Positions 1-64,000 of a stretch of DNA of 64,000 nucleotides are shown piece after piece; the first letter of the stretch is position 1; each line of letters starts with the position of its first letter. The notes beneath the pieces are model-generated. The model had not been told where the DNA came from, did no database searches, and worked only from the letters and a program-made list of their open reading frames with translations. Location of the stretch: NCBI RefSeq assembly GCF_012913485.1, contig NZ_CP051774.1, positions 4,650,001 through 4,714,000 on the forward strand. Direction: 5' to 3'. The translations under genes were made by a program, and so were the position numbers. The DNA comes from Luteolibacter luteus. GTDB lineage: Bacteria > Verrucomicrobiota > Verrucomicrobiia > Verrucomicrobiales > Akkermansiaceae.

Positions 1-3000
1 TTGCCGATCTGCCCGTAAGCGTCACTGCCGCTTGCAGCGAGGACGGATGGAATGATTTCCGGTGCGGTCGCCGTAGTTGCGATGCTATCCACGCTTCCCG
101 CGGGGTTCTTGATCCGTACCCAGTAGGTCTGGCTGCCGTTCAGAGGCGGTGTGACAAAAAAGGAGCTCGTGGCACCGGCAACCGGAGCAGAGGTGTCACC
201 CGGTTGCCCAAGATACCATTGGTAGGTCATCCCGAGGCCGCTGCCTACTACGGAGAAGGCTACATTGCGCCCGCTTGCCGCCGTTTGGTTGACCGGTTGA
301 GTCAAGATCGTGGGCTCCACTACAGCGCTGATGGTCGCCGTATTGCTGTTCCAGGTGCCATGGGGGTTGCTCACCTGCACCCAGAAGTTGCTTACATTCG
401 CGATGGGGAAAGTCGTGAAGCTGGGACCTGTTTCACCCGGATAGGGGTGAGCCGTTTCACCGCTCGCGCCGGCATACCACTGGTAAGAAAATGGTCCTTC
501 ACCTGCGGCCGTGACGGACAGGGTCGTCGTCGTTCCCATGGAGATGAGAGCGCTTGCGGGCTGACTGCTGATGCCCGGCTTCCGGTCGGAGAAAAGGCTG
601 TGGTCGTTCCCGGCGCCGACATCAAGCACATCACTTGCGATGAGGATAGGGTCAGGGCGCGGAGTGGGCGAACCACCATCGCCCAACTCACCATAGGTAT
701 CGTCGCCTGAGCCCCAGAGCGTGCCATCCTCCTTCAGGAAAAGGCTGTGTCCGCCACCGGCAGCCATGCGGGTCACTCCGGACGCTGCGATCTTCTTGGG
801 AAGAACTCCGCTCCCGGAGCCGCCCGTGGCCCACAGGCTTCCGTCATTTTTCAGATACAGCGTGTGGTTTTCACCACCAGCTAGGCGCTTCACGTCGCTG
901 GCGATCTGGATGGGTAACAAGCGTTCCATGACGCTTGTGCCATCACCGAGTTGGGACTCCGCGTTGGAGCCGCTGGCCCAGAGCGTTCCATCGGTCTTCA
1001 GGAAATGAGCGTGGGACCTTCCGGCCACGACATCCGTCACCCCATGATTGATGAGCACTGGCACCCGGCTGGATTCATAGGAACCATTTCCAAATTGGCC
1101 CGTGCTGTTGATACCGCAGGCCCACAGGGTTCCGTCGGTCTTGATGAACAGGGTGAAATTTTCACCCGCCGCGATCCGGGCAACGCCGGTGGCGATCTGA
1201 ACGGCTGTGGATTGGGTAGTTGTGGTGCCATCTCCCAGCTGTCCTCCGCTGTTGCCTTGGATTCCCCAGAGGGTGAAATCCTGTTTCAGGAAGAGGCCGT
1301 GATTTCTTCCGGCGGAAGAATGGATGACCCCAGAGCCGATTTGAACCGGGCTGCTTCCCCTAGGATAGCCAGCCCACCAAAGACCATGATCGGGCTTGAG
1401 AAGAAGGCTGAAGTCCCAGCCGCCATCGAAGCCGATCACGGGATAAGACGAAAAGTCCGGAAAGTAACGGATGGAGGCGTCACCATTGGCAAGTCGGCCG
1501 CTGCTGTTCGATCCCATTCCCCTGAGCGAGGCAGCTGGAACTTGGATAACCGTGACCTCCGCGGAGGCGGTATCGGCGTTACCGGCAAGGTTGCTGGCGC
1601 GAACCCAGAAGCTGCGGCTTTCGAATAGCGGTGGCACCACCAGCACCGCTCCCGTGGCACCGGGGACAGGGGTGGTGGTGTTCCCGCTGCTGCCTTGGTA
1701 CCACTGGTAGGAAAGCGCGCCGCCGGTAGCATTCGCGGATAGCACTGCTCCCTCACCCGCGCGCGTGGCCGTGGCGACGGGCCCGGCTTGAATGACGGGA
1801 GTGCTGGCGATTTTTACCCAGACGGTTCTGCTGTCGGTCAGGCCTTCTGCATTCGCGATCCGGATCCAGTAGGGCGTATCGACCGTGAGTGATGGGGTCG
1901 TGAAGTCCGGGGTGGTGGCGAGAGGCGAGGAGGTGTCGCCCTGCTGGCCTTGATACCATTGGTAGGAAAGAGTCTCCGGATCTTCCGCGGTGACCGCGAG
2001 GGTCGCGGACCCACCAAGGAGAATCGCCTGATCCAGCGGCTGCTGGATGATGACAGGAGTGGCATCAATGAAGAGGCTCGTTTGTCCTGCCGCTGCCATC
2101 CGGATTGCATGGTTTGAGGTCGCTTTGGGTTGGCCACTGAAAGCTCCGATCGTGGTGCCGTCTCCGAATTTGCCAAAGGTGTTAGATCCGGTGAAAGACA
2201 GCGTTCCATCGATTTTCAGGAGGATGCTAGAGTCTTCGCCCGCTGCGGCGCGGATGATGTCACTGCCGATACTGACAGGGTTGTTACGGTAGAGAACGAC
2301 GCTTCCGTCTCCCAGAGCGCCGCTCGAATTGCCACCCATGGCCCACCAGCTTCCATCGGCCTTCTGGAACAAGCTGTGTTCGTCACCTGCTTCGCAGTCC
2401 GTGACAGTCGTGGCGATCAGCTTGGGTGAGTTGTTCGTGGCAATACTGCCATCGCCGAGCTGCCCGCGATTGTTGTTCCCCCATGCCCACAGGGTTCCAT
2501 CGGCCTTGACCAGAAGATTGTGATTCGAGCTGGTAGATACGCTTGCGACCCCCTCAGCGATCTGCACAGGCGCTTTCCGGGTCGTATTGGTGCCGTCGCC
2601 CAGTTGTCCATAGTTGTTATAGCCAGCTGACCAGAGTGTTCCATCGCGTTTGAGGAAAAGACTATGGCTGGTGCCCGCTGCCACCTGTACCACGCCACTC
2701 ATGATTTCCTTGGGGGGTGAGTCGTAGAGATTGCTCCCGATCCCCAGTTGGCCATCGCTGTTCAGGCCTGCGCCCCAAGCGACGCCATCGGTTTTCAAGA
2801 TCAGGCTGTGGAATCCTCCGGCTGCGGCTTGCAGAATGTCGCTCATCACTTGGACGGGATTCTCCCGTCTCGAGAGGGTCCCATCAGCGAGCTGCCCATT
2901 CGAATTGTATCCCAGCGCCCATAGGCTGGAGTCGCTTTTCAGGAACAGGGTGTGGCCGCCATTGTACGCGGAGTTGGTCCAGACTCGGGTCACGTCCGTG

Positions 3001-3407
3001 GCAATCGGCAGGGGGCTGATCCGCTTGGTTGTGATGTTTCCGCCCAGCTGTCCCGAGCTATTGTTGCCCATCCCTTTCAAGACTCCGGACACGGGAGTCG
3101 TCACCGTCACCGCGGCGGAACGGTCCGCCGAGCCGGTGTCATCCGTGACCCTGACCCAGAAAGTTGCACTTTCCTGAACGGGCTGGCTCACCAGCAGCGG
3201 ACCGGTCGCTCCGGAAACCGGCGAGGAAACATCGCCTGCCGGCCCGCGATACCATTGATAGGAAAGGGTGCCTCCCGAAGCGACCACGGATAGAACCGCA
3301 TGGTCGCCAGCTTCTACCGTCTGTGGTCCTGGGCTCTGGGTGATGAGCGGAGCTGCCGTTGCCACACCAGGCAGGAGAAGGAGAGCGGCTAGTTGAGAGA
3401 CGTGCAC
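1..3407 (-). CDS. Giant secreted RCC1-repeat / Ig-like domain protein, partial (3' end outside window)
   Basis: One minus-strand frame stays open from a GTG at 3407 to the left edge (over 1130 codons) with no stop, so the C-terminus is missing. The GTG is the first usable start after an in-frame stop at 3447-3449. The N-terminus is a hydrophobic leader ending near AxA (LPGVATAAP), so export is expected. Translation gives an Ig-like domain (about residues 20-100, with the YQWYRG core), an RCC1 beta-propeller (about 105-450), two Ig-like domains, a second propeller (about 630-945), two more Ig-like domains, and the start of a third RCC1 block. The RCC1 repeats carry signatures such as GDGTxxxxxxPVQI and AAGxxHSLFLKxDGTLW. 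Such proteins are usually surface or secreted binding proteins; the ligand is unknown. A possible -10 box (GATAAT, 3465-3470, minus) lies about 58 nt upstream. Confidence 0.85.
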   Translation of the reverse strand, partial: MHVSQLAALLLLPGVATAAPLITQSPGPQTVEAGDHAVLSVVASGGTLSYQWYRGPAGDVSSPVSGATGPLLVSQPVQESATFWVRVTDDTGSADRSAAVTVTTPVSGVLKGMGNNSSGQLGGNITTKRISPLPIATDVTRVWTNSAYNGGHTLFLKSDSSLWALGYNSNGQLADGTLSRRENPVQVMSDILQAAAGGFHSLILKTDGVAWGAGLNSDGQLGIGSNLYDSPPKEIMSGVVQVAAGTSHSLFLKRDGTLWSAGYNNYGQLGDGTNTTRKAPVQIAEGVASVSTSSNHNLLVKADGTLWAWGNNNRGQLGDGSIATNNSPKLIATTVTDCEAGDEHSLFQKADGSWWAMGGNSSGALGDGSVVLYRNNPVSIGSDIIRAAAGEDSSILLKIDGTLSFTGSNTFGKFGDGTTIGAFSGQPKATSNHAIRMAAAGQTSLFIDATPVIIQQPLDQAILLGGSATLAVTAEDPETLSYQWYQGQQGDTSSPLATTPDFTTPSLTVDTPYWIRIANAEGLTDSRTVWVKIASTPVIQAGPVATATRAGEGAVLSANATGGALSYQWYQGSSGNTTTPVPGATGAVLVVPPLFESRSFWVRASNLAGNADTASAEVTVIQVPAASLRGMGSNSSGRLANGDASIRYFPDFSSYPVIGFDGGWDFSLLLKPDHGLWWAGYPRGSSPVQIGSGVIHSSAGRNHGLFLKQDFTLWGIQGNSGGQLGDGTTTTQSTAVQIATGVARIAAGENFTLFIKTDGTLWACGINSTGQFGNGSYESSRVPVLINHGVTDVVAGRSHAHFLKTDGTLWASGSNAESQLGDGTSVMERLLPIQIASDVKRLAGGENHTLYLKNDGSLWATGGSGSGVLPKKIAASGVTRMAAGGGHSLFLKEDGTLWGSGDDTYGELGDGGSPTPRPDPILIASDVLDVGAGNDHSLFSDRKPGISSQPASALISMGTTTTLSVTAAGEGPFSYQWYAGASGETAHPYPGETGPSFTTFPIANVSNFWVQVSNPHGTWNSNTATISAVVEPTILTQPVNQTAASGRNVAFSVVGSGLGMTYQWYLGQPGDTSAPVAGATSSFFVTPPLNGSQTYWVRIKNPAGSVDSIATTATAPEIIPSVLAASGSDAYGQIG

Positions 3408-3550
3408 TCCGCGGTGTAACCCTAGCGTAAGGTAGAGGCTAGAACTTCATGCTGGCTTCGCGAAATTATCACATAGACAGACGATTTGTTGCGGAATCGT
3501 AACTTGTCTCATTTGATGAAGTGGGCGGCCGGTCGTTTTTCCGACTCCGC

Positions 3551-3589
3551 AAAAAAACAAGAAGGGGGCGCTGGGTGCGCCCCCTTCTT
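3551..3589 (-). terminator. Rho-independent terminator of the beta-strand-repeat gene
   Basis: A 12-bp GC-rich stem (AGAAGGGGGCGC paired with GCGCCCCCTTCT) with a 5-nt loop is followed on the minus strand by a run of T (TTGTTTTTTT). It lies about 45 nt after the stop of the gene at 3634-7461, in the right orientation to end that transcript. Confidence 0.85.
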
Positions 3590-3633
3590 TCCCAAGAACC
3601 CGTAAAATAACCTACGGGTGAATAGTTCTGCGA

Positions 3634-6600
3634 TCAGGGTTCGTTCGCGTGGAAGCGTCCGAACAGTTTGCCGCCCACGGCATTGGAAGCCGGGATGTGG
3701 ACTTCCACGGTGTCAGGCGTGGCTGCCTGGTTCACGGTGACGGTTACCCCGTTGGCGGCAGGGCCGCCCGCTTGGGTCACCGGGACATCGGTCCAGTTTC
3801 CATCCAGATCGGCATCCCATTGCACATCCAGCAGCACGTTGCCGATCGAGCTTTCCTCGCGGGTGAAGCTCAGCGTCAGGCCATTGGCAGCACTGCCGGC
3901 CACGGTAACCAGCGAGGCGGCATCGTTCGCCAGCGGATCGCCGCCGAGGACCCACTCGAGGCCGTTGGCGATTCCATCCTGATCCGGATCCACGTCGAAG
4001 CCGGATTCCTTGCCCGGGGAGTCATCGAGTCCCTTCGATTCCGCCCAAGCCATGTAAGGGGTCTGGGTGGTGGTCGAGGTCAGGGTCACGCAGTTCGAGT
4101 CGGTGTAATCGAGCGTGAACGTATTCGCTCCCACGGTAACGGTCGCGCCGTCCGGATAGCCAGCGAAGGTGCCGATCAGCGAACCCGAGCTATAATCGAT
4201 GATCACGAGGCGGGTGCCGGCGGGGACGATACCTGCACCGATTTCACTGAAGCTGACATTCGCTCCGGAGATGTTCATGCTCCCCATCACGGCCACTTGG
4301 TCGGCGAAGTCCGAGGTGCTGTCGATTTCCAGCGCCAGCGTCGAGCCAGCGGCGAGGCTGATCGATGGAGCGATGAAGCTGCCGATCGGCGAGCTATCCG
4401 GATCACCGGGGGCGAGGGTCGCGCCGGATGCGACGCTCAGGGCGGACTGATCGCTATTGCCGAAGCCCGCGAGGGTGCCCGCATTGATGGTGGTGGCTCC
4501 GGTGTAATCGTTCAAGCCGGTCATCACCAGAGTGCCGGTGCCGTTCTTGACCAAGCTGCCGGTGCCGGTGAGCGCGCCATAGAGGCCGATCTTCTTGTCC
4601 GCGGTGTTGATGGTGACGGGACCCGTCGTGAGTTCCATCGCCATCAGCGTGCTCCAGTTGTCCGCTGCAGCGATCGTGCCGCCCGCGAGATTGATCTCAT
4701 AGAGCTGGGTGGCGGTGGTAATGCCGCCTGCACCGATCGTGATCACACCATTGTTGAGGTTGTAGATGCCGGTGCCGCTATTGAGGTTGGCCCCCAGATC
4801 GAGCTGGCGCACGTTGATCGCACCCCCGTTGTGGGTCAGCGTCGAGACGATCGGTCCGATGCTGAGACCGAGGCGCTTCGCGCTCATTTCCAGCGTGCCG
4901 CCATTCATCTCGTAGCTGGCGGTCGTGCCGCCGTTCGCCGCTGCGCCGATGAAGGCTTCACCCCGGTTGGTCGGATTGTAGGTGACCGTGCCCCCGTTCT
5001 GGACGAAGGAGCCACTGCCGCCATCACGGCCGATCACCCAGGCGTCATTGAAGGCGCCGGTCATCGTCAGCGAACCACCGTTCTCGATGGTCACGGTGGA
5101 GTTTGCTCCACCGAGATTGCCAATGTAGATCGCGGTGCCACCGGTGCCGGTGATGTTCGTGGTGCCGGTGATGGTGAAGTTGGCATTCACGCCTACCAAG
5201 CCGGAGAAGGTATTGGTGCCGCTCAGAACGTGGGTGCCATTGTTGGCGCTCATGCTGCCGGTGAAGGTGTTCTCCCCGCTCAGCGTCGTGTCCCCGAATT
5301 CCACCTTGAGGTCGCCGCCTGCCGTGGCGGTGCCACCGAGGGTGAGCGAACCGTTGTTGACCACCACCGCGTTGCCGAAGCTTGCCGGGGCATTCAAGGT
5401 GAGTGCGCCGCTGCCGGACTTGGTGAGTGCGCCGGAGGACGCGATCGAGCCGGGGCCGTTGATCGTGTAGTCCACCGTGTCGTTGTTCACGGTGAGGAGT
5501 GCGGTCTCGACGTTCGCGGGAACATTCACCGCCGGAGTGGCGGAGCCGGAGTCGTCGAAGGTTACCGCATCGCCATTCGCGAAGGTGGTGGCACCGGTGC
5601 CGGCGGTCCAGTTGGCGGCGCTGGTGTTCCAGGCGTTGGTGGTGCCATTGCCTACCCAGGTCAGCTCGCGGCGGCTGGTGCCGAAGACCACATCCGACCA
5701 CGATTGGCCGATTCGGATTTCGTCATGCTTCACCGTACGGTTGTTAACGAAGGCCGCGAGCGAGATGCCGTTGAAGGACATGTCGGAAGCGTCGATCTTC
5801 GCGAGCGTCGGGATGGCGGGCTCGGAGGAGGATAGCGGGTTCTGATAGACGTAGACGTCATCGTTGCCCGGCTTGAAGTCGATGCGCACGACGTAGAGGT
5901 TCACCGCGGTGCTACCCGGGCCGATGAGGGTCTGGGTGCCAGCCGTGCGCAGCGTCACATTGGCAGCCATGGTGTCATTGCCGACACCGCCGATGCGTCC
6001 CGGGTCGCCAAGGTCGCCGCGGTGGAACTCGAACTCATAGAACAAGCTCGTTCCGTCGGGTTGCTGGAGGAAGCTGATGTAGATCGTTTTTCCATCGGCA
6101 CCGATGTTGCCGCTGCCATCGACATAGCCTGCGGCACCGAAGCGTCCACCGGGAGAGGTGTCCAGCAAGCGGCCGTCGCGCTGGTTGTTCGGCATGAAGT
6201 TGCTGTTGCCGAGCGATTGAGCGTCGTAGCCGCCGGGCGCATTGCTTCCGGCCGCCAGGTTGCCGGCATTCACGCCGGAGCCACCGCCGTTGACGGGGGT
6301 CCAAGCCGCGCTCCAGCCGAGGCCGCCGACTTTTCCCGGAAGATTGCCGGAGCCGGTATTGTAGTCGAAGCCCTCGTAAGCCAGCAGGCCGGTTGGCGTC
6401 GTCTGCACGGTCACCTGGGCATTCTCGGAAGTCGCCGTGTTTTGCGAGTTCGTGGCCGTGACATGATACAGTCCCGCATCGCCGGCTTGAATGTTGGAGA
6501 GGGTAAGGGTAGCACCGGTCGCGCCGGAGATCGGGTTGCTACCCTTGAACCACTGGTAAGAGGGCAGGGGATTGCCGCTTGCCCGTGCCTTCAGCTCCAC

Positions 6601-7461
6601 GGTGCCGCCAGCGTAGCTCGTCGAGGAACGCGGTTGCTGCGCGAAGGTGGGCTGCGAAACCGGTGGAACCACGACGTCTGCCCAGCTTTCGCCCAAGCGG
6701 ACTTCGTCGTGCGAGACAGTGCGGTCGTTGTTGAACGCACCGAAGGACAGGCCGTCGAAGGACATGTCTGCCGCGCCAAGGCGGGTCAGGGTAGGCACCC
6801 CTGGTTCGGTCAGTGACGTCGGATTGCGGTAAACGTAAACGTCGTCGTTGCCATCCTTGAAGTCGATCCGGACGACGTAGAAGTTTGCCTCGGTGGTGCC
6901 AGGGCCGATCAAGGTGTGGGTGCCATTGGGCGCGCGCAGGTTCACGTTGTCGCCGCCCTGGTCGTTTCCAATGCCGCCGATCCGCCCGCCATCTCCGAGG
7001 TCCCCGCGGTGGAACTCGAACTCGTAGTAGGCGCTGGTGCCATTCGGCTGCTGGACGAAGCTGAGGTAGATCGTCTTGCCGGTGGCACCGATGAGGCCAT
7101 TGGCGTCGCGATATCCGGCAGCACCGAAGGGGCCGCTTGCGGAGGTGTCGAGCTTGCGGCCCACGCGGCGGTTGCTCGGCAAGTTGTTGCTGGCACCGGT
7201 CGAAAGCAGGTCGTATCCGGTCGGTGAGCTGGCTCCCGCGACGAGACTGCCGTCGACGACGTCGGCGCTGCCGTTGTTGACAGTCTGCCAGACGCTGCCC
7301 CAGCCGAAGCCGCCGGTATTCCCGGTCAGGTTTCCAGCGCCGGCGGCATAGTCGAATCCCTCGTAGGCCAACTGGGCGGCTTCCGATGTGGAAGGGGTGA
7401 TCGTGAATCCGGCTAGCAGGGAGGCAATGCTAGTACAGGTTAATCGGGTTGTAAGTGTCAT
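3634..7461 (-). CDS. Secreted autotransporter-type beta-strand-repeat protein with Ig-like domain
   Basis: A 1275-aa protein with an N-terminal signal peptide (residues about 1-28). A module of about 230 residues beginning AYEGFDYxxGxGNL occurs twice (about 32-265 and 358-595); it reads like a lectin/LamG-type jelly roll. An Ig-like domain lies between the copies (about 272-352, YQWFKG). Residues about 600-1110 are Gly/Thr/Asn-rich repeats of the autotransporter-associated beta-strand (PATR) type, for example LVKNGTGTLVMTGLNDYTG followed by ATTINAGTL. The C-terminus has a DPDQDGIANGLEWVLGGDP motif common in verrucomicrobial secreted proteins. No outer-membrane beta-barrel and no PEP-CTERM tail is seen, so despite the repeats it is not a classical autotransporter. 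Role in adhesion or matrix is an inference. Confidence 0.85.
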   Translation of the reverse strand: MTLTTRLTCTSIASLLAGFTITPSTSEAAQLAYEGFDYAAGAGNLTGNTGGFGWGSVWQTVNNGSADVVDGSLVAGASSPTGYDLLSTGASNNLPSNRRVGRKLDTSASGPFGAAGYRDANGLIGATGKTIYLSFVQQPNGTSAYYEFEFHRGDLGDGGRIGGIGNDQGGDNVNLRAPNGTHTLIGPGTTEANFYVVRIDFKDGNDDVYVYRNPTSLTEPGVPTLTRLGAADMSFDGLSFGAFNNDRTVSHDEVRLGESWADVVVPPVSQPTFAQQPRSSTSYAGGTVELKARASGNPLPSYQWFKGSNPISGATGATLTLSNIQAGDAGLYHVTATNSQNTATSENAQVTVQTTPTGLLAYEGFDYNTGSGNLPGKVGGLGWSAAWTPVNGGGSGVNAGNLAAGSNAPGGYDAQSLGNSNFMPNNQRDGRLLDTSPGGRFGAAGYVDGSGNIGADGKTIYISFLQQPDGTSLFYEFEFHRGDLGDPGRIGGVGNDTMAANVTLRTAGTQTLIGPGSTAVNLYVVRIDFKPGNDDVYVYQNPLSSSEPAIPTLAKIDASDMSFNGISLAAFVNNRTVKHDEIRIGQSWSDVVFGTSRRELTWVGNGTTNAWNTSAANWTAGTGATTFANGDAVTFDDSGSATPAVNVPANVETALLTVNNDTVDYTINGPGSIASSGALTKSGSGALTLNAPASFGNAVVVNNGSLTLGGTATAGGDLKVEFGDTTLSGENTFTGSMSANNGTHVLSGTNTFSGLVGVNANFTITGTTNITGTGGTAIYIGNLGGANSTVTIENGGSLTMTGAFNDAWVIGRDGGSGSFVQNGGTVTYNPTNRGEAFIGAAANGGTTASYEMNGGTLEMSAKRLGLSIGPIVSTLTHNGGAINVRQLDLGANLNSGTGIYNLNNGVITIGAGGITTATQLYEINLAGGTIAAADNWSTLMAMELTTGPVTINTADKKIGLYGALTGTGSLVKNGTGTLVMTGLNDYTGATTINAGTLAGFGNSDQSALSVASGATLAPGDPDSSPIGSFIAPSISLAAGSTLALEIDSTSDFADQVAVMGSMNISGANVSFSEIGAGIVPAGTRLVIIDYSSGSLIGTFAGYPDGATVTVGANTFTLDYTDSNCVTLTSTTTQTPYMAWAESKGLDDSPGKESGFDVDPDQDGIANGLEWVLGGDPLANDAASLVTVAGSAANGLTLSFTREESSIGNVLLDVQWDADLDGNWTDVPVTQAGGPAANGVTVTVNQAATPDTVEVHIPASNAVGGKLFGRFHANEP

Positions 7462-7846
7462 GGGTTAGCGGCTTGGGTTCGACAGGGGTTTATGCGGAGG
7501 CCGCGCCTTGGGAGGTGAGCCGTTCCGTCCAGACTGTCTTACGTTCCACAAACGCCCGTGACTTGGCGTCAACAATCCCAAATGTGGCTACGGCCGCATC
7601 CTCCTGTCATAGCAGGTTTGACAAAGATGATTACAGATTTGGCCCAGATCGGGCAGGTCCGGGAATCATTTCGGGGCTTCAGAAGAACGCGGGGCGGCGC
7701 TCGCCGGAGCCGGGTGAAACCATCCTCGGGATCCCGGTTTCCGGAGGGAAATCGTGTCCGATCCGGGCAATTCCGCCCACCTCGGAAGGCGCGTCCGATG
7801 GGGATTTCTTGTTTCCTTCCCGGGCGGAGCCGGTATCGGTTTCCGC
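7462..7846. other. Intergenic region between divergent genes
   Basis: This stretch of 385 bp separates the beta-strand-repeat gene (minus) from the secreted coiled-coil gene (plus), so both promoters should be here. A TTGACA hexamer lies at 7618-7623 (plus) and a TTGACG at 7568-7573 (minus), but neither has a convincing -10 at the right distance. I see no RNA gene or repeat. Confidence 0.4.
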
Positions 7847-8614
7847 ATGCGTCTCTGCCACCGGCTTTTGGTTCTTATTTCCCTCGGTTCCGGGCTCCTC
7901 CGGGCCGAGGAAGCGGCTCCCGTCAAGGCGGCGGAGCTGATTCCCCCGTATGCCTACTGCGTCGGTTACGTGCTGAGGGACCCCGTTGAAGGGGACATCC
8001 ATGGAAAAGCCGTGGAAGTGGCCGCCGATGCTCCCAAGACCGAAGCGAAACCGGAAAATCCGCAGGGATTGGGCCGTCCCGCGAATGGAATCCTGCAGGA
8101 AGGCGAACCGCTTGTGAATGTCGCTGCCTTGACCGCGCTCACCACCGCTCAGGTCCGTCTGACTCCCGAGCAGGCAAAGCGGGTCCTCACCGCAGCGTCC
8201 ACCGACGGGAAGCGTTTCCCGGTGATGGAAGCCTACGAGCCACACCACGCCTTCGTCTTTTATTCGGAGCAGGGCCAGCCTCTCGGCTGCGTGGAGCTTT
8301 CCCTCAGCTGCAATGCGGTGAAGCTGGGCCCCCAGCCGGGTGCCGCTTCGCAGTCCCTGTCGCGTTTCGACCTGAAATCGATGGCAACCCTGGTTGCAGA
8401 GTTGAAACTGCCGCTGACTCCCTACAAGGCCCTGAAGGACTTTGATAAGGACAAGCAGGAGGAGTTGAAGTTCGCCGCGAAGGTAAAGGAAGAGCAGAAG
8501 AAGGAGCTCAACCGGATGAAAAAGGAGCTCGAAAAGAAGGCGAAGGACGATCCGGAAGCGGCGAAGGAGCTGGAAGGCGTCCGCGAGAAGATCGAGTTGC
8601 TTGAGAAAAAGTAG
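7847..8614 (+). CDS. Secreted protein of unknown function with C-terminal coiled coil
   Basis: I chose the ATG at 7847 rather than an upstream in-frame ATG at 7754 because it gives a standard signal peptide (MRLCHRLLVLISLGSGLLRA, cleavage before EEAAP). The mature protein is about 235 residues. The middle part (about 30-180) resembles no family I recognise. The last 60 residues are rich in Lys and Glu (KKELNRMKKELEKKAKDD...) and should form an alpha-helical coiled coil. A longer ORF on the opposite strand over the same DNA lacks a signal peptide or motifs and was rejected. The SRPBCC gene follows 41 nt later on the same strand. Confidence 0.7.
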   Translation: MRLCHRLLVLISLGSGLLRAEEAAPVKAAELIPPYAYCVGYVLRDPVEGDIHGKAVEVAADAPKTEAKPENPQGLGRPANGILQEGEPLVNVAALTALTTAQVRLTPEQAKRVLTAASTDGKRFPVMEAYEPHHAFVFYSEQGQPLGCVELSLSCNAVKLGPQPGAASQSLSRFDLKSMATLVAELKLPLTPYKALKDFDKDKQEELKFAAKVKEEQKKELNRMKKELEKKAKDDPEAAKELEGVREKIELLEKK

Positions 8615-8655
8615 ATTTGCCGGATGGTGGCACCGGAAACGAATCCCTGACTCCG

Positions 8656-9111
8656 ATGGCCACCCTCTATCATCAACTCTGGATCGATGCCCCCGCTTCC
8701 CGCGTCTATCAGGCGCTGGCAACGGCCGAGGGGCTTGGAACATGGTGGGCGCCCCACACGGAGGAAAAGACTCCGCAAGGTCTGGTGCTTTCCCATGACC
8801 CGGGTGAGAGGCACGGTGAGGTGAGCTTCCTCGTGACAGATCTGGTGCCTGCGCGCAGGGTGGAGTGGGAAGTGATCAGCAAGCATCCCGCCCAAAGCCC
8901 CGCGTCCTCATGGACGGGGACGCGCATCTTGTTCGAGCTGTCGGAGGAAAAAAGTCCCGGTGGATGGATCGGACTGGAGGACGACGGGCGAACGCTGACC
9001 AAGCTGGAATTCCATCACAACGGCTGGGATGAAAGCAGCCCCTTCCTCGGCTTCTGCAACTTCGCCTGGGGCCAAGTCCTCGGGATGCTACAGAAGCAGT
9101 GTGAGGAGTGA
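8656..9111 (+). CDS. SRPBCC / AHSA1-like domain protein
   Basis: A 151-aa protein from the ATG at 8656; the reading frame extends 13 codons upstream, but homologues start at about this methionine. It opens with the START-like signature of the AHSA1 family (LWIDAPASRVYQALATAEGL, then TWW), continues with beta strands ending in the hydrophobic pair VEWEV, and closes with the C-terminal helix pattern GWxxSSPFLGFCNFAWGQVLGMLQ. This fold makes a hydrophobic ligand pocket; the ligand is unknown. It is convergent with the RND pump gene, with 3 bp between stops. Confidence 0.8.
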   Translation: MATLYHQLWIDAPASRVYQALATAEGLGTWWAPHTEEKTPQGLVLSHDPGERHGEVSFLVTDLVPARRVEWEVISKHPAQSPASSWTGTRILFELSEEKSPGGWIGLEDDGRTLTKLEFHHNGWDESSPFLGFCNFAWGQVLGMLQKQCEE

Positions 9112-9114
9112 GCC

Positions 9115-12395
<3,281 letters not shown>

Positions 12396-12399
<4 letters not shown>

Positions 12400-13544
12400 T
12401 GCTCGCTGCTTTCAGGGCTGACCGCTTTTCCGTCACGGGAAACGACCTTCACCTCCATGCCTTCGATCACCGCAGTCAACGCGGTCACGCAGAGTTGCTC
12501 GCCGTCCTCGATTCCCTCGGAAACCAGCACGTCATCCTTCTCCGTGCGCACCACCTTCACTTGGCGCGTCGTCACCGTATGGCCATCGCCCACCACCATC
12601 ACGCGGTCGCTTTTCACAAAGGCCCGCCGGGGCACCCGCACCACGTGATCGATCGTCAAACCCTCGATCTCCGTGTGGACGAACTGGCCGGGCAGGGGGG
12701 CGTCCTTCATCTTTCCATCGATGCGGGCCACCACGATGATCGAGCGGTTCGCGCGCTGGATCTCACCTTCGGTGCGGTCTACCACCGCCTTCCAGGATCG
12801 ATCGGTTCCGCCGGACTCGGTGAGCGTGATCTCCTGGCCGCGCAGGTTGAAGAATGCCGCATCCTGCCTCGGCACCGGCAGCCGCACTTCCAGGATGTCG
12901 GTCCCGTAAAATTCGGCGAGGGGCGTTGCCTTGCCCACCCGGGTACCCAGATCCACCAGCTTCTGGCGGATGCGCCCATCGTAGGGGGCGTGGAGCTTCG
13001 TGCGCTCCAGATCCCGCATGGCGCGGTCCACGGCCGCCTGCATCGCATCGACCTTGGCACGCGCCGCGGCCAATTGCGGAATGCGGCGCACTAGGTCGTT
13101 CGGCGTCTGGCCCGGTCTTGCGATCCGCTCCCAGTCGCGCTCCGCCTGCTCGGCCCGCATTTCTTCCTGCACCACCTGCAGTTTGGCATCGGCGAGGGAT
13201 GCCTCCGCCTGGGCAAGCGCGGCCTTGTAGTCCGAGGGGTCAATCTCTAACAGGACCTCCCCGGTTTTGAAATTGCCGCCGACCTCGTAATCCGGGGACA
13301 CGGCGATCACCGTCCCTTCGACTTCCGCGGCAGCCCGCGTGACGGTTGCCGGTTCCACCGTCCCCTGCGAGGGGATCATCACCTTCAAGTCCAGGCGGCG
13401 GGCCGTCACCAGCTCCACCTCATGCACCGGCTTGGGAGGGTTCGACGGCTCGGGCGTCTTCCTTAACTTCATCAATCCGGCGGCCACAAACAGGCCCCCG
13501 ATAAAAATCACTACGGCAATCGCAATGCGAACGATGCGTTTCAT
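12396..13544 (-). CDS. RND efflux periplasmic adaptor (membrane fusion protein)
   Basis: A 382-aa protein with one N-terminal TM anchor (about residues 5-25), then the lipoyl/barrel-sandwich start (GTVEPATVTRAAAEVEGTV), an alpha-helical hairpin rich in Ala/Gln/Glu (about 105-175), the second lipoyl half (APYDGRIRQKLVDLGTRV), and beta-barrel and membrane-proximal domains ending in the typical VSEGIEDGEQLCV segment. It bridges the inner-membrane pump and outer-membrane channel. It is the third gene of the tetR-outer-membrane-adaptor-pump operon and overlaps the pump gene by 4 bp. Confidence 0.93.
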
Positions 13545-13556
13545 GGAGCGGGGTAT

Positions 13557-14966
13557 CTAGGGACCGCGCAATACCACATCCCCGCCAAGGGCGAGGTGGA
13601 GGTTCACGCGGTTGTCTAACAAAAGTCTGCGGACCGTGACCAAGGCCGACGAAGCCTGAATCTCCTGGTTCTGGGAAGCCAGATAGGTGAGCACGCCACC
13701 GGTGCCATTGCGGAACTCCTCGTTGGAGCGCTCGGAGGCATCTTCAGCCAGCGTCACCGCCTGTTCGAGTTCGGCCACTTGGCGGCGCAAATAGATCTCG
13801 GTGACCAACGCCTGCTCCACCTCGCCAAAGGCATCCAGAGTCACGCGCTGGAGATCTGCCACGGCCTCGCGCTCGGCGGCATCTGCCTGCTCGATCCCGC
13901 CGCGGATTCGTCCGCCTTGGAAGATGGGTTGGGCAAGGCTTCCTCCCAGCGACCACACGCCGGCCGAACTGCTGAGGATCTTCTCCAGCTGATCGGTCGA
14001 GGTGCCGAGGCTGCCGGTCAGGCTGATGCTCGGGTAGAGCGCCTTTTCCGCCTGATCCGCTCGACGACCCGCAGCGGCCAAGCGTCTCTCTGCCGCGAGC
14101 AGATCCGGGCGACGCAGCAGCAGCTCCGAGGGCAGGCCCGCCGGTGGGGGTGGAGGTAGCTTCGGCAGCTTCGCCGCAGTGGCGACATTGCCGGAAGGAT
14201 AGCGGCCTAACAAAAGCTCAAGCTGTCGCAGTGCGCGTTCGCGCTCGCCCTTGCGGCTTTCGAGTTCCGACTTCGCGGAGGAAAGTTCCGTCTCGGTCAG
14301 GCGCACCTGCGCTGCCGAGCCGCCATCTTCCGCGATTGCCCGCTCGAAGCGCTCGCGAACGAGAGTCGTCGATTCGCTGCGCGAGTTCACGTTCCGCTCG
14401 GCCAGCGCCACTTGCTCGTTGGTCTCGGCGACGGCCAGCCATGCCTTGGAAACTTGCGCGGCCAAGGACGCACGCAGCGCCCGGTCCGCCTGTGCTTGCG
14501 CCTCGGCATCGGCGATTGCGGCTTCCGTGCCGGCCTTTGCCTTGCCCCACAGATCGACTTCCCACGCCGCCTGCAGGGAGACGCCGAAGCTATTGCTAGT
14601 CGATCCGCCGTTGACTCCGGGAATGCCGCTGAAGTTCTGCTTCTGTCGGGAGCCCTGTAACCCCGCACCTACGGTCGGCAGCCTTTCCGCACCGGCGATC
14701 TTCGCCACCGCGGCCGCCTGGTCCACCCGGGCCGCGGAGGCTTTCAGGCTCGGATTCGCGCTGTGTGCTTCGGAGATCAGGGACTCCAAAGGAGAACCTC
14801 CGATCTTCCTCACCCAGTGGTGATCGACACCCGCACGGGCTTCCTTGGTCGCTGACCAAGAGCCCGGAATGTCTCCGGCTTCGCCACTCCGGGAGGGTGG
14901 CGATTGAAGGGCGCAGGCACCGAGCAGTGCCGCCATGACGATGGCGCTCGCGCGGGAGGGATGCAT
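13557..14966 (-). CDS. TolC-like outer-membrane efflux lipoprotein (NodT family)
   Basis: 469 aa, the usual size for NodT/OprM proteins. The N-terminus has a lipoprotein signal with lipobox LLGAC, so Cys18 should be lipidated. Two long homologous halves follow, each with OEP helices: the first around SNPSLKASAARVDQAAAVAK, the second around RRPDLLAAERRLAAAGRRAD. Residues GSLAQPIFQGGRIRGGIEQA mark the second barrel entry. It forms the outer-membrane exit duct for the pump encoded downstream. It starts 14 nt after the tetR stop and ends 12 nt before the adaptor start. Confidence 0.93.
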   Translation of the reverse strand: MHPSRASAIVMAALLGACALQSPPSRSGEAGDIPGSWSATKEARAGVDHHWVRKIGGSPLESLISEAHSANPSLKASAARVDQAAAVAKIAGAERLPTVGAGLQGSRQKQNFSGIPGVNGGSTSNSFGVSLQAAWEVDLWGKAKAGTEAAIADAEAQAQADRALRASLAAQVSKAWLAVAETNEQVALAERNVNSRSESTTLVRERFERAIAEDGGSAAQVRLTETELSSAKSELESRKGERERALRQLELLLGRYPSGNVATAAKLPKLPPPPPAGLPSELLLRRPDLLAAERRLAAAGRRADQAEKALYPSISLTGSLGTSTDQLEKILSSSAGVWSLGGSLAQPIFQGGRIRGGIEQADAAEREAVADLQRVTLDAFGEVEQALVTEIYLRRQVAELEQAVTLAEDASERSNEEFRNGTGGVLTYLASQNQEIQASSALVTVRRLLLDNRVNLHLALGGDVVLRGP

Positions 14967-14980
14967 TCAGGGATGCTCTG

Positions 14981-15685
14981 TTAGAACGGGAACTCCTCCT
15001 GCGGCCCCTTCGGTTTGGACTCTTCGGAGGATTCCTCGATGCCCTGGCGCATGCCAGCAGCGGTAAAGCGGATAAAACGTGAGAGCGTTTGTTCCATGGT
15101 GGGGTTCCCGGACTCTCCCGAGGAAAGCCGGAGGACCGTCTCGGAGTGGGCCATCGTATGGATCATGGAGCCGGACATCAGATGCATGCGCCACCAGATT
15201 TCATCGGACGAGAGGCCCGGCAGGGCTTTCGTGAAGGCCTTGTGGAAGCGACCCACCATCGTCATGAAAAGGCTCTCCACCACGGGTGGAAGCTCGCAGC
15301 CCTGCTGGCCGAACATGCGGCCCATGAGCTTGAAGAATAGTTTTTCGGAAAGCTCCGAGCGGCGCACCTGCGTCGCGAAGGGGCGGATGAAAGCATCCAG
15401 GATTTCCTCCACGGCGAGTGCCTTGCCCGCGGCCCGGCGCTCCAGTGCCTCGAGCCGGGCGAGTCGCTCCTCGCTCACCGGATTGATGTACCGGGCCATG
15501 ACCACTGCCACCAAGCCTTCACGGCTGCCGAAGTGGTAATTTACCGCTGCCACATTGGCCGCGGCCTTCGTTGTGATGTCCCGGACAGACACCCGGTCAA
15601 ATCCCTCGTCTGCAAACAAGGCTTCCGCCGCTTCGATCAGACGCTGTTTCGTCGCAACCTTCGAATCACCAGCTACCGCGCTCAT
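14981..15685 (-). CDS. TetR-family transcriptional regulator of the efflux operon
   Basis: A 234-aa protein with an N-terminal TetR helix-turn-helix (about residues 14-60: TKQRLIEAAEALFADEGFDR, then SVRDI and VAAVNYHFGSREGL), and an all-helical ligand-binding C-terminal half resembling the CecR/DUF1956 type. As first gene of the operon it most likely represses its own transcription and that of the efflux genes, released by a pump substrate. A strong -35 box sits so close upstream that the mRNA may begin at or next to the ATG. Confidence 0.9.
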   Translation of the reverse strand: MSAVAGDSKVATKQRLIEAAEALFADEGFDRVSVRDITTKAAANVAAVNYHFGSREGLVAVVMARYINPVSEERLARLEALERRAAGKALAVEEILDAFIRPFATQVRRSELSEKLFFKLMGRMFGQQGCELPPVVESLFMTMVGRFHKAFTKALPGLSSDEIWWRMHLMSGSMIHTMAHSETVLRLSSGESGNPTMEQTLSRFIRFTAAGMRQGIEESSEESKPKGPQEEFPF

Positions 15686-15691
15686 GGAGGC

Positions 15692-15720
15692 AAAATTGAT
15701 TCAAGCGGACCGGGTGTCAA
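15692..15720 (-). promoter_or_regulatory. Candidate promoter of the tetR-efflux operon
   Basis: On the minus strand a perfect TTGACA (15715-15720) is separated by 17 bp from AATTTT (15692-15697), which fits a -10 box only in part. Transcription would begin about at 15685, the A of the tetR ATG, giving a leaderless or nearly leaderless message. Confidence 0.45.
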
Positions 15721-15769
15721 ACGAACGATTTAATATTTACCTGAGGGTGTTGCGTAAATCGCTTATCTG

Positions 15770-15806
15770 TATAGGATTGCGAGCTTGTGAAAATTTTCAC
15801 AAGCTC
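15770..15806 (+). promoter_or_regulatory. Rex-type (NADH-sensing) operator at the ndh promoter
   Basis: Positions 15781-15806 form a perfect 26-bp palindrome, GAGCTTGTGAAAA followed by its reverse complement. Its core, TTGTGAA-N4-TTCACAA (15785-15802), exactly matches the published binding consensus of the redox repressor Rex. A weak -10 (TATAGG, 15770-15775) lies just upstream, so the operator would cover the transcription start of the type II NADH dehydrogenase gene, a classic Rex target. The regulator gene itself is not in this window. A TetR operator is the alternative, since tetR is divergent. Confidence 0.75.
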
Positions 15807-15843
15807 CCGTTGAATTCCTTCACTTATCTGCGAGACTTCTGGC

Positions 15844-17133
15844 ATGGCAGCCACGGAGAAGAATGTGAGCCGCGTTTTGATCATCGGAGGAGGCTTCGCG
15901 GGCCTCGAGTGTGCAAGAACTCTCGCCGGGGATTCCCGCTTCTCCGTCACCTTGGTGGACCGAACCAACCACCACCTCTTCCAGCCCCTTCTTTATCAGG
16001 TCGCCACCGCGTCCCTCGCGGCACCGGACATCGCCCGCTCGATCCGTCAGATCTTGGAAGACGCGGAGAACGTAACCGTGCTGATGGATGAGATCACGGC
16101 GATCGACCCGGTGAAAAAGACCGCCGAGGGGAAGTCGGGCCACCATTTCGAGTATGATTACCTGCTCCTCGCTGTTGGCGCGCGGACTTCCTACTTTGGC
16201 AAGACCGAGTGGGCGGAAAACACTTTGGCTCTAAAGTCGCTCGCCGATGCCCAAGCGGTGCGGCGCACCGTGCTCTCGAATCTTGAGAGAGCGGAACTCA
16301 CCGATGACGAGGCCGAGCGCAAGCGCCTCATGACCGTGGCCATCGTTGGCGGTGGTCCCACCGGCGTGGAGCTTTCGGGTGCCTTTGCGGACCTCGTGCA
16401 CCGCTCGCTGCGCTCGAATTTCCGCCGCATCGATACCTCGAAGCTGCGCGTCGTCCTGATCGAAGGATCGGCCCGGGTGCTCGAGGCCTTCGATGAGGAC
16501 CAGAGCGAATACACCCGTCAGCGTCTGAAGGAGATCGGCGTCGAGGTCTGGACCGGGATGCGCGTGGACGACGTGAAGAAGGGAGTTCTCCATTTCACCG
16601 ATGGCACCGTCCTGGAGTCGGAGGCGATCATCTGGGCGGCAGGCGTGGAAGCCCAGCCGCTGACCGCGATGCTCGGCGTGCCCTTGGCGGATCGCGGCGG
16701 ACGCATCACTCCGCAGGCTGATCTCTCGCTGCCCTGCATGCCGGATATCTTCGTCGCCGGAGACATCGTACGCATGAAAGATGCGGATGACAAACCGGTC
16801 CCCGGACTCGCTCCCGCCGCTTCGCAGATGGGCCGCCATATCGCGAAGATCCTGAAGCGGGAAAAGGATCGCCCGGGCGGACAGCGGGATCCCTTCTACT
16901 ACCTCGACAAGGGCTTCATGGCCATTATCGGGAAGAACCATGCGGTGGTGAAGGCCGGGAAGCTGAAGATGCGTGGGATTCTGGCTTGGTTCGCCTGGCT
17001 CTTCATCCACATCGCCTTCCTCATCGGCTTCCGAAACCGCCTTTCGGTCTTGCTTGGTTGGGCCTTCGCCTACATCCGGGACAACCCGGAAGCGCGGATC
17101 ATCGTCAATCCACCGGGCACCAAGGTGCAATAA
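15844..17133 (+). CDS. ndh: Type II NADH dehydrogenase (NADH:quinone oxidoreductase, NDH-2)
   Basis: A 429-aa single-subunit flavoprotein that oxidises NADH and reduces membrane quinone without pumping protons. The FAD-binding Rossmann motif is at about residues 12-25 (IIGGGFAGLECART), the NAD-binding motif at about 165-180 (AIVGGGPTGVELSGAFADL), followed by IWAAGVEAQPL and IFVAGDIVRM. The C-terminus (ILAWFAWLFIHIAFLIGFRN) is the amphipathic membrane-attachment region typical of NDH-2. A Rex-type operator upstream suggests repression when the NADH/NAD+ ratio is low and induction when NADH accumulates. Confidence 0.93.
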   Translation: MAATEKNVSRVLIIGGGFAGLECARTLAGDSRFSVTLVDRTNHHLFQPLLYQVATASLAAPDIARSIRQILEDAENVTVLMDEITAIDPVKKTAEGKSGHHFEYDYLLLAVGARTSYFGKTEWAENTLALKSLADAQAVRRTVLSNLERAELTDDEAERKRLMTVAIVGGGPTGVELSGAFADLVHRSLRSNFRRIDTSKLRVVLIEGSARVLEAFDEDQSEYTRQRLKEIGVEVWTGMRVDDVKKGVLHFTDGTVLESEAIIWAAGVEAQPLTAMLGVPLADRGGRITPQADLSLPCMPDIFVAGDIVRMKDADDKPVPGLAPAASQMGRHIAKILKREKDRPGGQRDPFYYLDKGFMAIIGKNHAVVKAGKLKMRGILAWFAWLFIHIAFLIGFRNRLSVLLGWAFAYIRDNPEARIIVNPPGTKVQ

Positions 17134-17144
17134 GCCCGGCCATT

Positions 17145-17170
17145 CCCGCTTGAAATTGGAATCAAGCGGG
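17145..17170 (+). terminator. Hairpin downstream of ndh
   Basis: Perfect 9-bp arms CCCGCTTGA / TCAAGCGGG separated by 8 nt lie 12 nt after the ndh stop. No T tract follows, so it may act as an mRNA-stabilising hairpin or weak terminator. Confidence 0.45.
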
Positions 17171-17233
17171 CTGTTCATCCCTCTGAAAACGAACGAATCG
17201 CCTCTTCGGCGCCGTTAAAACCTGCAAGCGTCC

Positions 17234-18529
17234 ATGTCTTCCAAGAATCTCACCATCGCCGGAGCTGTCGTCCTCGCCAGCGCGGGAGCCTTTTTCGCCG
17301 GTCGCATGACGGCACCGGCCGGGAATGCGACTGCGGACAAGTCCGCCGCGGAATCCCAGATGTCCGGCAAGTCCTCCCGCCGCTCGCTGGGTGGCGGCGA
17401 GAGCAGCGGCAGTCTTTCCGGTGCGCGCGATGGCGCGCGCGGCGAAGCGAAGGGTGCCACGGCAAGGGGCGAAGCCGCGGTGGCGAAGATGGAGGAAATG
17501 ATGCGCCTGAGCGATCCGATGGACCGGAACAAGGCTTGGATGGAATTCATCAATTCCATCGATCCCGCTGAATTCGAGTCGATCGTTGCCTCCTTCCGCG
17601 GGCTCGGCATGACGAACACCCGGATGACCGAGTATTCGATGCTGCTCAGTGCTTGGGCGAAGAAGGATCCGCTTCAAGCCTTGGCCTATGCCGAGGCGAA
17701 TACCGGCAATCGCTTCGCGCGGAACACCATCCTCAGCACTTGGGCGGCTTCCGATCCCGATGGCGCGATCCGCTGGGCGCAGGAACACTTCAATGGCGAT
17801 GAAGAAGACGGGAATCCTTGGATGATCGGCGTGATCCAGGGGCTCGCGGGCACTGATCCGGTGCGCGCTTCCCAATTGCTGACTTCGATGAATTTCTCCG
17901 AGGAGCGCGGGGAAGCGATGGCCGCGCTGCTGCCCACCATCCTTGCCCAAGGTCCCGAGGCGGCCCAAGCGTGGGCGACTGCCATCACCGATGACAATCT
18001 GAAGCAGGGCGCGATCGGCCGCGTGGCGGAAGCTCTCGCCGCGAAGGATCCCGCCGGCACCGCCGCATGGCTTGCCGAGAATCCGGGCGAGGCTGCGCAG
18101 CGTTCGATGGACAATGTGCTCTCCACGTGGATGGAGCAGGACAAGGACGCCGCCATGGCCTATTACAAGACTCTGCCGAGCGGTGATGTCCGCACCAATG
18201 CCCTGCGCGGGGTGGCTTCCAGTTTGGCCTTGGAGAATCCCCAGGCTGCTGCCGATTTCCTCGATCAGAACGCCGCCTATGCGAATGACCGCGTGTATCA
18301 GCAGTTTGCTTGGAGTTCCTTTGGTCAGGCACCTGATCTCGCCGCGAATTACATCGGGAAGATTACCGATGCCCGCGAGCAGGAGCGCATGTATGACCGC
18401 ATGATCGGCGGCTGGATGCGCCGTGATTTCAATGCAGCCACCAACTGGATCAACTCGACCTCGCTTCCCACGAATGTCTCCGAGCGTCTCCATCGCCGCG
18501 TTCAGCAGATGCAGGAGCGCCAACAATAA
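17234..18529 (+). CDS. Membrane-anchored helical-repeat protein of unknown function
   Basis: A 431-aa protein with an N-terminal hydrophobic segment (about residues 7-25, AGAVVLASAGAFFAGRM) that could be a TM anchor or uncleaved signal, then a Ser/Gly/Ala-rich linker to about residue 75. The rest is built of helical repeats of roughly 35-45 residues that share W..xDPxxAxxW (for example LSTWAASDPDGAIRWAQEHF and LSTWMEQDKDAAMAYYKTLP). Similar proteins are frequent in Verrucomicrobiota, to my knowledge without assigned function. The gene is alone, followed by a clear terminator. Confidence 0.8.
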   Translation: MSSKNLTIAGAVVLASAGAFFAGRMTAPAGNATADKSAAESQMSGKSSRRSLGGGESSGSLSGARDGARGEAKGATARGEAAVAKMEEMMRLSDPMDRNKAWMEFINSIDPAEFESIVASFRGLGMTNTRMTEYSMLLSAWAKKDPLQALAYAEANTGNRFARNTILSTWAASDPDGAIRWAQEHFNGDEEDGNPWMIGVIQGLAGTDPVRASQLLTSMNFSEERGEAMAALLPTILAQGPEAAQAWATAITDDNLKQGAIGRVAEALAAKDPAGTAAWLAENPGEAAQRSMDNVLSTWMEQDKDAAMAYYKTLPSGDVRTNALRGVASSLALENPQAAADFLDQNAAYANDRVYQQFAWSSFGQAPDLAANYIGKITDAREQERMYDRMIGGWMRRDFNAATNWINSTSLPTNVSERLHRRVQQMQERQQ

Positions 18530-18557
18530 TATCGAGGTAACCGGGATCGGCTTTTCG

Positions 18558-18586
18558 AAAAGAGGCGGGGTTTTCCCGCCTCTTTT
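18558..18586 (+). terminator. Rho-independent terminator
   Basis: A 12-bp stem AAAAGAGGCGGG / CCCGCCTCTTTT with a 5-nt loop lies 29 nt after the stop of the helical-repeat gene. The stem's own T-rich 3' arm serves as the U tract. The A-rich 5' arm means it could work in both directions. Confidence 0.85.
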
Positions 18587-18594
18587 CCGTTTCC

Positions 18595-19692
18595 ATGGGG
18601 CGACCTTCATCACAAGCTCCTCTTGTGAACGGTCATCTGCTTTTGCTCGGCGTCCAAGGTCCGGAAATCACTCCGGAAGAAGCCGCGCTCTTTCGCAAGC
18701 TGCAGCCCGCAGGCTATATCCTCTTCGGGCGAAACATCGTCAGCGCCGTCCAGACCCGGAAGCTTACCGATGATCTCCGCGATCTCTCGGTGGATGAGCC
18801 GATCCTCGCGATTGACCAGGAAGGCGGCCGGGTAACTCGCACCAAGGACATCGCCCCGGCCTTGCCCTCGGCCAATGCATTCGCGGCGAAAGGGGATCCG
18901 CTTCTGAGCGCCCGCGCCGGTGTGCTCATCGGTGACCAGCTTCGCCTGCTCGGCTTCAATCTCGATTTCGCGCCGGTTCTCGATCTCGATCATCATCCCG
19001 GCGTCCAGAATGCTCTGCGCGGGCGGTGCTGGGGACGTGATCCACAGAAGGTGATCGATCATGCGGGCAGCTGGAACCGCTGGCTGCGAAAGCGCGCCGT
19101 GCGCTCCTGTGCCAAACATTTCCCGGCATGCGGGCGCGCCCTCTCCGATCCTCACTTCGATCTTCCGGTGAGCGATGCCACCATTCCGGACCTGCTGAAG
19201 GAGGACATCATTCCCTACACCGCACTCATGCCCGAGCTGGATGCGGTGATGTTGGCCCACGTGCTTTTCCCGGCCATCGATCCGGATCGCCCGGCATCGC
19301 TCTCGAAGCGCATCGTCACCGGCCTGCTCCGCGAGCAACTCGGCTTCGACAAGCACCTGGTCCTGACCGATGACCTCGACATGGGGGCCATTGCGGATCG
19401 CTACAAGGACAACAGTGATGTCGTCGCGGCTATCGAAGCCGGGAATGATCTGGCGATGATCTGCCATCGCACCGAGCGTGCGGAAGCTGCGGCCAAGGAA
19501 CTCGGCAAGCTTTCGTCCTACGCCATCGAAGGTCAGGAAAAGCGGCTTGCCCGCTTCCGCAAGAAACTTCACGGCCCGCTGAAATGGTCGGAGGAAAAGT
19601 GGGAATCTCTCAACAAGGAGATCGATGAACTCGTGGCCAAGGTCCCCGAGCTGGGCAGCGAGCTGCCGAATTCTCCCGTCGCAGACTACTGA
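18595..19692 (+). CDS. nagZ: Beta-N-acetylhexosaminidase (NagZ-like, glycoside hydrolase family 3)
   Basis: A 365-aa cytosolic enzyme that should remove N-acetylglucosamine from muropeptide fragments in cell-wall recycling. Family marks are PAGYILFGRNI, the substrate-binding IDQEGGRVTR, the loop KHFPACGRALSDPHFDLP and the nucleophile region LVLTDDLDMGAI. NagZ enzymes normally have KHFPGHG and DSH in that loop; here they are KHFPACG and DPH. The Asp and His of the catalytic dyad are kept but the first His is replaced by Cys. The gene begins right after the preceding terminator and has no operon partners. Confidence 0.85.
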   Translation: MGRPSSQAPLVNGHLLLLGVQGPEITPEEAALFRKLQPAGYILFGRNIVSAVQTRKLTDDLRDLSVDEPILAIDQEGGRVTRTKDIAPALPSANAFAAKGDPLLSARAGVLIGDQLRLLGFNLDFAPVLDLDHHPGVQNALRGRCWGRDPQKVIDHAGSWNRWLRKRAVRSCAKHFPACGRALSDPHFDLPVSDATIPDLLKEDIIPYTALMPELDAVMLAHVLFPAIDPDRPASLSKRIVTGLLREQLGFDKHLVLTDDLDMGAIADRYKDNSDVVAAIEAGNDLAMICHRTERAEAAAKELGKLSSYAIEGQEKRLARFRKKLHGPLKWSEEKWESLNKEIDELVAKVPELGSELPNSPVADY

Positions 19693-20024
19693 GGGGACCA
19701 TTGGGGTTTCTTCTCCTAGTGCCTCCCCTCCGGTAGAACCACCGGCAAAGCGCTCACGCGCTTCCAGTGCAGCAGGCCCGCCTGTTATTTTTCTTGATAT
19801 AACAGGCGGAACAGGTGCCTGCCTCCGGCTGATTTTTCCGAATCAAGCCCGGACTGCACGACCGGGGCCCACTGGGAAAAGTTCCGGAAGCTCCGGCCCC
19901 TGCTAGCCTGGGAGCATGCCTCGCTTCTCCTGGTTCCCGGTCATCCAGACCATCGCGCACAAGAAGCTCGCCGGTCGCCGCCGAGAGACGACGACCGGCG
20001 ATGCCCGGTTGCTACCGGGTCGGC
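19693..20024. other. Intergenic region with palindromic repeat and two hairpins
   Basis: 332 bp between the convergent nagZ and esterase genes. It holds one copy of the palindromic repeat (19779-19808) and two further hairpins: CGCCGGTCG / CGACCGGCG at 19969-20000 and CCCGGT / ACCGGG at 20004-20019. The second lies just past the esterase stop and may help end that transcript, though it has no T tract. No credible ORF. Confidence 0.5.
19779..19825. repeat. Palindromic intergenic repeat, copy 1
   Basis: Arms CGCCTGTTAT (19779-19788) and ATAACAGGCG (19799-19808) are perfect inverted repeats with a 10-nt loop, followed by the shared tail GAACAGGTGCCTG. Related copies lie at 34354, 58792 and 58905, all in intergenic DNA. 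Confidence 0.8.
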
Positions 20025-20972
20025 CTATGGAGGGGGAAAGGCAAAGGGCAGCGCATGGCTGATCGCCATTGGCACGACCGACTTATGGCTCTCGCCCTCG
20101 AAAATCCGGTATTCAGAGGACAAGCCATGTCCGCGCAGTGCTTCCAGGCGCCACGCAAGCTCGCGAGTGTTGTCGACCATCTTGCGCCTTGTGATCTTGA
20201 GGCGATGCTCCTCCCGCTCATCTTCCGGCCATGCTGCCTCAATGCGGGTCAGCGATTGTTCCAGCGATCCCGCGGTCATCACCAGTCGCGCCTTCACCGG
20301 AGACTTCGCCACCCGTTCCGCAAACGCGGCTTCCTCTTGCAGCAGGTAGCGGTTGTTCCACCATACCGAGGGGCTGGAAGCGATGTAGCTCTGGAAGGCA
20401 TCCGTGTGCGTGAAGAGCACATGCAGGGCGAAGAGTCCTCCGTAGCCATTTCCCATCAGGGTCTGGCGCTCGCGATTCACCGCGTACTTCTTCTCGATCA
20501 CCGGACGCAGCTCCGTGTCGAGGAACGCGAAGAATTTCTCCGCGCCTCCGCCTTCGCGCGGCGGGTAAGGCTTGCCATTCCGATAAGTCTCGGGCGGGCC
20601 GGCAGGGGAGGGCAGGGTATAGTCCAGATCCCGGCGCGATTCGCCCCCGTAGCCGATGCCTACCACGATGCCGGGCGTGATGCCGTTGTGCTTCGAGAGC
20701 TTTCCGGTGCCCGCTTGAAGCCGCAGCACGCTCGTTACTACGGGGAAGAGTTCGTCGCCATCCAGCACGTAGGTGATGGCATGCCCGCCTTCCGGGGGCT
20801 TGCCCTCCGGCAGCGAGACCATGATGCGATACTCTCCGCACTGCTGTGATTTCAGGACGAACTCCTCACAACGATCCAATTGGAAAGGTTTGGCTGCGAC
20901 CTCTTGTGCCAAAAGGGAAGCCGGTGGGGCACAGGTCAGGACAAGGGCGGGAATCAAGGAACGGATCATCAC
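20025..20972 (-). CDS. Enterochelin esterase-like alpha/beta hydrolase lacking the nucleophilic serine
   Basis: A 315-aa protein with a signal peptide (about residues 1-22, ending LLAQEV), so probably periplasmic. It resembles IroE/Fes-type siderophore esterases: a D-x-D-x-x-F segment (YVLDGDELFP), the nucleophile-elbow region LMGNGYGGLFALHVLF and the downstream YIASSPSVWW and EGESHKSVVPMAISHAL (His). In active members the elbow is G-x-S-x-G; here it reads G-N-G-Y-G, with Gly (GGC) in place of Ser (AGC differs by one base). It may be inactive, a binder, or the result of mutation or a base error. It overlaps the TonB-receptor stop by 4 bp, supporting a role in iron-siderophore use. Confidence 0.8.
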   Translation of the reverse strand: MMIRSLIPALVLTCAPPASLLAQEVAAKPFQLDRCEEFVLKSQQCGEYRIMVSLPEGKPPEGGHAITYVLDGDELFPVVTSVLRLQAGTGKLSKHNGITPGIVVGIGYGGESRRDLDYTLPSPAGPPETYRNGKPYPPREGGGAEKFFAFLDTELRPVIEKKYAVNRERQTLMGNGYGGLFALHVLFTHTDAFQSYIASSPSVWWNNRYLLQEEAAFAERVAKSPVKARLVMTAGSLEQSLTRIEAAWPEDEREEHRLKITRRKMVDNTRELAWRLEALRGHGLSSEYRIFEGESHKSVVPMAISHALPFAFPPP

Positions 20973-23137
20973 CAGGAATAGCTGAGGTTGAGATTGATGC
21001 TACGGCCCGGGCCGTAGTTCGCGGACGAAACGGTTTCCGCCTTCGCCACATAGGTCTTGTCGGCGATATTGCTAGCGGTGAGCGAAACGCGCGTGCCTTC
21101 CAGCGCGGAACTCAATTTGCCGAGGTCGTAACGGATGCCTGCATCGACCAAGGTGTAGGACGGGATGTGATAGACGTTCGCGTTGTCGCCGAACCGATCA
21201 CCGACGTAGCGGACACCGCTGCCGATTCCCAATCCCTCGAGCGGCCCGCTTTGGAAGGTGTAGTCGAGCCACAGCGAACCGGTATGGGATGGCACGTTCG
21301 CGAAATCGTTGCCCAGATTGCCGTCGTTGTTCTTGGTGATCTCGGACTCCATGAGCGTCCAGCCACCGGTAAGGGCCAGGCCTTCTGCCAAAGCTACCTT
21401 TGCCTCGAGTTCGACTCCCCTCAGTTCGATCTCGCCCGTCTGGGTTTGGTAGAGGGGATCGCTGGGATCCAGTGTCAGCACATTCTCCTGGGTGAGTTGG
21501 AAGGCGGAAACGGTAAAGAGCGCGTTGAAATCCTTCGGCTCATACTTCACGCCGACTTCGAATTGCTCGCCCTCGCTCGGGTCAAAGGGCGCGCCATTGG
21601 CATCGGTTCCGGATACCGGCTCGAAGGATGTCGCATAGCTGGCATAGGGCGCGATTCCGGAGTCGAAAAGGTAGAGCAGACCCGCACGACCTGTGTAGGC
21701 GTCGCTATCGGTAATCGTTGTCGCCTTGGTGATCGTGTTGAGAAGCTCGATGTCGGAGTTGTCGTAGCGCCCACCCAGCGTCAGGTGCCATCCTCCCCAC
21801 TTCATTTGCTCCTGCACGTAGATGCCTTTCTGGCTCTCTGTCACATCCTGGGCTACCTGAGGCGTGAAGGGAGCCGTGATGCCGGTGTAGATCGGGAGGA
21901 AGATGTTGATCGGCGGCACGTTGTTGGTGCCGGTGCGCAGGTGCGTCCATGCCCCACGGATGTAGTCGAAGCCCGCAAGCATGGTGTGCTCCACCTCGCC
22001 GGTGGCGAATTCCGCCTGAAGCCGGGAATCGATGGTGAAGTTATGCGAGTCGCCGATGCCGCGAACCGCCCGGCGAGACATCATCCCGCTGGCCGTCGGA
22101 ACCGTGCGGCCCGCTACCACGCCTTCGTAGAACGTGCTCACGTCGGCGAAGCGGGCGTTCTGTTGGAAACTCAGGACCTCGTTGAAGCGGTGCTTGAGCT
22201 CGTAGCCAAGAGACCACTGGTCGCGGTCGAAGGTATTGTGATCCGGCTCGCCCAAGAAATTCCCACGGCGGATGTAGCCCAGCGGTGCGGGATAGAGTGT
22301 CCCGGTGACCGGAAGGAATTGGTAGGTCGAGCCACCGCGGTCTTCCTGATACGCCGCGAGCAAGGTCAGCGAGGTGTCCTCCGAGAGGTTCCACGTGAAG
22401 GATGGCGCGATGAATTTCCGCTCCAGATCCGTGTAGTCGACCTGCGAACCACCGTCCCGATAAAGACCGGCGATGCGATAGAGGAAATGCCCCTCCGCAT
22501 CCAACGGGCCGCTGCTGTCCGCCGCCACCTGCCAGGTATCGAAGCTGCCGTACTGCACCGAGGCCATGCCGCGGTGGTGTGCCGTCGGGCGCTTGCTCAC
22601 CTGGTTGATCAAGCCGCCGGGAGCCACTTGTCCGTAGAGAACAGCGGAAGGACCTTTGAGCACCTCGATGCTCTCCATGCCGAAGACATCAAACTGGCTG
22701 CGGGTCCACTGGCCACCCGTTGGGACGCGCAGACCATCGCGATACATGTTGGCAGAAGTACTGCCCGCATCGTAGCCACGGATCAAGATGTCATCGAAGC
22801 GGCTGTCCTCGCCGCCCACGCCAACCACCACGCCCGGCGTGTAGGTCAGTGCTTCCGCCACGCTTTGAGCACCGCGACGTTCAATCTCTGTACGGCTCAC
22901 CACCGACACCGATTGAGGGGTTTCCAACAGGGGGAGGTTCGTCTTGGTCGGGGCCTCGGCGATCTTCGCCACCGGGCCTTGCGGCTTGCTGGCCTCGACC
23001 ACCATCTCCTCCAGAGGCTTTGGCGGGGAAGCTGCCTCTTGGGCGAAGAGGCTATGGGACGTAACGAGGGCGGTCGTCAAAGAAAGGGCAAGAAGGCGGG
23101 AGCGCGAAACACTCTCGCGAGGGGAATGGAATCTCAT
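20969..23137 (-). CDS. TonB-dependent siderophore receptor
   Basis: 722 aa, normal for ferric-siderophore outer-membrane receptors. A signal peptide (about 1-32, ending SLFAQ) is followed by a TonB-box-like stretch (EEMVVEA), the plug domain with SVSVVSRTEIERRGAQSVAE, ALTYTPGV and IEVLKGPSAVLYGQVAPGGL, INQVSKRP, and a beta-barrel ending in an aromatic residue (LNLSYSW; Phe is more usual). It imports an iron-siderophore complex using TonB energy. It is cotranscribed with the esterase-like gene. About 60-80 bp upstream, GATAAGGATCGAT (23201-23216 region, minus) vaguely resembles a Fur box, but the match is weak. Confidence 0.93.
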   Translation of the reverse strand: MRFHSPRESVSRSRLLALSLTTALVTSHSLFAQEAASPPKPLEEMVVEASKPQGPVAKIAEAPTKTNLPLLETPQSVSVVSRTEIERRGAQSVAEALTYTPGVVVGVGGEDSRFDDILIRGYDAGSTSANMYRDGLRVPTGGQWTRSQFDVFGMESIEVLKGPSAVLYGQVAPGGLINQVSKRPTAHHRGMASVQYGSFDTWQVAADSSGPLDAEGHFLYRIAGLYRDGGSQVDYTDLERKFIAPSFTWNLSEDTSLTLLAAYQEDRGGSTYQFLPVTGTLYPAPLGYIRRGNFLGEPDHNTFDRDQWSLGYELKHRFNEVLSFQQNARFADVSTFYEGVVAGRTVPTASGMMSRRAVRGIGDSHNFTIDSRLQAEFATGEVEHTMLAGFDYIRGAWTHLRTGTNNVPPINIFLPIYTGITAPFTPQVAQDVTESQKGIYVQEQMKWGGWHLTLGGRYDNSDIELLNTITKATTITDSDAYTGRAGLLYLFDSGIAPYASYATSFEPVSGTDANGAPFDPSEGEQFEVGVKYEPKDFNALFTVSAFQLTQENVLTLDPSDPLYQTQTGEIELRGVELEAKVALAEGLALTGGWTLMESEITKNNDGNLGNDFANVPSHTGSLWLDYTFQSGPLEGLGIGSGVRYVGDRFGDNANVYHIPSYTLVDAGIRYDLGKLSSALEGTRVSLTASNIADKTYVAKAETVSSANYGPGRSINLNLSYSW

Positions 23138-23430
23138 GTGGTCTGTTAGAACGTCGCTAGGGGAACGGCCGGAAGAGCGAACCGCCCGTCGAGAACGTGC
23201 ATCGATCCTTATCGATTAGGTTTAATTGCCGGTTTTCTTGGTTTTAAACGCGGATTGACGCCATATTGCCTTCTCTTGTTGGACTGCCAAACCCCGCCGT
23301 AAGGGAGCTGGGAGGAAGGCCTGTTGCTTTACCCTGAATGCGAAATGCGGAACCTCCGTCCTCCGTCTTTGACTGCGAATTCGTCCTCTCCGCTCTTTCC
23401 TCACCGCTCGCCCTCCTCCATCCTCCGCAC

Positions 23431-24027
23431 ATGAAGCCCCGCCGCCGCGAGCATGAAGCCCGTGACAACCGCCACGCCCGGAAAAACGAGCCTGAGTCGT
23501 CGTCTTCCTCCGTGCCGTCGCTCGATGAAGACGACCTGATGCAGATCGTGGCGGAGAAACCGGTTCCCTTCATTCTGATCCTCGATTGCGTGCAGGACCC
23601 GCATAATCTCGGTGCCATTCTCCGCACTGCCGATGGGGCCGGCATTCACGCCGTGGTGGCACCGAAGGACAAATCCGCCAGCATCACCGAAACGGTGCGC
23701 CGCATCTCGGTGGGTGCAGCCGACCATGTTCCCTTTGTCCAAGTGACCAACCTCGCGCGGACCATGGAGCATTTGAAGAAGGCCGGCGTGTGGATCGTCG
23801 GAACCACCGATCACACCGACAAGCTGATCTACGATCTCGATCTGAAGGGGCCGCTCGCTCTAGTGCTCGGCGCGGAAGAGAAGGGCATGCGCCGCTTGAC
23901 CGAGGAAAACTGTGACTTCCTTGCGAAGATCCCCATGTCCGGCCAGGTGGAATGCTTGAACGTTTCCGTCTCCGCGGGTGTCTGCCTTTACGAAGCCGTC
24001 CGCCAGCGGACCCTCGCGAAGGCATGA
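23431..24027 (+). CDS. SpoU-family RNA 2'-O-methyltransferase (RlmB/TrmH-like), short form
   Basis: From the ATG at 23431 the protein has 198 aa. After about 35 charged, Ser-rich residues it is a complete SPOUT catalytic domain with the three SpoU motifs: [34 protein letters not shown] and [20 protein letters not shown]. It should transfer a methyl from SAM to a ribose 2'-OH of rRNA or tRNA. RlmB has an additional N-terminal L30e-like RNA-binding domain that is missing here. The next gene overlaps the stop by 4 bp. Confidence 0.88.
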
Positions 24028-24827
24028 TCGCCCCGGTCCGCATTCTCTCCGATTTGCACCTCGGCCACCGGGTTTCCCGGATTCAGTCGGTGGAGAGCCT
24101 GCGTCCCCTCATTGCCGGTGCGGGCACCGTGGTCTTCAATGGCGATACCTGGCAGGAGTTGGCGCGTCCTTTTCGCGAACGCTCTTCGGAGATGCTGGAA
24201 GAGCTAAAGGAGCTCTGCGCCGAAGAAGGAGCCGAGCCGGTTTTTCTCTCTGGCAATCATGACCCCGGATGGCCCGGGCCTGGCTGGATCGAACTCGCGG
24301 AGAAACGCATCCTTGTCACTCATGGCGATGCCTTTTTCGCCGAAGGCTCACCCTGGAGCCGGGAGTCCTTCACCCGGCATGAACAAGTGAGGGAGCTCTG
24401 GGAGCAGCACCAAGCTGCGAATGGCGACCCTGCCGTGCGAATCGAGCTTGCCCGGAAAATCGCCATCGTCCTGCGGGCCGCCGAGTATCCGAAAGGAAGA
24501 CATCTCTGGCAACGCGCCATGGATGCCGTGCGCCCACCTCGCCGGGCTTTCGAGATGCTGCGCGTGTGGGCGATGCAAGCGGACGCTGCCGCCCATTTCG
24601 CCGAACGCTACTTCCCTGACGCCCAGATCGTCGTGAAGGGACACTTCCATCGCTCCGGTGTCTGGAAAAAGCGCGGCAAGCTCATCGTGAATCTCGGCGC
24701 CTTCATGAATCCCTGCCCCGCCTATTGGGCGGATTTCGATGGCAACCAATTCCGTTGCGGAAAGGTCGACGAAGGCAGGGAGTACCGGATGGGAAATGTC
24801 TTCGGCGTGTGGCGGCTGACGAAGTAG
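24024..24827 (+). CDS. Calcineurin-like metallophosphoesterase
   Basis: 267 aa from the ATG at 24024, which overlaps the methyltransferase stop (ATGA). The metal-binding motifs of the family appear in order: ILSDLHLGH (D-x-H), VVFNGDTWQ (GD), FLSGNHDPG (GNHD), LVTHGDAFF (GDxx) and [10 protein letters not shown] (GHxH). The layout recalls UDP-2,3-diacylglucosamine hydrolase (LpxH), but the membrane-lipid specificity loops cannot be confirmed by eye, so a broader hydrolase is possible. LpxB is encoded elsewhere in this window. Confidence 0.85.
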
Positions 24828-24834
24828 CGCGGCT

Positions 24835-25980
24835 TCACGCCTGACCCAGCATCCATGAGATGTGGGGGGTGTAGTAGTCCGGCTCCAGCAGGAAAGAGTC
24901 GTGGCCCTTGTCCGAATGTACCGTGAGGTGCATCACGTTGACCTTCGCGTCCTCAAGATGCTTCGAGAGCTCGGTCTGCTCTTCCGGATAGATGCAGAAG
25001 TCGGAGTCGATCGAGAATACCAGCCACTTCTGTCCGGCCTCGGCACAGCGTGAGAAGAGGTCTGCGGGCGTCTCGGCATCGCCTTCGTGAGCGCCGTCAT
25101 AGCGGGACCACATGTCATTGATGCGGAGATAGGTGTTCGCGTCGAAACGCCTCACGAACTTCTTCCCCTGATGGAGCATGTAGCTTTGGAACTGATCGCG
25201 CACCCGGTACCACACGAGGATGTCATCCGGCTGCACCACGTCCTGGCGCGCGCGCCGTTCGATGGCATCGAGGTGGACGAAGGTCTTGTGGGAGATCATC
25301 CTCGCCAGTGCCAAACCGTAGAGCGGTCCACTATTGTCATAGTAGTCGCCACCGTTGAAATGGGGGTCGTTCTCGATCGCGAGGATCTGCTCGAAAAGGA
25401 TCAGCTTGTTCAAGACCGTGGTCTTGTAGCCGGAGGCGATCGAAATGACGTTCTTCACCCGCTGCGGGAAGCGCGTCGCGAAAGTAAGCGCGATGAGCCC
25501 GCCGACCGAAGGGCCGACGACCGCGTGGAGTTTGCCGACGCCGAGATGATCCAGAAGCTTGGCTTGCACTTCAGCTTGGTCGGCTGCCGTCACGTGCGGG
25601 AAGGCGGAGCCCCAAGGCTTGCCGGTCGCCTCGTTGATCGAGGCCGGTCCGGTCGAGCCGTAGCAGCCGCCGAGATAGTTCGCGCAGATGATGAAAAAGC
25701 GGTTCGTATCGAGCGCTTTGCCCGGCCCGATCATGTCGCTCCACCAACCCTCGTGCATTTCCGGTTGCCAGAGCTGGCCGGTCCCGGGGATTTGGGGATT
25801 GAAGCCGCTGGCATGGTGGGAGCCGGATAGGGCGTGGAAAAGCAGGATCGCGTTTGTCCCTTCCGCATTCAACTCGCCCCAGCTTTCGTAAGCCAGCGTG
25901 GCTGTGGGAAGCTCGCCGCCTTCGCGCAGGCGGATAGGTCCATCATTGATGGTGAAGAACTGGGTCACGGTATCCGCCAC
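24835..25980 (-). CDS. metX: Homoserine O-acetyltransferase
   Basis: 381 aa, normal for MetX, an alpha/beta-hydrolase-fold enzyme that acetylates homoserine with acetyl-CoA as the first committed step of methionine synthesis. Visible marks are LFHALSGSHHASG, the motif ANYLGGCYGSTGP, the nucleophile elbow VVGPSVGGL, the acid in SIDSDFCIYPEEQ and the catalytic His in SDKGHDSFLLE. It is convergent with the metallophosphoesterase gene (7 bp between stops). No methionine riboswitch is recognisable upstream. Confidence 0.94.
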   Translation of the reverse strand: MADTVTQFFTINDGPIRLREGGELPTATLAYESWGELNAEGTNAILLFHALSGSHHASGFNPQIPGTGQLWQPEMHEGWWSDMIGPGKALDTNRFFIICANYLGGCYGSTGPASINEATGKPWGSAFPHVTAADQAEVQAKLLDHLGVGKLHAVVGPSVGGLIALTFATRFPQRVKNVISIASGYKTTVLNKLILFEQILAIENDPHFNGGDYYDNSGPLYGLALARMISHKTFVHLDAIERRARQDVVQPDDILVWYRVRDQFQSYMLHQGKKFVRRFDANTYLRINDMWSRYDGAHEGDAETPADLFSRCAEAGQKWLVFSIDSDFCIYPEEQTELSKHLEDAKVNVMHLTVHSDKGHDSFLLEPDYYTPHISWMLGQA

Positions 25981-26035
25981 GGCGCGCTGGATCTACGCCG
26001 GGGGACCGGGCTTGGCTAGTCCAATTAGGTAAGGC

Positions 26036-26716
26036 TCAGTTGGAACGGGGATCGTCCGGAGCTTCGGCCAACACCCGGTGGTAGGGAGAAAGGGAGCGCA
26101 GGATGCCTGCCCAGAGGTCCCGGTCGTGGCTTTGGCCCAGCAGATCCGCGGTCGGACGGGTGGTGATCCAGGTATTCCGGCGGATTTCCCCTTCAAGCTG
26201 GCCCGCGGTCCAGCCAGAGTAACCGACGAAGGCGCGGACCAAGGTTCCTGGCTGGCGGCTGCGGCGGATCGCCTGTTCCACGGGAATCCGCACATGCCAC
26301 TTCAGGCGTTCGTCCTCCGTCCACCAGAAGGCAGAAAAGGTCAGATGCTCCTTGGAAACCGGCCCGCCGAGGTGCACCGCGATGTTCTTGAGCGGCTCAA
26401 AGGCTTCCTCTTTCAGGAAATCTCCAACGTTGTGGCCGGTAGGATGATTGAGGATCAGGCCAAAGGCTCCCTCCTCCGCAGAATGGTCTGCGAGCAGGAT
26501 CACCGAACGGTCGAAAATCCCGTCGTGAAGGGACGGGTCCGCGAGCAAGATCTTGCCCTGCAGTTGGATCGGTGCATTGGCTCCGGGGTCGCTCATTCTT
26601 TTGTTGGAAAATACTCCCGAGAGCTCTTTTCGCCAATGGGAATAAGGGACTGCTTTGGAGTGCCCAGGCTGGGTGGAAGCACGAAGGATGCCCTGTTGGA
26701 GGGGGGAAAGGTTCAT
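26036..26716 (-). CDS. YqgE/AlgH family protein (DUF179)
   Basis: 226 aa. The core begins at about residue 50 with LQGKILLADPSLHDGIFDRS and continues with GAFGLILNHPTGHNV, LGGPV and FVGYSGWTAGQLEGE, all typical of YqgE/AlgH. Most homologues start near residue 41 (ATG at 26596), but the upstream ATG at 26716 has a good ribosome-binding site (AAGGAG, 2 nt of spacing from GA) and overlaps the MFS stop as ATGA, so I keep the longer start. Function of the family is not established; AlgH was linked to alginate regulation in Pseudomonas. Confidence 0.85.
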   Translation of the reverse strand: MNLSPLQQGILRASTQPGHSKAVPYSHWRKELSGVFSNKRMSDPGANAPIQLQGKILLADPSLHDGIFDRSVILLADHSAEEGAFGLILNHPTGHNVGDFLKEEAFEPLKNIAVHLGGPVSKEHLTFSAFWWTEDERLKWHVRIPVEQAIRRSRQPGTLVRAFVGYSGWTAGQLEGEIRRNTWITTRPTADLLGQSHDRDLWAGILRSLSPYHRVLAEAPDDPRSN

Positions 26717-28173
26717 TCTCCTTCGGTTGCCGGGGTGGCCCGGCCGTGGCCACTCACGTTCGCCCCATCGCCTCGCTTCAGGGTGAGGAAGGTCGCTGAG
26801 CTGGCGATGCTCACCACGCCCAACAGGAGATAGGCCTTGTGAAGGGCGGGCACCAGGGTCTCGGAATCCGAGCGATCGATTCCGCCGAGGAACCAGGCTG
26901 TGACCAGGGAGGCAAAGGCGATGCCGAAGCTGATGGAAAGTTGCTGGGCAGTGCTTGCGATCGTGCTCGCGTCACTCGCTTCCGCATCACTGGTATCCGC
27001 ATAGGCCAGCGAGTTCATGGCGGTGAATTGCAGGGCTGAGACCGTACCTTGGATGGCGCTGAAGATCAGGATCACCCATACCGGGGTTCCCGGTCCCACG
27101 CGGGAGAAGGCCGCGATCATCAGGCCGATCAAGATGGTGTTGTAGACCAGCACCTGTCGGTGGCCGAAGGTTCCCAGGATCCGCTGCACCAGCAGCTTCA
27201 TGCCGATTGCCGCCAGCGCTTGCGGCATCACCAGCAGGCCCGCCTGCCATGGCGTGAACTTCATCCCGAGCTGATAGAGCAGAGGCAGGAGGAATGGCAT
27301 GCCGCTAATGCCCAGCCGCGTGACGAAGCCCCCGACGACCGACACCCGGAAGGTGCGGATGCGCAGGAGATCCACCGGCAGCAGCGGTTGGGGGAAACGC
27401 TTCGCGTGCCAGAAGTAGGCTCCGATCAGCAGCAGTGAGATCGCCGCGAGGATGCTGACCCCGAGGATATCCATGCGATGCTCGCCAAAGATTTCCAGCA
27501 CCCAGGAGAGCAGCGCGACGCCGCTGCCAAAGAGCAGGAAGCCCCGGGTGTCCAGAGGATCCAAGGTTTCTCCCTTGTGATCCGGCATGTGCTTCTTCAC
27601 CAGCCACAGGCCGAGGATGCCGATCGGGATATTGATCAGGAAAATCATCCGCCACGGCAGCCAGTGGACGATCAGCCCGCCCATCAAGGGGCCCAGCAGC
27701 GGGCCAAGCAGGGCGGGGATGATCACAAAATTCATCGCCCGCAGGATTCCGGATTTCGGGAAAGTCCGGAGCAGCGCGATCCGCCCCACCGGCATCATGA
27801 AAGCAGCACCGATCCCCTGTAGCACCCGGGAGGCGACCAGCATGGGCAAATTGAGCGATAGACCGCATGCCAGCGAACCGATCGTGAAAATGGCGACCGC
27901 AAATCCGAAGACCCGCTTCGTCCCGAAACGGTCTGCTAGCCAGCCACTGAGAGGGATCAGCACCGCAATCGCGATGGTGTAGCTGGTCAGCACGGATTTC
28001 AGACTCAGCGAGGCCACCTTCAGGGACTCCGCCATGGTGGGGACCGCCGTGTTCACGATCGTCCCGTCGAGCTGCTGCATGAAAAGGGCTACTGCCACCA
28101 CCCAGGGCAGGTATTTCCGGGTCTTCTCCAACGCGGGATCGACCGCGGGGATGGAAGCCGGAATTTCGCTCAT
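26713..28173 (-). CDS. MFS multidrug transporter of the DHA2 (EmrB/QacA, MdtD-like) family
   Basis: 486 aa with about 14 predicted TM helices. Typical motifs are FMQQLDGTIVNTAVPTMA (motif D1), GWLADRFGTKRVFG (motif A), ASRVLQGIGAAFMMPVGR (motif B) and PALLGPLLGPLMGGLI (motif C of drug:H+ antiporters). It probably exports drugs in exchange for protons. The downstream AlgH-like gene overlaps by 4 bp. It is divergent from the rhomboid-like gene, leaving under 100 bp for both promoters. Confidence 0.92.
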   Translation of the reverse strand: MSEIPASIPAVDPALEKTRKYLPWVVAVALFMQQLDGTIVNTAVPTMAESLKVASLSLKSVLTSYTIAIAVLIPLSGWLADRFGTKRVFGFAVAIFTIGSLACGLSLNLPMLVASRVLQGIGAAFMMPVGRIALLRTFPKSGILRAMNFVIIPALLGPLLGPLMGGLIVHWLPWRMIFLINIPIGILGLWLVKKHMPDHKGETLDPLDTRGFLLFGSGVALLSWVLEIFGEHRMDILGVSILAAISLLLIGAYFWHAKRFPQPLLPVDLLRIRTFRVSVVGGFVTRLGISGMPFLLPLLYQLGMKFTPWQAGLLVMPQALAAIGMKLLVQRILGTFGHRQVLVYNTILIGLMIAAFSRVGPGTPVWVILIFSAIQGTVSALQFTAMNSLAYADTSDAEASDASTIASTAQQLSISFGIAFASLVTAWFLGGIDRSDSETLVPALHKAYLLLGVVSIASSATFLTLKRGDGANVSGHGRATPATEGE

Positions 28174-28268
28174 GCGTGCTGCCGGACCCTAGCCGGGATG
28201 TCCGTCCGGGCAACCCCGGATCGCCCTTGTGCCTTGTCAGGTGGGGCCGGCCCGGCTTTCCTGCCGCC

Positions 28269-29066
28269 GTGCGTTGGCTCGACAGCATCGAACGGCGGCT
28301 GGAGTGGCTCTCCTTCCCCGGACTTTTCAAATACCTCACCTTCCTCGGGGTGATCGCCTATGCGTGCCAGTGGGCCAGGCCGGATATCGGCCAGCTCTTG
28401 GATTTCGATCGCGAGGCGATTTTTCAGCGCGGCGAGGTATGGAGGATCTTCACCTTCATTCTGGCTCCGATGGGAAGCGGCGGGTTTACGCCCGTGGGCG
28501 CGCTGTTTCTCTATTTCGCGGTGATGATTTCCTTCCTCATCAGCGACTCTCTGGAGAGTGCTTGGGGACCTACCCGGACCACCCTTTACATCCTGACGGT
28601 TTGGGTGGGCATGGCGGTGAGCCAGTTGATTTTTGATGGCGGTCGAGGAGCGGGTTCGATGCTGTATTCCTCTCTGTTTTTCGCCTTTGCGACCCTGTTT
28701 CCGAAGGTCGAGTTCGCGATCTTTTTCCTGATCCCGATTCAGGTGAGATTTCTCGCGATGCTCAGTGCGGTTCTGCTGGGGCTAGCGGCCATCAGCTCTC
28801 CTTCGTTTCTCTTGGTCATTGTCCCCGCCATGCTTCCTTACTGTCTGTGGGTCCTTCCGGACGTCATCCACGGTCGCAAGTCGCTGGTTGCTGCGGCACA
28901 ACGCCGGAGGAAGTTTAATGTGTCCAAGCTTCCTGAAGCTGTCCCTTTCCACAAATGCGAGGTCTGCCAGCGGACCGAGCGCGATCCGGCGGATCTTGAG
29001 TTTTTCGTGACGTCGGACGGCAAGGAATACTGCACCGAGCACCTGCCACCCCAGTCCAAGCCCTGA
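28269..29066 (+). CDS. Rhomboid-like membrane protein, probably catalytically inactive
   Basis: 265 aa from the GTG at 28269; the frame is open upstream to an ATG at 28176, but that extension is not protein-like. About six TM helices match the rhomboid/derlin layout, with the loop signature EVWRIFTFILAPMGSGGFTP (like WRxxT) and a helix beginning GRGAGSMLYSSLFFA where active rhomboids have GxSG. No GxSG and no matching membrane His is visible, so it is likely a pseudoprotease. The cytosolic C-terminus has CEVCQRTERDP followed by YCTEHL, which may bind zinc. Confidence 0.7.
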   Translation: MRWLDSIERRLEWLSFPGLFKYLTFLGVIAYACQWARPDIGQLLDFDREAIFQRGEVWRIFTFILAPMGSGGFTPVGALFLYFAVMISFLISDSLESAWGPTRTTLYILTVWVGMAVSQLIFDGGRGAGSMLYSSLFFAFATLFPKVEFAIFFLIPIQVRFLAMLSAVLLGLAAISSPSFLLVIVPAMLPYCLWVLPDVIHGRKSLVAAAQRRRKFNVSKLPEAVPFHKCEVCQRTERDPADLEFFVTSDGKEYCTEHLPPQSKP

Positions 29067-29122
29067 GGCTGCGCGGACTTTTCACGTGCATCCGCTCCCT
29101 TCCTCGCTTCCCTTCCGCGCAG

Positions 29123-30343
29123 ATGGCCTTTGATCCTTCCCCGGTCCGTGAGCAGTTCCCGATCCTTTCCCAAAAGGTGAACGGGCGGCCTCTGGTGTAT
29201 TTGGACAATGCGGCGACCACCCAGAAGCCCTTGTCCGTGCTCGACACCTCCCGCCGCTATTACGAGGAGCTGAATGCGAATATCCACCGCGGGGCCCACC
29301 ATCTGGCGCGTGCCGCCACAGAGGCCCACGAAGCCGCCCGGGAGACCATCGCCCGCCATCTGAATGCCGCTGATCCGGCGGAGGTTATTTTTACCGCGGG
29401 GACCACGGACAGCATCAATCTGGTGGCCTCGATCCTCACGATTTCCGGTCGGATCGCCACCGGGGACGAGATCTTGATTTCTGCCCTCGAGCACCACTCG
29501 AACATCGTGCCTTGGCAGATGCTCTGCGAGCGGACCGGGGCGATGCTGAAAGTGATTCCCTGCCACGACGACGGCACGCTTGATCAGGAAGCTTTCAAGA
29601 CCCTGCTGACCGACCGGACCAAGGTTACGGCGTTCAATTGGATCTCGAATGCCTTCGGAACCGTGAATCCGGTTCGCGAAATGATCGATGCTGCCAAGGC
29701 CGCGAGTTCGCTGGTCGTGATTGATGCCGCGCAAGCTGCGCCGCACCTGGCCATCGACGTGCAGGCCTTGGGGGCCGATTTCCTCGCCCTTTCCGGTCAC
29801 AAGGTTTACGCGCCCACGGGCGTTGGCATCTTGTGGGGCAAGCGTGAAGTGCTGGATTCCCTGCCACCATGGCGGGGCGGGGGAGAAATGATCAAGGAGG
29901 TGACCTTTGCGAAGACCACCTACAACGACCTGCCCTTCAAGTATGAGGCCGGGACACCGAACATCGAAGGTGCGATCGCGCTGGCGGCAGCCTTCGATTT
30001 CATGAATGGCATCGGCTTGGAAACCATCCATGAGCATGAGAACCGCCTGATCCGCAAGGCGGCGGAGGGCTTGGCCTCGATCCAAGGGGTCCGGCTCTAC
30101 GGGCCGGATGATCGAGCCGGGGCGCTCTCCTTCGGCATCGAGGGGGTGCATCATTACGACCTCGGGACCTTGATCGACCAGATGGGCGTAGCCGTACGGA
30201 CCGGACATCATTGCTGCCAACCGCTGATGGCCCGCTTCGGGGTCACGGGCACGACCCGGGCTTCCTTCGCCGTTTACAACACGGATGACGAGGTGGAGAC
30301 GCTCGTTTCTTCCGTGGACCGGGCGCTTTCGATGCTCAGATAA
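29123..30343 (+). CDS. sufS: Cysteine desulfurase SufS
   Basis: 406 aa, a PLP enzyme that takes sulfur from cysteine for iron-sulfur cluster assembly. Marks are VYLDNAATTQKP near the N-terminus, NIHRGAHHLA, the PLP lysine in LALSGHKVYAPTGVGILWG and the active-site Cys in AVRTGHHCCQPLM. The short arrangement around that Cys is the group II (SufS) type that needs a SufE partner, and sufE lies 1.6 kb downstream with the lysyl-oxidase gene between them. SufBCD is not in the window. Confidence 0.94.
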   Translation: MAFDPSPVREQFPILSQKVNGRPLVYLDNAATTQKPLSVLDTSRRYYEELNANIHRGAHHLARAATEAHEAARETIARHLNAADPAEVIFTAGTTDSINLVASILTISGRIATGDEILISALEHHSNIVPWQMLCERTGAMLKVIPCHDDGTLDQEAFKTLLTDRTKVTAFNWISNAFGTVNPVREMIDAAKAASSLVVIDAAQAAPHLAIDVQALGADFLALSGHKVYAPTGVGILWGKREVLDSLPPWRGGGEMIKEVTFAKTTYNDLPFKYEAGTPNIEGAIALAAAFDFMNGIGLETIHEHENRLIRKAAEGLASIQGVRLYGPDDRAGALSFGIEGVHHYDLGTLIDQMGVAVRTGHHCCQPLMARFGVTGTTRASFAVYNTDDEVETLVSSVDRALSMLR

Positions 30344-30403
30344 CTCTTCAGGGAGAGGGAAGTTGGGCTTTTCCTGCGACGAAGTTTCGGGAAGGCTGCC
30401 CCC

Positions 30404-31930
30404 ATGAAGCCTGCCCTCACCCTCATGCTGGGTTTGCTCGCGATTCTCCCCGCGCGCGCGCATTTCGTTGCCACGCCATTCCCAAAGATCGTCCAGCCGG
30501 GCCTGCCGATGCGCGGCTTGGTCTCTTCCGATCCCCACGCCTTCGTGGTTTACAAGGTGATCGTGCCGGAGGCGACTTCGCGGCTGACCGTTCTCACCAG
30601 CGGCGGGGCGGGGGACGTGGATCTCTTCGTGAGAAAGGGGGCTCATCCTTCCTACAACGGCAACGATGCGGACTTCCGGTCCCGCTACCCCGGGACGCGG
30701 CAACAGATCCGCATCCCGAATCCCGAGCCCGGCGTCTGGTATGTCGGCCTGCAGGCGGATGGCGGTTACGCCGGCTTGCAGCTCAATGTCCAGACGACCC
30801 GGATAAAGGGCGCCATTCCCCAGCCGACTTTCACTCCTCCTCCGGGCATCTATCCCGGCAACGTTCCTTGTGTGGTCAAGGCCAAGACCAAGGGTGCCGT
30901 GATCCGTTACACCACCGATGGCGAAGATCCGACTTCGGGATCCCCGGCCGTCCCCACGTCGGTCCCGATCACCAGTGACACCACGGTGAAGGCCCGCGCT
31001 TACACTTCCACGGGACAGGAAGGCCCGGTAGGCGAGGCGATCTATCAAATCCGCCCGGCCGGGGATGTGATCGATCTGGAGAACACCCGCAGTATTTCCC
31101 ATCTGGCTTCGCTGAAGGGCGGCAGGCACATCTTTCGTGTCACGGTGGGCGCGGGAGAGCGTCTCAGCGTGCATACGGAAGGCGGGGTAGGAAAATCAAT
31201 GATCTCCGTGCTCCACGGTGAGGTGCCTCCGGCGGGCAAGCCGGTGAAAGGCGAGCCGACCGTGCGGAGCGCCACTCGTGTGGTGATCCCGGAAACCACC
31301 GCAGGTGACTACTACATCGCGCTGGATGCTACTGCGGCCTTCTCTGGCAAGACCCTGATGGCTGCGGTGGCCGGTGACGGCCCGGACCTGATGCCGTGGG
31401 CGGATGCCTTGCGCCCCTACGTCAGCACCGAGGAATTTTCCGAGCTTTCCTGCGAGGTGCAGGAAGGCCTGATCGGTGCCGGTGAGCGGAGGCTGCTGCG
31501 CTACAATACCGAGGTCCGGAATATCGGCGCGCAGGACATCGTGATGCCAGATCCCGAGGGCAATCCCTTCTTTGAATACCACGAGTGCCACGGGCACTAT
31601 CACTTCAAGGGCTTCGCCGCCTCCCGCCTGCTCGATCTCGAGGGCAATGAGCTCCGCAGCGGTCGCAAGGTGAGCTTCTGCCTGCTCGACAACATCCGCT
31701 GGGACAAGGGGGCTGTTACCCGCAAGCGCTTCAACTGTGCCGCCCAAGGCATCCAGGCCGGTTGGGGGGATGTCTACGACAGCGGCCTGCCCGGCCAGTG
31801 GATCGAAATCGGCGACCTTCCGGCGGGTGACTACCAGCTCGAGCTGATCGTGAATCCGGACGGCATCCTGCCGGAATTCAACTACGAGAACAATGTGGTG
31901 CGGATCCCGGTGACGATCCCGGAGGAGTGA
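30404..31930 (+). CDS. Secreted bacterial lysyl oxidase with PPC and chitobiase-type domains
   Basis: 508 aa with a signal peptide (about 1-20, LAILPARAH). Domains in order: a PPC-like beta-sandwich (about 45-130, DVDLFVRKGAHPSYN), a CHB_HEX_C-type module (about 140-220, IRYTTDGEDPTSGSP), a second PPC-like domain (about 225-325), and a lysyl-oxidase domain (about 330-508). The last keeps the copper ligands (YHECHGHYHFKGF), the conserved FCLLDN segment and the end pattern PEFNYENNVVRI. LOX oxidises peptidyl lysine to aldehyde; in bacteria its target is not settled. It lies between sufS and sufE without evident functional link. Confidence 0.88.
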   Translation: MKPALTLMLGLLAILPARAHFVATPFPKIVQPGLPMRGLVSSDPHAFVVYKVIVPEATSRLTVLTSGGAGDVDLFVRKGAHPSYNGNDADFRSRYPGTRQQIRIPNPEPGVWYVGLQADGGYAGLQLNVQTTRIKGAIPQPTFTPPPGIYPGNVPCVVKAKTKGAVIRYTTDGEDPTSGSPAVPTSVPITSDTTVKARAYTSTGQEGPVGEAIYQIRPAGDVIDLENTRSISHLASLKGGRHIFRVTVGAGERLSVHTEGGVGKSMISVLHGEVPPAGKPVKGEPTVRSATRVVIPETTAGDYYIALDATAAFSGKTLMAAVAGDGPDLMPWADALRPYVSTEEFSELSCEVQEGLIGAGERRLLRYNTEVRNIGAQDIVMPDPEGNPFFEYHECHGHYHFKGFAASRLLDLEGNELRSGRKVSFCLLDNIRWDKGAVTRKRFNCAAQGIQAGWGDVYDSGLPGQWIEIGDLPAGDYQLELIVNPDGILPEFNYENNVVRIPVTIPEE

Positions 31931-31996
31931 GCGTTTTCCCGCCGCCGGGACTTTCCGCGTGCATTCCGCCCGGAGCCGCCGTTCCCTGTGGGCGCG

Positions 31997-32413
31997 ATGA
32001 GCATCGCCGACAAACAGCAGGAGATTCTTGAGGAACTGTCCTTTTTCCCGGACTGGCAGGAGCGTTACGAGTATGTGATCGGTCTCGGCCGCAAGCTCCC
32101 GGCGATGGCGGAGGAGCTCAAGACGGCCGAACGGCTGATCAAGGGCTGCCAGTCGCAGGTTTGGCTGGAGGCACGCAGTGAGGGCGGAAAGGTGCGCTAT
32201 CTGGCGGATTCCGACTCGGTGATTACCAAGGGGATGATCGCTCTGTTCGTCCGCGTCCTCGACGACGAGACTCCGGATTCGATCCTCTCTGCGGACCTCT
32301 CCTTCATCGACAAAACCGGCCTGAAAGAGCACCTCGCCCCGACCCGGGCGAATGCGCTGAATCTGATGGCCACCCAGATGAAGCAGCGGGCGCTGGAATT
32401 CAGTGCTGCCTGA
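31997..32413 (+). CDS. sufE: Sulfur acceptor protein SufE
   Basis: 138 aa from the ATG at 31997; a GTG three codons earlier is an alternative start. The family pattern is clear: LSFFPDWQERYEYVIGLGRK, then LIKGCQSQVWL with the sulfur-accepting Cys, and the C-terminal helix RANALNLMATQMKQRA. SufE receives the persulfide from SufS (encoded at 29123-30343) and passes it to the scaffold. Confidence 0.93.
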   Translation: MSIADKQQEILEELSFFPDWQERYEYVIGLGRKLPAMAEELKTAERLIKGCQSQVWLEARSEGGKVRYLADSDSVITKGMIALFVRVLDDETPDSILSADLSFIDKTGLKEHLAPTRANALNLMATQMKQRALEFSAA

Positions 32414-32502
32414 GAAAAGGCGGCAATTGGGAAATCCGTAGGGGATTCCATTACCATTTCCCCTTGCGCAGCCCCGTGGGTTAGGGGCCATGATGCGTGG
32501 GC

Positions 32503-33408
32503 ATGGCTGGTGGGAGTTTGCTTACCCTGTTGGATGATATCGCGTCGATCCTCGACGACGTGTCGGTGATGACGAAAACCGCCGCGTCGAAGACGGCGGG
32601 TGTGCTGGGGGATGACCTTGCCCTGAACGCACAACAGGTCAGCGGGGTGGTGGCGAAGCGGGAGCTTCCCGTGGTCTGGTCCGTGGCGAAGGGATCCTTC
32701 GTCAACAAGCTGATCCTTGTTCCGGCAGCGCTGGTGATCAGCGCATTCGCACCGTGGCTCGTTTCGCCCCTGCTGATGGTAGGTGGCCTTTACCTCTGCT
32801 TCGAGGGTGTCGAGAAGCTGGCTCATCAATTCCTCCACAAGCACGAGAAGACTCCGGAAGAAGCGAAGCAGGACCTGACCGCTCCAAAGGAAGGCGAACT
32901 CGACGAGAAGGCGAAGATCAAGGGCGCCGTCCGCACTGACTTCGTGCTCTCTGCCGAGATCATTGCCATCACGCTCGGTGTGGTGGCGACGAAGCCCTTC
33001 CCGACCCAGGTGATGACGCTCTCCCTGATCGCGATCATCATGACCGTGGGTGTCTACGGCCTGGTGGCCGGCATCGTGAAGCTGGATGACCTCGGCCTCT
33101 ATCTGAGCCAGCGTGGCTCCGCTGCGGCGCAAGGCTGCGGCAAGGCAATCCTGTGGGCGGCGCCTTTCCTGATGAAACTCCTCTCGGTGCTGGGCACTGC
33201 CGCGATGTTCCTGGTGGGGGGTGGCATCGTGACACACGGCATCCCGGTGGTTCATCATTGGATCGAGCATGTCGGCCATGGTGCCGGGGCCGTCGGTGGT
33301 GCGATCATTCCTGCGCTTCTCAACGGCATCTTTGGCGTGGTGGCCGGTTCCTTGGTTCTGCTGCTGGTCTCGGGCTTTAAGAAGCTCCGCGGCGGAAAAG
33401 CCCACTGA
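32503..33408 (+). CDS. DUF808 family inner-membrane protein (YedI-like)
   Basis: 301 aa from the ATG at 32503, matching the E. coli YedI start ([13 protein letters not shown]); a GTG two codons earlier is less likely. About 6-7 TM helices are visible, with the family stretches [20 protein letters not shown] and [20 protein letters not shown]. Function is unknown. The TerC gene follows 35 nt downstream, probably cotranscribed. Confidence 0.9.
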
Positions 33409-33443
33409 TTCTATTTTCTCCTTAGCGATACGTCCTCCCCTGA

Positions 33444-34268
33444 ATGATTGCCTCGATCCTTGATTTCACCTGGTTTGCCGATCCCAACGCCTGGGCTGCA
33501 TTGTTCACGCTGACGCTGCTCGAGATCGTTCTCGGTATCGACAACATCGTCTTCATCTCGATTCTGGTGGACCGTCTGCCGGTAGAGCATCGCAAGCGGG
33601 CGCGCTTGATCGGCCTGGGGCTCGCGATGGTGATGCGTCTGCTGCTGCTCTTCACCCTGAAGTGGATCATGGGACTCGTCGACCCGGTCTTCCACATTCC
33701 GATCCATCCGGCGCTGCACGATGCGATGTATAGCGATGAGGTGGTGAAGAAGCTTCAGGCCGCCGGCGGCGCGCTGGGCATATCGGTGAAGGACCTCATC
33801 CTGCTGGGTGGCGGTTTCTTCCTGATCTGGAAGTCCACGAAGGAGATCCATCACAAGCTGGAAGGGCATGAGGAAGAAGGGCACAAGGCAAAGGCAGTGG
33901 CCACCTTCGGTGCGGTGCTGGTCCAGATCGCGATGATCGATATCATCTTCTCGCTGGATTCCGTGATTACCGCGGTGGGCATGGCCAAGAACCTCTCGGT
34001 GATGGCCTTGGCGGTCGTCATCTCGGTATTGGTGATGATGGTTTCTTCCGGTGCCATCAGCGCTTATGTGTCAAAGCATCCTTCCGTGAAGATGCTGGCG
34101 CTCTCCTTCCTGATCCTGATCGGCACCGCGCTGATGGCGGAGGGCCTGCACTTCCACATCCCGAAGGGCTACATCTACTTCGCCATGGCCTTCTCCCTCG
34201 GCGTGGAGATGCTGAATCTCAAGCTTCGTTCCAAGGGCACCGTCGCGCAGCAAATCGTAGGCGAGTAG
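33444..34268 (+). CDS. TerC-family integral membrane protein
   Basis: 274 aa with about 7-8 TM helices. The TerC marks are LLEIVLGIDNIVFISIL with its membrane Asp/Asn, DRLPVEHRKRARLIGLGLAM, and the repeated second half with IDIIFSLDSVITAVGM. The central loop (HHKLEGHEEEGHKAKA) is rich in His and Glu. TerC proteins are linked to manganese or calcium export and to loading metal on exported proteins. No yybP-ykoY riboswitch fits in the 35-nt gap upstream. Confidence 0.92.
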   Translation: MIASILDFTWFADPNAWAALFTLTLLEIVLGIDNIVFISILVDRLPVEHRKRARLIGLGLAMVMRLLLLFTLKWIMGLVDPVFHIPIHPALHDAMYSDEVVKKLQAAGGALGISVKDLILLGGGFFLIWKSTKEIHHKLEGHEEEGHKAKAVATFGAVLVQIAMIDIIFSLDSVITAVGMAKNLSVMALAVVISVLVMMVSSGAISAYVSKHPSVKMLALSFLILIGTALMAEGLHFHIPKGYIYFAMAFSLGVEMLNLKLRSKGTVAQQIVGE

Positions 34269-34353
34269 GGAGGGGGGGCGACTCCTTCATGAATTCCGAG
34301 TGAAACGGAGCCCGGAAAAGCCCGCGGTGATCTCCGGTTCGCGAGCCTGTTTC

Positions 34354-34400
34354 GCCTGTTAATAGCTGGAAAATTAACAGGCACCGGTCTGATCCAGCCG
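34354..34400. repeat. Palindromic intergenic repeat, copy 2 (diverged)
   Basis: Perfect arms GCCTGTTAAT (34354-34363) and ATTAACAGGC (34373-34382), then ACCGG as in the copy at 58905. It lies in the 280-bp gap after terC, which otherwise contains only one more hairpin. Confidence 0.75.
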
Positions 34401-34460
34401 GCGGATGCAACTGGATTGCCCGCCGGGAAATCTGAGAAAAGGAAGGATCGATCGAAGGCA

Positions 34461-34483
34461 CTTGTGCGGGAGTTTTGCACAAG
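34461..34483. other. Inverted repeat CTTGTGC / GCACAAG
   Basis: Seven-bp arms with a 9-nt spacer between terC and the convergent small membrane-protein gene. There is no T tract on either side; it could be an mRNA 3' hairpin or an operator-like site. Confidence 0.35.
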
Positions 34484-34548
34484 CAGGGGCTGATTTTCTA
34501 CTGCCAGCCACGGGCTATTTTGGGAGGTCTCGGCGGGCTGTAAACCGA

Positions 34549-35007
34549 TCACGGGCGTCGCATGATCGGGCCTGGCGTGTACGTTTCGTGAATTCGCGGA
34601 GGAACCGGCAATAGCAGCAAATCTCCTCCGTCTTCGACGAAGCGCATGTAGCGCTCTTCCTGGTGTTCCCCAGTCAGGTAGAGGTTCCAATCATCCCGTT
34701 TCCATTTCCCGAAGGTTTGACCGTCCCGCGTGGAGAGCATGAAAGTGGAATCGGTCTTCAGATCGATTCCATAGCCATCACCGTTCCAGAGTCCGAGAAC
34801 CGCAGCATCCGATTCGATCCGCGGATTCCACTCATCGATGCCGGGGGAAAGGGCCGCAAGACCCAGCCAGGCAAGCCACGGTCCTGCGGTCAGGCCCAAG
34901 CCGACGAGCTTGCGCTTCCGAGATCTCCGCCAGAAGCCGGAGACAACGGCGCTCATGCCTATGGCGGAGCATAGAATCGAGGCCGCAACAGGAAGGAGAT
35001 ATTCCAC
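34549..35007 (-). CDS. Small membrane protein of unknown function
   Basis: 152 aa. Two hydrophobic segments (about residues 4-24 and 34-54) separated by a basic RRSRKRK loop form a helical hairpin, followed by an about 95-residue soluble domain with a beta-strand pattern (GLWNGDGYGIDLKTDSTFML, WNLYLTGEHQEERYMRF). The domain recalls small lipocalin-like or bacterial lipid-binding folds, but I cannot assign it. It lies downstream of rpoD, separated by a terminator. Confidence 0.65.
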   Translation of the reverse strand: MEYLLPVAASILCSAIGMSAVVSGFWRRSRKRKLVGLGLTAGPWLAWLGLAALSPGIDEWNPRIESDAAVLGLWNGDGYGIDLKTDSTFMLSTRDGQTFGKWKRDDWNLYLTGEHQEERYMRFVEDGGDLLLLPVPPRIHETYTPGPIMRRP

Positions 35008-35058
35008 GGCGGCTCCTTAGCTCCTGCCCCCGTTCTCTAAAAGCCGGATCAGTCAAAC

Positions 35059-35090
35059 AAAAAGCCGGTCCCTTGCGGAACCGGCTCTTT
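35059..35090 (-). terminator. Rho-independent terminator of rpoD
   Basis: On the minus strand, AGCCGGT / ACCGGCT arms around a 10-nt loop are followed by TTTTTGTTT, 12 nt after the rpoD stop. Confidence 0.85.
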
Positions 35091-35102
35091 TGAAAAGGGA
35101 AC

Positions 35103-37118
35103 TTAGGCTCCCGGCAGCTCGATGAAACCTTCGAGCTTCCGGATACGGGTGGGGTGGCGCATCTTGCGGAGCGCCTTCGCCTCGATCTGGCGGATACGCT
35201 CGCGAGTCACTTGGAACTGGCGGCCCACTTCTTCCAGCGTGCGGCTGTAGCCGTCCTTGAGGCCAAAGCGCTGCTCCAGCACCTCGCGCTCGCGCTCGGT
35301 GAGGGTATCGAGGACGTCCTTGATCTTGTCCTTCAGCATGGAGAAGCCTGCTTCTTCCATCGGGTTGTCCGCGGACTTGTCCTCGATGAAGTCACCGAAG
35401 GAGGTGTCGTCGGAATCGCCCACTGGAGCCTGCAGCGAGATCGGCTGCTGGGCCATCTTGAGCACGGCGCGGACACGCTCCACGGGAAGGTGGATTTCTT
35501 CGGCGATTTCTTCCGGGGAAGGTTCGCGGCCGTATTCCTGCACCAACTGCTTCTGCACGCGCATCAGCTTGTTGATCGTTTCGATCATGTGCACCGGGAT
35601 ACGGATGGTGCGGGCCTGATCGGCGATCGAGCGGGTGATGGCCTGGCGAATCCACCAGGTGGCGTAGGTCGAGAACTTGTAGCCGCGGCGGTATTCGAAT
35701 TTCTCCACCGCCTTCATCAGGCCCATGTTGCCTTCCTGGATCAGGTCGAGGAAGGAGAGACCGCGGTTGGTGTATTTCTTTGCGATCGAGATCACGAGGC
35801 GAAGGTTCGCCTCCACCATCTCGGTTTTCGCCTTGAGAGCTTCCTTCAGCCAGTGGCGGAGGTTCTTGTTCGTTTCGTCGAACTGCTCCACTTCATGCCA
35901 GCAGCGCTGCTGGATCTCGCGGAGCTTGGTCACGAACTCCTTGTCCTCCGGGTCGGCCTGCACCTTGCGGCCGTACTTCCAGAACTTCTGCTGGTAGTCT
36001 TCCACTTGTTCGCAGAAGTCCTCCACCACCTTCTGCTTGAAGTAGAAGCGGGTGTAGAGGCGGTGCAGGGTTTGGAGATTCTTTGCGAACTGGTCTTCCA
36101 GCTTCTTTTTGCCGCGCGGATTCTTCGCGGACATCTGGCGGAAGAGATCGTCGTTCTCCTCGTGGAGCTGCTTCAGCTGTTCGCACTGCTTCGGCAGGAT
36201 CTTCATGTAGCGCTCGCGGCTCTCGATCTTCTTGTCGAGGATCACGCGGTCGAAGCGCTCCTTGCCCTTCAGGAGCTTGTCGGCGAGGTCGAGGTAGCAT
36301 TCGGCGGTGAAGCCGAAGAGGTGAAGCTGCTTGGCCACCTCGATCTCGGCATCCTCGATGCGCTTGGAAATTTCGACTTCCTGCTCGCGGGTCAGGAGCG
36401 GGACCTGACCCATCTGCTTGAGATACATGCGGACCGGGTCGTCGAGGATATCGAGCTTCTGGTCCTTGGAGTCATCGACGTCATCGGCGTCGTCGTCGCG
36501 CTTCTTGTCCTTGTAGCGGTCGACCTCGGAGGCATCGATGATGTCGAACTCCATGTTGCGGAGACGCTCCATGATCGCCTCCACGTCCGCCGGTTCGACG
36601 AGGTCGTTCGGCAGGATTTCGTTGATGTCGTCGTAGGTGAGGTACTCCTGCTCCTTGGCCAGCTTGATCAGCTCGCGGATCTTTTCCTGGATCTCCGGAG
36701 TGTCGATACGCGGCTTTTCGCCATCCGCGCGGGCCGGGGCCTCGGCGGTGACAGGGGTGGCTGCCTCGATCTTCTTTTCGGCGACGGCCGACTTCGACTT
36801 TTCGGCCTTGGCTGGGGCTGCCTTCTCGGGAGCTTTGGCGGCGGGCTTGTCCTGCTTTTCCACCTTGGCGGGGGCGGCTGCCTTCGGCGCGGGCTTGGCT
36901 GGGGCTGCCTTAGGGACCGGCTTGGCCGGTGCCTTTGGGGCGGGCTTCTTTGCGACCGGAGCGGGCTTCGCCTTGGAGGCGGCCTTCGGCTCAGGTTTCG
37001 CAGCCTTCGTGGCTTTGGCCGGGGCTGGCTTTTTCGCGGGCGCGGGTTTGGAACCCGTCTTAGACGTCGGCTTGGAAGCCTTCGATTTGGCAGCGGCAGC
37101 AGCTTTCTTGGTGGACAT
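35103..37118 (-). CDS. rpoD: Primary RNA polymerase sigma factor (sigma-70)
   Basis: 671 aa from the ATG at 37118. The frame continues to an ATG at 37163, but a TATAAT box overlaps that codon, so the shorter start is preferred. Residues 1-110 are a low-complexity Ala/Lys/Pro head. Region 1.1 follows, then 1.2 ([20 protein letters not shown]), a non-conserved region, region 2 ([50 protein letters not shown]), region 3, and region 4 ([35 protein letters not shown]). It directs transcription of housekeeping genes. dnaG is directly upstream on the same strand, a rearranged form of the dnaG-rpoD pairing known from many bacteria. Confidence 0.96.
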
Positions 37119-37161
37119 GGACAGCGAAGAGATGAAGGGGAATTTCAGGCAAAATTCTCCC

Positions 37162-37190
37162 ATTATAGCGCAAGCAGACCTAGGTCCGAA
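37162..37190 (-). promoter_or_regulatory. Candidate rpoD promoter
   Basis: A perfect TATAAT (37162-37167, minus) with a 17-bp spacer to TTCGGA (37185-37190, weak -35). Transcription would begin near 37155, about 37 nt before the chosen rpoD start and downstream of dnaG's coding end, so rpoD could be transcribed apart from dnaG. Confidence 0.5.
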
Positions 37191-37224
37191 GCGGGCGGGA
37201 ATATTCGGGGCGCTTCCGGTACCG

Positions 37225-39141
37225 TCAAGGATTGTTTTCTGGCTTTGAAAATGAACGGCTTCCGCGCGGAAAAGGTGGCTTCTGGGCTTTCCTCACGGGA
37301 GCGAATCGATCGTTGTAAATATAGCGTTGGTCCAAGCCTTTCAACAACTCTGCAACCTCTTTTGCTTCATGGAGGAGACGGAACATCTCGTCCGAGGGAA
37401 GGTCCGACCGGCCAAGCTGGCCCTTGATCGCCAGATCCCGGCGGTAAAGGGCTTTGGCGCTCAGGTGAGCCAGTGCTTCGTCGGCCGCGCCGAGAGAATT
37501 CTCTGGCGGGTCATGATGGAAGGTCGGGTCTGTATGAAGCGCTAGGCGCTGCTCTTCCGGCAGGCTAGAAATGAAGCTGTTTACCGCCACATGGGAGCCG
37601 GGATCCGGCCGCTGTGAGAGGATCGCCTCAAGCAAAGGGATACCCTCGATGTGATCCGCTGCCTCGTGGATGGCCTCGAATTGCTCGCCGATGCGTTCCT
37701 GCGCCGCGGGAGAGTGGAGGGCCAGGCTGCAAAGGTAGCCGACCACGGGATCCAGCGCGATCGGCTCTGCGACGAATGGGGCGGGTTCGGACTCGGCGTT
37801 CGACACTCGCTCACTGCGCGCCGCCGGCTTGTTCCTAGCGAAGCGGATCTCCTTCGCCACCGCTTCCCGCAACTCTGGCACCCCGATACGCAAGCGGGTG
37901 GCCACCCGGTTGATCATGTCCTCGCGCATCACGGCATCCGGCACCAAGCGTAACAGGTCGGCGCATTTCTTCGCACAGGCCATCCGTGATTGGACATCTG
38001 TCAGGCCCTTTTCCCCGGTCTCGCGGTCGATCAGGAACTCGAAGAAATCCATCGCCTTTGCCAAGCTCTCGCGAAAGGCGTCCGGCCCGTGCTTGCGCAT
38101 GTAGGAATCCGGGTCTTCACCTACGGGCATCTTCACTACCCGCACCGGCAGTCCTTCCGGTGCCAGAACGCGGAAGCCCTTCTCGGTGGCATCCATCCCC
38201 GCTTTGTCGGCATCGTAACACAGTACAGCACTCTTCGCGTAGCGCCGCAGCAGCTTGGCGTGCTGCTCGGTCAGCGCGGTGCCAAGGGAAGCCACTGCAT
38301 GGCTGATGCCCTGTTCATGGCAACAGATCACGTCAAGCTGGCCCTCGCAGATCAGCACGGAGTTTTGGGCCATGATCTCCTTGCGCGCCTTCTCCAGCGC
38401 GAAGAGCACGTTGGATTTCTTGAACACCACCGTTTCCGGCGAGTTGATGTATTTCCCGCCTGTCTGGTCGTCACGGATATGTCTGCCGGAGAAACCGATG
38501 ACATCTCCGTGATCATTGCGGATCGGGAACATCAGCCGGTCCATGAAGCGGACGTAGATGCCGCCGCGCTCCTTCTGCACAAAGAATCCCGCATCCACCA
38601 TCTCCCGGCCGCTGAACTTCATCTGCCGCACCCAGTCCTTGAAGATGTCTTCGCGGTCCGGCATCCAGCCCACCATCCAGCGCTCCGCCATCTCCTTGCC
38701 GAAGCCGCGCGACTTCATATACTCGCGCGCGCCCTGCGCTGCCTTTGTGAAGAGCATCTTGTGGAGGTAAGCCGCGATTTCCCGGTGGATGTCGAGTTGT
38801 CGACCTCGCTGCCGTCTTGCCCGATCTTCCTTCGGATCGTAGGCCTCCTCCTGCACCGTGACCCCGGCCCGGTTGGCCAGTTTCTTGACAGCGTCAAGGA
38901 AGGTCAGGTTTTCGTAGTCCCGCACGAAGGTGATCGCGTCTCCGCCTTTACCGCAGCCGAAACACTTGAAGGTCTGTCGCTGCGGATTGACCTGGAAGGA
39001 GGGGGTTTTCTCGCTGTGGAAAGGGCAAAGAGCCTTATAAACCGAGCCCGCACGCTTCAGATTCAGGTACGACTCGATCACCGACACGATGTCCGTGGCG
39101 GCGAGGATTTTCTCGGTCGTTTCCCGCGAAATCTGGGGCAC
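37225..39141 (-). CDS. dnaG: DNA primase
   Basis: 638 aa, normal for DnaG. The N-terminal zinc domain is at about 38-65 ([12 protein letters not shown] ... [11 protein letters not shown]; the ligands are Cys, His, Cys, Cys), followed by the TOPRIM core with the motif [15 protein letters not shown], the DxD region [14 protein letters not shown] and [17 protein letters not shown]. The C-terminal DnaB-interacting region is divergent, as usual. It makes RNA primers for replication. Followed by rpoD. Confidence 0.96.
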
Positions 39142-39277
39142 GCCGGAGTAAAGCGCCGAATGGGGGAAATCAAAAGCGCCGATGCCGAACTTTTCGGATG
39201 CGCAGACGAAAGCCCGGTGCAGTTTCGCTCTATCAGAGGAGGCCGATCACCTCGGTCCTCCGAAACCAAAGAATACC

Positions 39278-39451
39278 ATGAAAGTCGCCCGCAAGAATTC
39301 GAAAGGGGAGACCCGGGAACTGCTGCTGAAGGAGTATTTCCTGAATGCTTACCTGATCGCAGTCCTGAAAAAGGCCGGGGAAGAAGTCGCCCGTTTCTCG
39401 AAGGGGCCGAAGGCCGCTCCTGTCCCGGTAAAGGTTCGCGCGGGTAGCTGA
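39278..39451 (+). CDS. Small basic protein of unknown function
   Basis: 57 aa from the ATG at 39278 (the longer frame from 39182 runs into the dnaG promoter region). The sequence is rich in Lys and has one likely helix (ETRELLLKEYFLNAYLIAVL). No known domain. It is divergent from dnaG. Its reality rests on codon-like composition and a compact, charged product, so it is a tentative call. Confidence 0.5.
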   Translation: MKVARKNSKGETRELLLKEYFLNAYLIAVLKKAGEEVARFSKGPKAAPVPVKVRAGS

Positions 39452-39538
39452 AAATCAGACGCCATTCCCCGGCTGGCGCGCAATTTCCCAATAAATGGGA
39501 GGTTGCGCCGCAGCACGGCTTCGCCTAGCGTTCCAGCA

Positions 39539-40006
39539 ATGGATGACCTCCGGATTTTGAGGTCCGCGCTGGGCTGGCTCGAACTGGGTTTGCCAGAGGA
39601 AGCCCTGTCGGAACTCGCGGGGCTTTCCGCCCGCGACCGGATGCGCAAGCACGCGCTGGAGCTCCGCTTGCTGGCCGAGATGGAGTCCCGCCGCTGGAAT
39701 GCGGCCGCGGACACGGGTCGCCTGCTCTGCATGAAGGAGCCGAAGGAGGCGCGTTTTTTCATCCACGCGGCGTACTGCCTGCATGAAACCGGGGATACTC
39801 TCGCGGCCCGGGACTGGCTCCTCAAGGGGCCCGCCACGCTGATCGAGGATCCCTTGTTTCATTACAATATCGCCTGCTACCTCGCCGTTCTCGGCGACAG
39901 GAAGCGTGCGGAGTCCCACCTCGAGCGTGCTTTCGAGATGGACTCCTCCCTCCGCGAGACGGCGCAGGAGGATACCGATCTGGCGTCGCTCAGGAGGGAG
40001 ATTTGA
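39539..40006 (+). CDS. TPR-type protein
   Basis: 155 aa from the ATG at 39539. The whole chain reads as helical pairs of the tetratricopeptide type: LGWLELGLPEEALSELAGLS, HAAYCLHETGDTLAARDWLL and YNIACYLAVLGDRKRAESHL, with a last helix ending AFEMDSSLRETAQED. Such proteins bind peptides or act as scaffolds; no partner can be named. The next gene starts 10 nt downstream. Confidence 0.8.
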   Translation: MDDLRILRSALGWLELGLPEEALSELAGLSARDRMRKHALELRLLAEMESRRWNAAADTGRLLCMKEPKEARFFIHAAYCLHETGDTLAARDWLLKGPATLIEDPLFHYNIACYLAVLGDRKRAESHLERAFEMDSSLRETAQEDTDLASLRREI

Positions 40007-40016
40007 GAGAGAGGCG

Positions 40017-40472
40017 ATGGCTTGGATTTTTTCTCTCTCGGTGGAATGCGGGACCCTGTCTGCGGCGGAAGCTGTCGCACGACACTTTGAGGGATTCACG
40101 GCGACGCTTGGAAACGGAATCTCCTATCCCTGTCATCCGGGCGTTTTTGAATTCGATGGAGATTGGTGGGCGAAGATTTGTCCCATGAACGTTACGAGGT
40201 CAGGAATCGGAAGCGAGGAGGAGCGGGTCCAGCTTACCGCGATCGCCTTGCTTCTCTATGAAGAGCTCCGGAGTGCCCCTGCTTTCCGATATGCCATTGC
40301 TGGAGTTGAGGCGGAAGCCTTCCGCACGATCCACGAACTGGATCAGAGGGACCTTGAATCGATTGACGGGCTGGTGGTGAGCGAGGGTGTTTGGAAAAAG
40401 CTCAATGGGCCGGATACCATGGAGCAATTTTCCCCGGGCTATCGCTGGCATCCCCTTGTTAGCGCTCGCTGA
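40017..40472 (+). CDS. Protein of unknown function
   Basis: 151 aa from the ATG at 40017, 10 nt after the TPR gene. It appears soluble and of mixed alpha/beta type (MAWIFSLSVECGTLSAAEAV, WWAKICPMNVTRSGIGSEEE). Composition and length resemble small stand-alone proteins that often occur as immunity-type or orphan genes, but no family is recognised. Upstream in-frame ATG at 39906 would overlap the TPR gene and was not used. Confidence 0.6.
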   Translation: MAWIFSLSVECGTLSAAEAVARHFEGFTATLGNGISYPCHPGVFEFDGDWWAKICPMNVTRSGIGSEEERVQLTAIALLLYEELRSAPAFRYAIAGVEAEAFRTIHELDQRDLESIDGLVVSEGVWKKLNGPDTMEQFSPGYRWHPLVSAR

Positions 40473-40558
40473 CGCGCGGCGGATCCGTGGAGTTTTCTCG
40501 GGACGGAGCGATGCTTCCGCAATTGTCTTGAACAGAGCGGGCACCTTCGCGGTTCCAA

Positions 40559-40747
40559 TCAGACTCCGTCGTCTTTTGTCGGCGAATCGCTTCTGTATAG
40601 CAGTATCGTGCTTGTGATCAGCAGGAATGCGCTTCCGGCGGACCCCAAGATTAAAACTAACAGAGGGTCGTGGAAGGGGATGGTGACCTCGCAAGCCATG
40701 CTAAACATCGCACCCTGGTCGAGGGTATACGCTATCCCGCTTAACAA
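40559..40747 (-). CDS. Small membrane protein, C-terminal part of a probably frameshifted gene
   Basis: 62 aa from a TTG start. It reads GIAYTLDQGAMFSMACEV followed by one long TM helix. The frame stays open upstream beyond the TTG with the protein-like HGYYRLLSGIAY, while the neighbouring ORF (40741-40953) loses sense near its end, which suggests that the two are one gene split by a one-base frameshift around 40750-40775. Confidence 0.5.
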   Translation of the reverse strand: MLSGIAYTLDQGAMFSMACEVTIPFHDPLLVLILGSAGSAFLLITSTILLYRSDSPTKDDGV

Positions 40748-40953
40748 GCGGTAGTAACCATGAGCCGCTCCGGAAATGCAATAAAGAGAGGAAGGGCTGA
40801 AAGCGGAAGTGTTGCCATGCGCTGGCGGAATCCCATCCGTTTTTTATGGATGAAAATCGATAAGGCCAAGCCACCCGCGATTGCGAGCAGGCAGATCAAT
40901 CCGGGCTTTCCCATTTCGACCATGAGGTCGATCAAGTTTTTCTCTGGTATCAT
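40741..40953 (-). CDS. Small membrane protein, N-terminal part of a probably frameshifted gene
   Basis: 70 aa beginning MIPEKNLIDLMVEMGKPGLI, with two hydrophobic segments (about 17-34 and 47-60) separated by a basic HKKRMGFRQR loop. The layout recalls small proteins related to MotA/ExbB-type channel families (P-L-L-I-x-x-x-G-x-x-HG), but assignment is weak. Its tail (ERLMVTTAC) looks out of frame; see the adjoining ORF at 40559. Confidence 0.5.
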   Translation of the reverse strand: MIPEKNLIDLMVEMGKPGLICLLAIAGGLALSIFIHKKRMGFRQRMATLPLSALPLFIAFPERLMVTTAC

Positions 40954-41102
40954 CGGAAAGGTCTTGGATCGAAGTCGGGGCTCGAGGGACGTGCCGGGCT
41001 GGCATTCTTCGATGCTCCATGCTTTGTGGATGGGCGTTGGCCGTCAGGGCTAGCACAAATTCGGTTGAAAATTGGTGCTTAGAAATTAGTCATCTCTTTT
41101 TC

Positions 41103-42227
41103 GTGTCTCCGTCCGCACTTGGCGAACTGCTCTCGGTCTTTGAGGAAAACTTTCGCACTCGCGGGGAGCTCGGAGCCTCGGTGAGTGTCTGGTGGCGGGG
41201 CGAGGAGATCCTTTCGACAGCCCAAGGCTGGTGCGAAAAGGAACAGCTGCGGCCTTGGACGGCAGATACGCTCGTGCCGGTTTATTCGGCGACAAAGGGG
41301 CCATCGGCCGCGACTCTTCTGCTGGCTCTTGATGCCAAGGGTTTCGGACCGGATACGCCGGTGCGCGAGATCTGGCCGGGCTTCCCTGTGGGGGAGGCGA
41401 CCTTTGCCCATCTTCTTTCGCATCAATGTGGGCTCGCAGCCTTGGATCGCCGTGCGCAGGTCTGGGATCACGAAGAAGTCGTCGCTGCGATCGAAGCCCA
41501 GGTGCCGGCATGGCGGCCGGGACAGGGGCATGGCTATCACCCGCGGACTTTCGGGGCTTTGGTGGAGGAGCCGGTGCGACGCCTCACGGGAAAGACACTG
41601 GGTGCGCTATGGCGCGAAAAAATAGCGGAACCGCTCGGGCTCGAATTTTGGATCGGACTTCCGGAAGCGCAATGGAGCCGCGTCGCGAAACTCTATCCGG
41701 GAAAGGCGGCTGCGGAGGATCTGCAGAGCGGCTTCTACCGGGAGTTCAATACGGAGGGCACGCTCAGCCGTCGCGCGTTCGGGTCACCGCGCGGGCTTCA
41801 CTCGGTGCAGGAGATGAATGATCCGAAGGCGTGGTCTTCCGGTCTGCCGGCGATGGGTGGCGTGGGCACCGCGAGCGCCTTGGCAAAGTTTTACCAGGCG
41901 GCGATCGGAGCGATCGAGAGCCCCCTGAACGAGAAGGTTCGTCACGCGCTCGGCGACATGCAGGTTTCCGGAGATGACAAGGTGCTGATTCAGCCGACTG
42001 CCTTCTCCTGTGGTTGCCAGCTCGATCCGCTGGATGCCAGCGGCCGGAAAATTCGCGAGCTTTATGGTCCGTCCACATCCGCCTTCGGACATCCCGGCGC
42101 GGGAGGGAGCCATGCGCTTGGCGATCCGGAGAGTGGCGTGAGCTTCGCTTACGTGATGAACCAGATGGAGCTCAGCGTGCTGCCGGGCCGAAAGAGCGTG
42201 GATATGGTGCAGGCCTTGTTTTCCTGA
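41103..42227 (+). CDS. Serine hydrolase of the beta-lactamase class C / EstB family
   Basis: 374 aa from the GTG at 41103, chosen because the upstream 28 codons are not protein-like. The catalytic SxxK motif is SATK (in PVYSATKGPSAATLLLAL), the Tyr motif region is GHGYHPRTFGALVEEPVRR and the third motif is HPGAGGSHA in place of KTG, as in carboxylesterase EstB-type members. No signal peptide, so probably a cytosolic esterase, not a drug-destroying beta-lactamase. Convergent with the LytTR regulator gene (7 bp). Confidence 0.85.
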   Translation: MSPSALGELLSVFEENFRTRGELGASVSVWWRGEEILSTAQGWCEKEQLRPWTADTLVPVYSATKGPSAATLLLALDAKGFGPDTPVREIWPGFPVGEATFAHLLSHQCGLAALDRRAQVWDHEEVVAAIEAQVPAWRPGQGHGYHPRTFGALVEEPVRRLTGKTLGALWREKIAEPLGLEFWIGLPEAQWSRVAKLYPGKAAAEDLQSGFYREFNTEGTLSRRAFGSPRGLHSVQEMNDPKAWSSGLPAMGGVGTASALAKFYQAAIGAIESPLNEKVRHALGDMQVSGDDKVLIQPTAFSCGCQLDPLDASGRKIRELYGPSTSAFGHPGAGGSHALGDPESGVSFAYVMNQMELSVLPGRKSVDMVQALFS

Positions 42228-42234
42228 CGGCCCT

Positions 42235-42954
42235 TCACATTCCGAATTGAGAACGGAACACGCGCGACTGCCGGCGCGATAGTGTTACTTCGGTTCCATC
42301 GCGGAGCCTTGCCTTGATGGAATTGCTGAACCAATCCTCGGTCGCTTCGATCCAGCGCAGGTTCACCATCTCGGTGCGGTTGGCGCGGAAGAACATTGCG
42401 GAAGGCAGGCGTTTCTCGAAGTCATTCAGGGAACGTCCGATCAAGGGTGACTCGGCATCGAAGTGGAGGCGCGTGTAGTTGCCCTCCGAGCGCAGCAGAA
42501 AGATGGAAGCAAGCGCAGGAAACCAACTTCGGCCGCTGCTGCGCAGGAAAATGCGGTCGTCTTCTTTCAACACGGCTTCGGGGGTGGGCTCTTGCTTTGA
42601 GCCCTGCTGACGCAGGCGATCGAGCGTCCTGGCGAAACGCTCCGGATCTACCGGCTTCAAGAGGTAATCGAAAGCCGCGACCTCGAATGCCTGGAGCGAG
42701 TGCTGCGCATAGGCCGTGACGAAGACGATCCTCGCCTCCGAGCCCGCCAGTTTTTCCGCCGCATCCAGACCGGAGAGATCCGGCATTTGGATATCCAGAA
42801 AGATCACATCCGGCTTCAGCTTGGTGAGGGCATGCGATGCTTCTGCAGCAGAGGAAAATTCTCCCGTGACCTCGAAGTCGGCATGCGGGGCAAGCAGGCG
42901 CAGGAGCTCCCGCCGCGCCGGTTTCTCGTCGTCCACGATGAAGACCCGGATCAT
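42235..42954 (-). CDS. LytTR-family response regulator
   Basis: 239 aa. The receiver domain (about 1-120) has the acidic pocket VDDE, the phosphoacceptor Asp in VIFLDIQMPDLSG, the VTAY switch residue and the Lys in YLLKPVDPERF. The LytTR DNA-binding domain (about 135-239) shows LLRSEGNYTRLHF, FFRANRTEMVNLRWI and LRDGTEVTLSRRQSRVFR. It overlaps the histidine kinase gene by 4 bp, so the two form one two-component system. Confidence 0.93.
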   Translation of the reverse strand: MIRVFIVDDEKPARRELLRLLAPHADFEVTGEFSSAAEASHALTKLKPDVIFLDIQMPDLSGLDAAEKLAGSEARIVFVTAYAQHSLQAFEVAAFDYLLKPVDPERFARTLDRLRQQGSKQEPTPEAVLKEDDRIFLRSSGRSWFPALASIFLLRSEGNYTRLHFDAESPLIGRSLNDFEKRLPSAMFFRANRTEMVNLRWIEATEDWFSNSIKARLRDGTEVTLSRRQSRVFRSQFGM

Positions 42955-44051
42955 GCGACAATGAAATTCTGGGGGATTCGTGCGAGAGCCAGCACCTCGC
43001 CGTTGTCCTCTGTGAGGTCGAGCCGTGCGCGGCCATCGAAGAGGATGGCCAGCCGCTCACGGCCCATGGAGATTCCTTTTCCGGTGGAGTTGGTGGCGGT
43101 GCCGAGGGAACCGCGGTTGCGCACGCGAAGGACCAGGCTTCCGTCTTCCATGGTCGCCTCGTATGAAATCGGGGAGCGTTCGGCGGACATGCCGTATTTC
43201 ACGGCATTCTCCACCAAGGTCTGGAGCAGGAAGGGCGGGAGCAGGGCGTGACGCGCGGCAGGATCCACGGAGCGCTGGATATCGAGGAGGTCCTCGAAGC
43301 GGGTCTTCTCGATGTGCAGATAGGCCTCCACGGTGTCCAACTCCGCGGCCAGAGGGACCAGCGGTTCGTCGTTCGAGGAAAGGGAAGCGCGGAAGAGCTT
43401 CGCGAGTTCCGTCACCATCTGGCGGGCACGGGTGGGATCATGCTCAATGAGATCGCGGAGGGCATTCAGGCCATTGAAAAGGAAGTGCGGGTGGATCTGC
43501 GCACGCAGGGAGGCGAGAGCGGCTTCCTTGGCGGAGACTTCAAGCCGGAGCCTCTGGACGCGCGCTTCTTCCCATGCCGTGTGATAGTGGTAGCCGAAGT
43601 AGAGCAGCGACCAACCGACGAAGTTCAGCGAGAACCAGATGGACACAAGCATCACGATGCTTGCGCTTCCCCCGGCTCGTTCGCTGGCGCGCGCCCAGCC
43701 GCCAGGATCGATCAGGCGGCTGCCGGTGGCGAGGAGGATGCCGCACAGCAGGGACCCTGCAAGCACCCGCGGGATAAGGGCCCGCAGGCCGAGTTCCTTC
43801 CATCTACCGGCGAGGATCTGCCATCGGTAGGCGTGGGTGATGGTGAGCGTGAGGGATGAGGTGACAAAGACCCGCAGCCAGGCCATGGCGATGCTATCAC
43901 CCGTGGCTGGCTCCAGCCAGGCGGCCCAGCAGCCGAGTCCCGCGCCCAAGGACAAGCCCACCAACTGGCAATACCAGTAGGCGCGATGACCGAGCCAGAA
44001 GCGCTGGTCGCGCGCAACGGGTTGCGGAGTTTCGGAAAATCGCAGCTGCAT
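42951..44051 (-). CDS. LytS/YehU-type membrane sensor histidine kinase
   Basis: 366 aa with four TM helices in the N-terminal half (about 28-150), a short coiled linker (EEARVQRLRLEVSAKEAAL), the His_kinase motif with phosphorylated His in LRAQIHPHFLFNGLNALRDL, and an HATPase domain (LLQTLVENAVKYGM N-box; GKGISMGRERL G2 region). No extracellular sensing domain is seen, so the signal may be sensed within the membrane. Partner regulator gene overlaps by ATGA. Confidence 0.93.
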   Translation of the reverse strand: MQLRFSETPQPVARDQRFWLGHRAYWYCQLVGLSLGAGLGCWAAWLEPATGDSIAMAWLRVFVTSSLTLTITHAYRWQILAGRWKELGLRALIPRVLAGSLLCGILLATGSRLIDPGGWARASERAGGSASIVMLVSIWFSLNFVGWSLLYFGYHYHTAWEEARVQRLRLEVSAKEAALASLRAQIHPHFLFNGLNALRDLIEHDPTRARQMVTELAKLFRASLSSNDEPLVPLAAELDTVEAYLHIEKTRFEDLLDIQRSVDPAARHALLPPFLLQTLVENAVKYGMSAERSPISYEATMEDGSLVLRVRNRGSLGTATNSTGKGISMGRERLAILFDGRARLDLTEDNGEVLALARIPQNFIVA

Positions 44052-44230
44052 GGGACGGGGACCTGCCTAGCGGGCGGACCCGGGCATGGCCCGATTTTTC
44101 GTGCGAGCGGTCGCTAGCGGTGGATGAGCGGTCCGTCTGCCGCAGTCCCGGGGCCGCAAATCCACGGAATCGACCGTTCAACCGGAAAATCACGCGGTGT
44201 GCCCGGCTTTCCGGCAGGCTGCGCGGCGTG

Positions 44231-44911
44231 ATGAGCCCCGTGATTTTTCTTACCGGTGCCGATACTCCTTTCGGCAGGCTGCTGCGGACCGCGCTGCAGC
44301 GGCGCGGTTGCCCGTTGGCCGCGGTGTCTGGGAAGCAGTCTTCGGAAAAAACGGGGGAGAAGTTCCTGCCCTTGGCCGTGAGGGATGGAGATTCCGCGGA
44401 CATGGCGGATGCGGTGACGGAGACGCTCGAGCACTTCGGCCGGATCGACGTCTTGCTTCAAGTGCCGGACGTCCGGCAACCCAAGGATGGGTGGCGCGAT
44501 TTCGATTTTGACGTGGAGCACGTCTTCCGTAACGCGGTGGCCCGGCCGATGGTTGCGGCCCGGGCGATCCTGCCGGTCTTTCGCGGACAGGGTGGCGGTG
44601 TGATCGGGCAAGTGATCCCGCCGCAATGCGCCGGGGTCTTCCCCGCGATCGCTTGGGGGCCGCTAAAGACCGAAGGCGCTCAGGCCCCAGGCGCTTTCCC
44701 CGTGCGGTCGAAGATGGCGCTGCAGGTGAAGATCCATGAGCCCGGTAAGGACGGGGCCGGAGCCTTTGCAGAAAGGATCCTGATGGAGACGGAAAAAGCG
44801 GTGTCTGTTACCCGTCCTCTCTCGCGTGGCTCGATTTCCGCGAGCCAGTATCGCTGGATCCTGGACTGGAACGGGCAGCCCGGCCGGGCTGAGCCGGTGG
44901 GGAAATCCTAG
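44231..44911 (+). CDS. Degenerate SDR-like (Rossmann-fold) protein
   Basis: 226 aa from the ATG at 44231. The start IFLTGADTPFGRLLRTALQR fits an NAD(P)-binding TGxxxxxG loop and HFGRIDVLLQVPDV fits the SDR N-A-G region in modified form. The catalytic Tyr-x-x-x-Lys is not present where expected (GVFPAIAWGPLKTEGA), so an oxidoreductase role is doubtful. It may bind a dinucleotide or another ligand. It lies alone, divergent from the histidine kinase. Confidence 0.65.
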   Translation: MSPVIFLTGADTPFGRLLRTALQRRGCPLAAVSGKQSSEKTGEKFLPLAVRDGDSADMADAVTETLEHFGRIDVLLQVPDVRQPKDGWRDFDFDVEHVFRNAVARPMVAARAILPVFRGQGGGVIGQVIPPQCAGVFPAIAWGPLKTEGAQAPGAFPVRSKMALQVKIHEPGKDGAGAFAERILMETEKAVSVTRPLSRGSISASQYRWILDWNGQPGRAEPVGKS

Positions 44912-45079
44912 CAGGTCGACTGGGTCGTTCCGGCGGGGAGGATGATTCCCTTAAGTCGCCATGGAATGCTCGGGCTGGGCATGCGATGCAATCATCGGCG
45001 GCGTCACTACCGCCCGACCCGGAACGGCCCAGTCGCCCCGCTATGATGATCATCGGAGCGCCGGGCCTTGCTGAAATCC

Positions 45080-45454
45080 TCAGCCGAGGAAGCGGATCTT
45101 CCCGGGCTTGGCCGGGAATTCACCTCGGGCCATGGCGGCGTGCTGCTCGTCGCTGCAGGCGGAGTTCGTCGGGGCATCGGCAGCGGCTTCGTCGTGCTCG
45201 ATGTAGCCGTTCTGGATGAGCCAGGTTTCGACTTCCTCGCCGGAAATGTCGGGGAGCATGGTGCCGTCGATTTCCACGCAGGGGGAAAGCTGCTGGCCGC
45301 TGCGCTGCTCCATTTCCCAACGGAAGGCGGGATTCTTGATGATGTCCTTCTCCTCGAAGGGGAGCTCATACTTGCGCATGATGGCGCGGACGCCCTCGCT
45401 CCAGCCGCAGAAGGTCTTGAGATAGGCGGTGATTTTCGGTTGGGGCTTGCTCAT
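45080..45454 (-). CDS. Glutaredoxin-like protein, monothiol-type (CGWS)
   Basis: 124 aa from the ATG at 45454; the frame extends to 45514 but homologues start here. Thioredoxin fold with the active site TFCGWSEGVR (one Cys, so monothiol), the cis-Pro in LSPCVEIDG and the DISGEEVETWLIQNG helix. The approximately 30-residue tail (EHDEAAADAPTNSACSDEQH) is acidic and of unknown role. It may reduce mixed disulfides or take part in Fe-S handling. Confidence 0.8.
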   Translation of the reverse strand: MSKPQPKITAYLKTFCGWSEGVRAIMRKYELPFEEKDIIKNPAFRWEMEQRSGQQLSPCVEIDGTMLPDISGEEVETWLIQNGYIEHDEAAADAPTNSACSDEQHAAMARGEFPAKPGKIRFLG

Positions 45455-45592
45455 GGCGCGGAGCATACGCGTCTTCCGCGCTCCGGCAAGCCCCGGAAAA
45501 TCCCCGCCTTTCATGCGGATTTCAGGCTTTGAGGCTGGGCGCGGGGAGGGCGGGCCCTAGGGTGGAGGATCTACGTTCCCTATCGGCAATCC

Positions 45593-46003
45593 ATGGAGAC
45601 GACCGAGCCAACCGCTTTAGCTGCCGTGAATCCGCCAATCCGTGGGTTTGCCAGAGGCGATCTGGCCTTCCTCCTTCTAGCGGTGGTGCCTCCCACCGTG
45701 CCGGTGCTCGCGTTTCTCATCGAATGGCTCATTGCGTGGGCGACGCTCGGGCATATTCCGATCGGGGGCGTGGATAATCCGAAGTCCATCTCTGATCTGA
45801 GTTCGGTCCTACACTTGATCACCACGCTCTCGCTGTTGGGTTTTCTGCCGGTTTCCGCCTTCTCGCTGTTTGCGTGTGCCGTGAAGTGGGGCGTGTGCCG
45901 GAAAACCGTCATCGTCGAAGCACTGACCATCGCGATGGTCCTTGGAACCTTCGCCGTTCTTGGCCAGTTTCCTCATGACGCGATGGGCTGGTGGATGGAC
46001 TGA
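45593..46003 (+). CDS. Small integral membrane protein of unknown function
   Basis: 136 aa with three hydrophobic helices (about 24-48, 72-95 and 105-125) and a short conserved-looking loop with GGVDNPKSISDLSSV. No family recognised. Followed 93 nt later by the lipoprotein/TPR gene. Confidence 0.65.
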   Translation: METTEPTALAAVNPPIRGFARGDLAFLLLAVVPPTVPVLAFLIEWLIAWATLGHIPIGGVDNPKSISDLSSVLHLITTLSLLGFLPVSAFSLFACAVKWGVCRKTVIVEALTIAMVLGTFAVLGQFPHDAMGWWMD

Positions 46004-46096
46004 AGTCAGGAGTCTTCGCGCGGCGCTCATTGATTCTTCAGGCTTGGAATGCTGAGGAAGCTTGCGAGCCGACAGTTCCCGCGAATATCCTGATCC

Positions 46097-47239
46097 ATGC
46101 TCCGCATCCTTCTCGTCCTGCTGCTGTCGATCCTCTCTGCGGGTGCCTGCATCTGGGATCGGGATACTCTGAAGGAGGAAGCAAAGGGTAGGCTTGATAC
46201 GGTGACGGCGACCACCGGTCGCTTCGATCGTTATCCGGCGCGATACTATGAAATGCGTCTCGAACGCGTGACCAAAGAGCTGGAGGAAAAGCCCGGCGTG
46301 CTCGCTCTCTATGATGATGCCGGTGTCGCCTGCAGCCGGCTTGGCCGCCACGACGATGCGATCATTTGGATGGCAAAAAAAGCGGAAGCACTCGTATCCA
46401 TGCCCATCGAGGAAACGAACGAGGAGCGCTATCGCTATCTGTCCAATCTCGGCACCTTCCTGCTGATTCGCTGGATCGTTCAGCCCGAAGCGGAGCGATC
46501 CGCGGATCTAACGGATCTGCAGGCTTCGGAGACATTCATCAGGCAGGCTCTCCAACTGAATCCCGATGCCCACTTCGGACGGGAAAAATTTCAATACAAG
46601 CTCATCCGCTGGTTGCTCGATGCCCAGAGCCCTCCGGAATATGGAACGATCAACTTCCTTTATCTGGAGCAAGACCGGATGTTTGCTCCCAGGAGGAACG
46701 GTGGTGAAGGCTTTACGCTGGAGGAGGCGCGAAAAGGTCTTACCGGACTCATCCAGATGGGTGCTGCATGGGAAAGTGTGGACACCTTTCAAACGCTCCA
46801 GCTTTGCCTCCATTCCCAAGGCTCCATGTCGCTTGCTCATCTTGCCTATCTCCGTGGCAGGGAGCTCTACGATAGCGGAGAAAGGTCCTTCCACCCGGTG
46901 GAAGAGGTGAGGGCCGAAGTCGTGCCGCAGCCATCCGGGGGCTTCTCGGAGATCGGCCGGGTCGATGCGTATTTCAAGAAAGCCCGCGCAGCCGTCATGC
47001 AAAGGGATGCCGAGTGGATCGCCTATCAGGACGAGCGCTATGCGAAACGCATGCATCCCGACACGCATCCTGATTTCTGGAAGGACTGGAAAGAGCCGGA
47101 GCCTCCGAAATTTCCCCGTGCGTCTCTTCTCCAACTCGCCGAGAGGAATGAGAGCCTGTCTATGGTGGTGCTCATCGCGTTGATCGTGTTGGTCAGCTGG
47201 GCTGTCCGTGTCTTGTGGAGGAAAGTTTCCGCCGCCTGA
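46097..47239 (+). CDS. Lipoprotein with TPR-like helices and C-terminal TM
   Basis: 380 aa. The N-terminus (LLVLLLSILSAGACIWD) has a possible lipobox SAGAC at about residue 18. The body shows helical-pair segments (LALYDDAGVACSRLGRHDDA, IIWMAKKAEAL) of the TPR type, and the C-terminus has a second hydrophobic helix (LSMVVLIALIVLVSWAVRVL) followed by a basic tail, as in a membrane-anchored protein. Together the two ends would tether it twice. Function unknown. Confidence 0.7.
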   Translation: MLRILLVLLLSILSAGACIWDRDTLKEEAKGRLDTVTATTGRFDRYPARYYEMRLERVTKELEEKPGVLALYDDAGVACSRLGRHDDAIIWMAKKAEALVSMPIEETNEERYRYLSNLGTFLLIRWIVQPEAERSADLTDLQASETFIRQALQLNPDAHFGREKFQYKLIRWLLDAQSPPEYGTINFLYLEQDRMFAPRRNGGEGFTLEEARKGLTGLIQMGAAWESVDTFQTLQLCLHSQGSMSLAHLAYLRGRELYDSGERSFHPVEEVRAEVVPQPSGGFSEIGRVDAYFKKARAAVMQRDAEWIAYQDERYAKRMHPDTHPDFWKDWKEPEPPKFPRASLLQLAERNESLSMVVLIALIVLVSWAVRVLWRKVSAA

Positions 47240-47301
47240 TCCGTGAGATCGCATTGGGGCTGGGCAGTCCGCTCCTCTATGCCATCTATTTCCGCTGAGC
47301 G

Positions 47302-47916
47302 ATGACCCGTCCCCACATCAGCATCAACTTCGCCGTCTCCGCCGATGGCAAGATCTCCTCCGTGGCAAGGCGTCCCTCCGGCTGGACCTCGGAAGAAGAC
47401 CACGCGCGCTTGCTTCAACTCCGTAAAGGCGCAGATGCCTTGCTCGTTGGCCGCGGCACCCTTGAGGCGGACCGCATGACCATGAAGGCCTCCGGCGATC
47501 CGCTGCGCTGTGTCGTTTCCCGCGGTGGGAAATTCGATCCCGCGCACCCGCTCTTTCACTCTGCAGGTGGACCGATCCACCTCCTGATTACGGAAGGCCC
47601 GGCTCTGGAAATCCCCGGTGCGACCATCCACACCGGCTCACTTGCCAGCTTCCTTCAAGAGCTCACCGCCATCGGCGTGAAACACCTCCACTGCGAAGGG
47701 GGAGGGGAGCTTGCCCGCGAATTGGCTGCGATGGACGCCATCGATGAAATCCATCTCACTTGGGCCGGCCACACCATCTTCGGCGGCCGTGCGGCGCCTA
47801 CCATCAGCGGCGTTCCCGGCGAATTCCTACCAGCCTCAGGGGCATACGAACTCATCGAGTTCGATCCTCGTCCGGAGACCGGCGAATGTTTCCTCAGCTA
47901 CCGGAGGAAGGCTTAG
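47302..47916 (+). CDS. RibD C-terminal domain / dihydrofolate-reductase-like NADPH reductase
   Basis: 204 aa in one RibD_C domain: PHISINFAVSADGKISSV, LLQLRKGADALLVGRGTLEA (NADPH binding), HLHCEGGGELARELAAMDAI and the closing GHTIFGGRAAPTISG. This family includes 5-amino-6-(5-phosphoribosylamino)uracil reductase of riboflavin synthesis and unrelated reductases; the missing deaminase domain means the exact role is open. Its stop overlaps that of the convergent His-rich lipoprotein gene. Confidence 0.85.
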   Translation: MTRPHISINFAVSADGKISSVARRPSGWTSEEDHARLLQLRKGADALLVGRGTLEADRMTMKASGDPLRCVVSRGGKFDPAHPLFHSAGGPIHLLITEGPALEIPGATIHTGSLASFLQELTAIGVKHLHCEGGGELARELAAMDAIDEIHLTWAGHTIFGGRAAPTISGVPGEFLPASGAYELIEFDPRPETGECFLSYRRKA

Positions 47917-48122
47917 TGAGCCTTTTCGACGGGATGCTCGTCGCCATGCTTCTCCGCGTGGCCGTGCTCACCTTCCTTGTGTTCGCCGTGGCTGTCACCG
48001 TGGCCGTGCGCGCCGTGCTGCTCGTGCAGGGCCTTGGTTTCTTCCCACGAATGACGCTCGCAGGAAACCGAGGAAAGGAAAAGTCCGGCGGCTGCAGCGG
48101 CGAAGAGGGTGGTCAGTTTCAT
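47913..48122 (-). CDS. Small His-rich lipoprotein, probable metal binder
   Basis: 69 aa. N-terminal signal MKLTTLFAAAAAGLFLSSVS followed by Cys21 (lipobox-like). From about residue 34 to the end nearly every second or third residue is His, Glu, Asp or Gly (QHGAHGHGDSHGEHK), ideal for binding zinc, copper or nickel in the periplasm. The longer frame to 48467 is the shadow of lpxB. The gene lies 77 nt downstream of lpxB on the same strand. Confidence 0.7.
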   Translation of the reverse strand: MKLTTLFAAAAAGLFLSSVSCERHSWEETKALHEQHGAHGHGDSHGEHKEGEHGHAEKHGDEHPVEKAH

Positions 48123-48199
48123 GACGGGCCGGATGTAGCGGATCAGCCGGGGATGGCAAGCGGGCATTGAAAGGGAACTTCCAGCCCGGGCCTCGCCCT

Positions 48200-49327
48200 T
48201 CACTTCGCCAGCCACCTCGAAATCGCCGAGGCTGCCCGCAAGTGTGCCCCGGGCCCGCCCAGCTTTGACGCCGTGGAAAGCAGCTTTTTCCGTGTCTCCT
48301 CGCGGAAAGCATCGTCGGTCAGGAAATGCGAAAGCGATTGCTCCACATGCAGCGGATCCGCGTCGGATTGGATGAATTCCTCCACCAAACGCCCATCCGC
48401 CAAGATGTTGATCAGGCCGATGTGCTCGATCTTCACCACCGCTTTCGCGACCAGGTAAGTCGGCCACGCTACCTTGTAAACCAAGCAGTAAGGGAGGCCG
48501 AAATAAGCTGCCTCCAGCGTTGCCGTGCCACTCGCCACCACTCCGCAGGCGGCCCGCTGCATCAGCGAATGCGCACCGCCCTCCGAAATCCTCACCAGCT
48601 CGGACATGTTCGCGCTCGCCGCCATGTCCCTCATCCGCCCGGTCAGCTTGGCGGAAGCCCCGCAGGCTTCAAAGCGCGTCTCCGGGCGCTTGCCGTGAAG
48701 CCGCCGCGCCGCATCCAGCATCATCGGGAAAAGCCGCGCCACCTCGCGCTCGCGGCTCCCAGGCAGTAGCGCCACCAGATTTTCATCCCGCGGCACGCTC
48801 TCGCGCTCCTCCTCCAGCTCATCCACTAGGGGATGGCCCACGAAAGTTGTCTTGAGCCCCGCACCCTCGAAAATTGGCTTCTCGAAGGGGAAAAGGCACA
48901 GCATTTCGTCCAGCAGCCGCGCCATCTTCGGCAGCCGGCCCTTGTTCCACGCCCACACCTGCGGGCTGATGTAATAAATGATCTTCGTCTCTGGCAGCGC
49001 GGTCTTCACCGCCTCCGCGAAGCGCAGGTTGAATCCCGGGTAGTCGATGAGCACCAGCACCTTGGGCTTGATGCCTTTGATCTCCGCCAGCATCTCGTCG
49101 AAGCGCTGCTTAAACCACCCGTAGCGCTTCAGCACCTCCCACAGGCCCATCACCGCCGCCTCTTCCACCCAATCGCGGATCCCGTCGCCCGCCACCGCAC
49201 GCATTTCCGGACCACCGGCCCCGTGGACTTTCAGCTCCGGATGCATCGCCAGCAGGGCCTCCAGCATCCCCGCCCCGTGGGCATCGCCGCTCAATTCTCC
49301 TGCGATGACATAAAGCGCTGCGGCCAT
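48200..49327 (-). CDS. lpxB: Lipid-A-disaccharide synthase
   Basis: 375 aa. LpxB joins UDP-2,3-diacylglucosamine to lipid X, forming the disaccharide of lipid A. Family marks are LYVIAGELSGDAHGAGMLEA, VLVLIDYPGFNLRFAEAVK, IYYISPQVWAWNKGR, FVGHPLVDELEEE and the C-terminal GTATLEAAYFGLPYCLVYK. Its presence shows a Gram-negative outer membrane. No other lpx gene is adjacent, except for a possible LpxH-like hydrolase at 24024. Confidence 0.95.
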   Translation of the reverse strand: MAAALYVIAGELSGDAHGAGMLEALLAMHPELKVHGAGGPEMRAVAGDGIRDWVEEAAVMGLWEVLKRYGWFKQRFDEMLAEIKGIKPKVLVLIDYPGFNLRFAEAVKTALPETKIIYYISPQVWAWNKGRLPKMARLLDEMLCLFPFEKPIFEGAGLKTTFVGHPLVDELEEERESVPRDENLVALLPGSREREVARLFPMMLDAARRLHGKRPETRFEACGASAKLTGRMRDMAASANMSELVRISEGGAHSLMQRAACGVVASGTATLEAAYFGLPYCLVYKVAWPTYLVAKAVVKIEHIGLINILADGRLVEEFIQSDADPLHVEQSLSHFLTDDAFREETRKKLLSTASKLGGPGAHLRAASAISRWLAK

Positions 49328-49475
49328 CTGGCGCGGACATTAGGGAGGCCATTGCCGCGCTGGCCATGAAAAATCGGGATCCATTGGAAATCGGCACCCC
49401 GCAGCGGGGAATTCGTCATTGATTTCGCTCCACCCGGCTCCTTAATCGCCGTCCGCACCAAGCTTGACTCGCCAC

Positions 49476-50405
49476 ATGGCCCAAGAACCCGCCGATACCC
49501 CGCGTCCGCTCGCCGAAATCTCCCACGGCCCCTCTGCATTCGATGCCTTTCTGGATCGCAATCAAAAGGGCCTCATGGTGCTCGGCGTGCTCATTGCCCT
49601 CGGAGGCGGTGCCGTCATCGTCATGAAGGGCATGAAAGAGAGCCGCGCCTACGGTGCCGGTGAAGACCTTTCGAAGGCGGAGACCCTCGCTGATCTCCAG
49701 GAAGTGCCGAAAAAGCACGAAGGCACGCCTGCTGCAGGCAGCGCCGCCATCCTCATCGCCAGCAAGCAATGGGACGAGGGCAATCAGGACGCCTCCATCG
49801 AGACCCTCAAGAAATTCATCGCGGACAGCCCGGATCATCCCGGCATTCCTTCGGCAAAGGCCAGTCTCGCCACCCGCCTCATGCAGCAGGGGAAGACCGA
49901 TGAAGCCGCCGCCCTCTTCCGCGAAGTCGCGGATGGTGCTGATAGCCGCTTCCTTGCTCCCTACGCCCTCGTCTCCCTGGGCGATATCGAGAAGGCCCAA
50001 GGCAAGCTCTCCGAGGCCGAAGCCACCTACAAGAAGGTCAGCGAGGATTACAAGGCCAGCCCCTTTGGCCAGTTGGCTCAGCAACACCTGCAGCTCGTCA
50101 ATTTCAAGATGCCCGTGGAAATCGAGGCCCCGCCAGCACCCGCACCGACTCCCGGTGCCGAGCTGAAGCCGGAGCTCACCCCGGGTGCCGGCCTTACCGG
50201 CGAGATGGGGAACAACCCGCTCGGCAACATCCTCAATGGCGAAGGCGCCACCCCCGCCGCCCCGGTGGAAGAAGTCCCCGCGCTGCCGGAGAAGGAAGAA
50301 CCCGCCACCCCTGAAGGCCAGGAACCTGCGAAGCCCAGCGAGGTGCTTCCAGCCAAGCCGGAAGAGGGCGGTGCCACCCCGCCACAGCCCCAGCCAGGCC
50401 AGTAA
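49476..50405 (+). CDS. Membrane-anchored TPR protein with Pro-rich tail
   Basis: 309 aa from the ATG at 49476. One TM helix (about residues 29-49, LMVLGVLIALGGGAVIVMKG) follows a short cytoplasmic head, then TPR units (GSAAILIASKQWDEGNQDAS, AKASLATRLMQQGKTDEAAA, VSLGDIEKAQGKLSEAEATY), in the arrangement of the YfgM/TPR_21 group. The last 90 residues are Pro/Ala/Glu-rich. A scaffold at the inner membrane is likely. Bactofilin follows 66 nt downstream. Confidence 0.8.
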   Translation: MAQEPADTPRPLAEISHGPSAFDAFLDRNQKGLMVLGVLIALGGGAVIVMKGMKESRAYGAGEDLSKAETLADLQEVPKKHEGTPAAGSAAILIASKQWDEGNQDASIETLKKFIADSPDHPGIPSAKASLATRLMQQGKTDEAAALFREVADGADSRFLAPYALVSLGDIEKAQGKLSEAEATYKKVSEDYKASPFGQLAQQHLQLVNFKMPVEIEAPPAPAPTPGAELKPELTPGAGLTGEMGNNPLGNILNGEGATPAAPVEEVPALPEKEEPATPEGQEPAKPSEVLPAKPEEGGATPPQPQPGQ

Positions 50406-50471
50406 GCCCGGGGGGAATCAAATTGACTTTCAATTCTCCTGCGCTCCTAATTTCGATCCTAATTTCACGAG

Positions 50472-51086
50472 ATGAGTAACAACATTTTCCAGAAGATCAC
50501 CGGCAACAAGCCAGGTTCCGAGCCCAGCGCCCCCGTTCCGACTCCGGCCTACAATCCCGCTCCGACCCCTGCGCCCGCCGCCTATGAGCCGGTCGCTCCT
50601 GCCGCCGCCGCTCCGGTCCAGCAGGCCTCTGCTGCCAGCGCCGCCCCGCAGCGCCCCGTCGGTCCTTCCCGCAATGTCCTGAGCTCGGATGTCGAGATCA
50701 AGGGCACCGTGAAATTCACCAATGACCTCGTCGTCGATGGCCGCATCGAGGGCGAGATCCAGTCCGATGGAAATCTCACCGTTGGCGAAAACGCCCGCCT
50801 CAAGGCCGAGATCAAGACCGGCACCGTCGTCGTCTACGGCAAGGTCCACGGCAACATCATCGCCAACGAAAAGGTCGAGCTGAAGGCCACCGCCGAAGTC
50901 GTCGGCGACATCAAGGCCAAGGTCCTCTCCATCGAGCCTGGCGCCATCTTCGTCGGTAAGTCGAATGTCGGCACCCCGTCGACCCCTGCCGCCGCCGCCA
51001 AGCCCGCTGCCGCAGCAGCCCCCGCCTCCGCTCCTGCCAAGCAGGACCCGCCGAAGCAGGGCAACCTCCAAGGCGTGAACCCGTAA
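50472..51086 (+). CDS. Bactofilin
   Basis: 204 aa. A Pro/Ala-rich head (1-68) and tail (about 165-204) flank a single bactofilin (DUF583) domain, a right-handed beta-helix seen as RNVLSSDVEIKGTVKFTNDL, VVDGRIEGEIQSDGNLTVGE and VVVYGKVHGNIIANEKVELK. Bactofilins self-assemble into cytoskeletal filaments that affect cell shape and stalks. It may be cotranscribed with the TPR gene and is followed by a terminator. Confidence 0.93.
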   Translation: MSNNIFQKITGNKPGSEPSAPVPTPAYNPAPTPAPAAYEPVAPAAAAPVQQASAASAAPQRPVGPSRNVLSSDVEIKGTVKFTNDLVVDGRIEGEIQSDGNLTVGENARLKAEIKTGTVVVYGKVHGNIIANEKVELKATAEVVGDIKAKVLSIEPGAIFVGKSNVGTPSTPAAAAKPAAAAAPASAPAKQDPPKQGNLQGVNP

Positions 51087-51123
51087 TCGGGTCCCCCTCG
51101 GCACCAATCAATCATCTCTAAAG

Positions 51124-51163
51124 CCCGCCCGGCCCCTCCAAAAAGGCCGTGGCGGGTTTTTTC
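51124..51163 (+). terminator. Rho-independent terminator of bactofilin
   Basis: CCCGCC (51124-51129) pairs with GGCGGG (51151-51156), with an inner GGCC / GGCC pairing, then TTTTTTCTTT. It lies 37 nt after the stop. Confidence 0.85.
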
Positions 51164-51190
51164 TTTGCCCCAACCCTCGCTACCGCCCCG

Positions 51191-51449
51191 CTCCTTCCCG
51201 CACGTAATCCCCCCTTGAGGGGGGGGCCACCGGTCCGGCTCTGAAAGGTAGGGCGACGCGGCCCGCGGCGCTCATCCTGCACGGCCTAACAACAAAGCCG
51301 ATCTCCCCCCACACCCCACCGCCTTCCCCGCACCCAATCCCACCTCCAGACCACCCCACCAGTCCGGCTCTAAGAGGTAGGGCGACGCGGCCCGCGGCGC
51401 TCATCCTGCACGGCCTAACAACAGCGCCCATCTCCCTCCACACCCCACC
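51191..51449. repeat. Two-copy tandem repeat, period 129 bp
   Basis: A unit carrying GTCCGGCTCT, GGTAGGGCGACGCGGCCCGC and GGCGCTCATCCTGCACGGCC is present at 51233-51320 and again at 51362-51449 with few differences and no shift. The C-rich stretches before each copy (51191 and 51321) are also related, giving a whole unit of about 129 bp. No ORF or RNA is recognised in it. It lies between the bactofilin terminator and the defence-type operon. Confidence 0.85.
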
Positions 51450-51506
51450 TCGCGAGCACGCCTGACATCGCCTGCGAATCGCGAAACCATTCCGACTCTC
51501 CGGAGT

Positions 51507-51760
51507 GGCGCTTTCCAAAGCGCCATAACGCGGACGGGCTTCCTCCCGGAAGCCCCGTGGGCCTCATCCCCCCAATGCCTCCGCCCCCTCTGCCTTTCCT
51601 CTCTGATCTCTGATCTCATCCATCCTCTCTCTTATCTCAATTCCTCTCTTCCACCTCCAATGCCCCAACGGGGCAGCCGTAGAAAGCCCGGGGTCAGCGC
51701 GGAACGCGCTCAACCCCGGGTAAGCAAGCCCCCACAAACCTCCGTGCCCTGAAGGGGCAC
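51507..51760. repeat. Cluster of REP-like hairpins
   Basis: Five near-perfect inverted repeats stand in 250 bp: GGCGCTTT / AAAGCGCC (51507-51524), GGGCTTCC / GGAAGCCC near 51536-51556, TGCCCC / GGGGCA (51661-51675), CCCGGGGT / ACCCCGGG with a nested AGCGCG / CGCGCT (51687-51720) and GTGCCC / GGGCAC (51744-51760). Such stacked GC hairpins are typical of REP/BIME elements spread by RAYT transposases. No transposase is present here. Apart from this and the tandem repeat, 51164-51929 holds no gene. Confidence 0.6.
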
Positions 51761-51889
51761 ACGGAACTCACGCCTTGATTGGAACGGAATGGGACAGAAG
51801 CCGATCCTTCCGCCCGCGGCCTTTTTTCTCTGATCTGAGCTCCAGCCTACCCCGTCCCTTGGCCATTGCGCACCCGCCAATCCGCTACC

Positions 51890-51910
51890 GAGCTGTATCG
51901 GATTCAGCTC
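51890..51910 (-). terminator. Hairpin after the six-gene operon
   Basis: GAGCTG / CAGCTC arms (9-nt loop) 20 nt past the stop of the last operon gene. No T tract follows, so terminator function is uncertain. Confidence 0.3.
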
Positions 51911-51929
51911 CGGCCCCTTATCGAGGACT

Positions 51930-52508
51930 TCAGCCAATCTCATCTGAATACCTGATCAAAACGTCAGTCGCATATGTGAGATAAGCCGGATCAGGGTTCA
52001 CATTGTCGCCTATTACAGCCGCCTTTACGTAAGGATAAGCGCGAGGTGCCACCATGGAAGCTGCTGTGACATAATTGGATTGTGCTCTATCGTTATTGTG
52101 GATCATGTCATTGCGACGGCATCGAATCTCGTCTAAATCTTCAACTAGTGAAGAAGAGATGATAAGTCTGCTTTCGATTCTGCGTTGCAGCTGACCAAAC
52201 GTTCCCGAAGACAATTCTGAAAGTGCAGTCAAGCGTACTACCAAACGACTCTCAAACTCGGCAATAAGTGCTAATAGCAGGTCACGCGGAAGTCGGCGGT
52301 GAACGAAATCCTCAAGCGCAGACATAGCATCGGAACCCGGTTCGCTCGCGAGAAGACTCGTCACCATTCCGACGGCGGGCACATTAGTGTATTCCAAGGT
52401 GACGTCGACTACCTCAGGCGATCGTGTGTAAAGGGCACACGCCGCTTTGATGCGCCAGTAGTTCCGCAGAATATCCAAGGCGACGTTCTGAAACTGGGCA
52501 GGGTTCAT
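51930..52508 (-). CDS. HEPN-type protein, candidate RNase effector of the defence operon
   Basis: 192 aa, mostly helical by composition. Residues 126-137 read DEIRCRRNDMIH: Arg132-Asn133 followed by four residues and His137 form the R-x4-6-H motif, with a polar residue after Arg, that defines catalytic HEPN ribonucleases. The preceding helix (SRLIISSSLVEDLDEI) fits the fold. HEPN proteins are common toxin or abortive-infection effectors. It is the last gene of the operon and its start overlaps the AAA+ ATPase stop by 4 bp, so the two proteins are probably made in fixed ratio. MltR-like proteins share some features and are an alternative. Confidence 0.65.
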   Translation of the reverse strand: MNPAQFQNVALDILRNYWRIKAACALYTRSPEVVDVTLEYTNVPAVGMVTSLLASEPGSDAMSALEDFVHRRLPRDLLLALIAEFESRLVVRLTALSELSSGTFGQLQRRIESRLIISSSLVEDLDEIRCRRNDMIHNNDRAQSNYVTAASMVAPRAYPYVKAAVIGDNVNPDPAYLTYATDVLIRYSDEIG

Positions 52509-53668
52509 TGACCTTGGCGGATGAGGCGGATAAAGCCTTTCATGAGCGGGCTGGTGAAGGTGTAGTTTCCGTGTCCGGCTCGTGTTAGGATCTGGGCCCG
52601 ACTGGGAAGAATGAGGCCTCTAAGAGCCGAGCCGACGGCCTTTCTAGACGGTGCTCCCAGGGGGCGGCCGATGGCGATCTTGGCCGCCTCTTCAACGACC
52701 TCCGCGATGTTGTTGTTCTTCGCGGTCAGGTTGGCCATCCCCCAGATCACTCTCTGATGGAGACGGCTTCCGTTGGAGGATCTTATTGCAAGCTCGTATA
52801 TCTCGCGCAGCTGCTGATCCGCGTCGCTGGCCGCCGCGATACAGCCCCGAACAAGATCTTCGGTTTCGACTATGGGTGATCCAACCTTCAGAGCTGCTTT
52901 GGCGGCATTGTTGGCCATCAAATGAAGATAGTAGGGCATTCGGTCACAGAGGCGTAAAATCTCCGATGTCGCCTCCTCGGAGAACTTGAGGCCGAGAGGC
53001 TCCAGTACTTTTTCTCCATGTCGCAAAATACCGTCTAGCTCGTCTTCTTGCATTCGATCCAACTGCAGTTCGCGAATGGCACGATGGTTCGATGCGTGGC
53101 CGCGTAGCACGGCACCAGCAGTTGCTGCGACGCCAACCATGACCAAAGTGAGAAGGGGCTTGTTCGTGGCGGCGTTCTTGACTAGTTCAGCAACGGCTGA
53201 GATTGCGTCGGTGTCTCTTACTCTGTCGAGTTCGTCGAGTATAATACAAAGCGGCTTGTTGTCGGGAATGATGAATAGGAGATCATTACCTGTCATGTTT
53301 CCAAGAGAAAGCGCGGTACCAGCGACTCTTAGCGTGTTCCTTTGGGCGTCAAAAACGAGCCGCTCAGGATCAGATTTTTGGATCTGTAGTGCCGCAGTCC
53401 GCATTAGCTGATTGAAATCGGAATTCTGCTCGCAGAAGACCTTTACGCGCTCCACGCCGTTGGTAGAAACGTAAGCAAGGGAGGTTTTGCCGCAGCCGCG
53501 CTCACCATAAACGACCAAATGGAGGCCGGGAACTGCGAGGGCATCCCGTACACGCTCCCTTTCGTTTTCGCGACCGGAAAAGTCACTAGGATCGTCGATC
53601 GGAATGTGGGGGCGAAAAGCTGCGTTTACTAAGCTTTCTTGCTCTTGAGTCAGCATTCTTGAGGGCAT
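52505..53668 (-). CDS. AAA+/STAND-like ATPase of the defence operon
   Basis: 387 aa. Residues 27-42 (PSDFSGRENERERVRD) are the box often preceding Orc1/Cdc6- or STAND-type ATPases. Walker A is GERGCGKTS (55-63), Walker B CIILDELDRV (141-150, with Asp145-Glu146), and LVMVGVAA (about 173-180) fits sensor 1. The C-terminal third (RLHQRVIWGMANLTAKNNNI ... GNYTFTSPLMKGFIRL) looks like a winged helix. It could sense infection and control the coupled HEPN protein. Gap of 58 nt to the EcoRII-N gene upstream. Confidence 0.85.
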   Translation of the reverse strand: MPSRMLTQEQESLVNAAFRPHIPIDDPSDFSGRENERERVRDALAVPGLHLVVYGERGCGKTSLAYVSTNGVERVKVFCEQNSDFNQLMRTAALQIQKSDPERLVFDAQRNTLRVAGTALSLGNMTGNDLLFIIPDNKPLCIILDELDRVRDTDAISAVAELVKNAATNKPLLTLVMVGVAATAGAVLRGHASNHRAIRELQLDRMQEDELDGILRHGEKVLEPLGLKFSEEATSEILRLCDRMPYYLHLMANNAAKAALKVGSPIVETEDLVRGCIAAASDADQQLREIYELAIRSSNGSRLHQRVIWGMANLTAKNNNIAEVVEEAAKIAIGRPLGAPSRKAVGSALRGLILPSRAQILTRAGHGNYTFTSPLMKGFIRLIRQGQ

Positions 53669-53726
53669 ACTTCAGGGGGGGCGCTTTTGGATGCGATACT
53701 TTGCGTGTGGGCCTCATTCTTAGCAT

Positions 53727-54164
53727 TCATGACAAGTCGTCGGTATCCAGAATTATCCAGTTTCCGCTCAACTTGAGAACTTTTCGACCACTTGGAAAAG
53801 TTGTCAGGCCTTGGTGCTTCCGTCTGTAATCGACACCGTAGAATCGACCTGTAGGCCGCTTGAAAACTACGGTGTCTCCTTCCTTGAGATCGTAATGACG
53901 TAGGAACTCCGTCATGCTTGTCAGGCGATATTCGTTTCTGGTTCCACCAAACAGCGCATTATTGTAATAAATATAATTGAAGGTCCACTCTTCTCCGGCA
54001 GCGTCTCGCAGATCGATCACGCAGCGGGGATTCTTGATTGAAGGATCCAACTTTGGGAAGAATTCAAGTCTCGCGATATTTTTAGGGATAAGTAGACCAG
54101 CTTGGTGGGCATGGGTTTCTCCGGTATCATTGGCGCTAAGCACCTTTTCTACGGTGGATCTCAT
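53727..54164 (-). CDS. Stand-alone EcoRII-N (B3-like) DNA-recognition domain protein
   Basis: 145 aa that align over their whole length to the N-terminal effector-binding domain of restriction enzyme EcoRII: LSANDTGETHAHQAGLLIPK (9-28) and YYNNALFGGTRNEYRLT (66-82) mirror EcoRII's LSANDTGATGGHQVGLYIP and IYYNSRHFGKTRNEKRIT. This is the DNA-binding pseudobarrel shared with plant B3 domains, which in EcoRII reads the 5'-CCWGG site. The catalytic PD-(D/E)xK half of EcoRII is absent. It should give the operon its DNA-site recognition. The ATG overlaps the SNF2 helicase stop by 4 bp. Confidence 0.87.
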   Translation of the reverse strand: MRSTVEKVLSANDTGETHAHQAGLLIPKNIARLEFFPKLDPSIKNPRCVIDLRDAAGEEWTFNYIYYNNALFGGTRNEYRLTSMTEFLRHYDLKEGDTVVFKRPTGRFYGVDYRRKHQGLTTFPSGRKVLKLSGNWIILDTDDLS

Positions 54165-56050
54165 GATGATTTGATTCGGGGGCTGAGCTTGAGCGCGTTT
54201 AATATGTCGACCAGATCATCCGCGTCTCCGGTTGTTCCGATAACCGCATTCTCGGCCAAAATTCGCTTGCGTATCATGCGATCATAAATGACTTCCTCTA
54301 CTGTGTCGGCGTAGAAGAGTCGGTGAATGGTGACGGGCCGAGTTTGACCTCTGCGATGGGAGCGAGCTGAGGCTTGGTCTTCAACAGCTGGATTCCATTC
54401 GAGGTTGTAGTGGATTACATGGTTTGCCGCCGTGATGTTTAATCCAACTCCAGCCGCTTTAGGGTTAAGAATGAGGGCGGCGGAGCCGAGGATTCGGGTG
54501 AACTCATCGACTGTCGACTGGCGGTCTGTCACCGCGACGCTGCCGTTAATTAGCCATGTTGGCACACGGAATGTACGCTTAATCTCTCTTTCGAGTAGCC
54601 TCGCAGTGTAGTTGAAAGAGGTGAATATGATGACCTTGGAGTTGGTTGTGAAGACTTCCTCTAAAATTTCAAAGGATCTTTCGAGCTTGGGGCTACAGGC
54701 AATCGCTAAGCTGACATCACGCAGCTTGCCAACGGACCAAGGATGAGCGCAGAACATTCGGAGGTGCACAAGAGCAGCTAATCCAGGAGCTTCGGGAGCC
54801 TTAGCTGCTGCCTCTTTAAGTATCTCATCATATGCTTCGGAAGATCGGTCGTCCATGGTGATTGCTATTGGCACATCTATACGTGGTGGGAGATCGGCCG
54901 CCACATCGCAGATACGTCTTCGTAGCATAATTGGGGAGACGAGTGATTCGAGTTCTTTGGCTCCCGTCTCCGTTTCGGGAAACTGCATTTGAAACTCGGA
55001 CAGTGTCCCGAGGTGCCCCGGGAGTGCGTAGTCGAATAGCGACCAAAGATCTTTAAGATTGTTTTCAACCGGCGTCCCGGTGATCGCGATGCCAATGCGC
55101 CTTGGCAGTTCTTTGGCGCGTTTTGTGCGTCGAGCGGTTGGATTTTTTATATTTTGAGCTTCATCCAAGGCCACCACGTTCCAAGGGACCACTCGGAATA
55201 TGGAGATGTCTCCAGCCATGGTTTCGTATGAGGTAACGGTAATGTGAGCTGCGGCCAATTGGTCTGAAAGTCCAGTGCGGCTGGGGCCGGCATGGACAAG
55301 CACCTTCAAGGACGGTGCAAACTGGGTGATCTCCCGTCGCCAGTTCTCAGTCAAAGTCGCCGGACAGACGACCAAATTTGGCTGCCGGTTGGCCTGAACT
55401 TCTGCTAGAAGAAGTGCGATGACTTGCAGCGTCTTTCCAAGACCCATCTCATCGGCGAGAATGGAGCCGACGCCTTGGCGTGCCATAAAATTCAGCCATC
55501 GTATACCAACTTGCTGATAGTCATAAGGAGTGGCTTCTAGACCAGAGAGAGTCAGCGTCGGAATACTTTTAGAGAGAGTTCGGGCAGCCAATTGCTCAGC
55601 GGCATGGTCGACAACGAGGAAATTTGGCGCGCGTTTAAGTATTTCGAGATATTGTCCAATAGTCAGTGCCGCTGGATTCGAAATTTGAGATTGAAGCATC
55701 ACATTTGAAAATTCCGAAAGCGTGTTTTGAGGGAGCGGATACCAGATTTTATCGATGATGACGTAGTCCAGTGTGGCTGGTGCGGTAGTACTTCCGATTT
55801 TTCCTGCTAGTAAGCAGCCTATCGAGGGCTCACCGGGAGTGGATGCATCTACGGTAATCAGGATTGCGGGACTGGCGGGAGTGTCGGAAAACTGCAATCC
55901 TAGGTCGTAAAATTCCTGCGAAGCAATCGCTTGGCCCCGAAGGGTATCCTTGCCCTCAAAAATAATCTCATATATTTCCTCTGCTGTAGGGGGGGGCTGT
56001 TCCGTGAGTGAGGAGGTCACTATCGTTGTGCCTTCAAGCTTGAGTTTCAT
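54161..56050 (-). CDS. SWI2/SNF2-family DNA helicase/translocase of the defence operon
   Basis: 629 aa. After a divergent N-terminal region (1-165) all SNF2 motifs are present: I DEMGLGKT (200-207), Ia VVCPATLTENW, II DEAQ (296-299), III ITGTPVEN (323-330), IV IIFTSF (about 474-479), V AAGVGLN (532-538) and VI QASARSHRRGQ (559-569). The enzyme should use ATP to move along or remodel DNA. No nuclease domain is fused. In known paraMORC restriction loci a superfamily II helicase is a regular partner of the GHKL ATPase. Translationally coupled to the EcoRII-N gene. Confidence 0.93.
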   Translation of the reverse strand: MKLKLEGTTIVTSSLTEQPPPTAEEIYEIIFEGKDTLRGQAIASQEFYDLGLQFSDTPASPAILITVDASTPGEPSIGCLLAGKIGSTTAPATLDYVIIDKIWYPLPQNTLSEFSNVMLQSQISNPAALTIGQYLEILKRAPNFLVVDHAAEQLAARTLSKSIPTLTLSGLEATPYDYQQVGIRWLNFMARQGVGSILADEMGLGKTLQVIALLLAEVQANRQPNLVVCPATLTENWRREITQFAPSLKVLVHAGPSRTGLSDQLAAAHITVTSYETMAGDISIFRVVPWNVVALDEAQNIKNPTARRTKRAKELPRRIGIAITGTPVENNLKDLWSLFDYALPGHLGTLSEFQMQFPETETGAKELESLVSPIMLRRRICDVAADLPPRIDVPIAITMDDRSSEAYDEILKEAAAKAPEAPGLAALVHLRMFCAHPWSVGKLRDVSLAIACSPKLERSFEILEEVFTTNSKVIIFTSFNYTARLLEREIKRTFRVPTWLINGSVAVTDRQSTVDEFTRILGSAALILNPKAAGVGLNITAANHVIHYNLEWNPAVEDQASARSHRRGQTRPVTIHRLFYADTVEEVIYDRMIRKRILAENAVIGTTGDADDLVDILNALKLSPRIKSS

Positions 56051-56183
56051 GAGTGCTTCTCTTGGCTACAGGCTTGAACGAATCGAGTGATGGGATCGAT
56101 TTTGTATCCGAATCTCATCTCTGAAGATGATATGGTGGACTTCAATGTAGACATGCCAATGGACAGTGGGGCATCATGATCAT

Positions 56184-56717
56184 CTATGGTTCAATAGTGC
56201 CGTGGGGCCATATTGCCATGGATTTTTCCTCGCTGGGCGGCCTAGGGTTATACCGTTGAGAATTCATCTCGGAGGCGTCACCTTTAAATGCTAGCACGTT
56301 GGCAACAGCGTTTTCAATTCTGACCAAGATTGTGGGCAATTCAACGGCTGGCGCGATAACGTCCCCGAGAAGTTGGGTCATTTGGTTGGGGAGAACCTCT
56401 TTCAAAACGACTCTTTGCCTCCTCAGGATCAGGTTGAGTCTCATTCTCTTAGAGGACCAAATGGCGGGCCCCTGCCAACTGAAATCGTTGCCGATTACAG
56501 GGAGTGTGAACTCCTTTTGTGTGGCGGCAGCGATTGCTAGAGATGGAAAAGCTGCTAGAGCCTTGGCGTCTGCGTTCCCTCTTCGCTCGATGAGGAGCCT
56601 ACCAAACTTGCCGATCCCGCTTGTTTGGGGGGCGAGACGGTTCTCAGCGGAGAGATGTGCCATTACCGGCAAGCCCAAGCGACGAGAAATGAAGGTTTCC
56701 GCGTGTAACCAGTGCAT
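56184..56717 (-). CDS. Protein of unknown function in the defence operon
   Basis: 177 aa starting 6 nt after the GHKL ATPase stop, in the same direction. The middle (FTLPVIGNDFSWQGPAIWSS, KRMRLNLILRRQRVVLKEVL) alternates strands and helices and looks like a soluble domain; the last 25 residues (QRYNPRPPSEEKS...) are likely disordered. I recognise no domain or catalytic motif. A plus-strand ORF at 56299-56763 covers the same DNA, but operon spacing favours this strand. A gap of 133 bp separates it from the SNF2 gene. Confidence 0.5.
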   Translation of the reverse strand: MHWLHAETFISRRLGLPVMAHLSAENRLAPQTSGIGKFGRLLIERRGNADAKALAAFPSLAIAAATQKEFTLPVIGNDFSWQGPAIWSSKRMRLNLILRRQRVVLKEVLPNQMTQLLGDVIAPAVELPTILVRIENAVANVLAFKGDASEMNSQRYNPRPPSEEKSMAIWPHGTIEP

Positions 56718-56722
56718 TTATA

Positions 56723-58318
56723 CTAAAATTCTGGCTCAGGTAGGTCTTGGACTAGTTTCTTGAGGTTCCGCGAGACTTCGTAGCGAAGGTCCTCGAATGT
56801 GGTCTTGGTATCCTCGCTTATGCAGTTTAACTCAGCGACGCTTAGCCCCCAAAGTAACGCATCCATCCCCTGTATAGTTACTCCTTCCGATAAATTTGGA
56901 ACATAGACCTTCGTATAGTAAGGGTGCCCACGGTTGATGTTGACCGCACAATGGCCGTCAATAAACGCAGGAGTCCAAAGGAGTCCGTCGTCGATGGATT
57001 CAACAGTTTGAATATGGACTTCGTCTCTTCTCGTTGATGCGCCGATTTGAAGTTTAAGTCGAACCTCGCCGAGTCGATTTACAAGAACTGCTTCACCCGA
57101 AGCTGCGTCTAAGCTCTTAATGTTGGGTTTAATGACTTGATCCTCTTTAGAAGATATGTTCCGATTAGATCCGTCATGAGCGTTTTGAGAGGTCTTCTTG
57201 ACACTCTCTCGAGCACCTTTTCGGGAAAGCAAATCAGCTGCGCGTCGTCTCGGGGTGAGAAATTCTTTTACGAATACAGAAATCGCCTCATCCAAGATTA
57301 TCTGTGATTTTTTGATGTCTATTTGGAACGCTTCGTCGAGACGATGGTCGAAGGAAAACTCGATGCGCAAGAGTGTCATGTGCGTCTCTCTAGCAAACAA
57401 TCCGAGCCAGTCGGGGCCATGGGTAAAGCGGTTTTCTCGGTATACGTAGATGCCTTGATTTGCCGGCGCGACTCGCGCCCTTTCCTTCGCTTCCTCGGAA
57501 GAGAACTCCTCCTTTCGTGGCAAAATGAATGCCCTAATGCGAAATTCGGCGACGCTACCGCCCGGCATACTCACAGAAATATTCTCGTCCCCCACCAGTT
57601 CTGATTCTCCAACACAAAATGGGTCCCACGCTTCAACTGGGGTGCCATTGAGAGCAATTTTGATGTTGGTGGCGCGATTGTCAGCTGGATCCAAGAACCT
57701 TTGATAGACTGTCGCGAGGTGCTGCCGGAGCCCGTTGGGGCCATCAATGATCTTTTCGAAGGCCTTCTTTGCATAGGGCCCTGTTGGATCCTTATAAGCC
57801 TTCATAATCCGGTCGATCTTTTCCCAGATCACAAGCGTCCCGGCTTTGTCCGCGAGGACCTCGTTGAAAAACTTGCTCTCTGAGGGCGAAGATTCGCCGA
57901 TCGTGATTTCCCATTTGCCGCTGATTTTGACGTGGTCGATGTCCCAAGCGGCCGTGATCAGAGTGTCTTCTGGGTTGGCTCTAGACACGACCACCAGACG
58001 GCGGCAGAAGGCGGTCGATCCTGTTTTAAGACCAAGTCCGAATTTGCCCAAGCTGGCCTTCGATGTCCGGACTTGTGATCCGTAGGTCATCGCGTTTAAG
58101 ACGCCATCCTTTGTCATGCCAACTCCGTCATCGTAGATTCGAAGTGAAATGTTGCCGCGGTAATCCTGTTTCAAAAATATTGAAATGTTTTTTGCGTCTG
58201 CGGCGATTGAGTTATCTACAACATCAGCAACGGCGGTATTGAATTGGTATCCTGTGTCGCGAAGGCCTTCGATAACACGAGCTGCGTCGGGTGGTAGTGG
58301 ATGTAGTACCTGACTCAT
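56723..58318 (-). CDS. MORC-like (paraMORC) GHKL-S5 ATPase of the defence operon
   Basis: 531 aa. The Bergerat-fold ATPase is clear: N-box AVADVVDNSIAADA (29-42), G1 box DDGVGM (63-68) and G2 GKFGLGLKTGS (91-101). The S5-type transducer shows NQGIYVYRENRF (287-298) and IDIKKSQI (333-340), as in MORC and prokaryotic paraMORC proteins. In MutL/MORC the general base of the N-box is Glu (E-L-x-x-N); here Asp32 takes its place. The C-terminal 150 residues, after a charged linker, are unassigned. Such ATPases dimerise on DNA and clamp it. It is the first gene of the six-gene operon, so the promoter should be just upstream of 58318 (TTGAGA then a poor -10 is all I see). Confidence 0.9.
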   Translation of the reverse strand: MSQVLHPLPPDAARVIEGLRDTGYQFNTAVADVVDNSIAADAKNISIFLKQDYRGNISLRIYDDGVGMTKDGVLNAMTYGSQVRTSKASLGKFGLGLKTGSTAFCRRLVVVSRANPEDTLITAAWDIDHVKISGKWEITIGESSPSESKFFNEVLADKAGTLVIWEKIDRIMKAYKDPTGPYAKKAFEKIIDGPNGLRQHLATVYQRFLDPADNRATNIKIALNGTPVEAWDPFCVGESELVGDENISVSMPGGSVAEFRIRAFILPRKEEFSSEEAKERARVAPANQGIYVYRENRFTHGPDWLGLFARETHMTLLRIEFSFDHRLDEAFQIDIKKSQIILDEAISVFVKEFLTPRRRAADLLSRKGARESVKKTSQNAHDGSNRNISSKEDQVIKPNIKSLDAASGEAVLVNRLGEVRLKLQIGASTRRDEVHIQTVESIDDGLLWTPAFIDGHCAVNINRGHPYYTKVYVPNLSEGVTIQGMDALLWGLSVAELNCISEDTKTTFEDLRYEVSRNLKKLVQDLPEPEF

Positions 58319-58385
58319 ATGGTTGGGGATGGGGTGGATTTTCGTAGAGCGCTTTCAGAGTCTCTCAATTTTCGGTTTCGAGGAT

Positions 58386-58601
58386 TCAGAACCCGCTAGG
58401 AATTGGGGAGAGTGGAGATGTTAGCTCGATGCTGCGACAGGGCTCTCCACTAGATCCGCATCGATCATTGAGTGGGATGTCGCTTTCGCGGCTCACATTC
58501 GAACTCGCCGAACTATAGACGAGCAGTGGTGCCACCAAGCGCAGACGGCTGGAGGCGGGCCAGAGCTTCCGAAGGAAGGCTTGGGTTTCCAGGTTGGACA
58601 T
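58386..58601 (-). pseudogene. Possible 5' gene remnant at the right border of the operon
   Basis: 71 codons from the ATG at 58601. The first 30 residues (MSNLETQAFLRKLWPASSRL, then RLVAPLLVY) are protein-like and GC-rich in codon use; after about 58510 the sequence turns A/T-richer and the translation (SSGEPCRSIELTSPLSPIPS) loses protein character. This suggests a resident gene cut by insertion of the neighbouring operon, or chance. No Shine-Dalgarno sequence is seen. Tentative. Confidence 0.3.
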
Positions 58602-58791
58602 GGTGGCGGTTCTGAGCGGGAAGCCTAACGGGCGGAGAGGGGGAGTGAAGGACGAATATGCGTAGGGTCGGGGGATCAAAAAAGGACCACGGAAAGGAGT
58701 TCCGAAAAGACCGCCTCCGTGGCAAACTCTCCCCATGTCGTTTTCCTTTCCTTCTCCACCCCGGCCAAGCGGCCCCGATCCCACCCGGTCA

Positions 58792-58830
58792 CCTGTTATT
58801 TTCCCTGTTATAACAGGCGGAACATGCACC
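58792..58830. repeat. Palindromic intergenic repeat, copy 3
   Basis: Arms CCTGTTAT (58792-58799) and ATAACAGG (58810-58817), 10-nt loop, followed by CGGAACATGCACCTG, like the tail of copy 1 (CGGAACAGGTGCCTG). Confidence 0.8.
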
Positions 58831-58904
58831 TGCGGCGCTGGATTTTCACCGGCTCCCAGCGATCCGCGGGGGAGGGGACTTGTCCGGCTTCTCAGCAGCC
58901 CGGC

Positions 58905-58950
58905 CGCCTGTTAATTTCCCTGATATAACAGGCGGAACAGGCACCGGAAT
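58905..58950. repeat. Palindromic intergenic repeat, copy 4
   Basis: Arms CGCCTGTTA (58905-58913) and TAACAGGCG (58926-58934) with loop ATTTCCCTGATA, followed by GAACAGGCACCGG. It is nearly identical to copy 1 over 40 bases. Confidence 0.8.
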
Positions 58951-59154
58951 CACCCCGATTTCCCACCGGATCGCCCCTCCTTCCACCCTCCGCCCGGTGC
59001 GCGATGAAAAATACGGGAATCCAGCGCCTCCTACCCCGCGTTCGACCCCCTCGGATCCACTCTAAGTCACTGATTGGCTGATGATTGGAAGATTGATGGT
59101 GGGTCATTTTACCTCCGCCATTGCCCTCCCGCCCGGCCTACCCTAGTTTCCGCC

Positions 59155-60093
59155 ATGCCCACCGCCGCTCTCGACCTGAAGGAGTCGATCCTCGCCCTGA
59201 AAAAGGAACGGAATGCCGTCATCCTGGCCCACAATTACCAGACCGGCGATATCCAGGACCTAGCGGACTATGTCGGCGATTCCCTCGGCCTCGCCTACCA
59301 CGCGAAGGAGACTGATGCCGATGTGATCGTCTTCTGCGGCGTCCACTTCATGGCGGAGACGGCGAAGATCGTGAATCCTACGAAGGTCGTCGTACTTCCG
59401 GACAAGGATGCCGGTTGCTCGCTGGAGCAATCCTGCCCCGGCCCCGAACTGGAGGCCTTCCTGAAGGCGAATGCGGAGAAGAACTACTACGTCATCGCCT
59501 ATATCAATTGCTCGGCCCACGTGAAGGCGCTCTGCGATGTGATCTGCACCTCCGGCAATGCGATCAAGATCGTGAACAAGGCCCCGGCGGATCGCCCGAT
59601 CCTCTTCGTGCCGGACGCGAACCTCGGTGCCTGGGTGATGGAGCAGACCGGCCGCAAGATGGATCTCTGGCAGGGCTCTTGTTACGTCCACGTCGAGTTC
59701 ACCCGCGACTCGATCAACCGCATCAAAGCCGAGCATCCCGGTGCCCTCGTGGTGGCTCATCCGGAGTGCACCCAGGCCGTGCGCCTGCTGGCCGATGAGG
59801 TCTGCTCGACCGAGAAGATGATCACCTTCTGCAAGAATGCCCCGGTGAAGGACATCATCGTGGTGACCGAGAGCGGCATGCTCCACCGCCTGCGGAAGGA
59901 GTGCCCGGACAAGAACCTCATCGCCGGTCCCACCGACCGTTGCGCTTGTGCGGACTGCCGCTACATGAAGATGAACACGCTGACCAAGCTCCACGCCTGC
60001 CTGGAGAACCTCAGCCCCCAGGTGGAGATCCCCGAGGACATCCGCTCCCGCGCCGAAGCTCCCTTGCTGCGCATGCTGGAGCAGTCCAAGTAA
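59155..60093 (+). CDS. nadA: Quinolinate synthase A
   Basis: 312 aa from the ATG at 59155 (the frame opens at 59074, but the extension is not conserved). NadA condenses iminoaspartate and dihydroxyacetone phosphate to quinolinate in NAD synthesis and holds a 4Fe-4S cluster. Marks are ILAHNYQTGDIQDLADYVGD, VHFMAETAKI, YINCSAHVKA, VAHPECTQAV and RCACADCRYMKMNTL, with the cluster cysteines in the second, fourth and fifth. nadB and nadC are not in the window. Convergent with xerC. Confidence 0.95.
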   Translation: MPTAALDLKESILALKKERNAVILAHNYQTGDIQDLADYVGDSLGLAYHAKETDADVIVFCGVHFMAETAKIVNPTKVVVLPDKDAGCSLEQSCPGPELEAFLKANAEKNYYVIAYINCSAHVKALCDVICTSGNAIKIVNKAPADRPILFVPDANLGAWVMEQTGRKMDLWQGSCYVHVEFTRDSINRIKAEHPGALVVAHPECTQAVRLLADEVCSTEKMITFCKNAPVKDIIVVTESGMLHRLRKECPDKNLIAGPTDRCACADCRYMKMNTLTKLHACLENLSPQVEIPEDIRSRAEAPLLRMLEQSK

Positions 60094-60111
60094 GCAGCGG
60101 CTCTCGTCGCA

Positions 60112-61005
60112 CTACTTCGCCCGGGGATGCGCCTCGTCATAGGCCTGGCGCAGCCGCTCCTTCGTCACGTGGGTATAGATCTGCGTGGTGGAGAGCGAGG
60201 CATGGCCTAGCAGGCTCTGCACCGAACGCAGGTCAGCCCCGGCATCGAGCAGATGCGTCGCGAAGCTGTGCCGCAGCTTGTGCGGTGAGATCTTGAAGGG
60301 GATCGAGCTTAGCTTGAGATACTTCTTCAGCAGCAAGTCGATCGCCTGCTGGGTGATCCGCGTCCGGCTCTTGCCAAGGAACAGCGGCCCGTTTGTTACC
60401 GCCGCTTCCCGCTGATAGCGCTGCAGCGCCGACATTGCCGGTCCACCGATCGGCACGATCCGCTCCTTCGAGCCCTTGCCCATCACCCGGACGTTCTCGC
60501 CGAGGATGTCGATGTCCTTCACATCCAGCCCCCGCAACTCGGAGATACGCAGCCCGCAGGAGTAGAAGAGCTCCAGGATCGCCGCATCCCGCAGCGGCAT
60601 CCACGGCTGCGTCTGCTTGTAGAGCGGCACCTGCAGCGGCAGCGCCAGCAGTTCCTCGATCTGCGCGATTGTCAGCACCACCGGCAACTTCTTCTCCGGC
60701 TTCGGAAGCTGCACCTCCGCCACCGGGCTCTTCGCAAGGCCGCGGCGATGAACGAGATACTTGTAGAAGGACCGGATCGCGGCGAAGCGCAGGCGGATCG
60801 TCGCTTTCGCAAGCCCCGCCTTCATCATCTCGAACAGCCAGCGCCGGAACTCATCCGCTGTCACTTCCCTCCAACCAAGGAAGCGTTCGCCGAACCATGT
60901 GCGGCAAGCTTCCATCGCCAGCTGGTAGTTGGCGAGCGTGCGCGGCGAAGCGCTGCGCTCCACCTCCATGAACTTCAGGAAGGCTGCCTCCAGCTCCTCA
61001 TCCAT
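60112..61005 (-). CDS. Tyrosine recombinase XerC/XerD-type
   Basis: 297 aa. The SAM-like N-terminal domain (about 1-90, VERSASPRTLANYQLAMEAC) is followed by the catalytic domain with Arg in SCGLRISELRGL, Lys in MGKGSKERIVPI, HKLRHSFATHLL and the nucleophile Tyr in TQIYTHVT. Size and gap-free similarity indicate a housekeeping Xer enzyme that resolves chromosome dimers, not a phage or island integrase. Whether it is XerC or XerD cannot be told by eye. It overlaps the upstream small-protein stop by 8 bp. Confidence 0.92.
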   Translation of the reverse strand: MDEELEAAFLKFMEVERSASPRTLANYQLAMEACRTWFGERFLGWREVTADEFRRWLFEMMKAGLAKATIRLRFAAIRSFYKYLVHRRGLAKSPVAEVQLPKPEKKLPVVLTIAQIEELLALPLQVPLYKQTQPWMPLRDAAILELFYSCGLRISELRGLDVKDIDILGENVRVMGKGSKERIVPIGGPAMSALQRYQREAAVTNGPLFLGKSRTRITQQAIDLLLKKYLKLSSIPFKISPHKLRHSFATHLLDAGADLRSVQSLLGHASLSTTQIYTHVTKERLRQAYDEAHPRAK

Positions 61006-61255
61006 GCGTCGCAGGCTTCTTCTTCGCCTTGGCGATGGCGGTGATGATCAAGACCACGCCCGCGATCAGCATGATCGCCACGATCCCCATGCCGATATAG
61101 GCCATCTGGAGTTCGGATTTGGCAAACCGGCTCAGCTCGTTGGCATCTGCACCTACCCCGATCTCCTTGGCGCGCTGCAAGCGCTGGAGCACCAGGAAGA
61201 TCAGGACGGTCGCGGAGACGAAGAGCGTGAGGGCAATGCGGACAAGCCGGTTCAT
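60998..61255 (-). CDS. Small two-TM membrane protein of unknown function
   Basis: 85 aa from the ATG at 61255, which overlaps the Fur-family stop by 4 bp; the longer frame to 61384 is shadow. Two hydrophobic helices (about 4-22 and 52-74) flank a polar loop (KEIGVGADANELSRFAKSEL), with a Lys-rich tail. It sits between the regulator and xerC in one operon. Confidence 0.75.
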   Translation of the reverse strand: MNRLVRIALTLFVSATVLIFLVLQRLQRAKEIGVGADANELSRFAKSELQMAYIGMGIVAIMLIAGVVLIITAIAKAKKKPATHG

Positions 61256-61677
61256 GCGCAGGCGGGGCAGGTGCCGAAGAACTCCAGTTCGTGGTAAAGA
61301 TTGCGGAAGCCCGTCTTGCGGCGGATCTCGTCTTCCAACTCGTGGACGGGGCAGGGGGCCTTCACCGCCTCGATGCTGCCGCACTCGGTGCAGATCAGGT
61401 AGTCCTGGTGGCGTCCCGGGATCAACAGCGTGAAATAAGCGGCCCGTTCATGGAGTCCGAGACGGCGCACCACGCCCTTCTCGGCCAAGCGCTGGAGCAG
61501 GCGGAAGACGGTGGCCTTGTCGCACTGGTCGCGCAGCCGTTCCGAGGCCGCGAGTTCGCTCAGGGTCATCGGCCGCGGCGAGTCCAGCAGGGTCACAATG
61601 AGTTCCTCCAGCGCCTTGGTCCGGCGCAGGCCGGCAGCGCGGCAGCGGTCGATGGTTTGGGTGACGACTTCGGACAT
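61252..61677 (-). CDS. Fur-family metal-responsive transcriptional regulator
   Basis: 141 aa from the ATG at 61677; the frame continues to 61779 inside ruvB but without conservation. The winged-helix domain (about 1-80) has the recognition helix DKATVFRLLQRLAEKGVVRR. The dimer/metal domain includes the family stretch HQDYLICTECGSIEAVKAPC with HELEDE, and a closing CPACA, so two CxxC pairs for structural zinc are present. It could be Fur, Zur or a relative; the ligands do not decide. A zinc-independent L36 gene lies 1.2 kb away, which would fit Zur. Confidence 0.88.
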   Translation of the reverse strand: MSEVVTQTIDRCRAAGLRRTKALEELIVTLLDSPRPMTLSELAASERLRDQCDKATVFRLLQRLAEKGVVRRLGLHERAAYFTLLIPGRHQDYLICTECGSIEAVKAPCPVHELEDEIRRKTGFRNLYHELEFFGTCPACA

Positions 61678-61732
61678 CCGCGGGGAGGATAGGTTTGGAT
61701 ATGCTGGAGGGAAAGGGGGAAAGCGGGCCGGG

Positions 61733-62758
61733 TCACAGCAAGGTCGGCTGCCCGTCCGCCGGAGGCGGCATCGTGGCACCGATCTTGGTATAGGCCGCGG
61801 GAAGGGCGATCCGGCCGCGCGGGGTGCGCTGGAGGTAGCCCTGCAGGATCAGGAAAGGCTCGTGCACTTCCTCGATCGTCGCTGCGTCTTCGCCAACCGC
61901 CACGGCCAGCGAACCGACGCCCACCGGACCGCCGTTGAACTTGTAGATCAGCGCTTCCAGGATCCGCTTGTCCATTTCATCGAGGCCTTGGGCGTCGATT
62001 TCGATCATCGCCAGCGCGGCGTCCGCGATTGGGCCGGTGATGGTGCCATTTCCCTTCACCTGCGCGTAATCGCGGACCCAGCGGAGCAGCGCATTTGCTA
62101 CGCGCGGGGTCCCACGGGAACGCGCGGCGATCTCCATGGCCCCATCGCGCTGCATCGGAATGTCCAGCAGCCCTGCGGAACGTTCGATGATCTGGGCCAG
62201 TTCTTGCTGCGTGTAGTAGTCCAACCGGTTCACGAGTCCGAAGCGCGAACGCAGCGGTGCCGTGAGCATCCCGGAGCGGGTGGTGGCGCCCACCAAGGTG
62301 AAACGAGGAAGATTCAGCTGAATCGAGCGGGCAGACGGACCGGAGTCGATGATGATATCCAGCCGGAAGTCCTCCATCGCGGGATAGAGGTATTCCTCGA
62401 TCGCCGGGTGAAGGCGATGGATCTCGTCGATGAAGAGGACGTCGCCCTTCTGGAGATTCGTCAGCACCCCGGCCAAGTCGCCGGCTTTCTCGATCTGCGG
62501 GCCGGAGGTGACGTGGAGCTGAGAGCCGGTTGCCCGGGCAATGATATTTGCCAAGGTCGTCTTCCCAAGCCCCGGCGGGCCCGAGAGCAGCACATGGTCC
62601 AGCACGTCGCCCCGTTGGCGCGCGGCCTCGACCATCAGCAGCAGGCGGTCCTTGACCTTTTCCTGGCCGATGAACTCCGAGAAGACGGGCGGGCGCAGGG
62701 AAACGTCGAAGGACGTGGTCGGCGCGGTGGTGGTTTTCTGGTAGAAATTTTCGCTCAT
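61733..62758 (-). CDS. ruvB: Holliday-junction branch-migration ATPase RuvB
   Basis: 341 aa. Marks are [20 protein letters not shown], Walker [14 protein letters not shown], Walker [11 protein letters not shown], sensor region [11 protein letters not shown], the arginine finger segment [15 protein letters not shown] and the C-terminal winged helix ([20 protein letters not shown]). With RuvA and RuvC it moves Holliday junctions in recombination repair. The ruvA/C genes are not here. Confidence 0.96.
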
Positions 62759-62803
62759 CCCGGGGCGCGCAGAGAGAAAATCACGCTAGCGGTCGAATGA
62801 ACA

Positions 62804-62824
62804 CGATTTTTCACGTGAGAATCG
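62804..62824. promoter_or_regulatory. Imperfect palindrome around CACGTG between ruvB and rpmJ
   Basis: CGATTTTT-CACGTG-AGAATCG is a 21-base inverted repeat with one bulged base, 46 bp from the ruvB start and 65 bp from the rpmJ start. It may be an operator for one or both divergent genes. It does not match the published Zur or LexA boxes. Confidence 0.4.
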
Positions 62825-62888
62825 GCTTTACATGCCTGCCCGGGTCCCTATGGTCCGCGGCCCCGAAACGACACGCCCTTTTAGCGCC

Positions 62889-63053
62889 ATGAAAGTTCTT
62901 TCTTCTCTCGCCTCGATGAAGCGCCGCCACGCCGACTGCCAAGTCGTGCGCCGCAAGGGCACGCTCTACGTCATCTGCAAGTCCAACCCGAAGTTCAAGG
63001 CCCGCCAAGGTGCCACCAAGGGTACGCGCCTCTCCAAGCAGGGCGTGAAGTAA
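62889..63053 (+). CDS. rpmJ: Ribosomal protein bL36, zinc-independent (C-minus, YkgO-like) form
   Basis: 54 aa from the ATG at 62889. The sequence [20 protein letters not shown], then [21 protein letters not shown], matches bL36. Zinc-binding L36 has a CxxC-x(12)-C-x(4)-H site; here only the two cysteines in ADCQ and VICK remain, as in E. coli YkgO, which is made under zinc shortage. A 13-residue basic extension ([13 protein letters not shown]) ends the protein. Whether the genome also has a zinc-type copy is unknown from this window. Followed by a terminator. Confidence 0.92.
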
Positions 63054-63083
63054 TCCCGCTTCGGCCGGATCAAACGGCTTTTC

Positions 63084-63115
63084 AAAGGAGGCGACCCGCG
63101 TGGGTCGCCTCTTTG
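63084..63115 (+). terminator. Rho-independent terminator of rpmJ
   Basis: GAGGCGACCC / GGGTCGCCTC stem with a 4-nt loop, then TTTGTTTTG, 30 nt after the rpmJ stop. The A-rich left side (AAAGG) may let it also serve the convergent hydrolase gene. Confidence 0.85.
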
Positions 63116-63144
63116 TTTTGCCTGGAAGGACGTCCTGACAGGGC

Positions 63145-64000
63145 TCAGAGCGTCTTGTGGCAGAGTTTTTCGCGGCGTTCCCGGACGAGGCGGACTACAA
63201 GCGAGGTCCAGCCTGTTTGATGGGATGCCCCCAGGCCTTCCCCGGTTTCCGCGTGGAAGTATTCGTGGAAGAGCAGGAGTTCCTGCCAGTGCGGAACATC
63301 CGTGTAGCGATGCGCCTCGCCGAAGCAGGGGCGGTATCCGTTCTTGTCCGGGGTGAAAAGCGAGATCAGGCGGTCGCAAATGTCGATCGCGACTTCCTTG
63401 AGAGTTTTTTGCACGCCGGAGCCGGTGGGGTATTCGATTTTGAAGCTATCCCCGTAAAAGTGGTGGTAACGCTCGAGGGCTTCCACGATCAGGAAGTTCG
63501 TAGGGAACCAAATCGGGCCACGCCAGTTTGAATTGCCTCCGAACATGTCGGTGTTCGATTCCCCGGGCGTGTAGGCGACCTCATTGGTGGTGCCGCCATG
63601 TTCGAAAACGAAGGGCTCCTCTTCATGGGCCTTGCTCAGGGAGCGGATCCCGAATTCGGAAAGGAACTCCTTCGGGTCCAGCATGCGTTGAAGGGTCTTG
63701 CGGAGCTGAGCCTCGGAAGGAATGGCCAGCAGGCAGAGTGCGGACTTCTTGTCACCGGTGTGACGGCGGACATTGATATACTTCAGAAGCTCCGGGCGGC
63801 TGCTCAGGAACCAATCCATGCGTTTCCGGAAGCCGGGCAAGGACTCGATGGTGGTCTGCTTTAGCACGGTGACCGCACACATGGGCAAGAGGCCAACCAG
63901 CGAGCGGATGCGCAGTGGCACCGGGTCGTCGTGGTTGATGATGAGCTGATCGTAGTAGAAGCCATCCGTATCGTCCCAGAGGCCGGTGCCGCCGAGCGAG
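63145..64000 (-). CDS. GH63/MGH1-like glycoside hydrolase, partial (5' end outside window)
   Basis: The minus-strand frame is open from the stop at 63145 to the right edge (about 284 residues), so only the C-terminal part is seen. It starts GLWDDTDGFYYDQLIINHDD and has PLRIRSLVGLLPMCAVTV, GGNSNWRGPIWFPTNFLIVE and HWQELLLFHEYFHAETGEGL followed by GASHQTGWTSLV, all typical of the alpha/alpha-barrel catalytic domain of the GH63/mannosylglycerate-hydrolase-like family. The Glu in LLLFHEYFHAETGEG is near the expected catalytic acid. It acts on alpha-glucosides or similar sugars; specificity is unknown. Confidence 0.85.
   Translation of the reverse strand, partial: SLGGTGLWDDTDGFYYDQLIINHDDPVPLRIRSLVGLLPMCAVTVLKQTTIESLPGFRKRMDWFLSSRPELLKYINVRRHTGDKKSALCLLAIPSEAQLRKTLQRMLDPKEFLSEFGIRSLSKAHEEEPFVFEHGGTTNEVAYTPGESNTDMFGGNSNWRGPIWFPTNFLIVEALERYHHFYGDSFKIEYPTGSGVQKTLKEVAIDICDRLISLFTPDKNGYRPCFGEAHRYTDVPHWQELLLFHEYFHAETGEGLGASHQTGWTSLVVRLVRERREKLCHKTL

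Follow-up and report, generated by a model that had tools for sequence, protein, structure and literature searches.

Introduction

Operons have been described in which a MORC GHKL-S5 ATPase and a SWI2/SNF2 helicase are accompanied by a VP1/RAV (B3) protein and by nucleases of the HNH or EcoRII-like type (Iyer 2008; PMC2292703). In the second group defined there the MORC protein carries the motif GhXhhpXXRhl, a nuclease gene is often present, and cytosine methyltransferase (Dcm) and Vsr genes nearby are frequent, not universal. A similar division of labour is known from CglI and NgoAVII, in which a C5-methyltransferase and a B3-like reader cut DNA jointly with an SF2 subunit that hydrolyses ATP (PMC4267653), and the EcoRII-N domain is the effector domain of the type IIE restriction-modification enzyme EcoRII (PMC4081073). 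The GHKL ATPase genes of the paraMORC/HEF_HK type also adjoin C5-methyltransferase, Vsr, HNH and EcoRII-C genes (PMC8011034). HEPN proteins linked to restriction-modification, as in PrrC-PrrI, and HEPN-paraMORC ATPase fusions have been proposed as second-line effectors (PMC3710099).

Results

Analysis of a 64,000-nt stretch of Luteolibacter luteus DNA (contig NZ_CP051774.1, positions 4,650,001 to 4,714,000), called the window below, confirmed from its list of open reading frames that six genes lie in one run on the minus strand at 51930-58318, as a preliminary description had reported. They encode a MORC-family GHKL-S5 ATPase (P0005, 531 aa, 56723..58318; Pfam HATPase_c_3, 1.4e-28), a 177-aa protein (P0006, 56184..56717), a SNF2-family helicase/translocase (P0004, 629 aa, 54161..56050; SNF2-rel_dom, 4.9e-57), a stand-alone EcoRII-N/B3 DNA-binding protein (P0003, 145 aa, 53727..54164; EcoRII-N, 6.8e-17, and B3, 4.6e-8), an AAA+ ATPase (P0002, 387 aa, 52505..53668; AAA_16, 1.5e-9) and a putative HEPN RNase (P0001, 192 aa, 51930..52508). 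The Pfam matches bear out the four identities proposed earlier for the MORC-like, SNF2, EcoRII-N and AAA+ proteins; P0006 and P0001 matched no Pfam family at E<=1.

The 4-bp overlaps described for the SNF2/EcoRII-N and AAA+/HEPN gene pairs were both present, and the MORC gene was separated from P0006 by 5 nt, not the 4 nt given before. The spacing was 133 bp between P0006 and the SNF2 gene and 58 bp between the EcoRII-N and AAA+ genes; the AAA+/HEPN pair, behind EcoRII-N on the same strand, could be co-transcribed with it. The locus is richer in A/T than its surroundings, as had been noted, with a GC content in 1-kb windows of 0.50-0.56 across 52001-59000 against about 0.60-0.65 in both flanks. 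By inspection the neighbours, lpxB and bactofilin on one side and nadA, a XerD-type recombinase and ruvB on the other, look like the housekeeping genes they were said to be.

Alignment of P0005 with its relatives revealed that the N box, DDGVGM and GKFGLGLK motifs were retained, and the best PDB matches of the MORC alignment were MORC2 structures. Deviations were found at 6 of 103 near-invariant columns, two of them within the MORC signature, which reads GIYVYRENRFT in P0005 and GIYIYRENRLI in the relative L018; the GhXhhpXXRhl motif is complete in L018 and changed at two positions in the window protein, where the final T falls outside the aliphatic class. In the FastTree phylogeny the window MORC grouped with the relatives L029-L032 (support 1.0). 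The SNF2 protein deviated at 1 of 88 near-invariant columns and P0003 at 0 of 24, and both appear constrained. P0003 matched solved EcoRII structures (1na6/3hqf) with E of about 1e-8 and shares with them the stretch IYYN..FG.TRNE.R.T; the RAV1 B3 structure was also among its PDB matches. Pfam placed only EcoRII-N/B3 in its 145 aa, with no EcoRII-C catalytic domain; in contrast to EcoRII (PMC4081073), the reader is a separate protein.

The 'unknown protein' P0006, formerly counted as a component in its own right, proved to be encoded by the leading part of an HNH nuclease gene that is broken. It matches the N-terminal domain of the family only, and its frame stops ahead of the HNH domain; a relic of the catalytic core follows in two other frames at 56065..56149 on the minus strand, within what looks like the gap before the SNF2 gene, and has the expected place, order and strand. 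The relic scored 27.4 bits, a value reached by none of 300 dinucleotide shuffles (maximum 22.2), and no other place in the window matched the HNH section of the profile as well, the next unrelated one scoring 18.9 bits. Four Cys and HH were present in 78 of 80 HNH open reading frames of relatives; of the two exceptions, L036 is a fragment at a contig end and L088 an additional HNH gene with a weak match. Over the N-terminal domain alone the identity of P0006 to the four nearest relatives was 23-28%, and L033 could hardly be aligned with it. Since intact relatives are themselves only 24-58% identical in pairwise comparison, this divergence is by itself no proof of decay. The codon-position GC pattern of P0006 resembles that of its neighbours and, together with the constraint on the SNF2 and EcoRII-N proteins, suggests either recent decay or a remnant retained for some use. 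A search of the genome, run without a positive control, found no second such HNH gene and missed P0006 as well.

A census of 82 distinct loci of MORC relatives showed MORC in 82, SNF2 in 79, HNH in 79, C5-methyltransferase in 72, EcoRII-N in 63 and Vsr in 45; the corresponding counts in the 50 loci flanked by 5 kb or more on each side were SNF2 50, HNH 49, C5-methyltransferase 49, EcoRII-N 38 and Vsr 32. The AAA+ and HEPN genes of the window locus were found in none of the loci of either set. An EcoRII-C nuclease lay inside the available stretch in 19 of the 82 loci, and the HNH gene was kept in 18 of these, L054 alone being without it. The usual partners are SNF2, HNH, C5-methyltransferase and EcoRII-N, and the restriction-type, acquired context suggested earlier was right. 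In these relatives EcoRII-N adjoins an HNH nuclease, whose gene is the broken one in the window, and thus EcoRII-N does not replace the nuclease as had been supposed; nor is a stand-alone EcoRII-N reader new, MORC/SNF2 operons with a VP1/RAV protein having been published (PMC2292703).

Within the window no C5-methyltransferase was found near the locus; when the fusion protein of L041 was used as query, only its EcoRII-N part matched, at P0003. No convincing relic of such a gene was seen in 50900-59200, where the best frame-tolerant score was 18.9 bits, on the opposite strand. Elsewhere the genome carries an EcoRII-type restriction-modification pair (a full EcoRII and one C5-methyltransferase) and Vsr, and modification in trans would therefore be possible. 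By contig numbering the pair lies 3.7 Mb from the MORC module. Its methyltransferase shares 77% identity over 323 aa with its counterpart at L031 and forms a clade (support 1.0) with those of L029 (a 132-aa fragment), L031 and L032. Among the four nearest relatives of the window MORC only L030 has a methyltransferase outside this clade.

The window locus thus shares with the second group of Iyer 2008 (PMC2292703) the MORC ATPase with the motif changed at two positions, the SWI2/SNF2 helicase and the VP1/RAV (B3) protein, and the HNH, Dcm and Vsr of that group are matched by its relatives. It differs in its broken HNH gene, in lacking both C5-methyltransferase and Vsr genes locally and in the additional AAA+/HEPN gene pair. 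As the HNH gene is present but broken, the module is a decayed, not a working, member of the class.

P0002 resembles archaeal AAA+ and Orc1/Cdc6 proteins; its best PDB matches were 2fna, Orc1/Cdc6 and 2qen, and its predicted model had a pLDDT of 92.2. It also matched PHROG 6841, a phage protein family, over residues 8-384 (2.5e-40), and its relatives were found on 71 viral contigs and in 13 plasmid records. MORC, SNF2, EcoRII-N and HEPN genes were detected at none of 77 loci of AAA+ relatives (tblastn, E<=1e-3). The neighbourhoods of the 71 viral AAA+ genes contained neither a P0001 relative (best E 1.3) nor, by eye, a convincing HEPN partner, in which the window pair differs from the PHROG 6841 members.

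HEPN RNases carry the motif R-x4-6-H, and RNDMIH, recognised in P0001 by inspection, fits it. A similar regular expression matches many unrelated open reading frames as well, and so the motif is weak support for HEPN. No HEPN profile matched P0001 in Pfam, PADLOC, NCBIfam or PHROG at the limits used, no relatives were found among plasmids, viral contigs, phages, PDB entries and 287 other genomes of the phylum, and its single-sequence model was helical with a pLDDT (43.1) too low for use. The HEPN identity asserted before therefore comes down to this one motif, and P0001 is retained as a possible HEPN RNase. An RNase and an ATPase beside restriction genes recall PrrC-PrrI-type second-line effectors (PMC3710099), but the window ATPase is an Orc/Cdc6-like AAA+ protein, not an ABC protein, and the RNase is putative and without a found relative.

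Searches against named systems indicated that P0005 resembles MzaB (PADLOC, 6.5e-48), but its NCBIfam score was 182 bits against an equivalog cut-off of 850, and none of the six proteins matched another Mza protein in Pfam, PADLOC or NCBIfam; Mza membership was rejected. Zorya (ZorD, 263.6 against a cut-off of 1500) and DISARM (DrmD, at most 90.2 against 950; both NCBIfam) were likewise rejected. The combination in CglI and NgoAVII is akin to that of the module, and the paraMORC/HEF_HK genes are alike in their neighbours, but have response-regulator-like and HK-like partners, and SNF2 is not mentioned in the text of that paper (PMC8011034). With the window proteins and eight proteins of three related loci PADLOC matched parts of other systems, none of such a make-up, and no named system with these parts was among the literature matches listed, which covered few subscription journals; to that extent the statement that no named system has the six parts held.

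Discussion

The preliminary description had taken the six genes as one system and had named homologous loci in which they are not found together as evidence against it. Such loci were found for the AAA+/HEPN part, these genes and those of the MORC module being mutually absent from each other's relatives' loci (82 and 77, respectively), and a single six-gene system is therefore rejected. In its place we put, with a probability of about three in four, a relict, nuclease-less MORC module and an independent AAA+/putative-HEPN pair, both acquired at one hotspot. The proposed system is thereby decomposed into a widespread module predicted in 2008, decayed here, and a separate ATPase pair.

For the intact relatives we infer biochemical steps in which the B3 (EcoRII-N) protein would read a CCWGG-like site, the SNF2 motor would travel along the DNA and the MORC GHKL ATPase would close around it like a clamp. 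Cutting would fall to the HNH subunit, the C5-methyltransferase would shield the host and Vsr would mend deamination damage. With its HNH gene broken and no C5-methyltransferase at the locus the window module should be unable to cut by itself and would amount to a relict or, at best, to a remnant that binds DNA. The AAA+/putative-HEPN genes, the AAA+ being of a family carried by phages and plasmids too, most likely form a separate pair of the abortive-infection or toxin-like kind, with a predicted RNase activity that the ATPase would control.

That the HNH gene is intact, its break being a sequencing or assembly error, is extremely improbable: such errors usually leave frame breaks, but part of the P0006 N-terminal domain resists alignment, the frame ends ahead of the first Cys pair with the core in two other frames, and no HNH tail was found, so that a single error would not suffice for these several defects. 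The module might alternatively cooperate with the distant EcoRII-type pair as its source of methylation and cutting. The affiliation of both the window MORC and the genome's methyltransferase with the same group of relatives speaks for this, as do the 19 loci with EcoRII-C, but all except one of these loci retain HNH, the L030 methyltransferase lies outside the clade, EcoRII cuts DNA alone, and 3.7 Mb separates the two loci; we consider such cooperation very unlikely.

Instead of cutting DNA, the nuclease-less MORC/SNF2/EcoRII-N proteins might recognise unmethylated invader DNA and signal to the AAA+ protein, whereupon the HEPN RNase would be freed and the cell shut down. The constrained SNF2 and EcoRII-N proteins, the 58-bp spacing on one strand and the second-line effectors proposed for HEPN and HEPN-paraMORC proteins (PMC3710099) are consistent with this, and at L058 a TIR-WD40 gene follows MORC at the usual HNH position, where the contig ends. 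Against it, the AAA+/HEPN genes accompany a MORC module in this genome only, the relatives of the AAA+ gene lie apart from MORC, SNF2 and EcoRII-N genes, the MORC signature is changed at two residues, and the HEPN identity of P0001 is putative. We judge this exchange of effectors unlikely, and quite unlikely the fuller version of it, in which unmethylated CCWGG-like sites would be read, the EcoRII-type methyltransferase 3.7 Mb away would protect the host and the Orc/Cdc6-like AAA+ would unleash an orphan HEPN RNase.

The census offers clear targets for testing prokaryotic MORC function, because many bacteria and a single archaeon carry apparently intact modules with a methyltransferase nearby, some with EcoRII-C. 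No shared repeats were reported at the two ends of the island. Comparison of the bactofilin-nadA site in 15 genomes of the same genus showed that it is empty in 13 and occupied by type I restriction-modification genes in two; the site is an insertion hotspot and a place to seek further defence genes in the genus.

Gene layout and protein identities

All six ORFs of the preliminary description were found on the minus strand at 51930-58318, encoding a MORC-like ATPase, P0006, SNF2, EcoRII-N, AAA+ and the putative HEPN protein P0001. The two 4-bp overlaps reported for this run were recovered, while the gap behind the first gene is 5 nt and not 4 nt. Two more gaps, 133 bp ahead of SNF2 and 58 bp ahead of AAA+, had been missed and turn out to matter for interpretation. 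The run is richer in A/T as described: its GC content is 0.50-0.56, whereas the flanks have about 0.60-0.65.

Pfam searches confirmed the identities proposed for the MORC-like ATPase (HATPase_c_3, 1.4e-28), SNF2 (SNF2-rel_dom, 4.9e-57, with Helicase_C), EcoRII-N (EcoRII-N, 6.8e-17; B3, 4.6e-8) and AAA+ (AAA_16, 1.5e-9), and the second and sixth proteins, P0006 and P0001, gave no Pfam match at E<=1. MzaB-, ZorD- and DpdE-like matches of the window proteins were returned by PADLOC and NCBIfam, the NCBIfam scores being far under the cut-offs. Among the columns that 95% or more of the relatives conserve, deviations were seen at 0/24 in EcoRII-N, 1/88 in SNF2 and 6/103 in MORC (rank fourth of 83, median 1), two of the MORC deviations falling in the MORC signature. 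The IYYN..FG.TRNE.R.T stretch of the solved EcoRII is retained in EcoRII-N.

Distribution of the MORC module

The MORC search of the phylum matched 17 of 288 genomes at E<=0.001, the own genome counted. Full-length relatives were present in three other genomes (53, 38 and 37%), where SNF2, EcoRII-N and a roughly 270-aa HNH nuclease accompany MORC, with a C5-methyltransferase (C5MT), Vsr or both in the stretches examined; the gene order differs in one of the three. When the MORC alignment was run against 84,980 genomes, 316 stretches matched, of which 227 were relatives. Keeping the 80 best of the 227 and adding the three phylum loci gave 82 distinct loci (L018 and L034 are one record), in which genes were called from ORFs and HMMs seeded with one to four sequences.

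Among these 82 loci SNF2 was detected in 79, HNH in 79, C5MT in 72, EcoRII-N in 63 and Vsr in 45, and in the 50 flanked by 5 kb or more on each side the counts were 50, 49, 49, 38 and 32, respectively. The window AAA+ and HEPN genes occurred in 0/82 loci of this set (best 80 of 227 plus phylum), and in 0/50 of the subset flanked by 5 kb or more on each side, which speaks against the six genes forming one system. Short stretches account for the SNF2 misses and 9 of the 10 C5MT misses; since 12 of the 19 EcoRII-N misses fall outside short stretches, EcoRII-N varies most among the core parts. In one of these 12, the Fibrobacter locus L079, where EcoRII-N was not detected, a 265-aa gene without Pfam match lies between C5MT and SNF2 (7290-8087) and possibly encodes another reader.

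Despite full flanks, C5MT is absent from locus L052 and HNH from L054, where 11582-13551 holds other genes, one of them DUF6575. Locus L062 has no intact HNH and, by inspection, a 97-aa HNH remnant at 2806-3099, and in L058 a TIR-WD40 gene (3720-5360) follows MORC in the usual HNH place, at the contig end. In locus L045 (3275-5986) the EcoRII-N gene is split by an IS1595-type transposase gene and a DNA methylase gene, the latter identified by inspection.

Iyer, Abhiman and Aravind (2008; PMC2292703) describe operons that combine MORC and SWI2/SNF2 with nucleases of the HNH or EcoRII-like kind, a VP1/RAV DNA-binding protein, Vsr and cytosine methylases, and the window core is this known module. 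The stand-alone EcoRII-N reader, put forward as a novelty, is not new because this operon class, with a VP1/RAV protein, was already published there. A tested parallel is CglI/NgoAVII, which, as PMC4267653 describes it, shares a B3-like reader, a C5MT and an ATP-hydrolysing subunit with the intact MORC relatives.

In intact relatives, B3 would read the site, SNF2 would translocate, MORC would close as a clamp, HNH would cut the DNA and C5MT would give protection; at the window locus the cutting step is lost. A nuclease-less MORC/SNF2/EcoRII-N complex signalling instead to the AAA+/HEPN pair is conceivable, because a 2013 paper (PMC3710099) proposed HEPN proteins, some of them fused to paraMORC, as second-line effectors of restriction-modification (R-M) systems, but one genome is insufficient to show such a swap.

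The AAA+ gene and the putative HEPN gene

The AAA+/putative-HEPN pair is best read as a unit separate from the MORC module. The window AAA+ matches PHROG 6841 over residues 8-384 (2.5e-40), with relatives in 13 plasmid records and 71 viral contigs. Matches were found in 3 of 287 other genomes of the phylum, two of them near the limit; the clear relative, a distant one (29%) from a same-family genome, lies immediately before an anti-phage dCTP deaminase gene (L119, 7664-10548; NCBIfam 409.4 bits, cut-off 400). Tblastn at E<=1e-3 detected no relatives of MORC, SNF2, EcoRII-N, P0006 or P0001 in 77 AAA+ loci (71 viral, five plasmid and one genome). The AAA+ structure model (pLDDT 92.2, 34 sequences) resembles the archaeal AAA+ proteins 2fna and 2qen (TM 0.54 and 0.57) and, at TM about 0.45-0.53, Orc1/Cdc6, the rmsd being high in both comparisons. 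P0001 carries an RNDMIH motif, gave no relatives in profile-library, genome, phage or plasmid searches, and its structure model was unusable. In a P2-like phage-plasmid (L114, 3941-5158) an AAA+ relative lies between the tum gene and the portal gene, likely a cargo site.

Possible methylation in trans

The single C5MT found in the own genome, at 1.01 Mb, carries an HTH and is followed by an EcoRII-type endonuclease (EcoRII-C, 9e-57; EcoRII-N, 4.8e-20), the R-M pair occupying L109 7448-9963 (G000:C1, about 1.01 Mb); Vsr lies at 2.37 Mb. This C5MT shows 77% identity over 323 aa to that of the MORC locus L031 and 73% to the 132-aa fragment in L029. In midpoint-rooted FastTree phylogenies it clustered with L029, L031 and L032 (support 1.0). 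The cluster of the window MORC includes L030 besides these three (support 1.0). Because the L030 C5MT lies outside the C5MT clade and branch lengths are smaller for C5MT than for MORC, common descent of the MORC module and the genomic C5MT as one unit is judged only possible. An EcoRII-C nuclease was present within the examined stretch of 19 of the 82 MORC loci (best 80 of 227 plus phylum). In locus L041 (5260-7431) a C5MT fused to a whole EcoRII endonuclease adjoins the MORC module.

Insertion site

No tRNA genes were found in the 64-kb window, and no Rfam family reached its own cut-off at 50800-59300. Two local direct-repeat pairs, of 94 nt and 47 nt, lie just beyond the island ends, at 51227-51449 and 58784-58945; the 31-base core of the left repeat has no other copy genome-wide at up to 3 mismatches. 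The MORC locus is contained in the bactofilin-nadA interval (51087-59073). nadA is present in 17/18 genomes of the genus, the own counted, and the interval was compared in 15 others, one fragmented genome being left out. In 13 of the 15, a distance of 112-943 bp separates bactofilin from nadA with nothing long inserted, while G178 and G295 carry 7.6 and 8.0 kb of lower GC (L134 4510-12128 and L136 4786-12778) with genes for type I R-M (N6_Mtase with HsdM_N, Methylase_S and ResIII). The bactofilin-nadA interval is thus an insertion hotspot in the genus, occupied in 3 of 16 genomes including the window, in all three by restriction genes.
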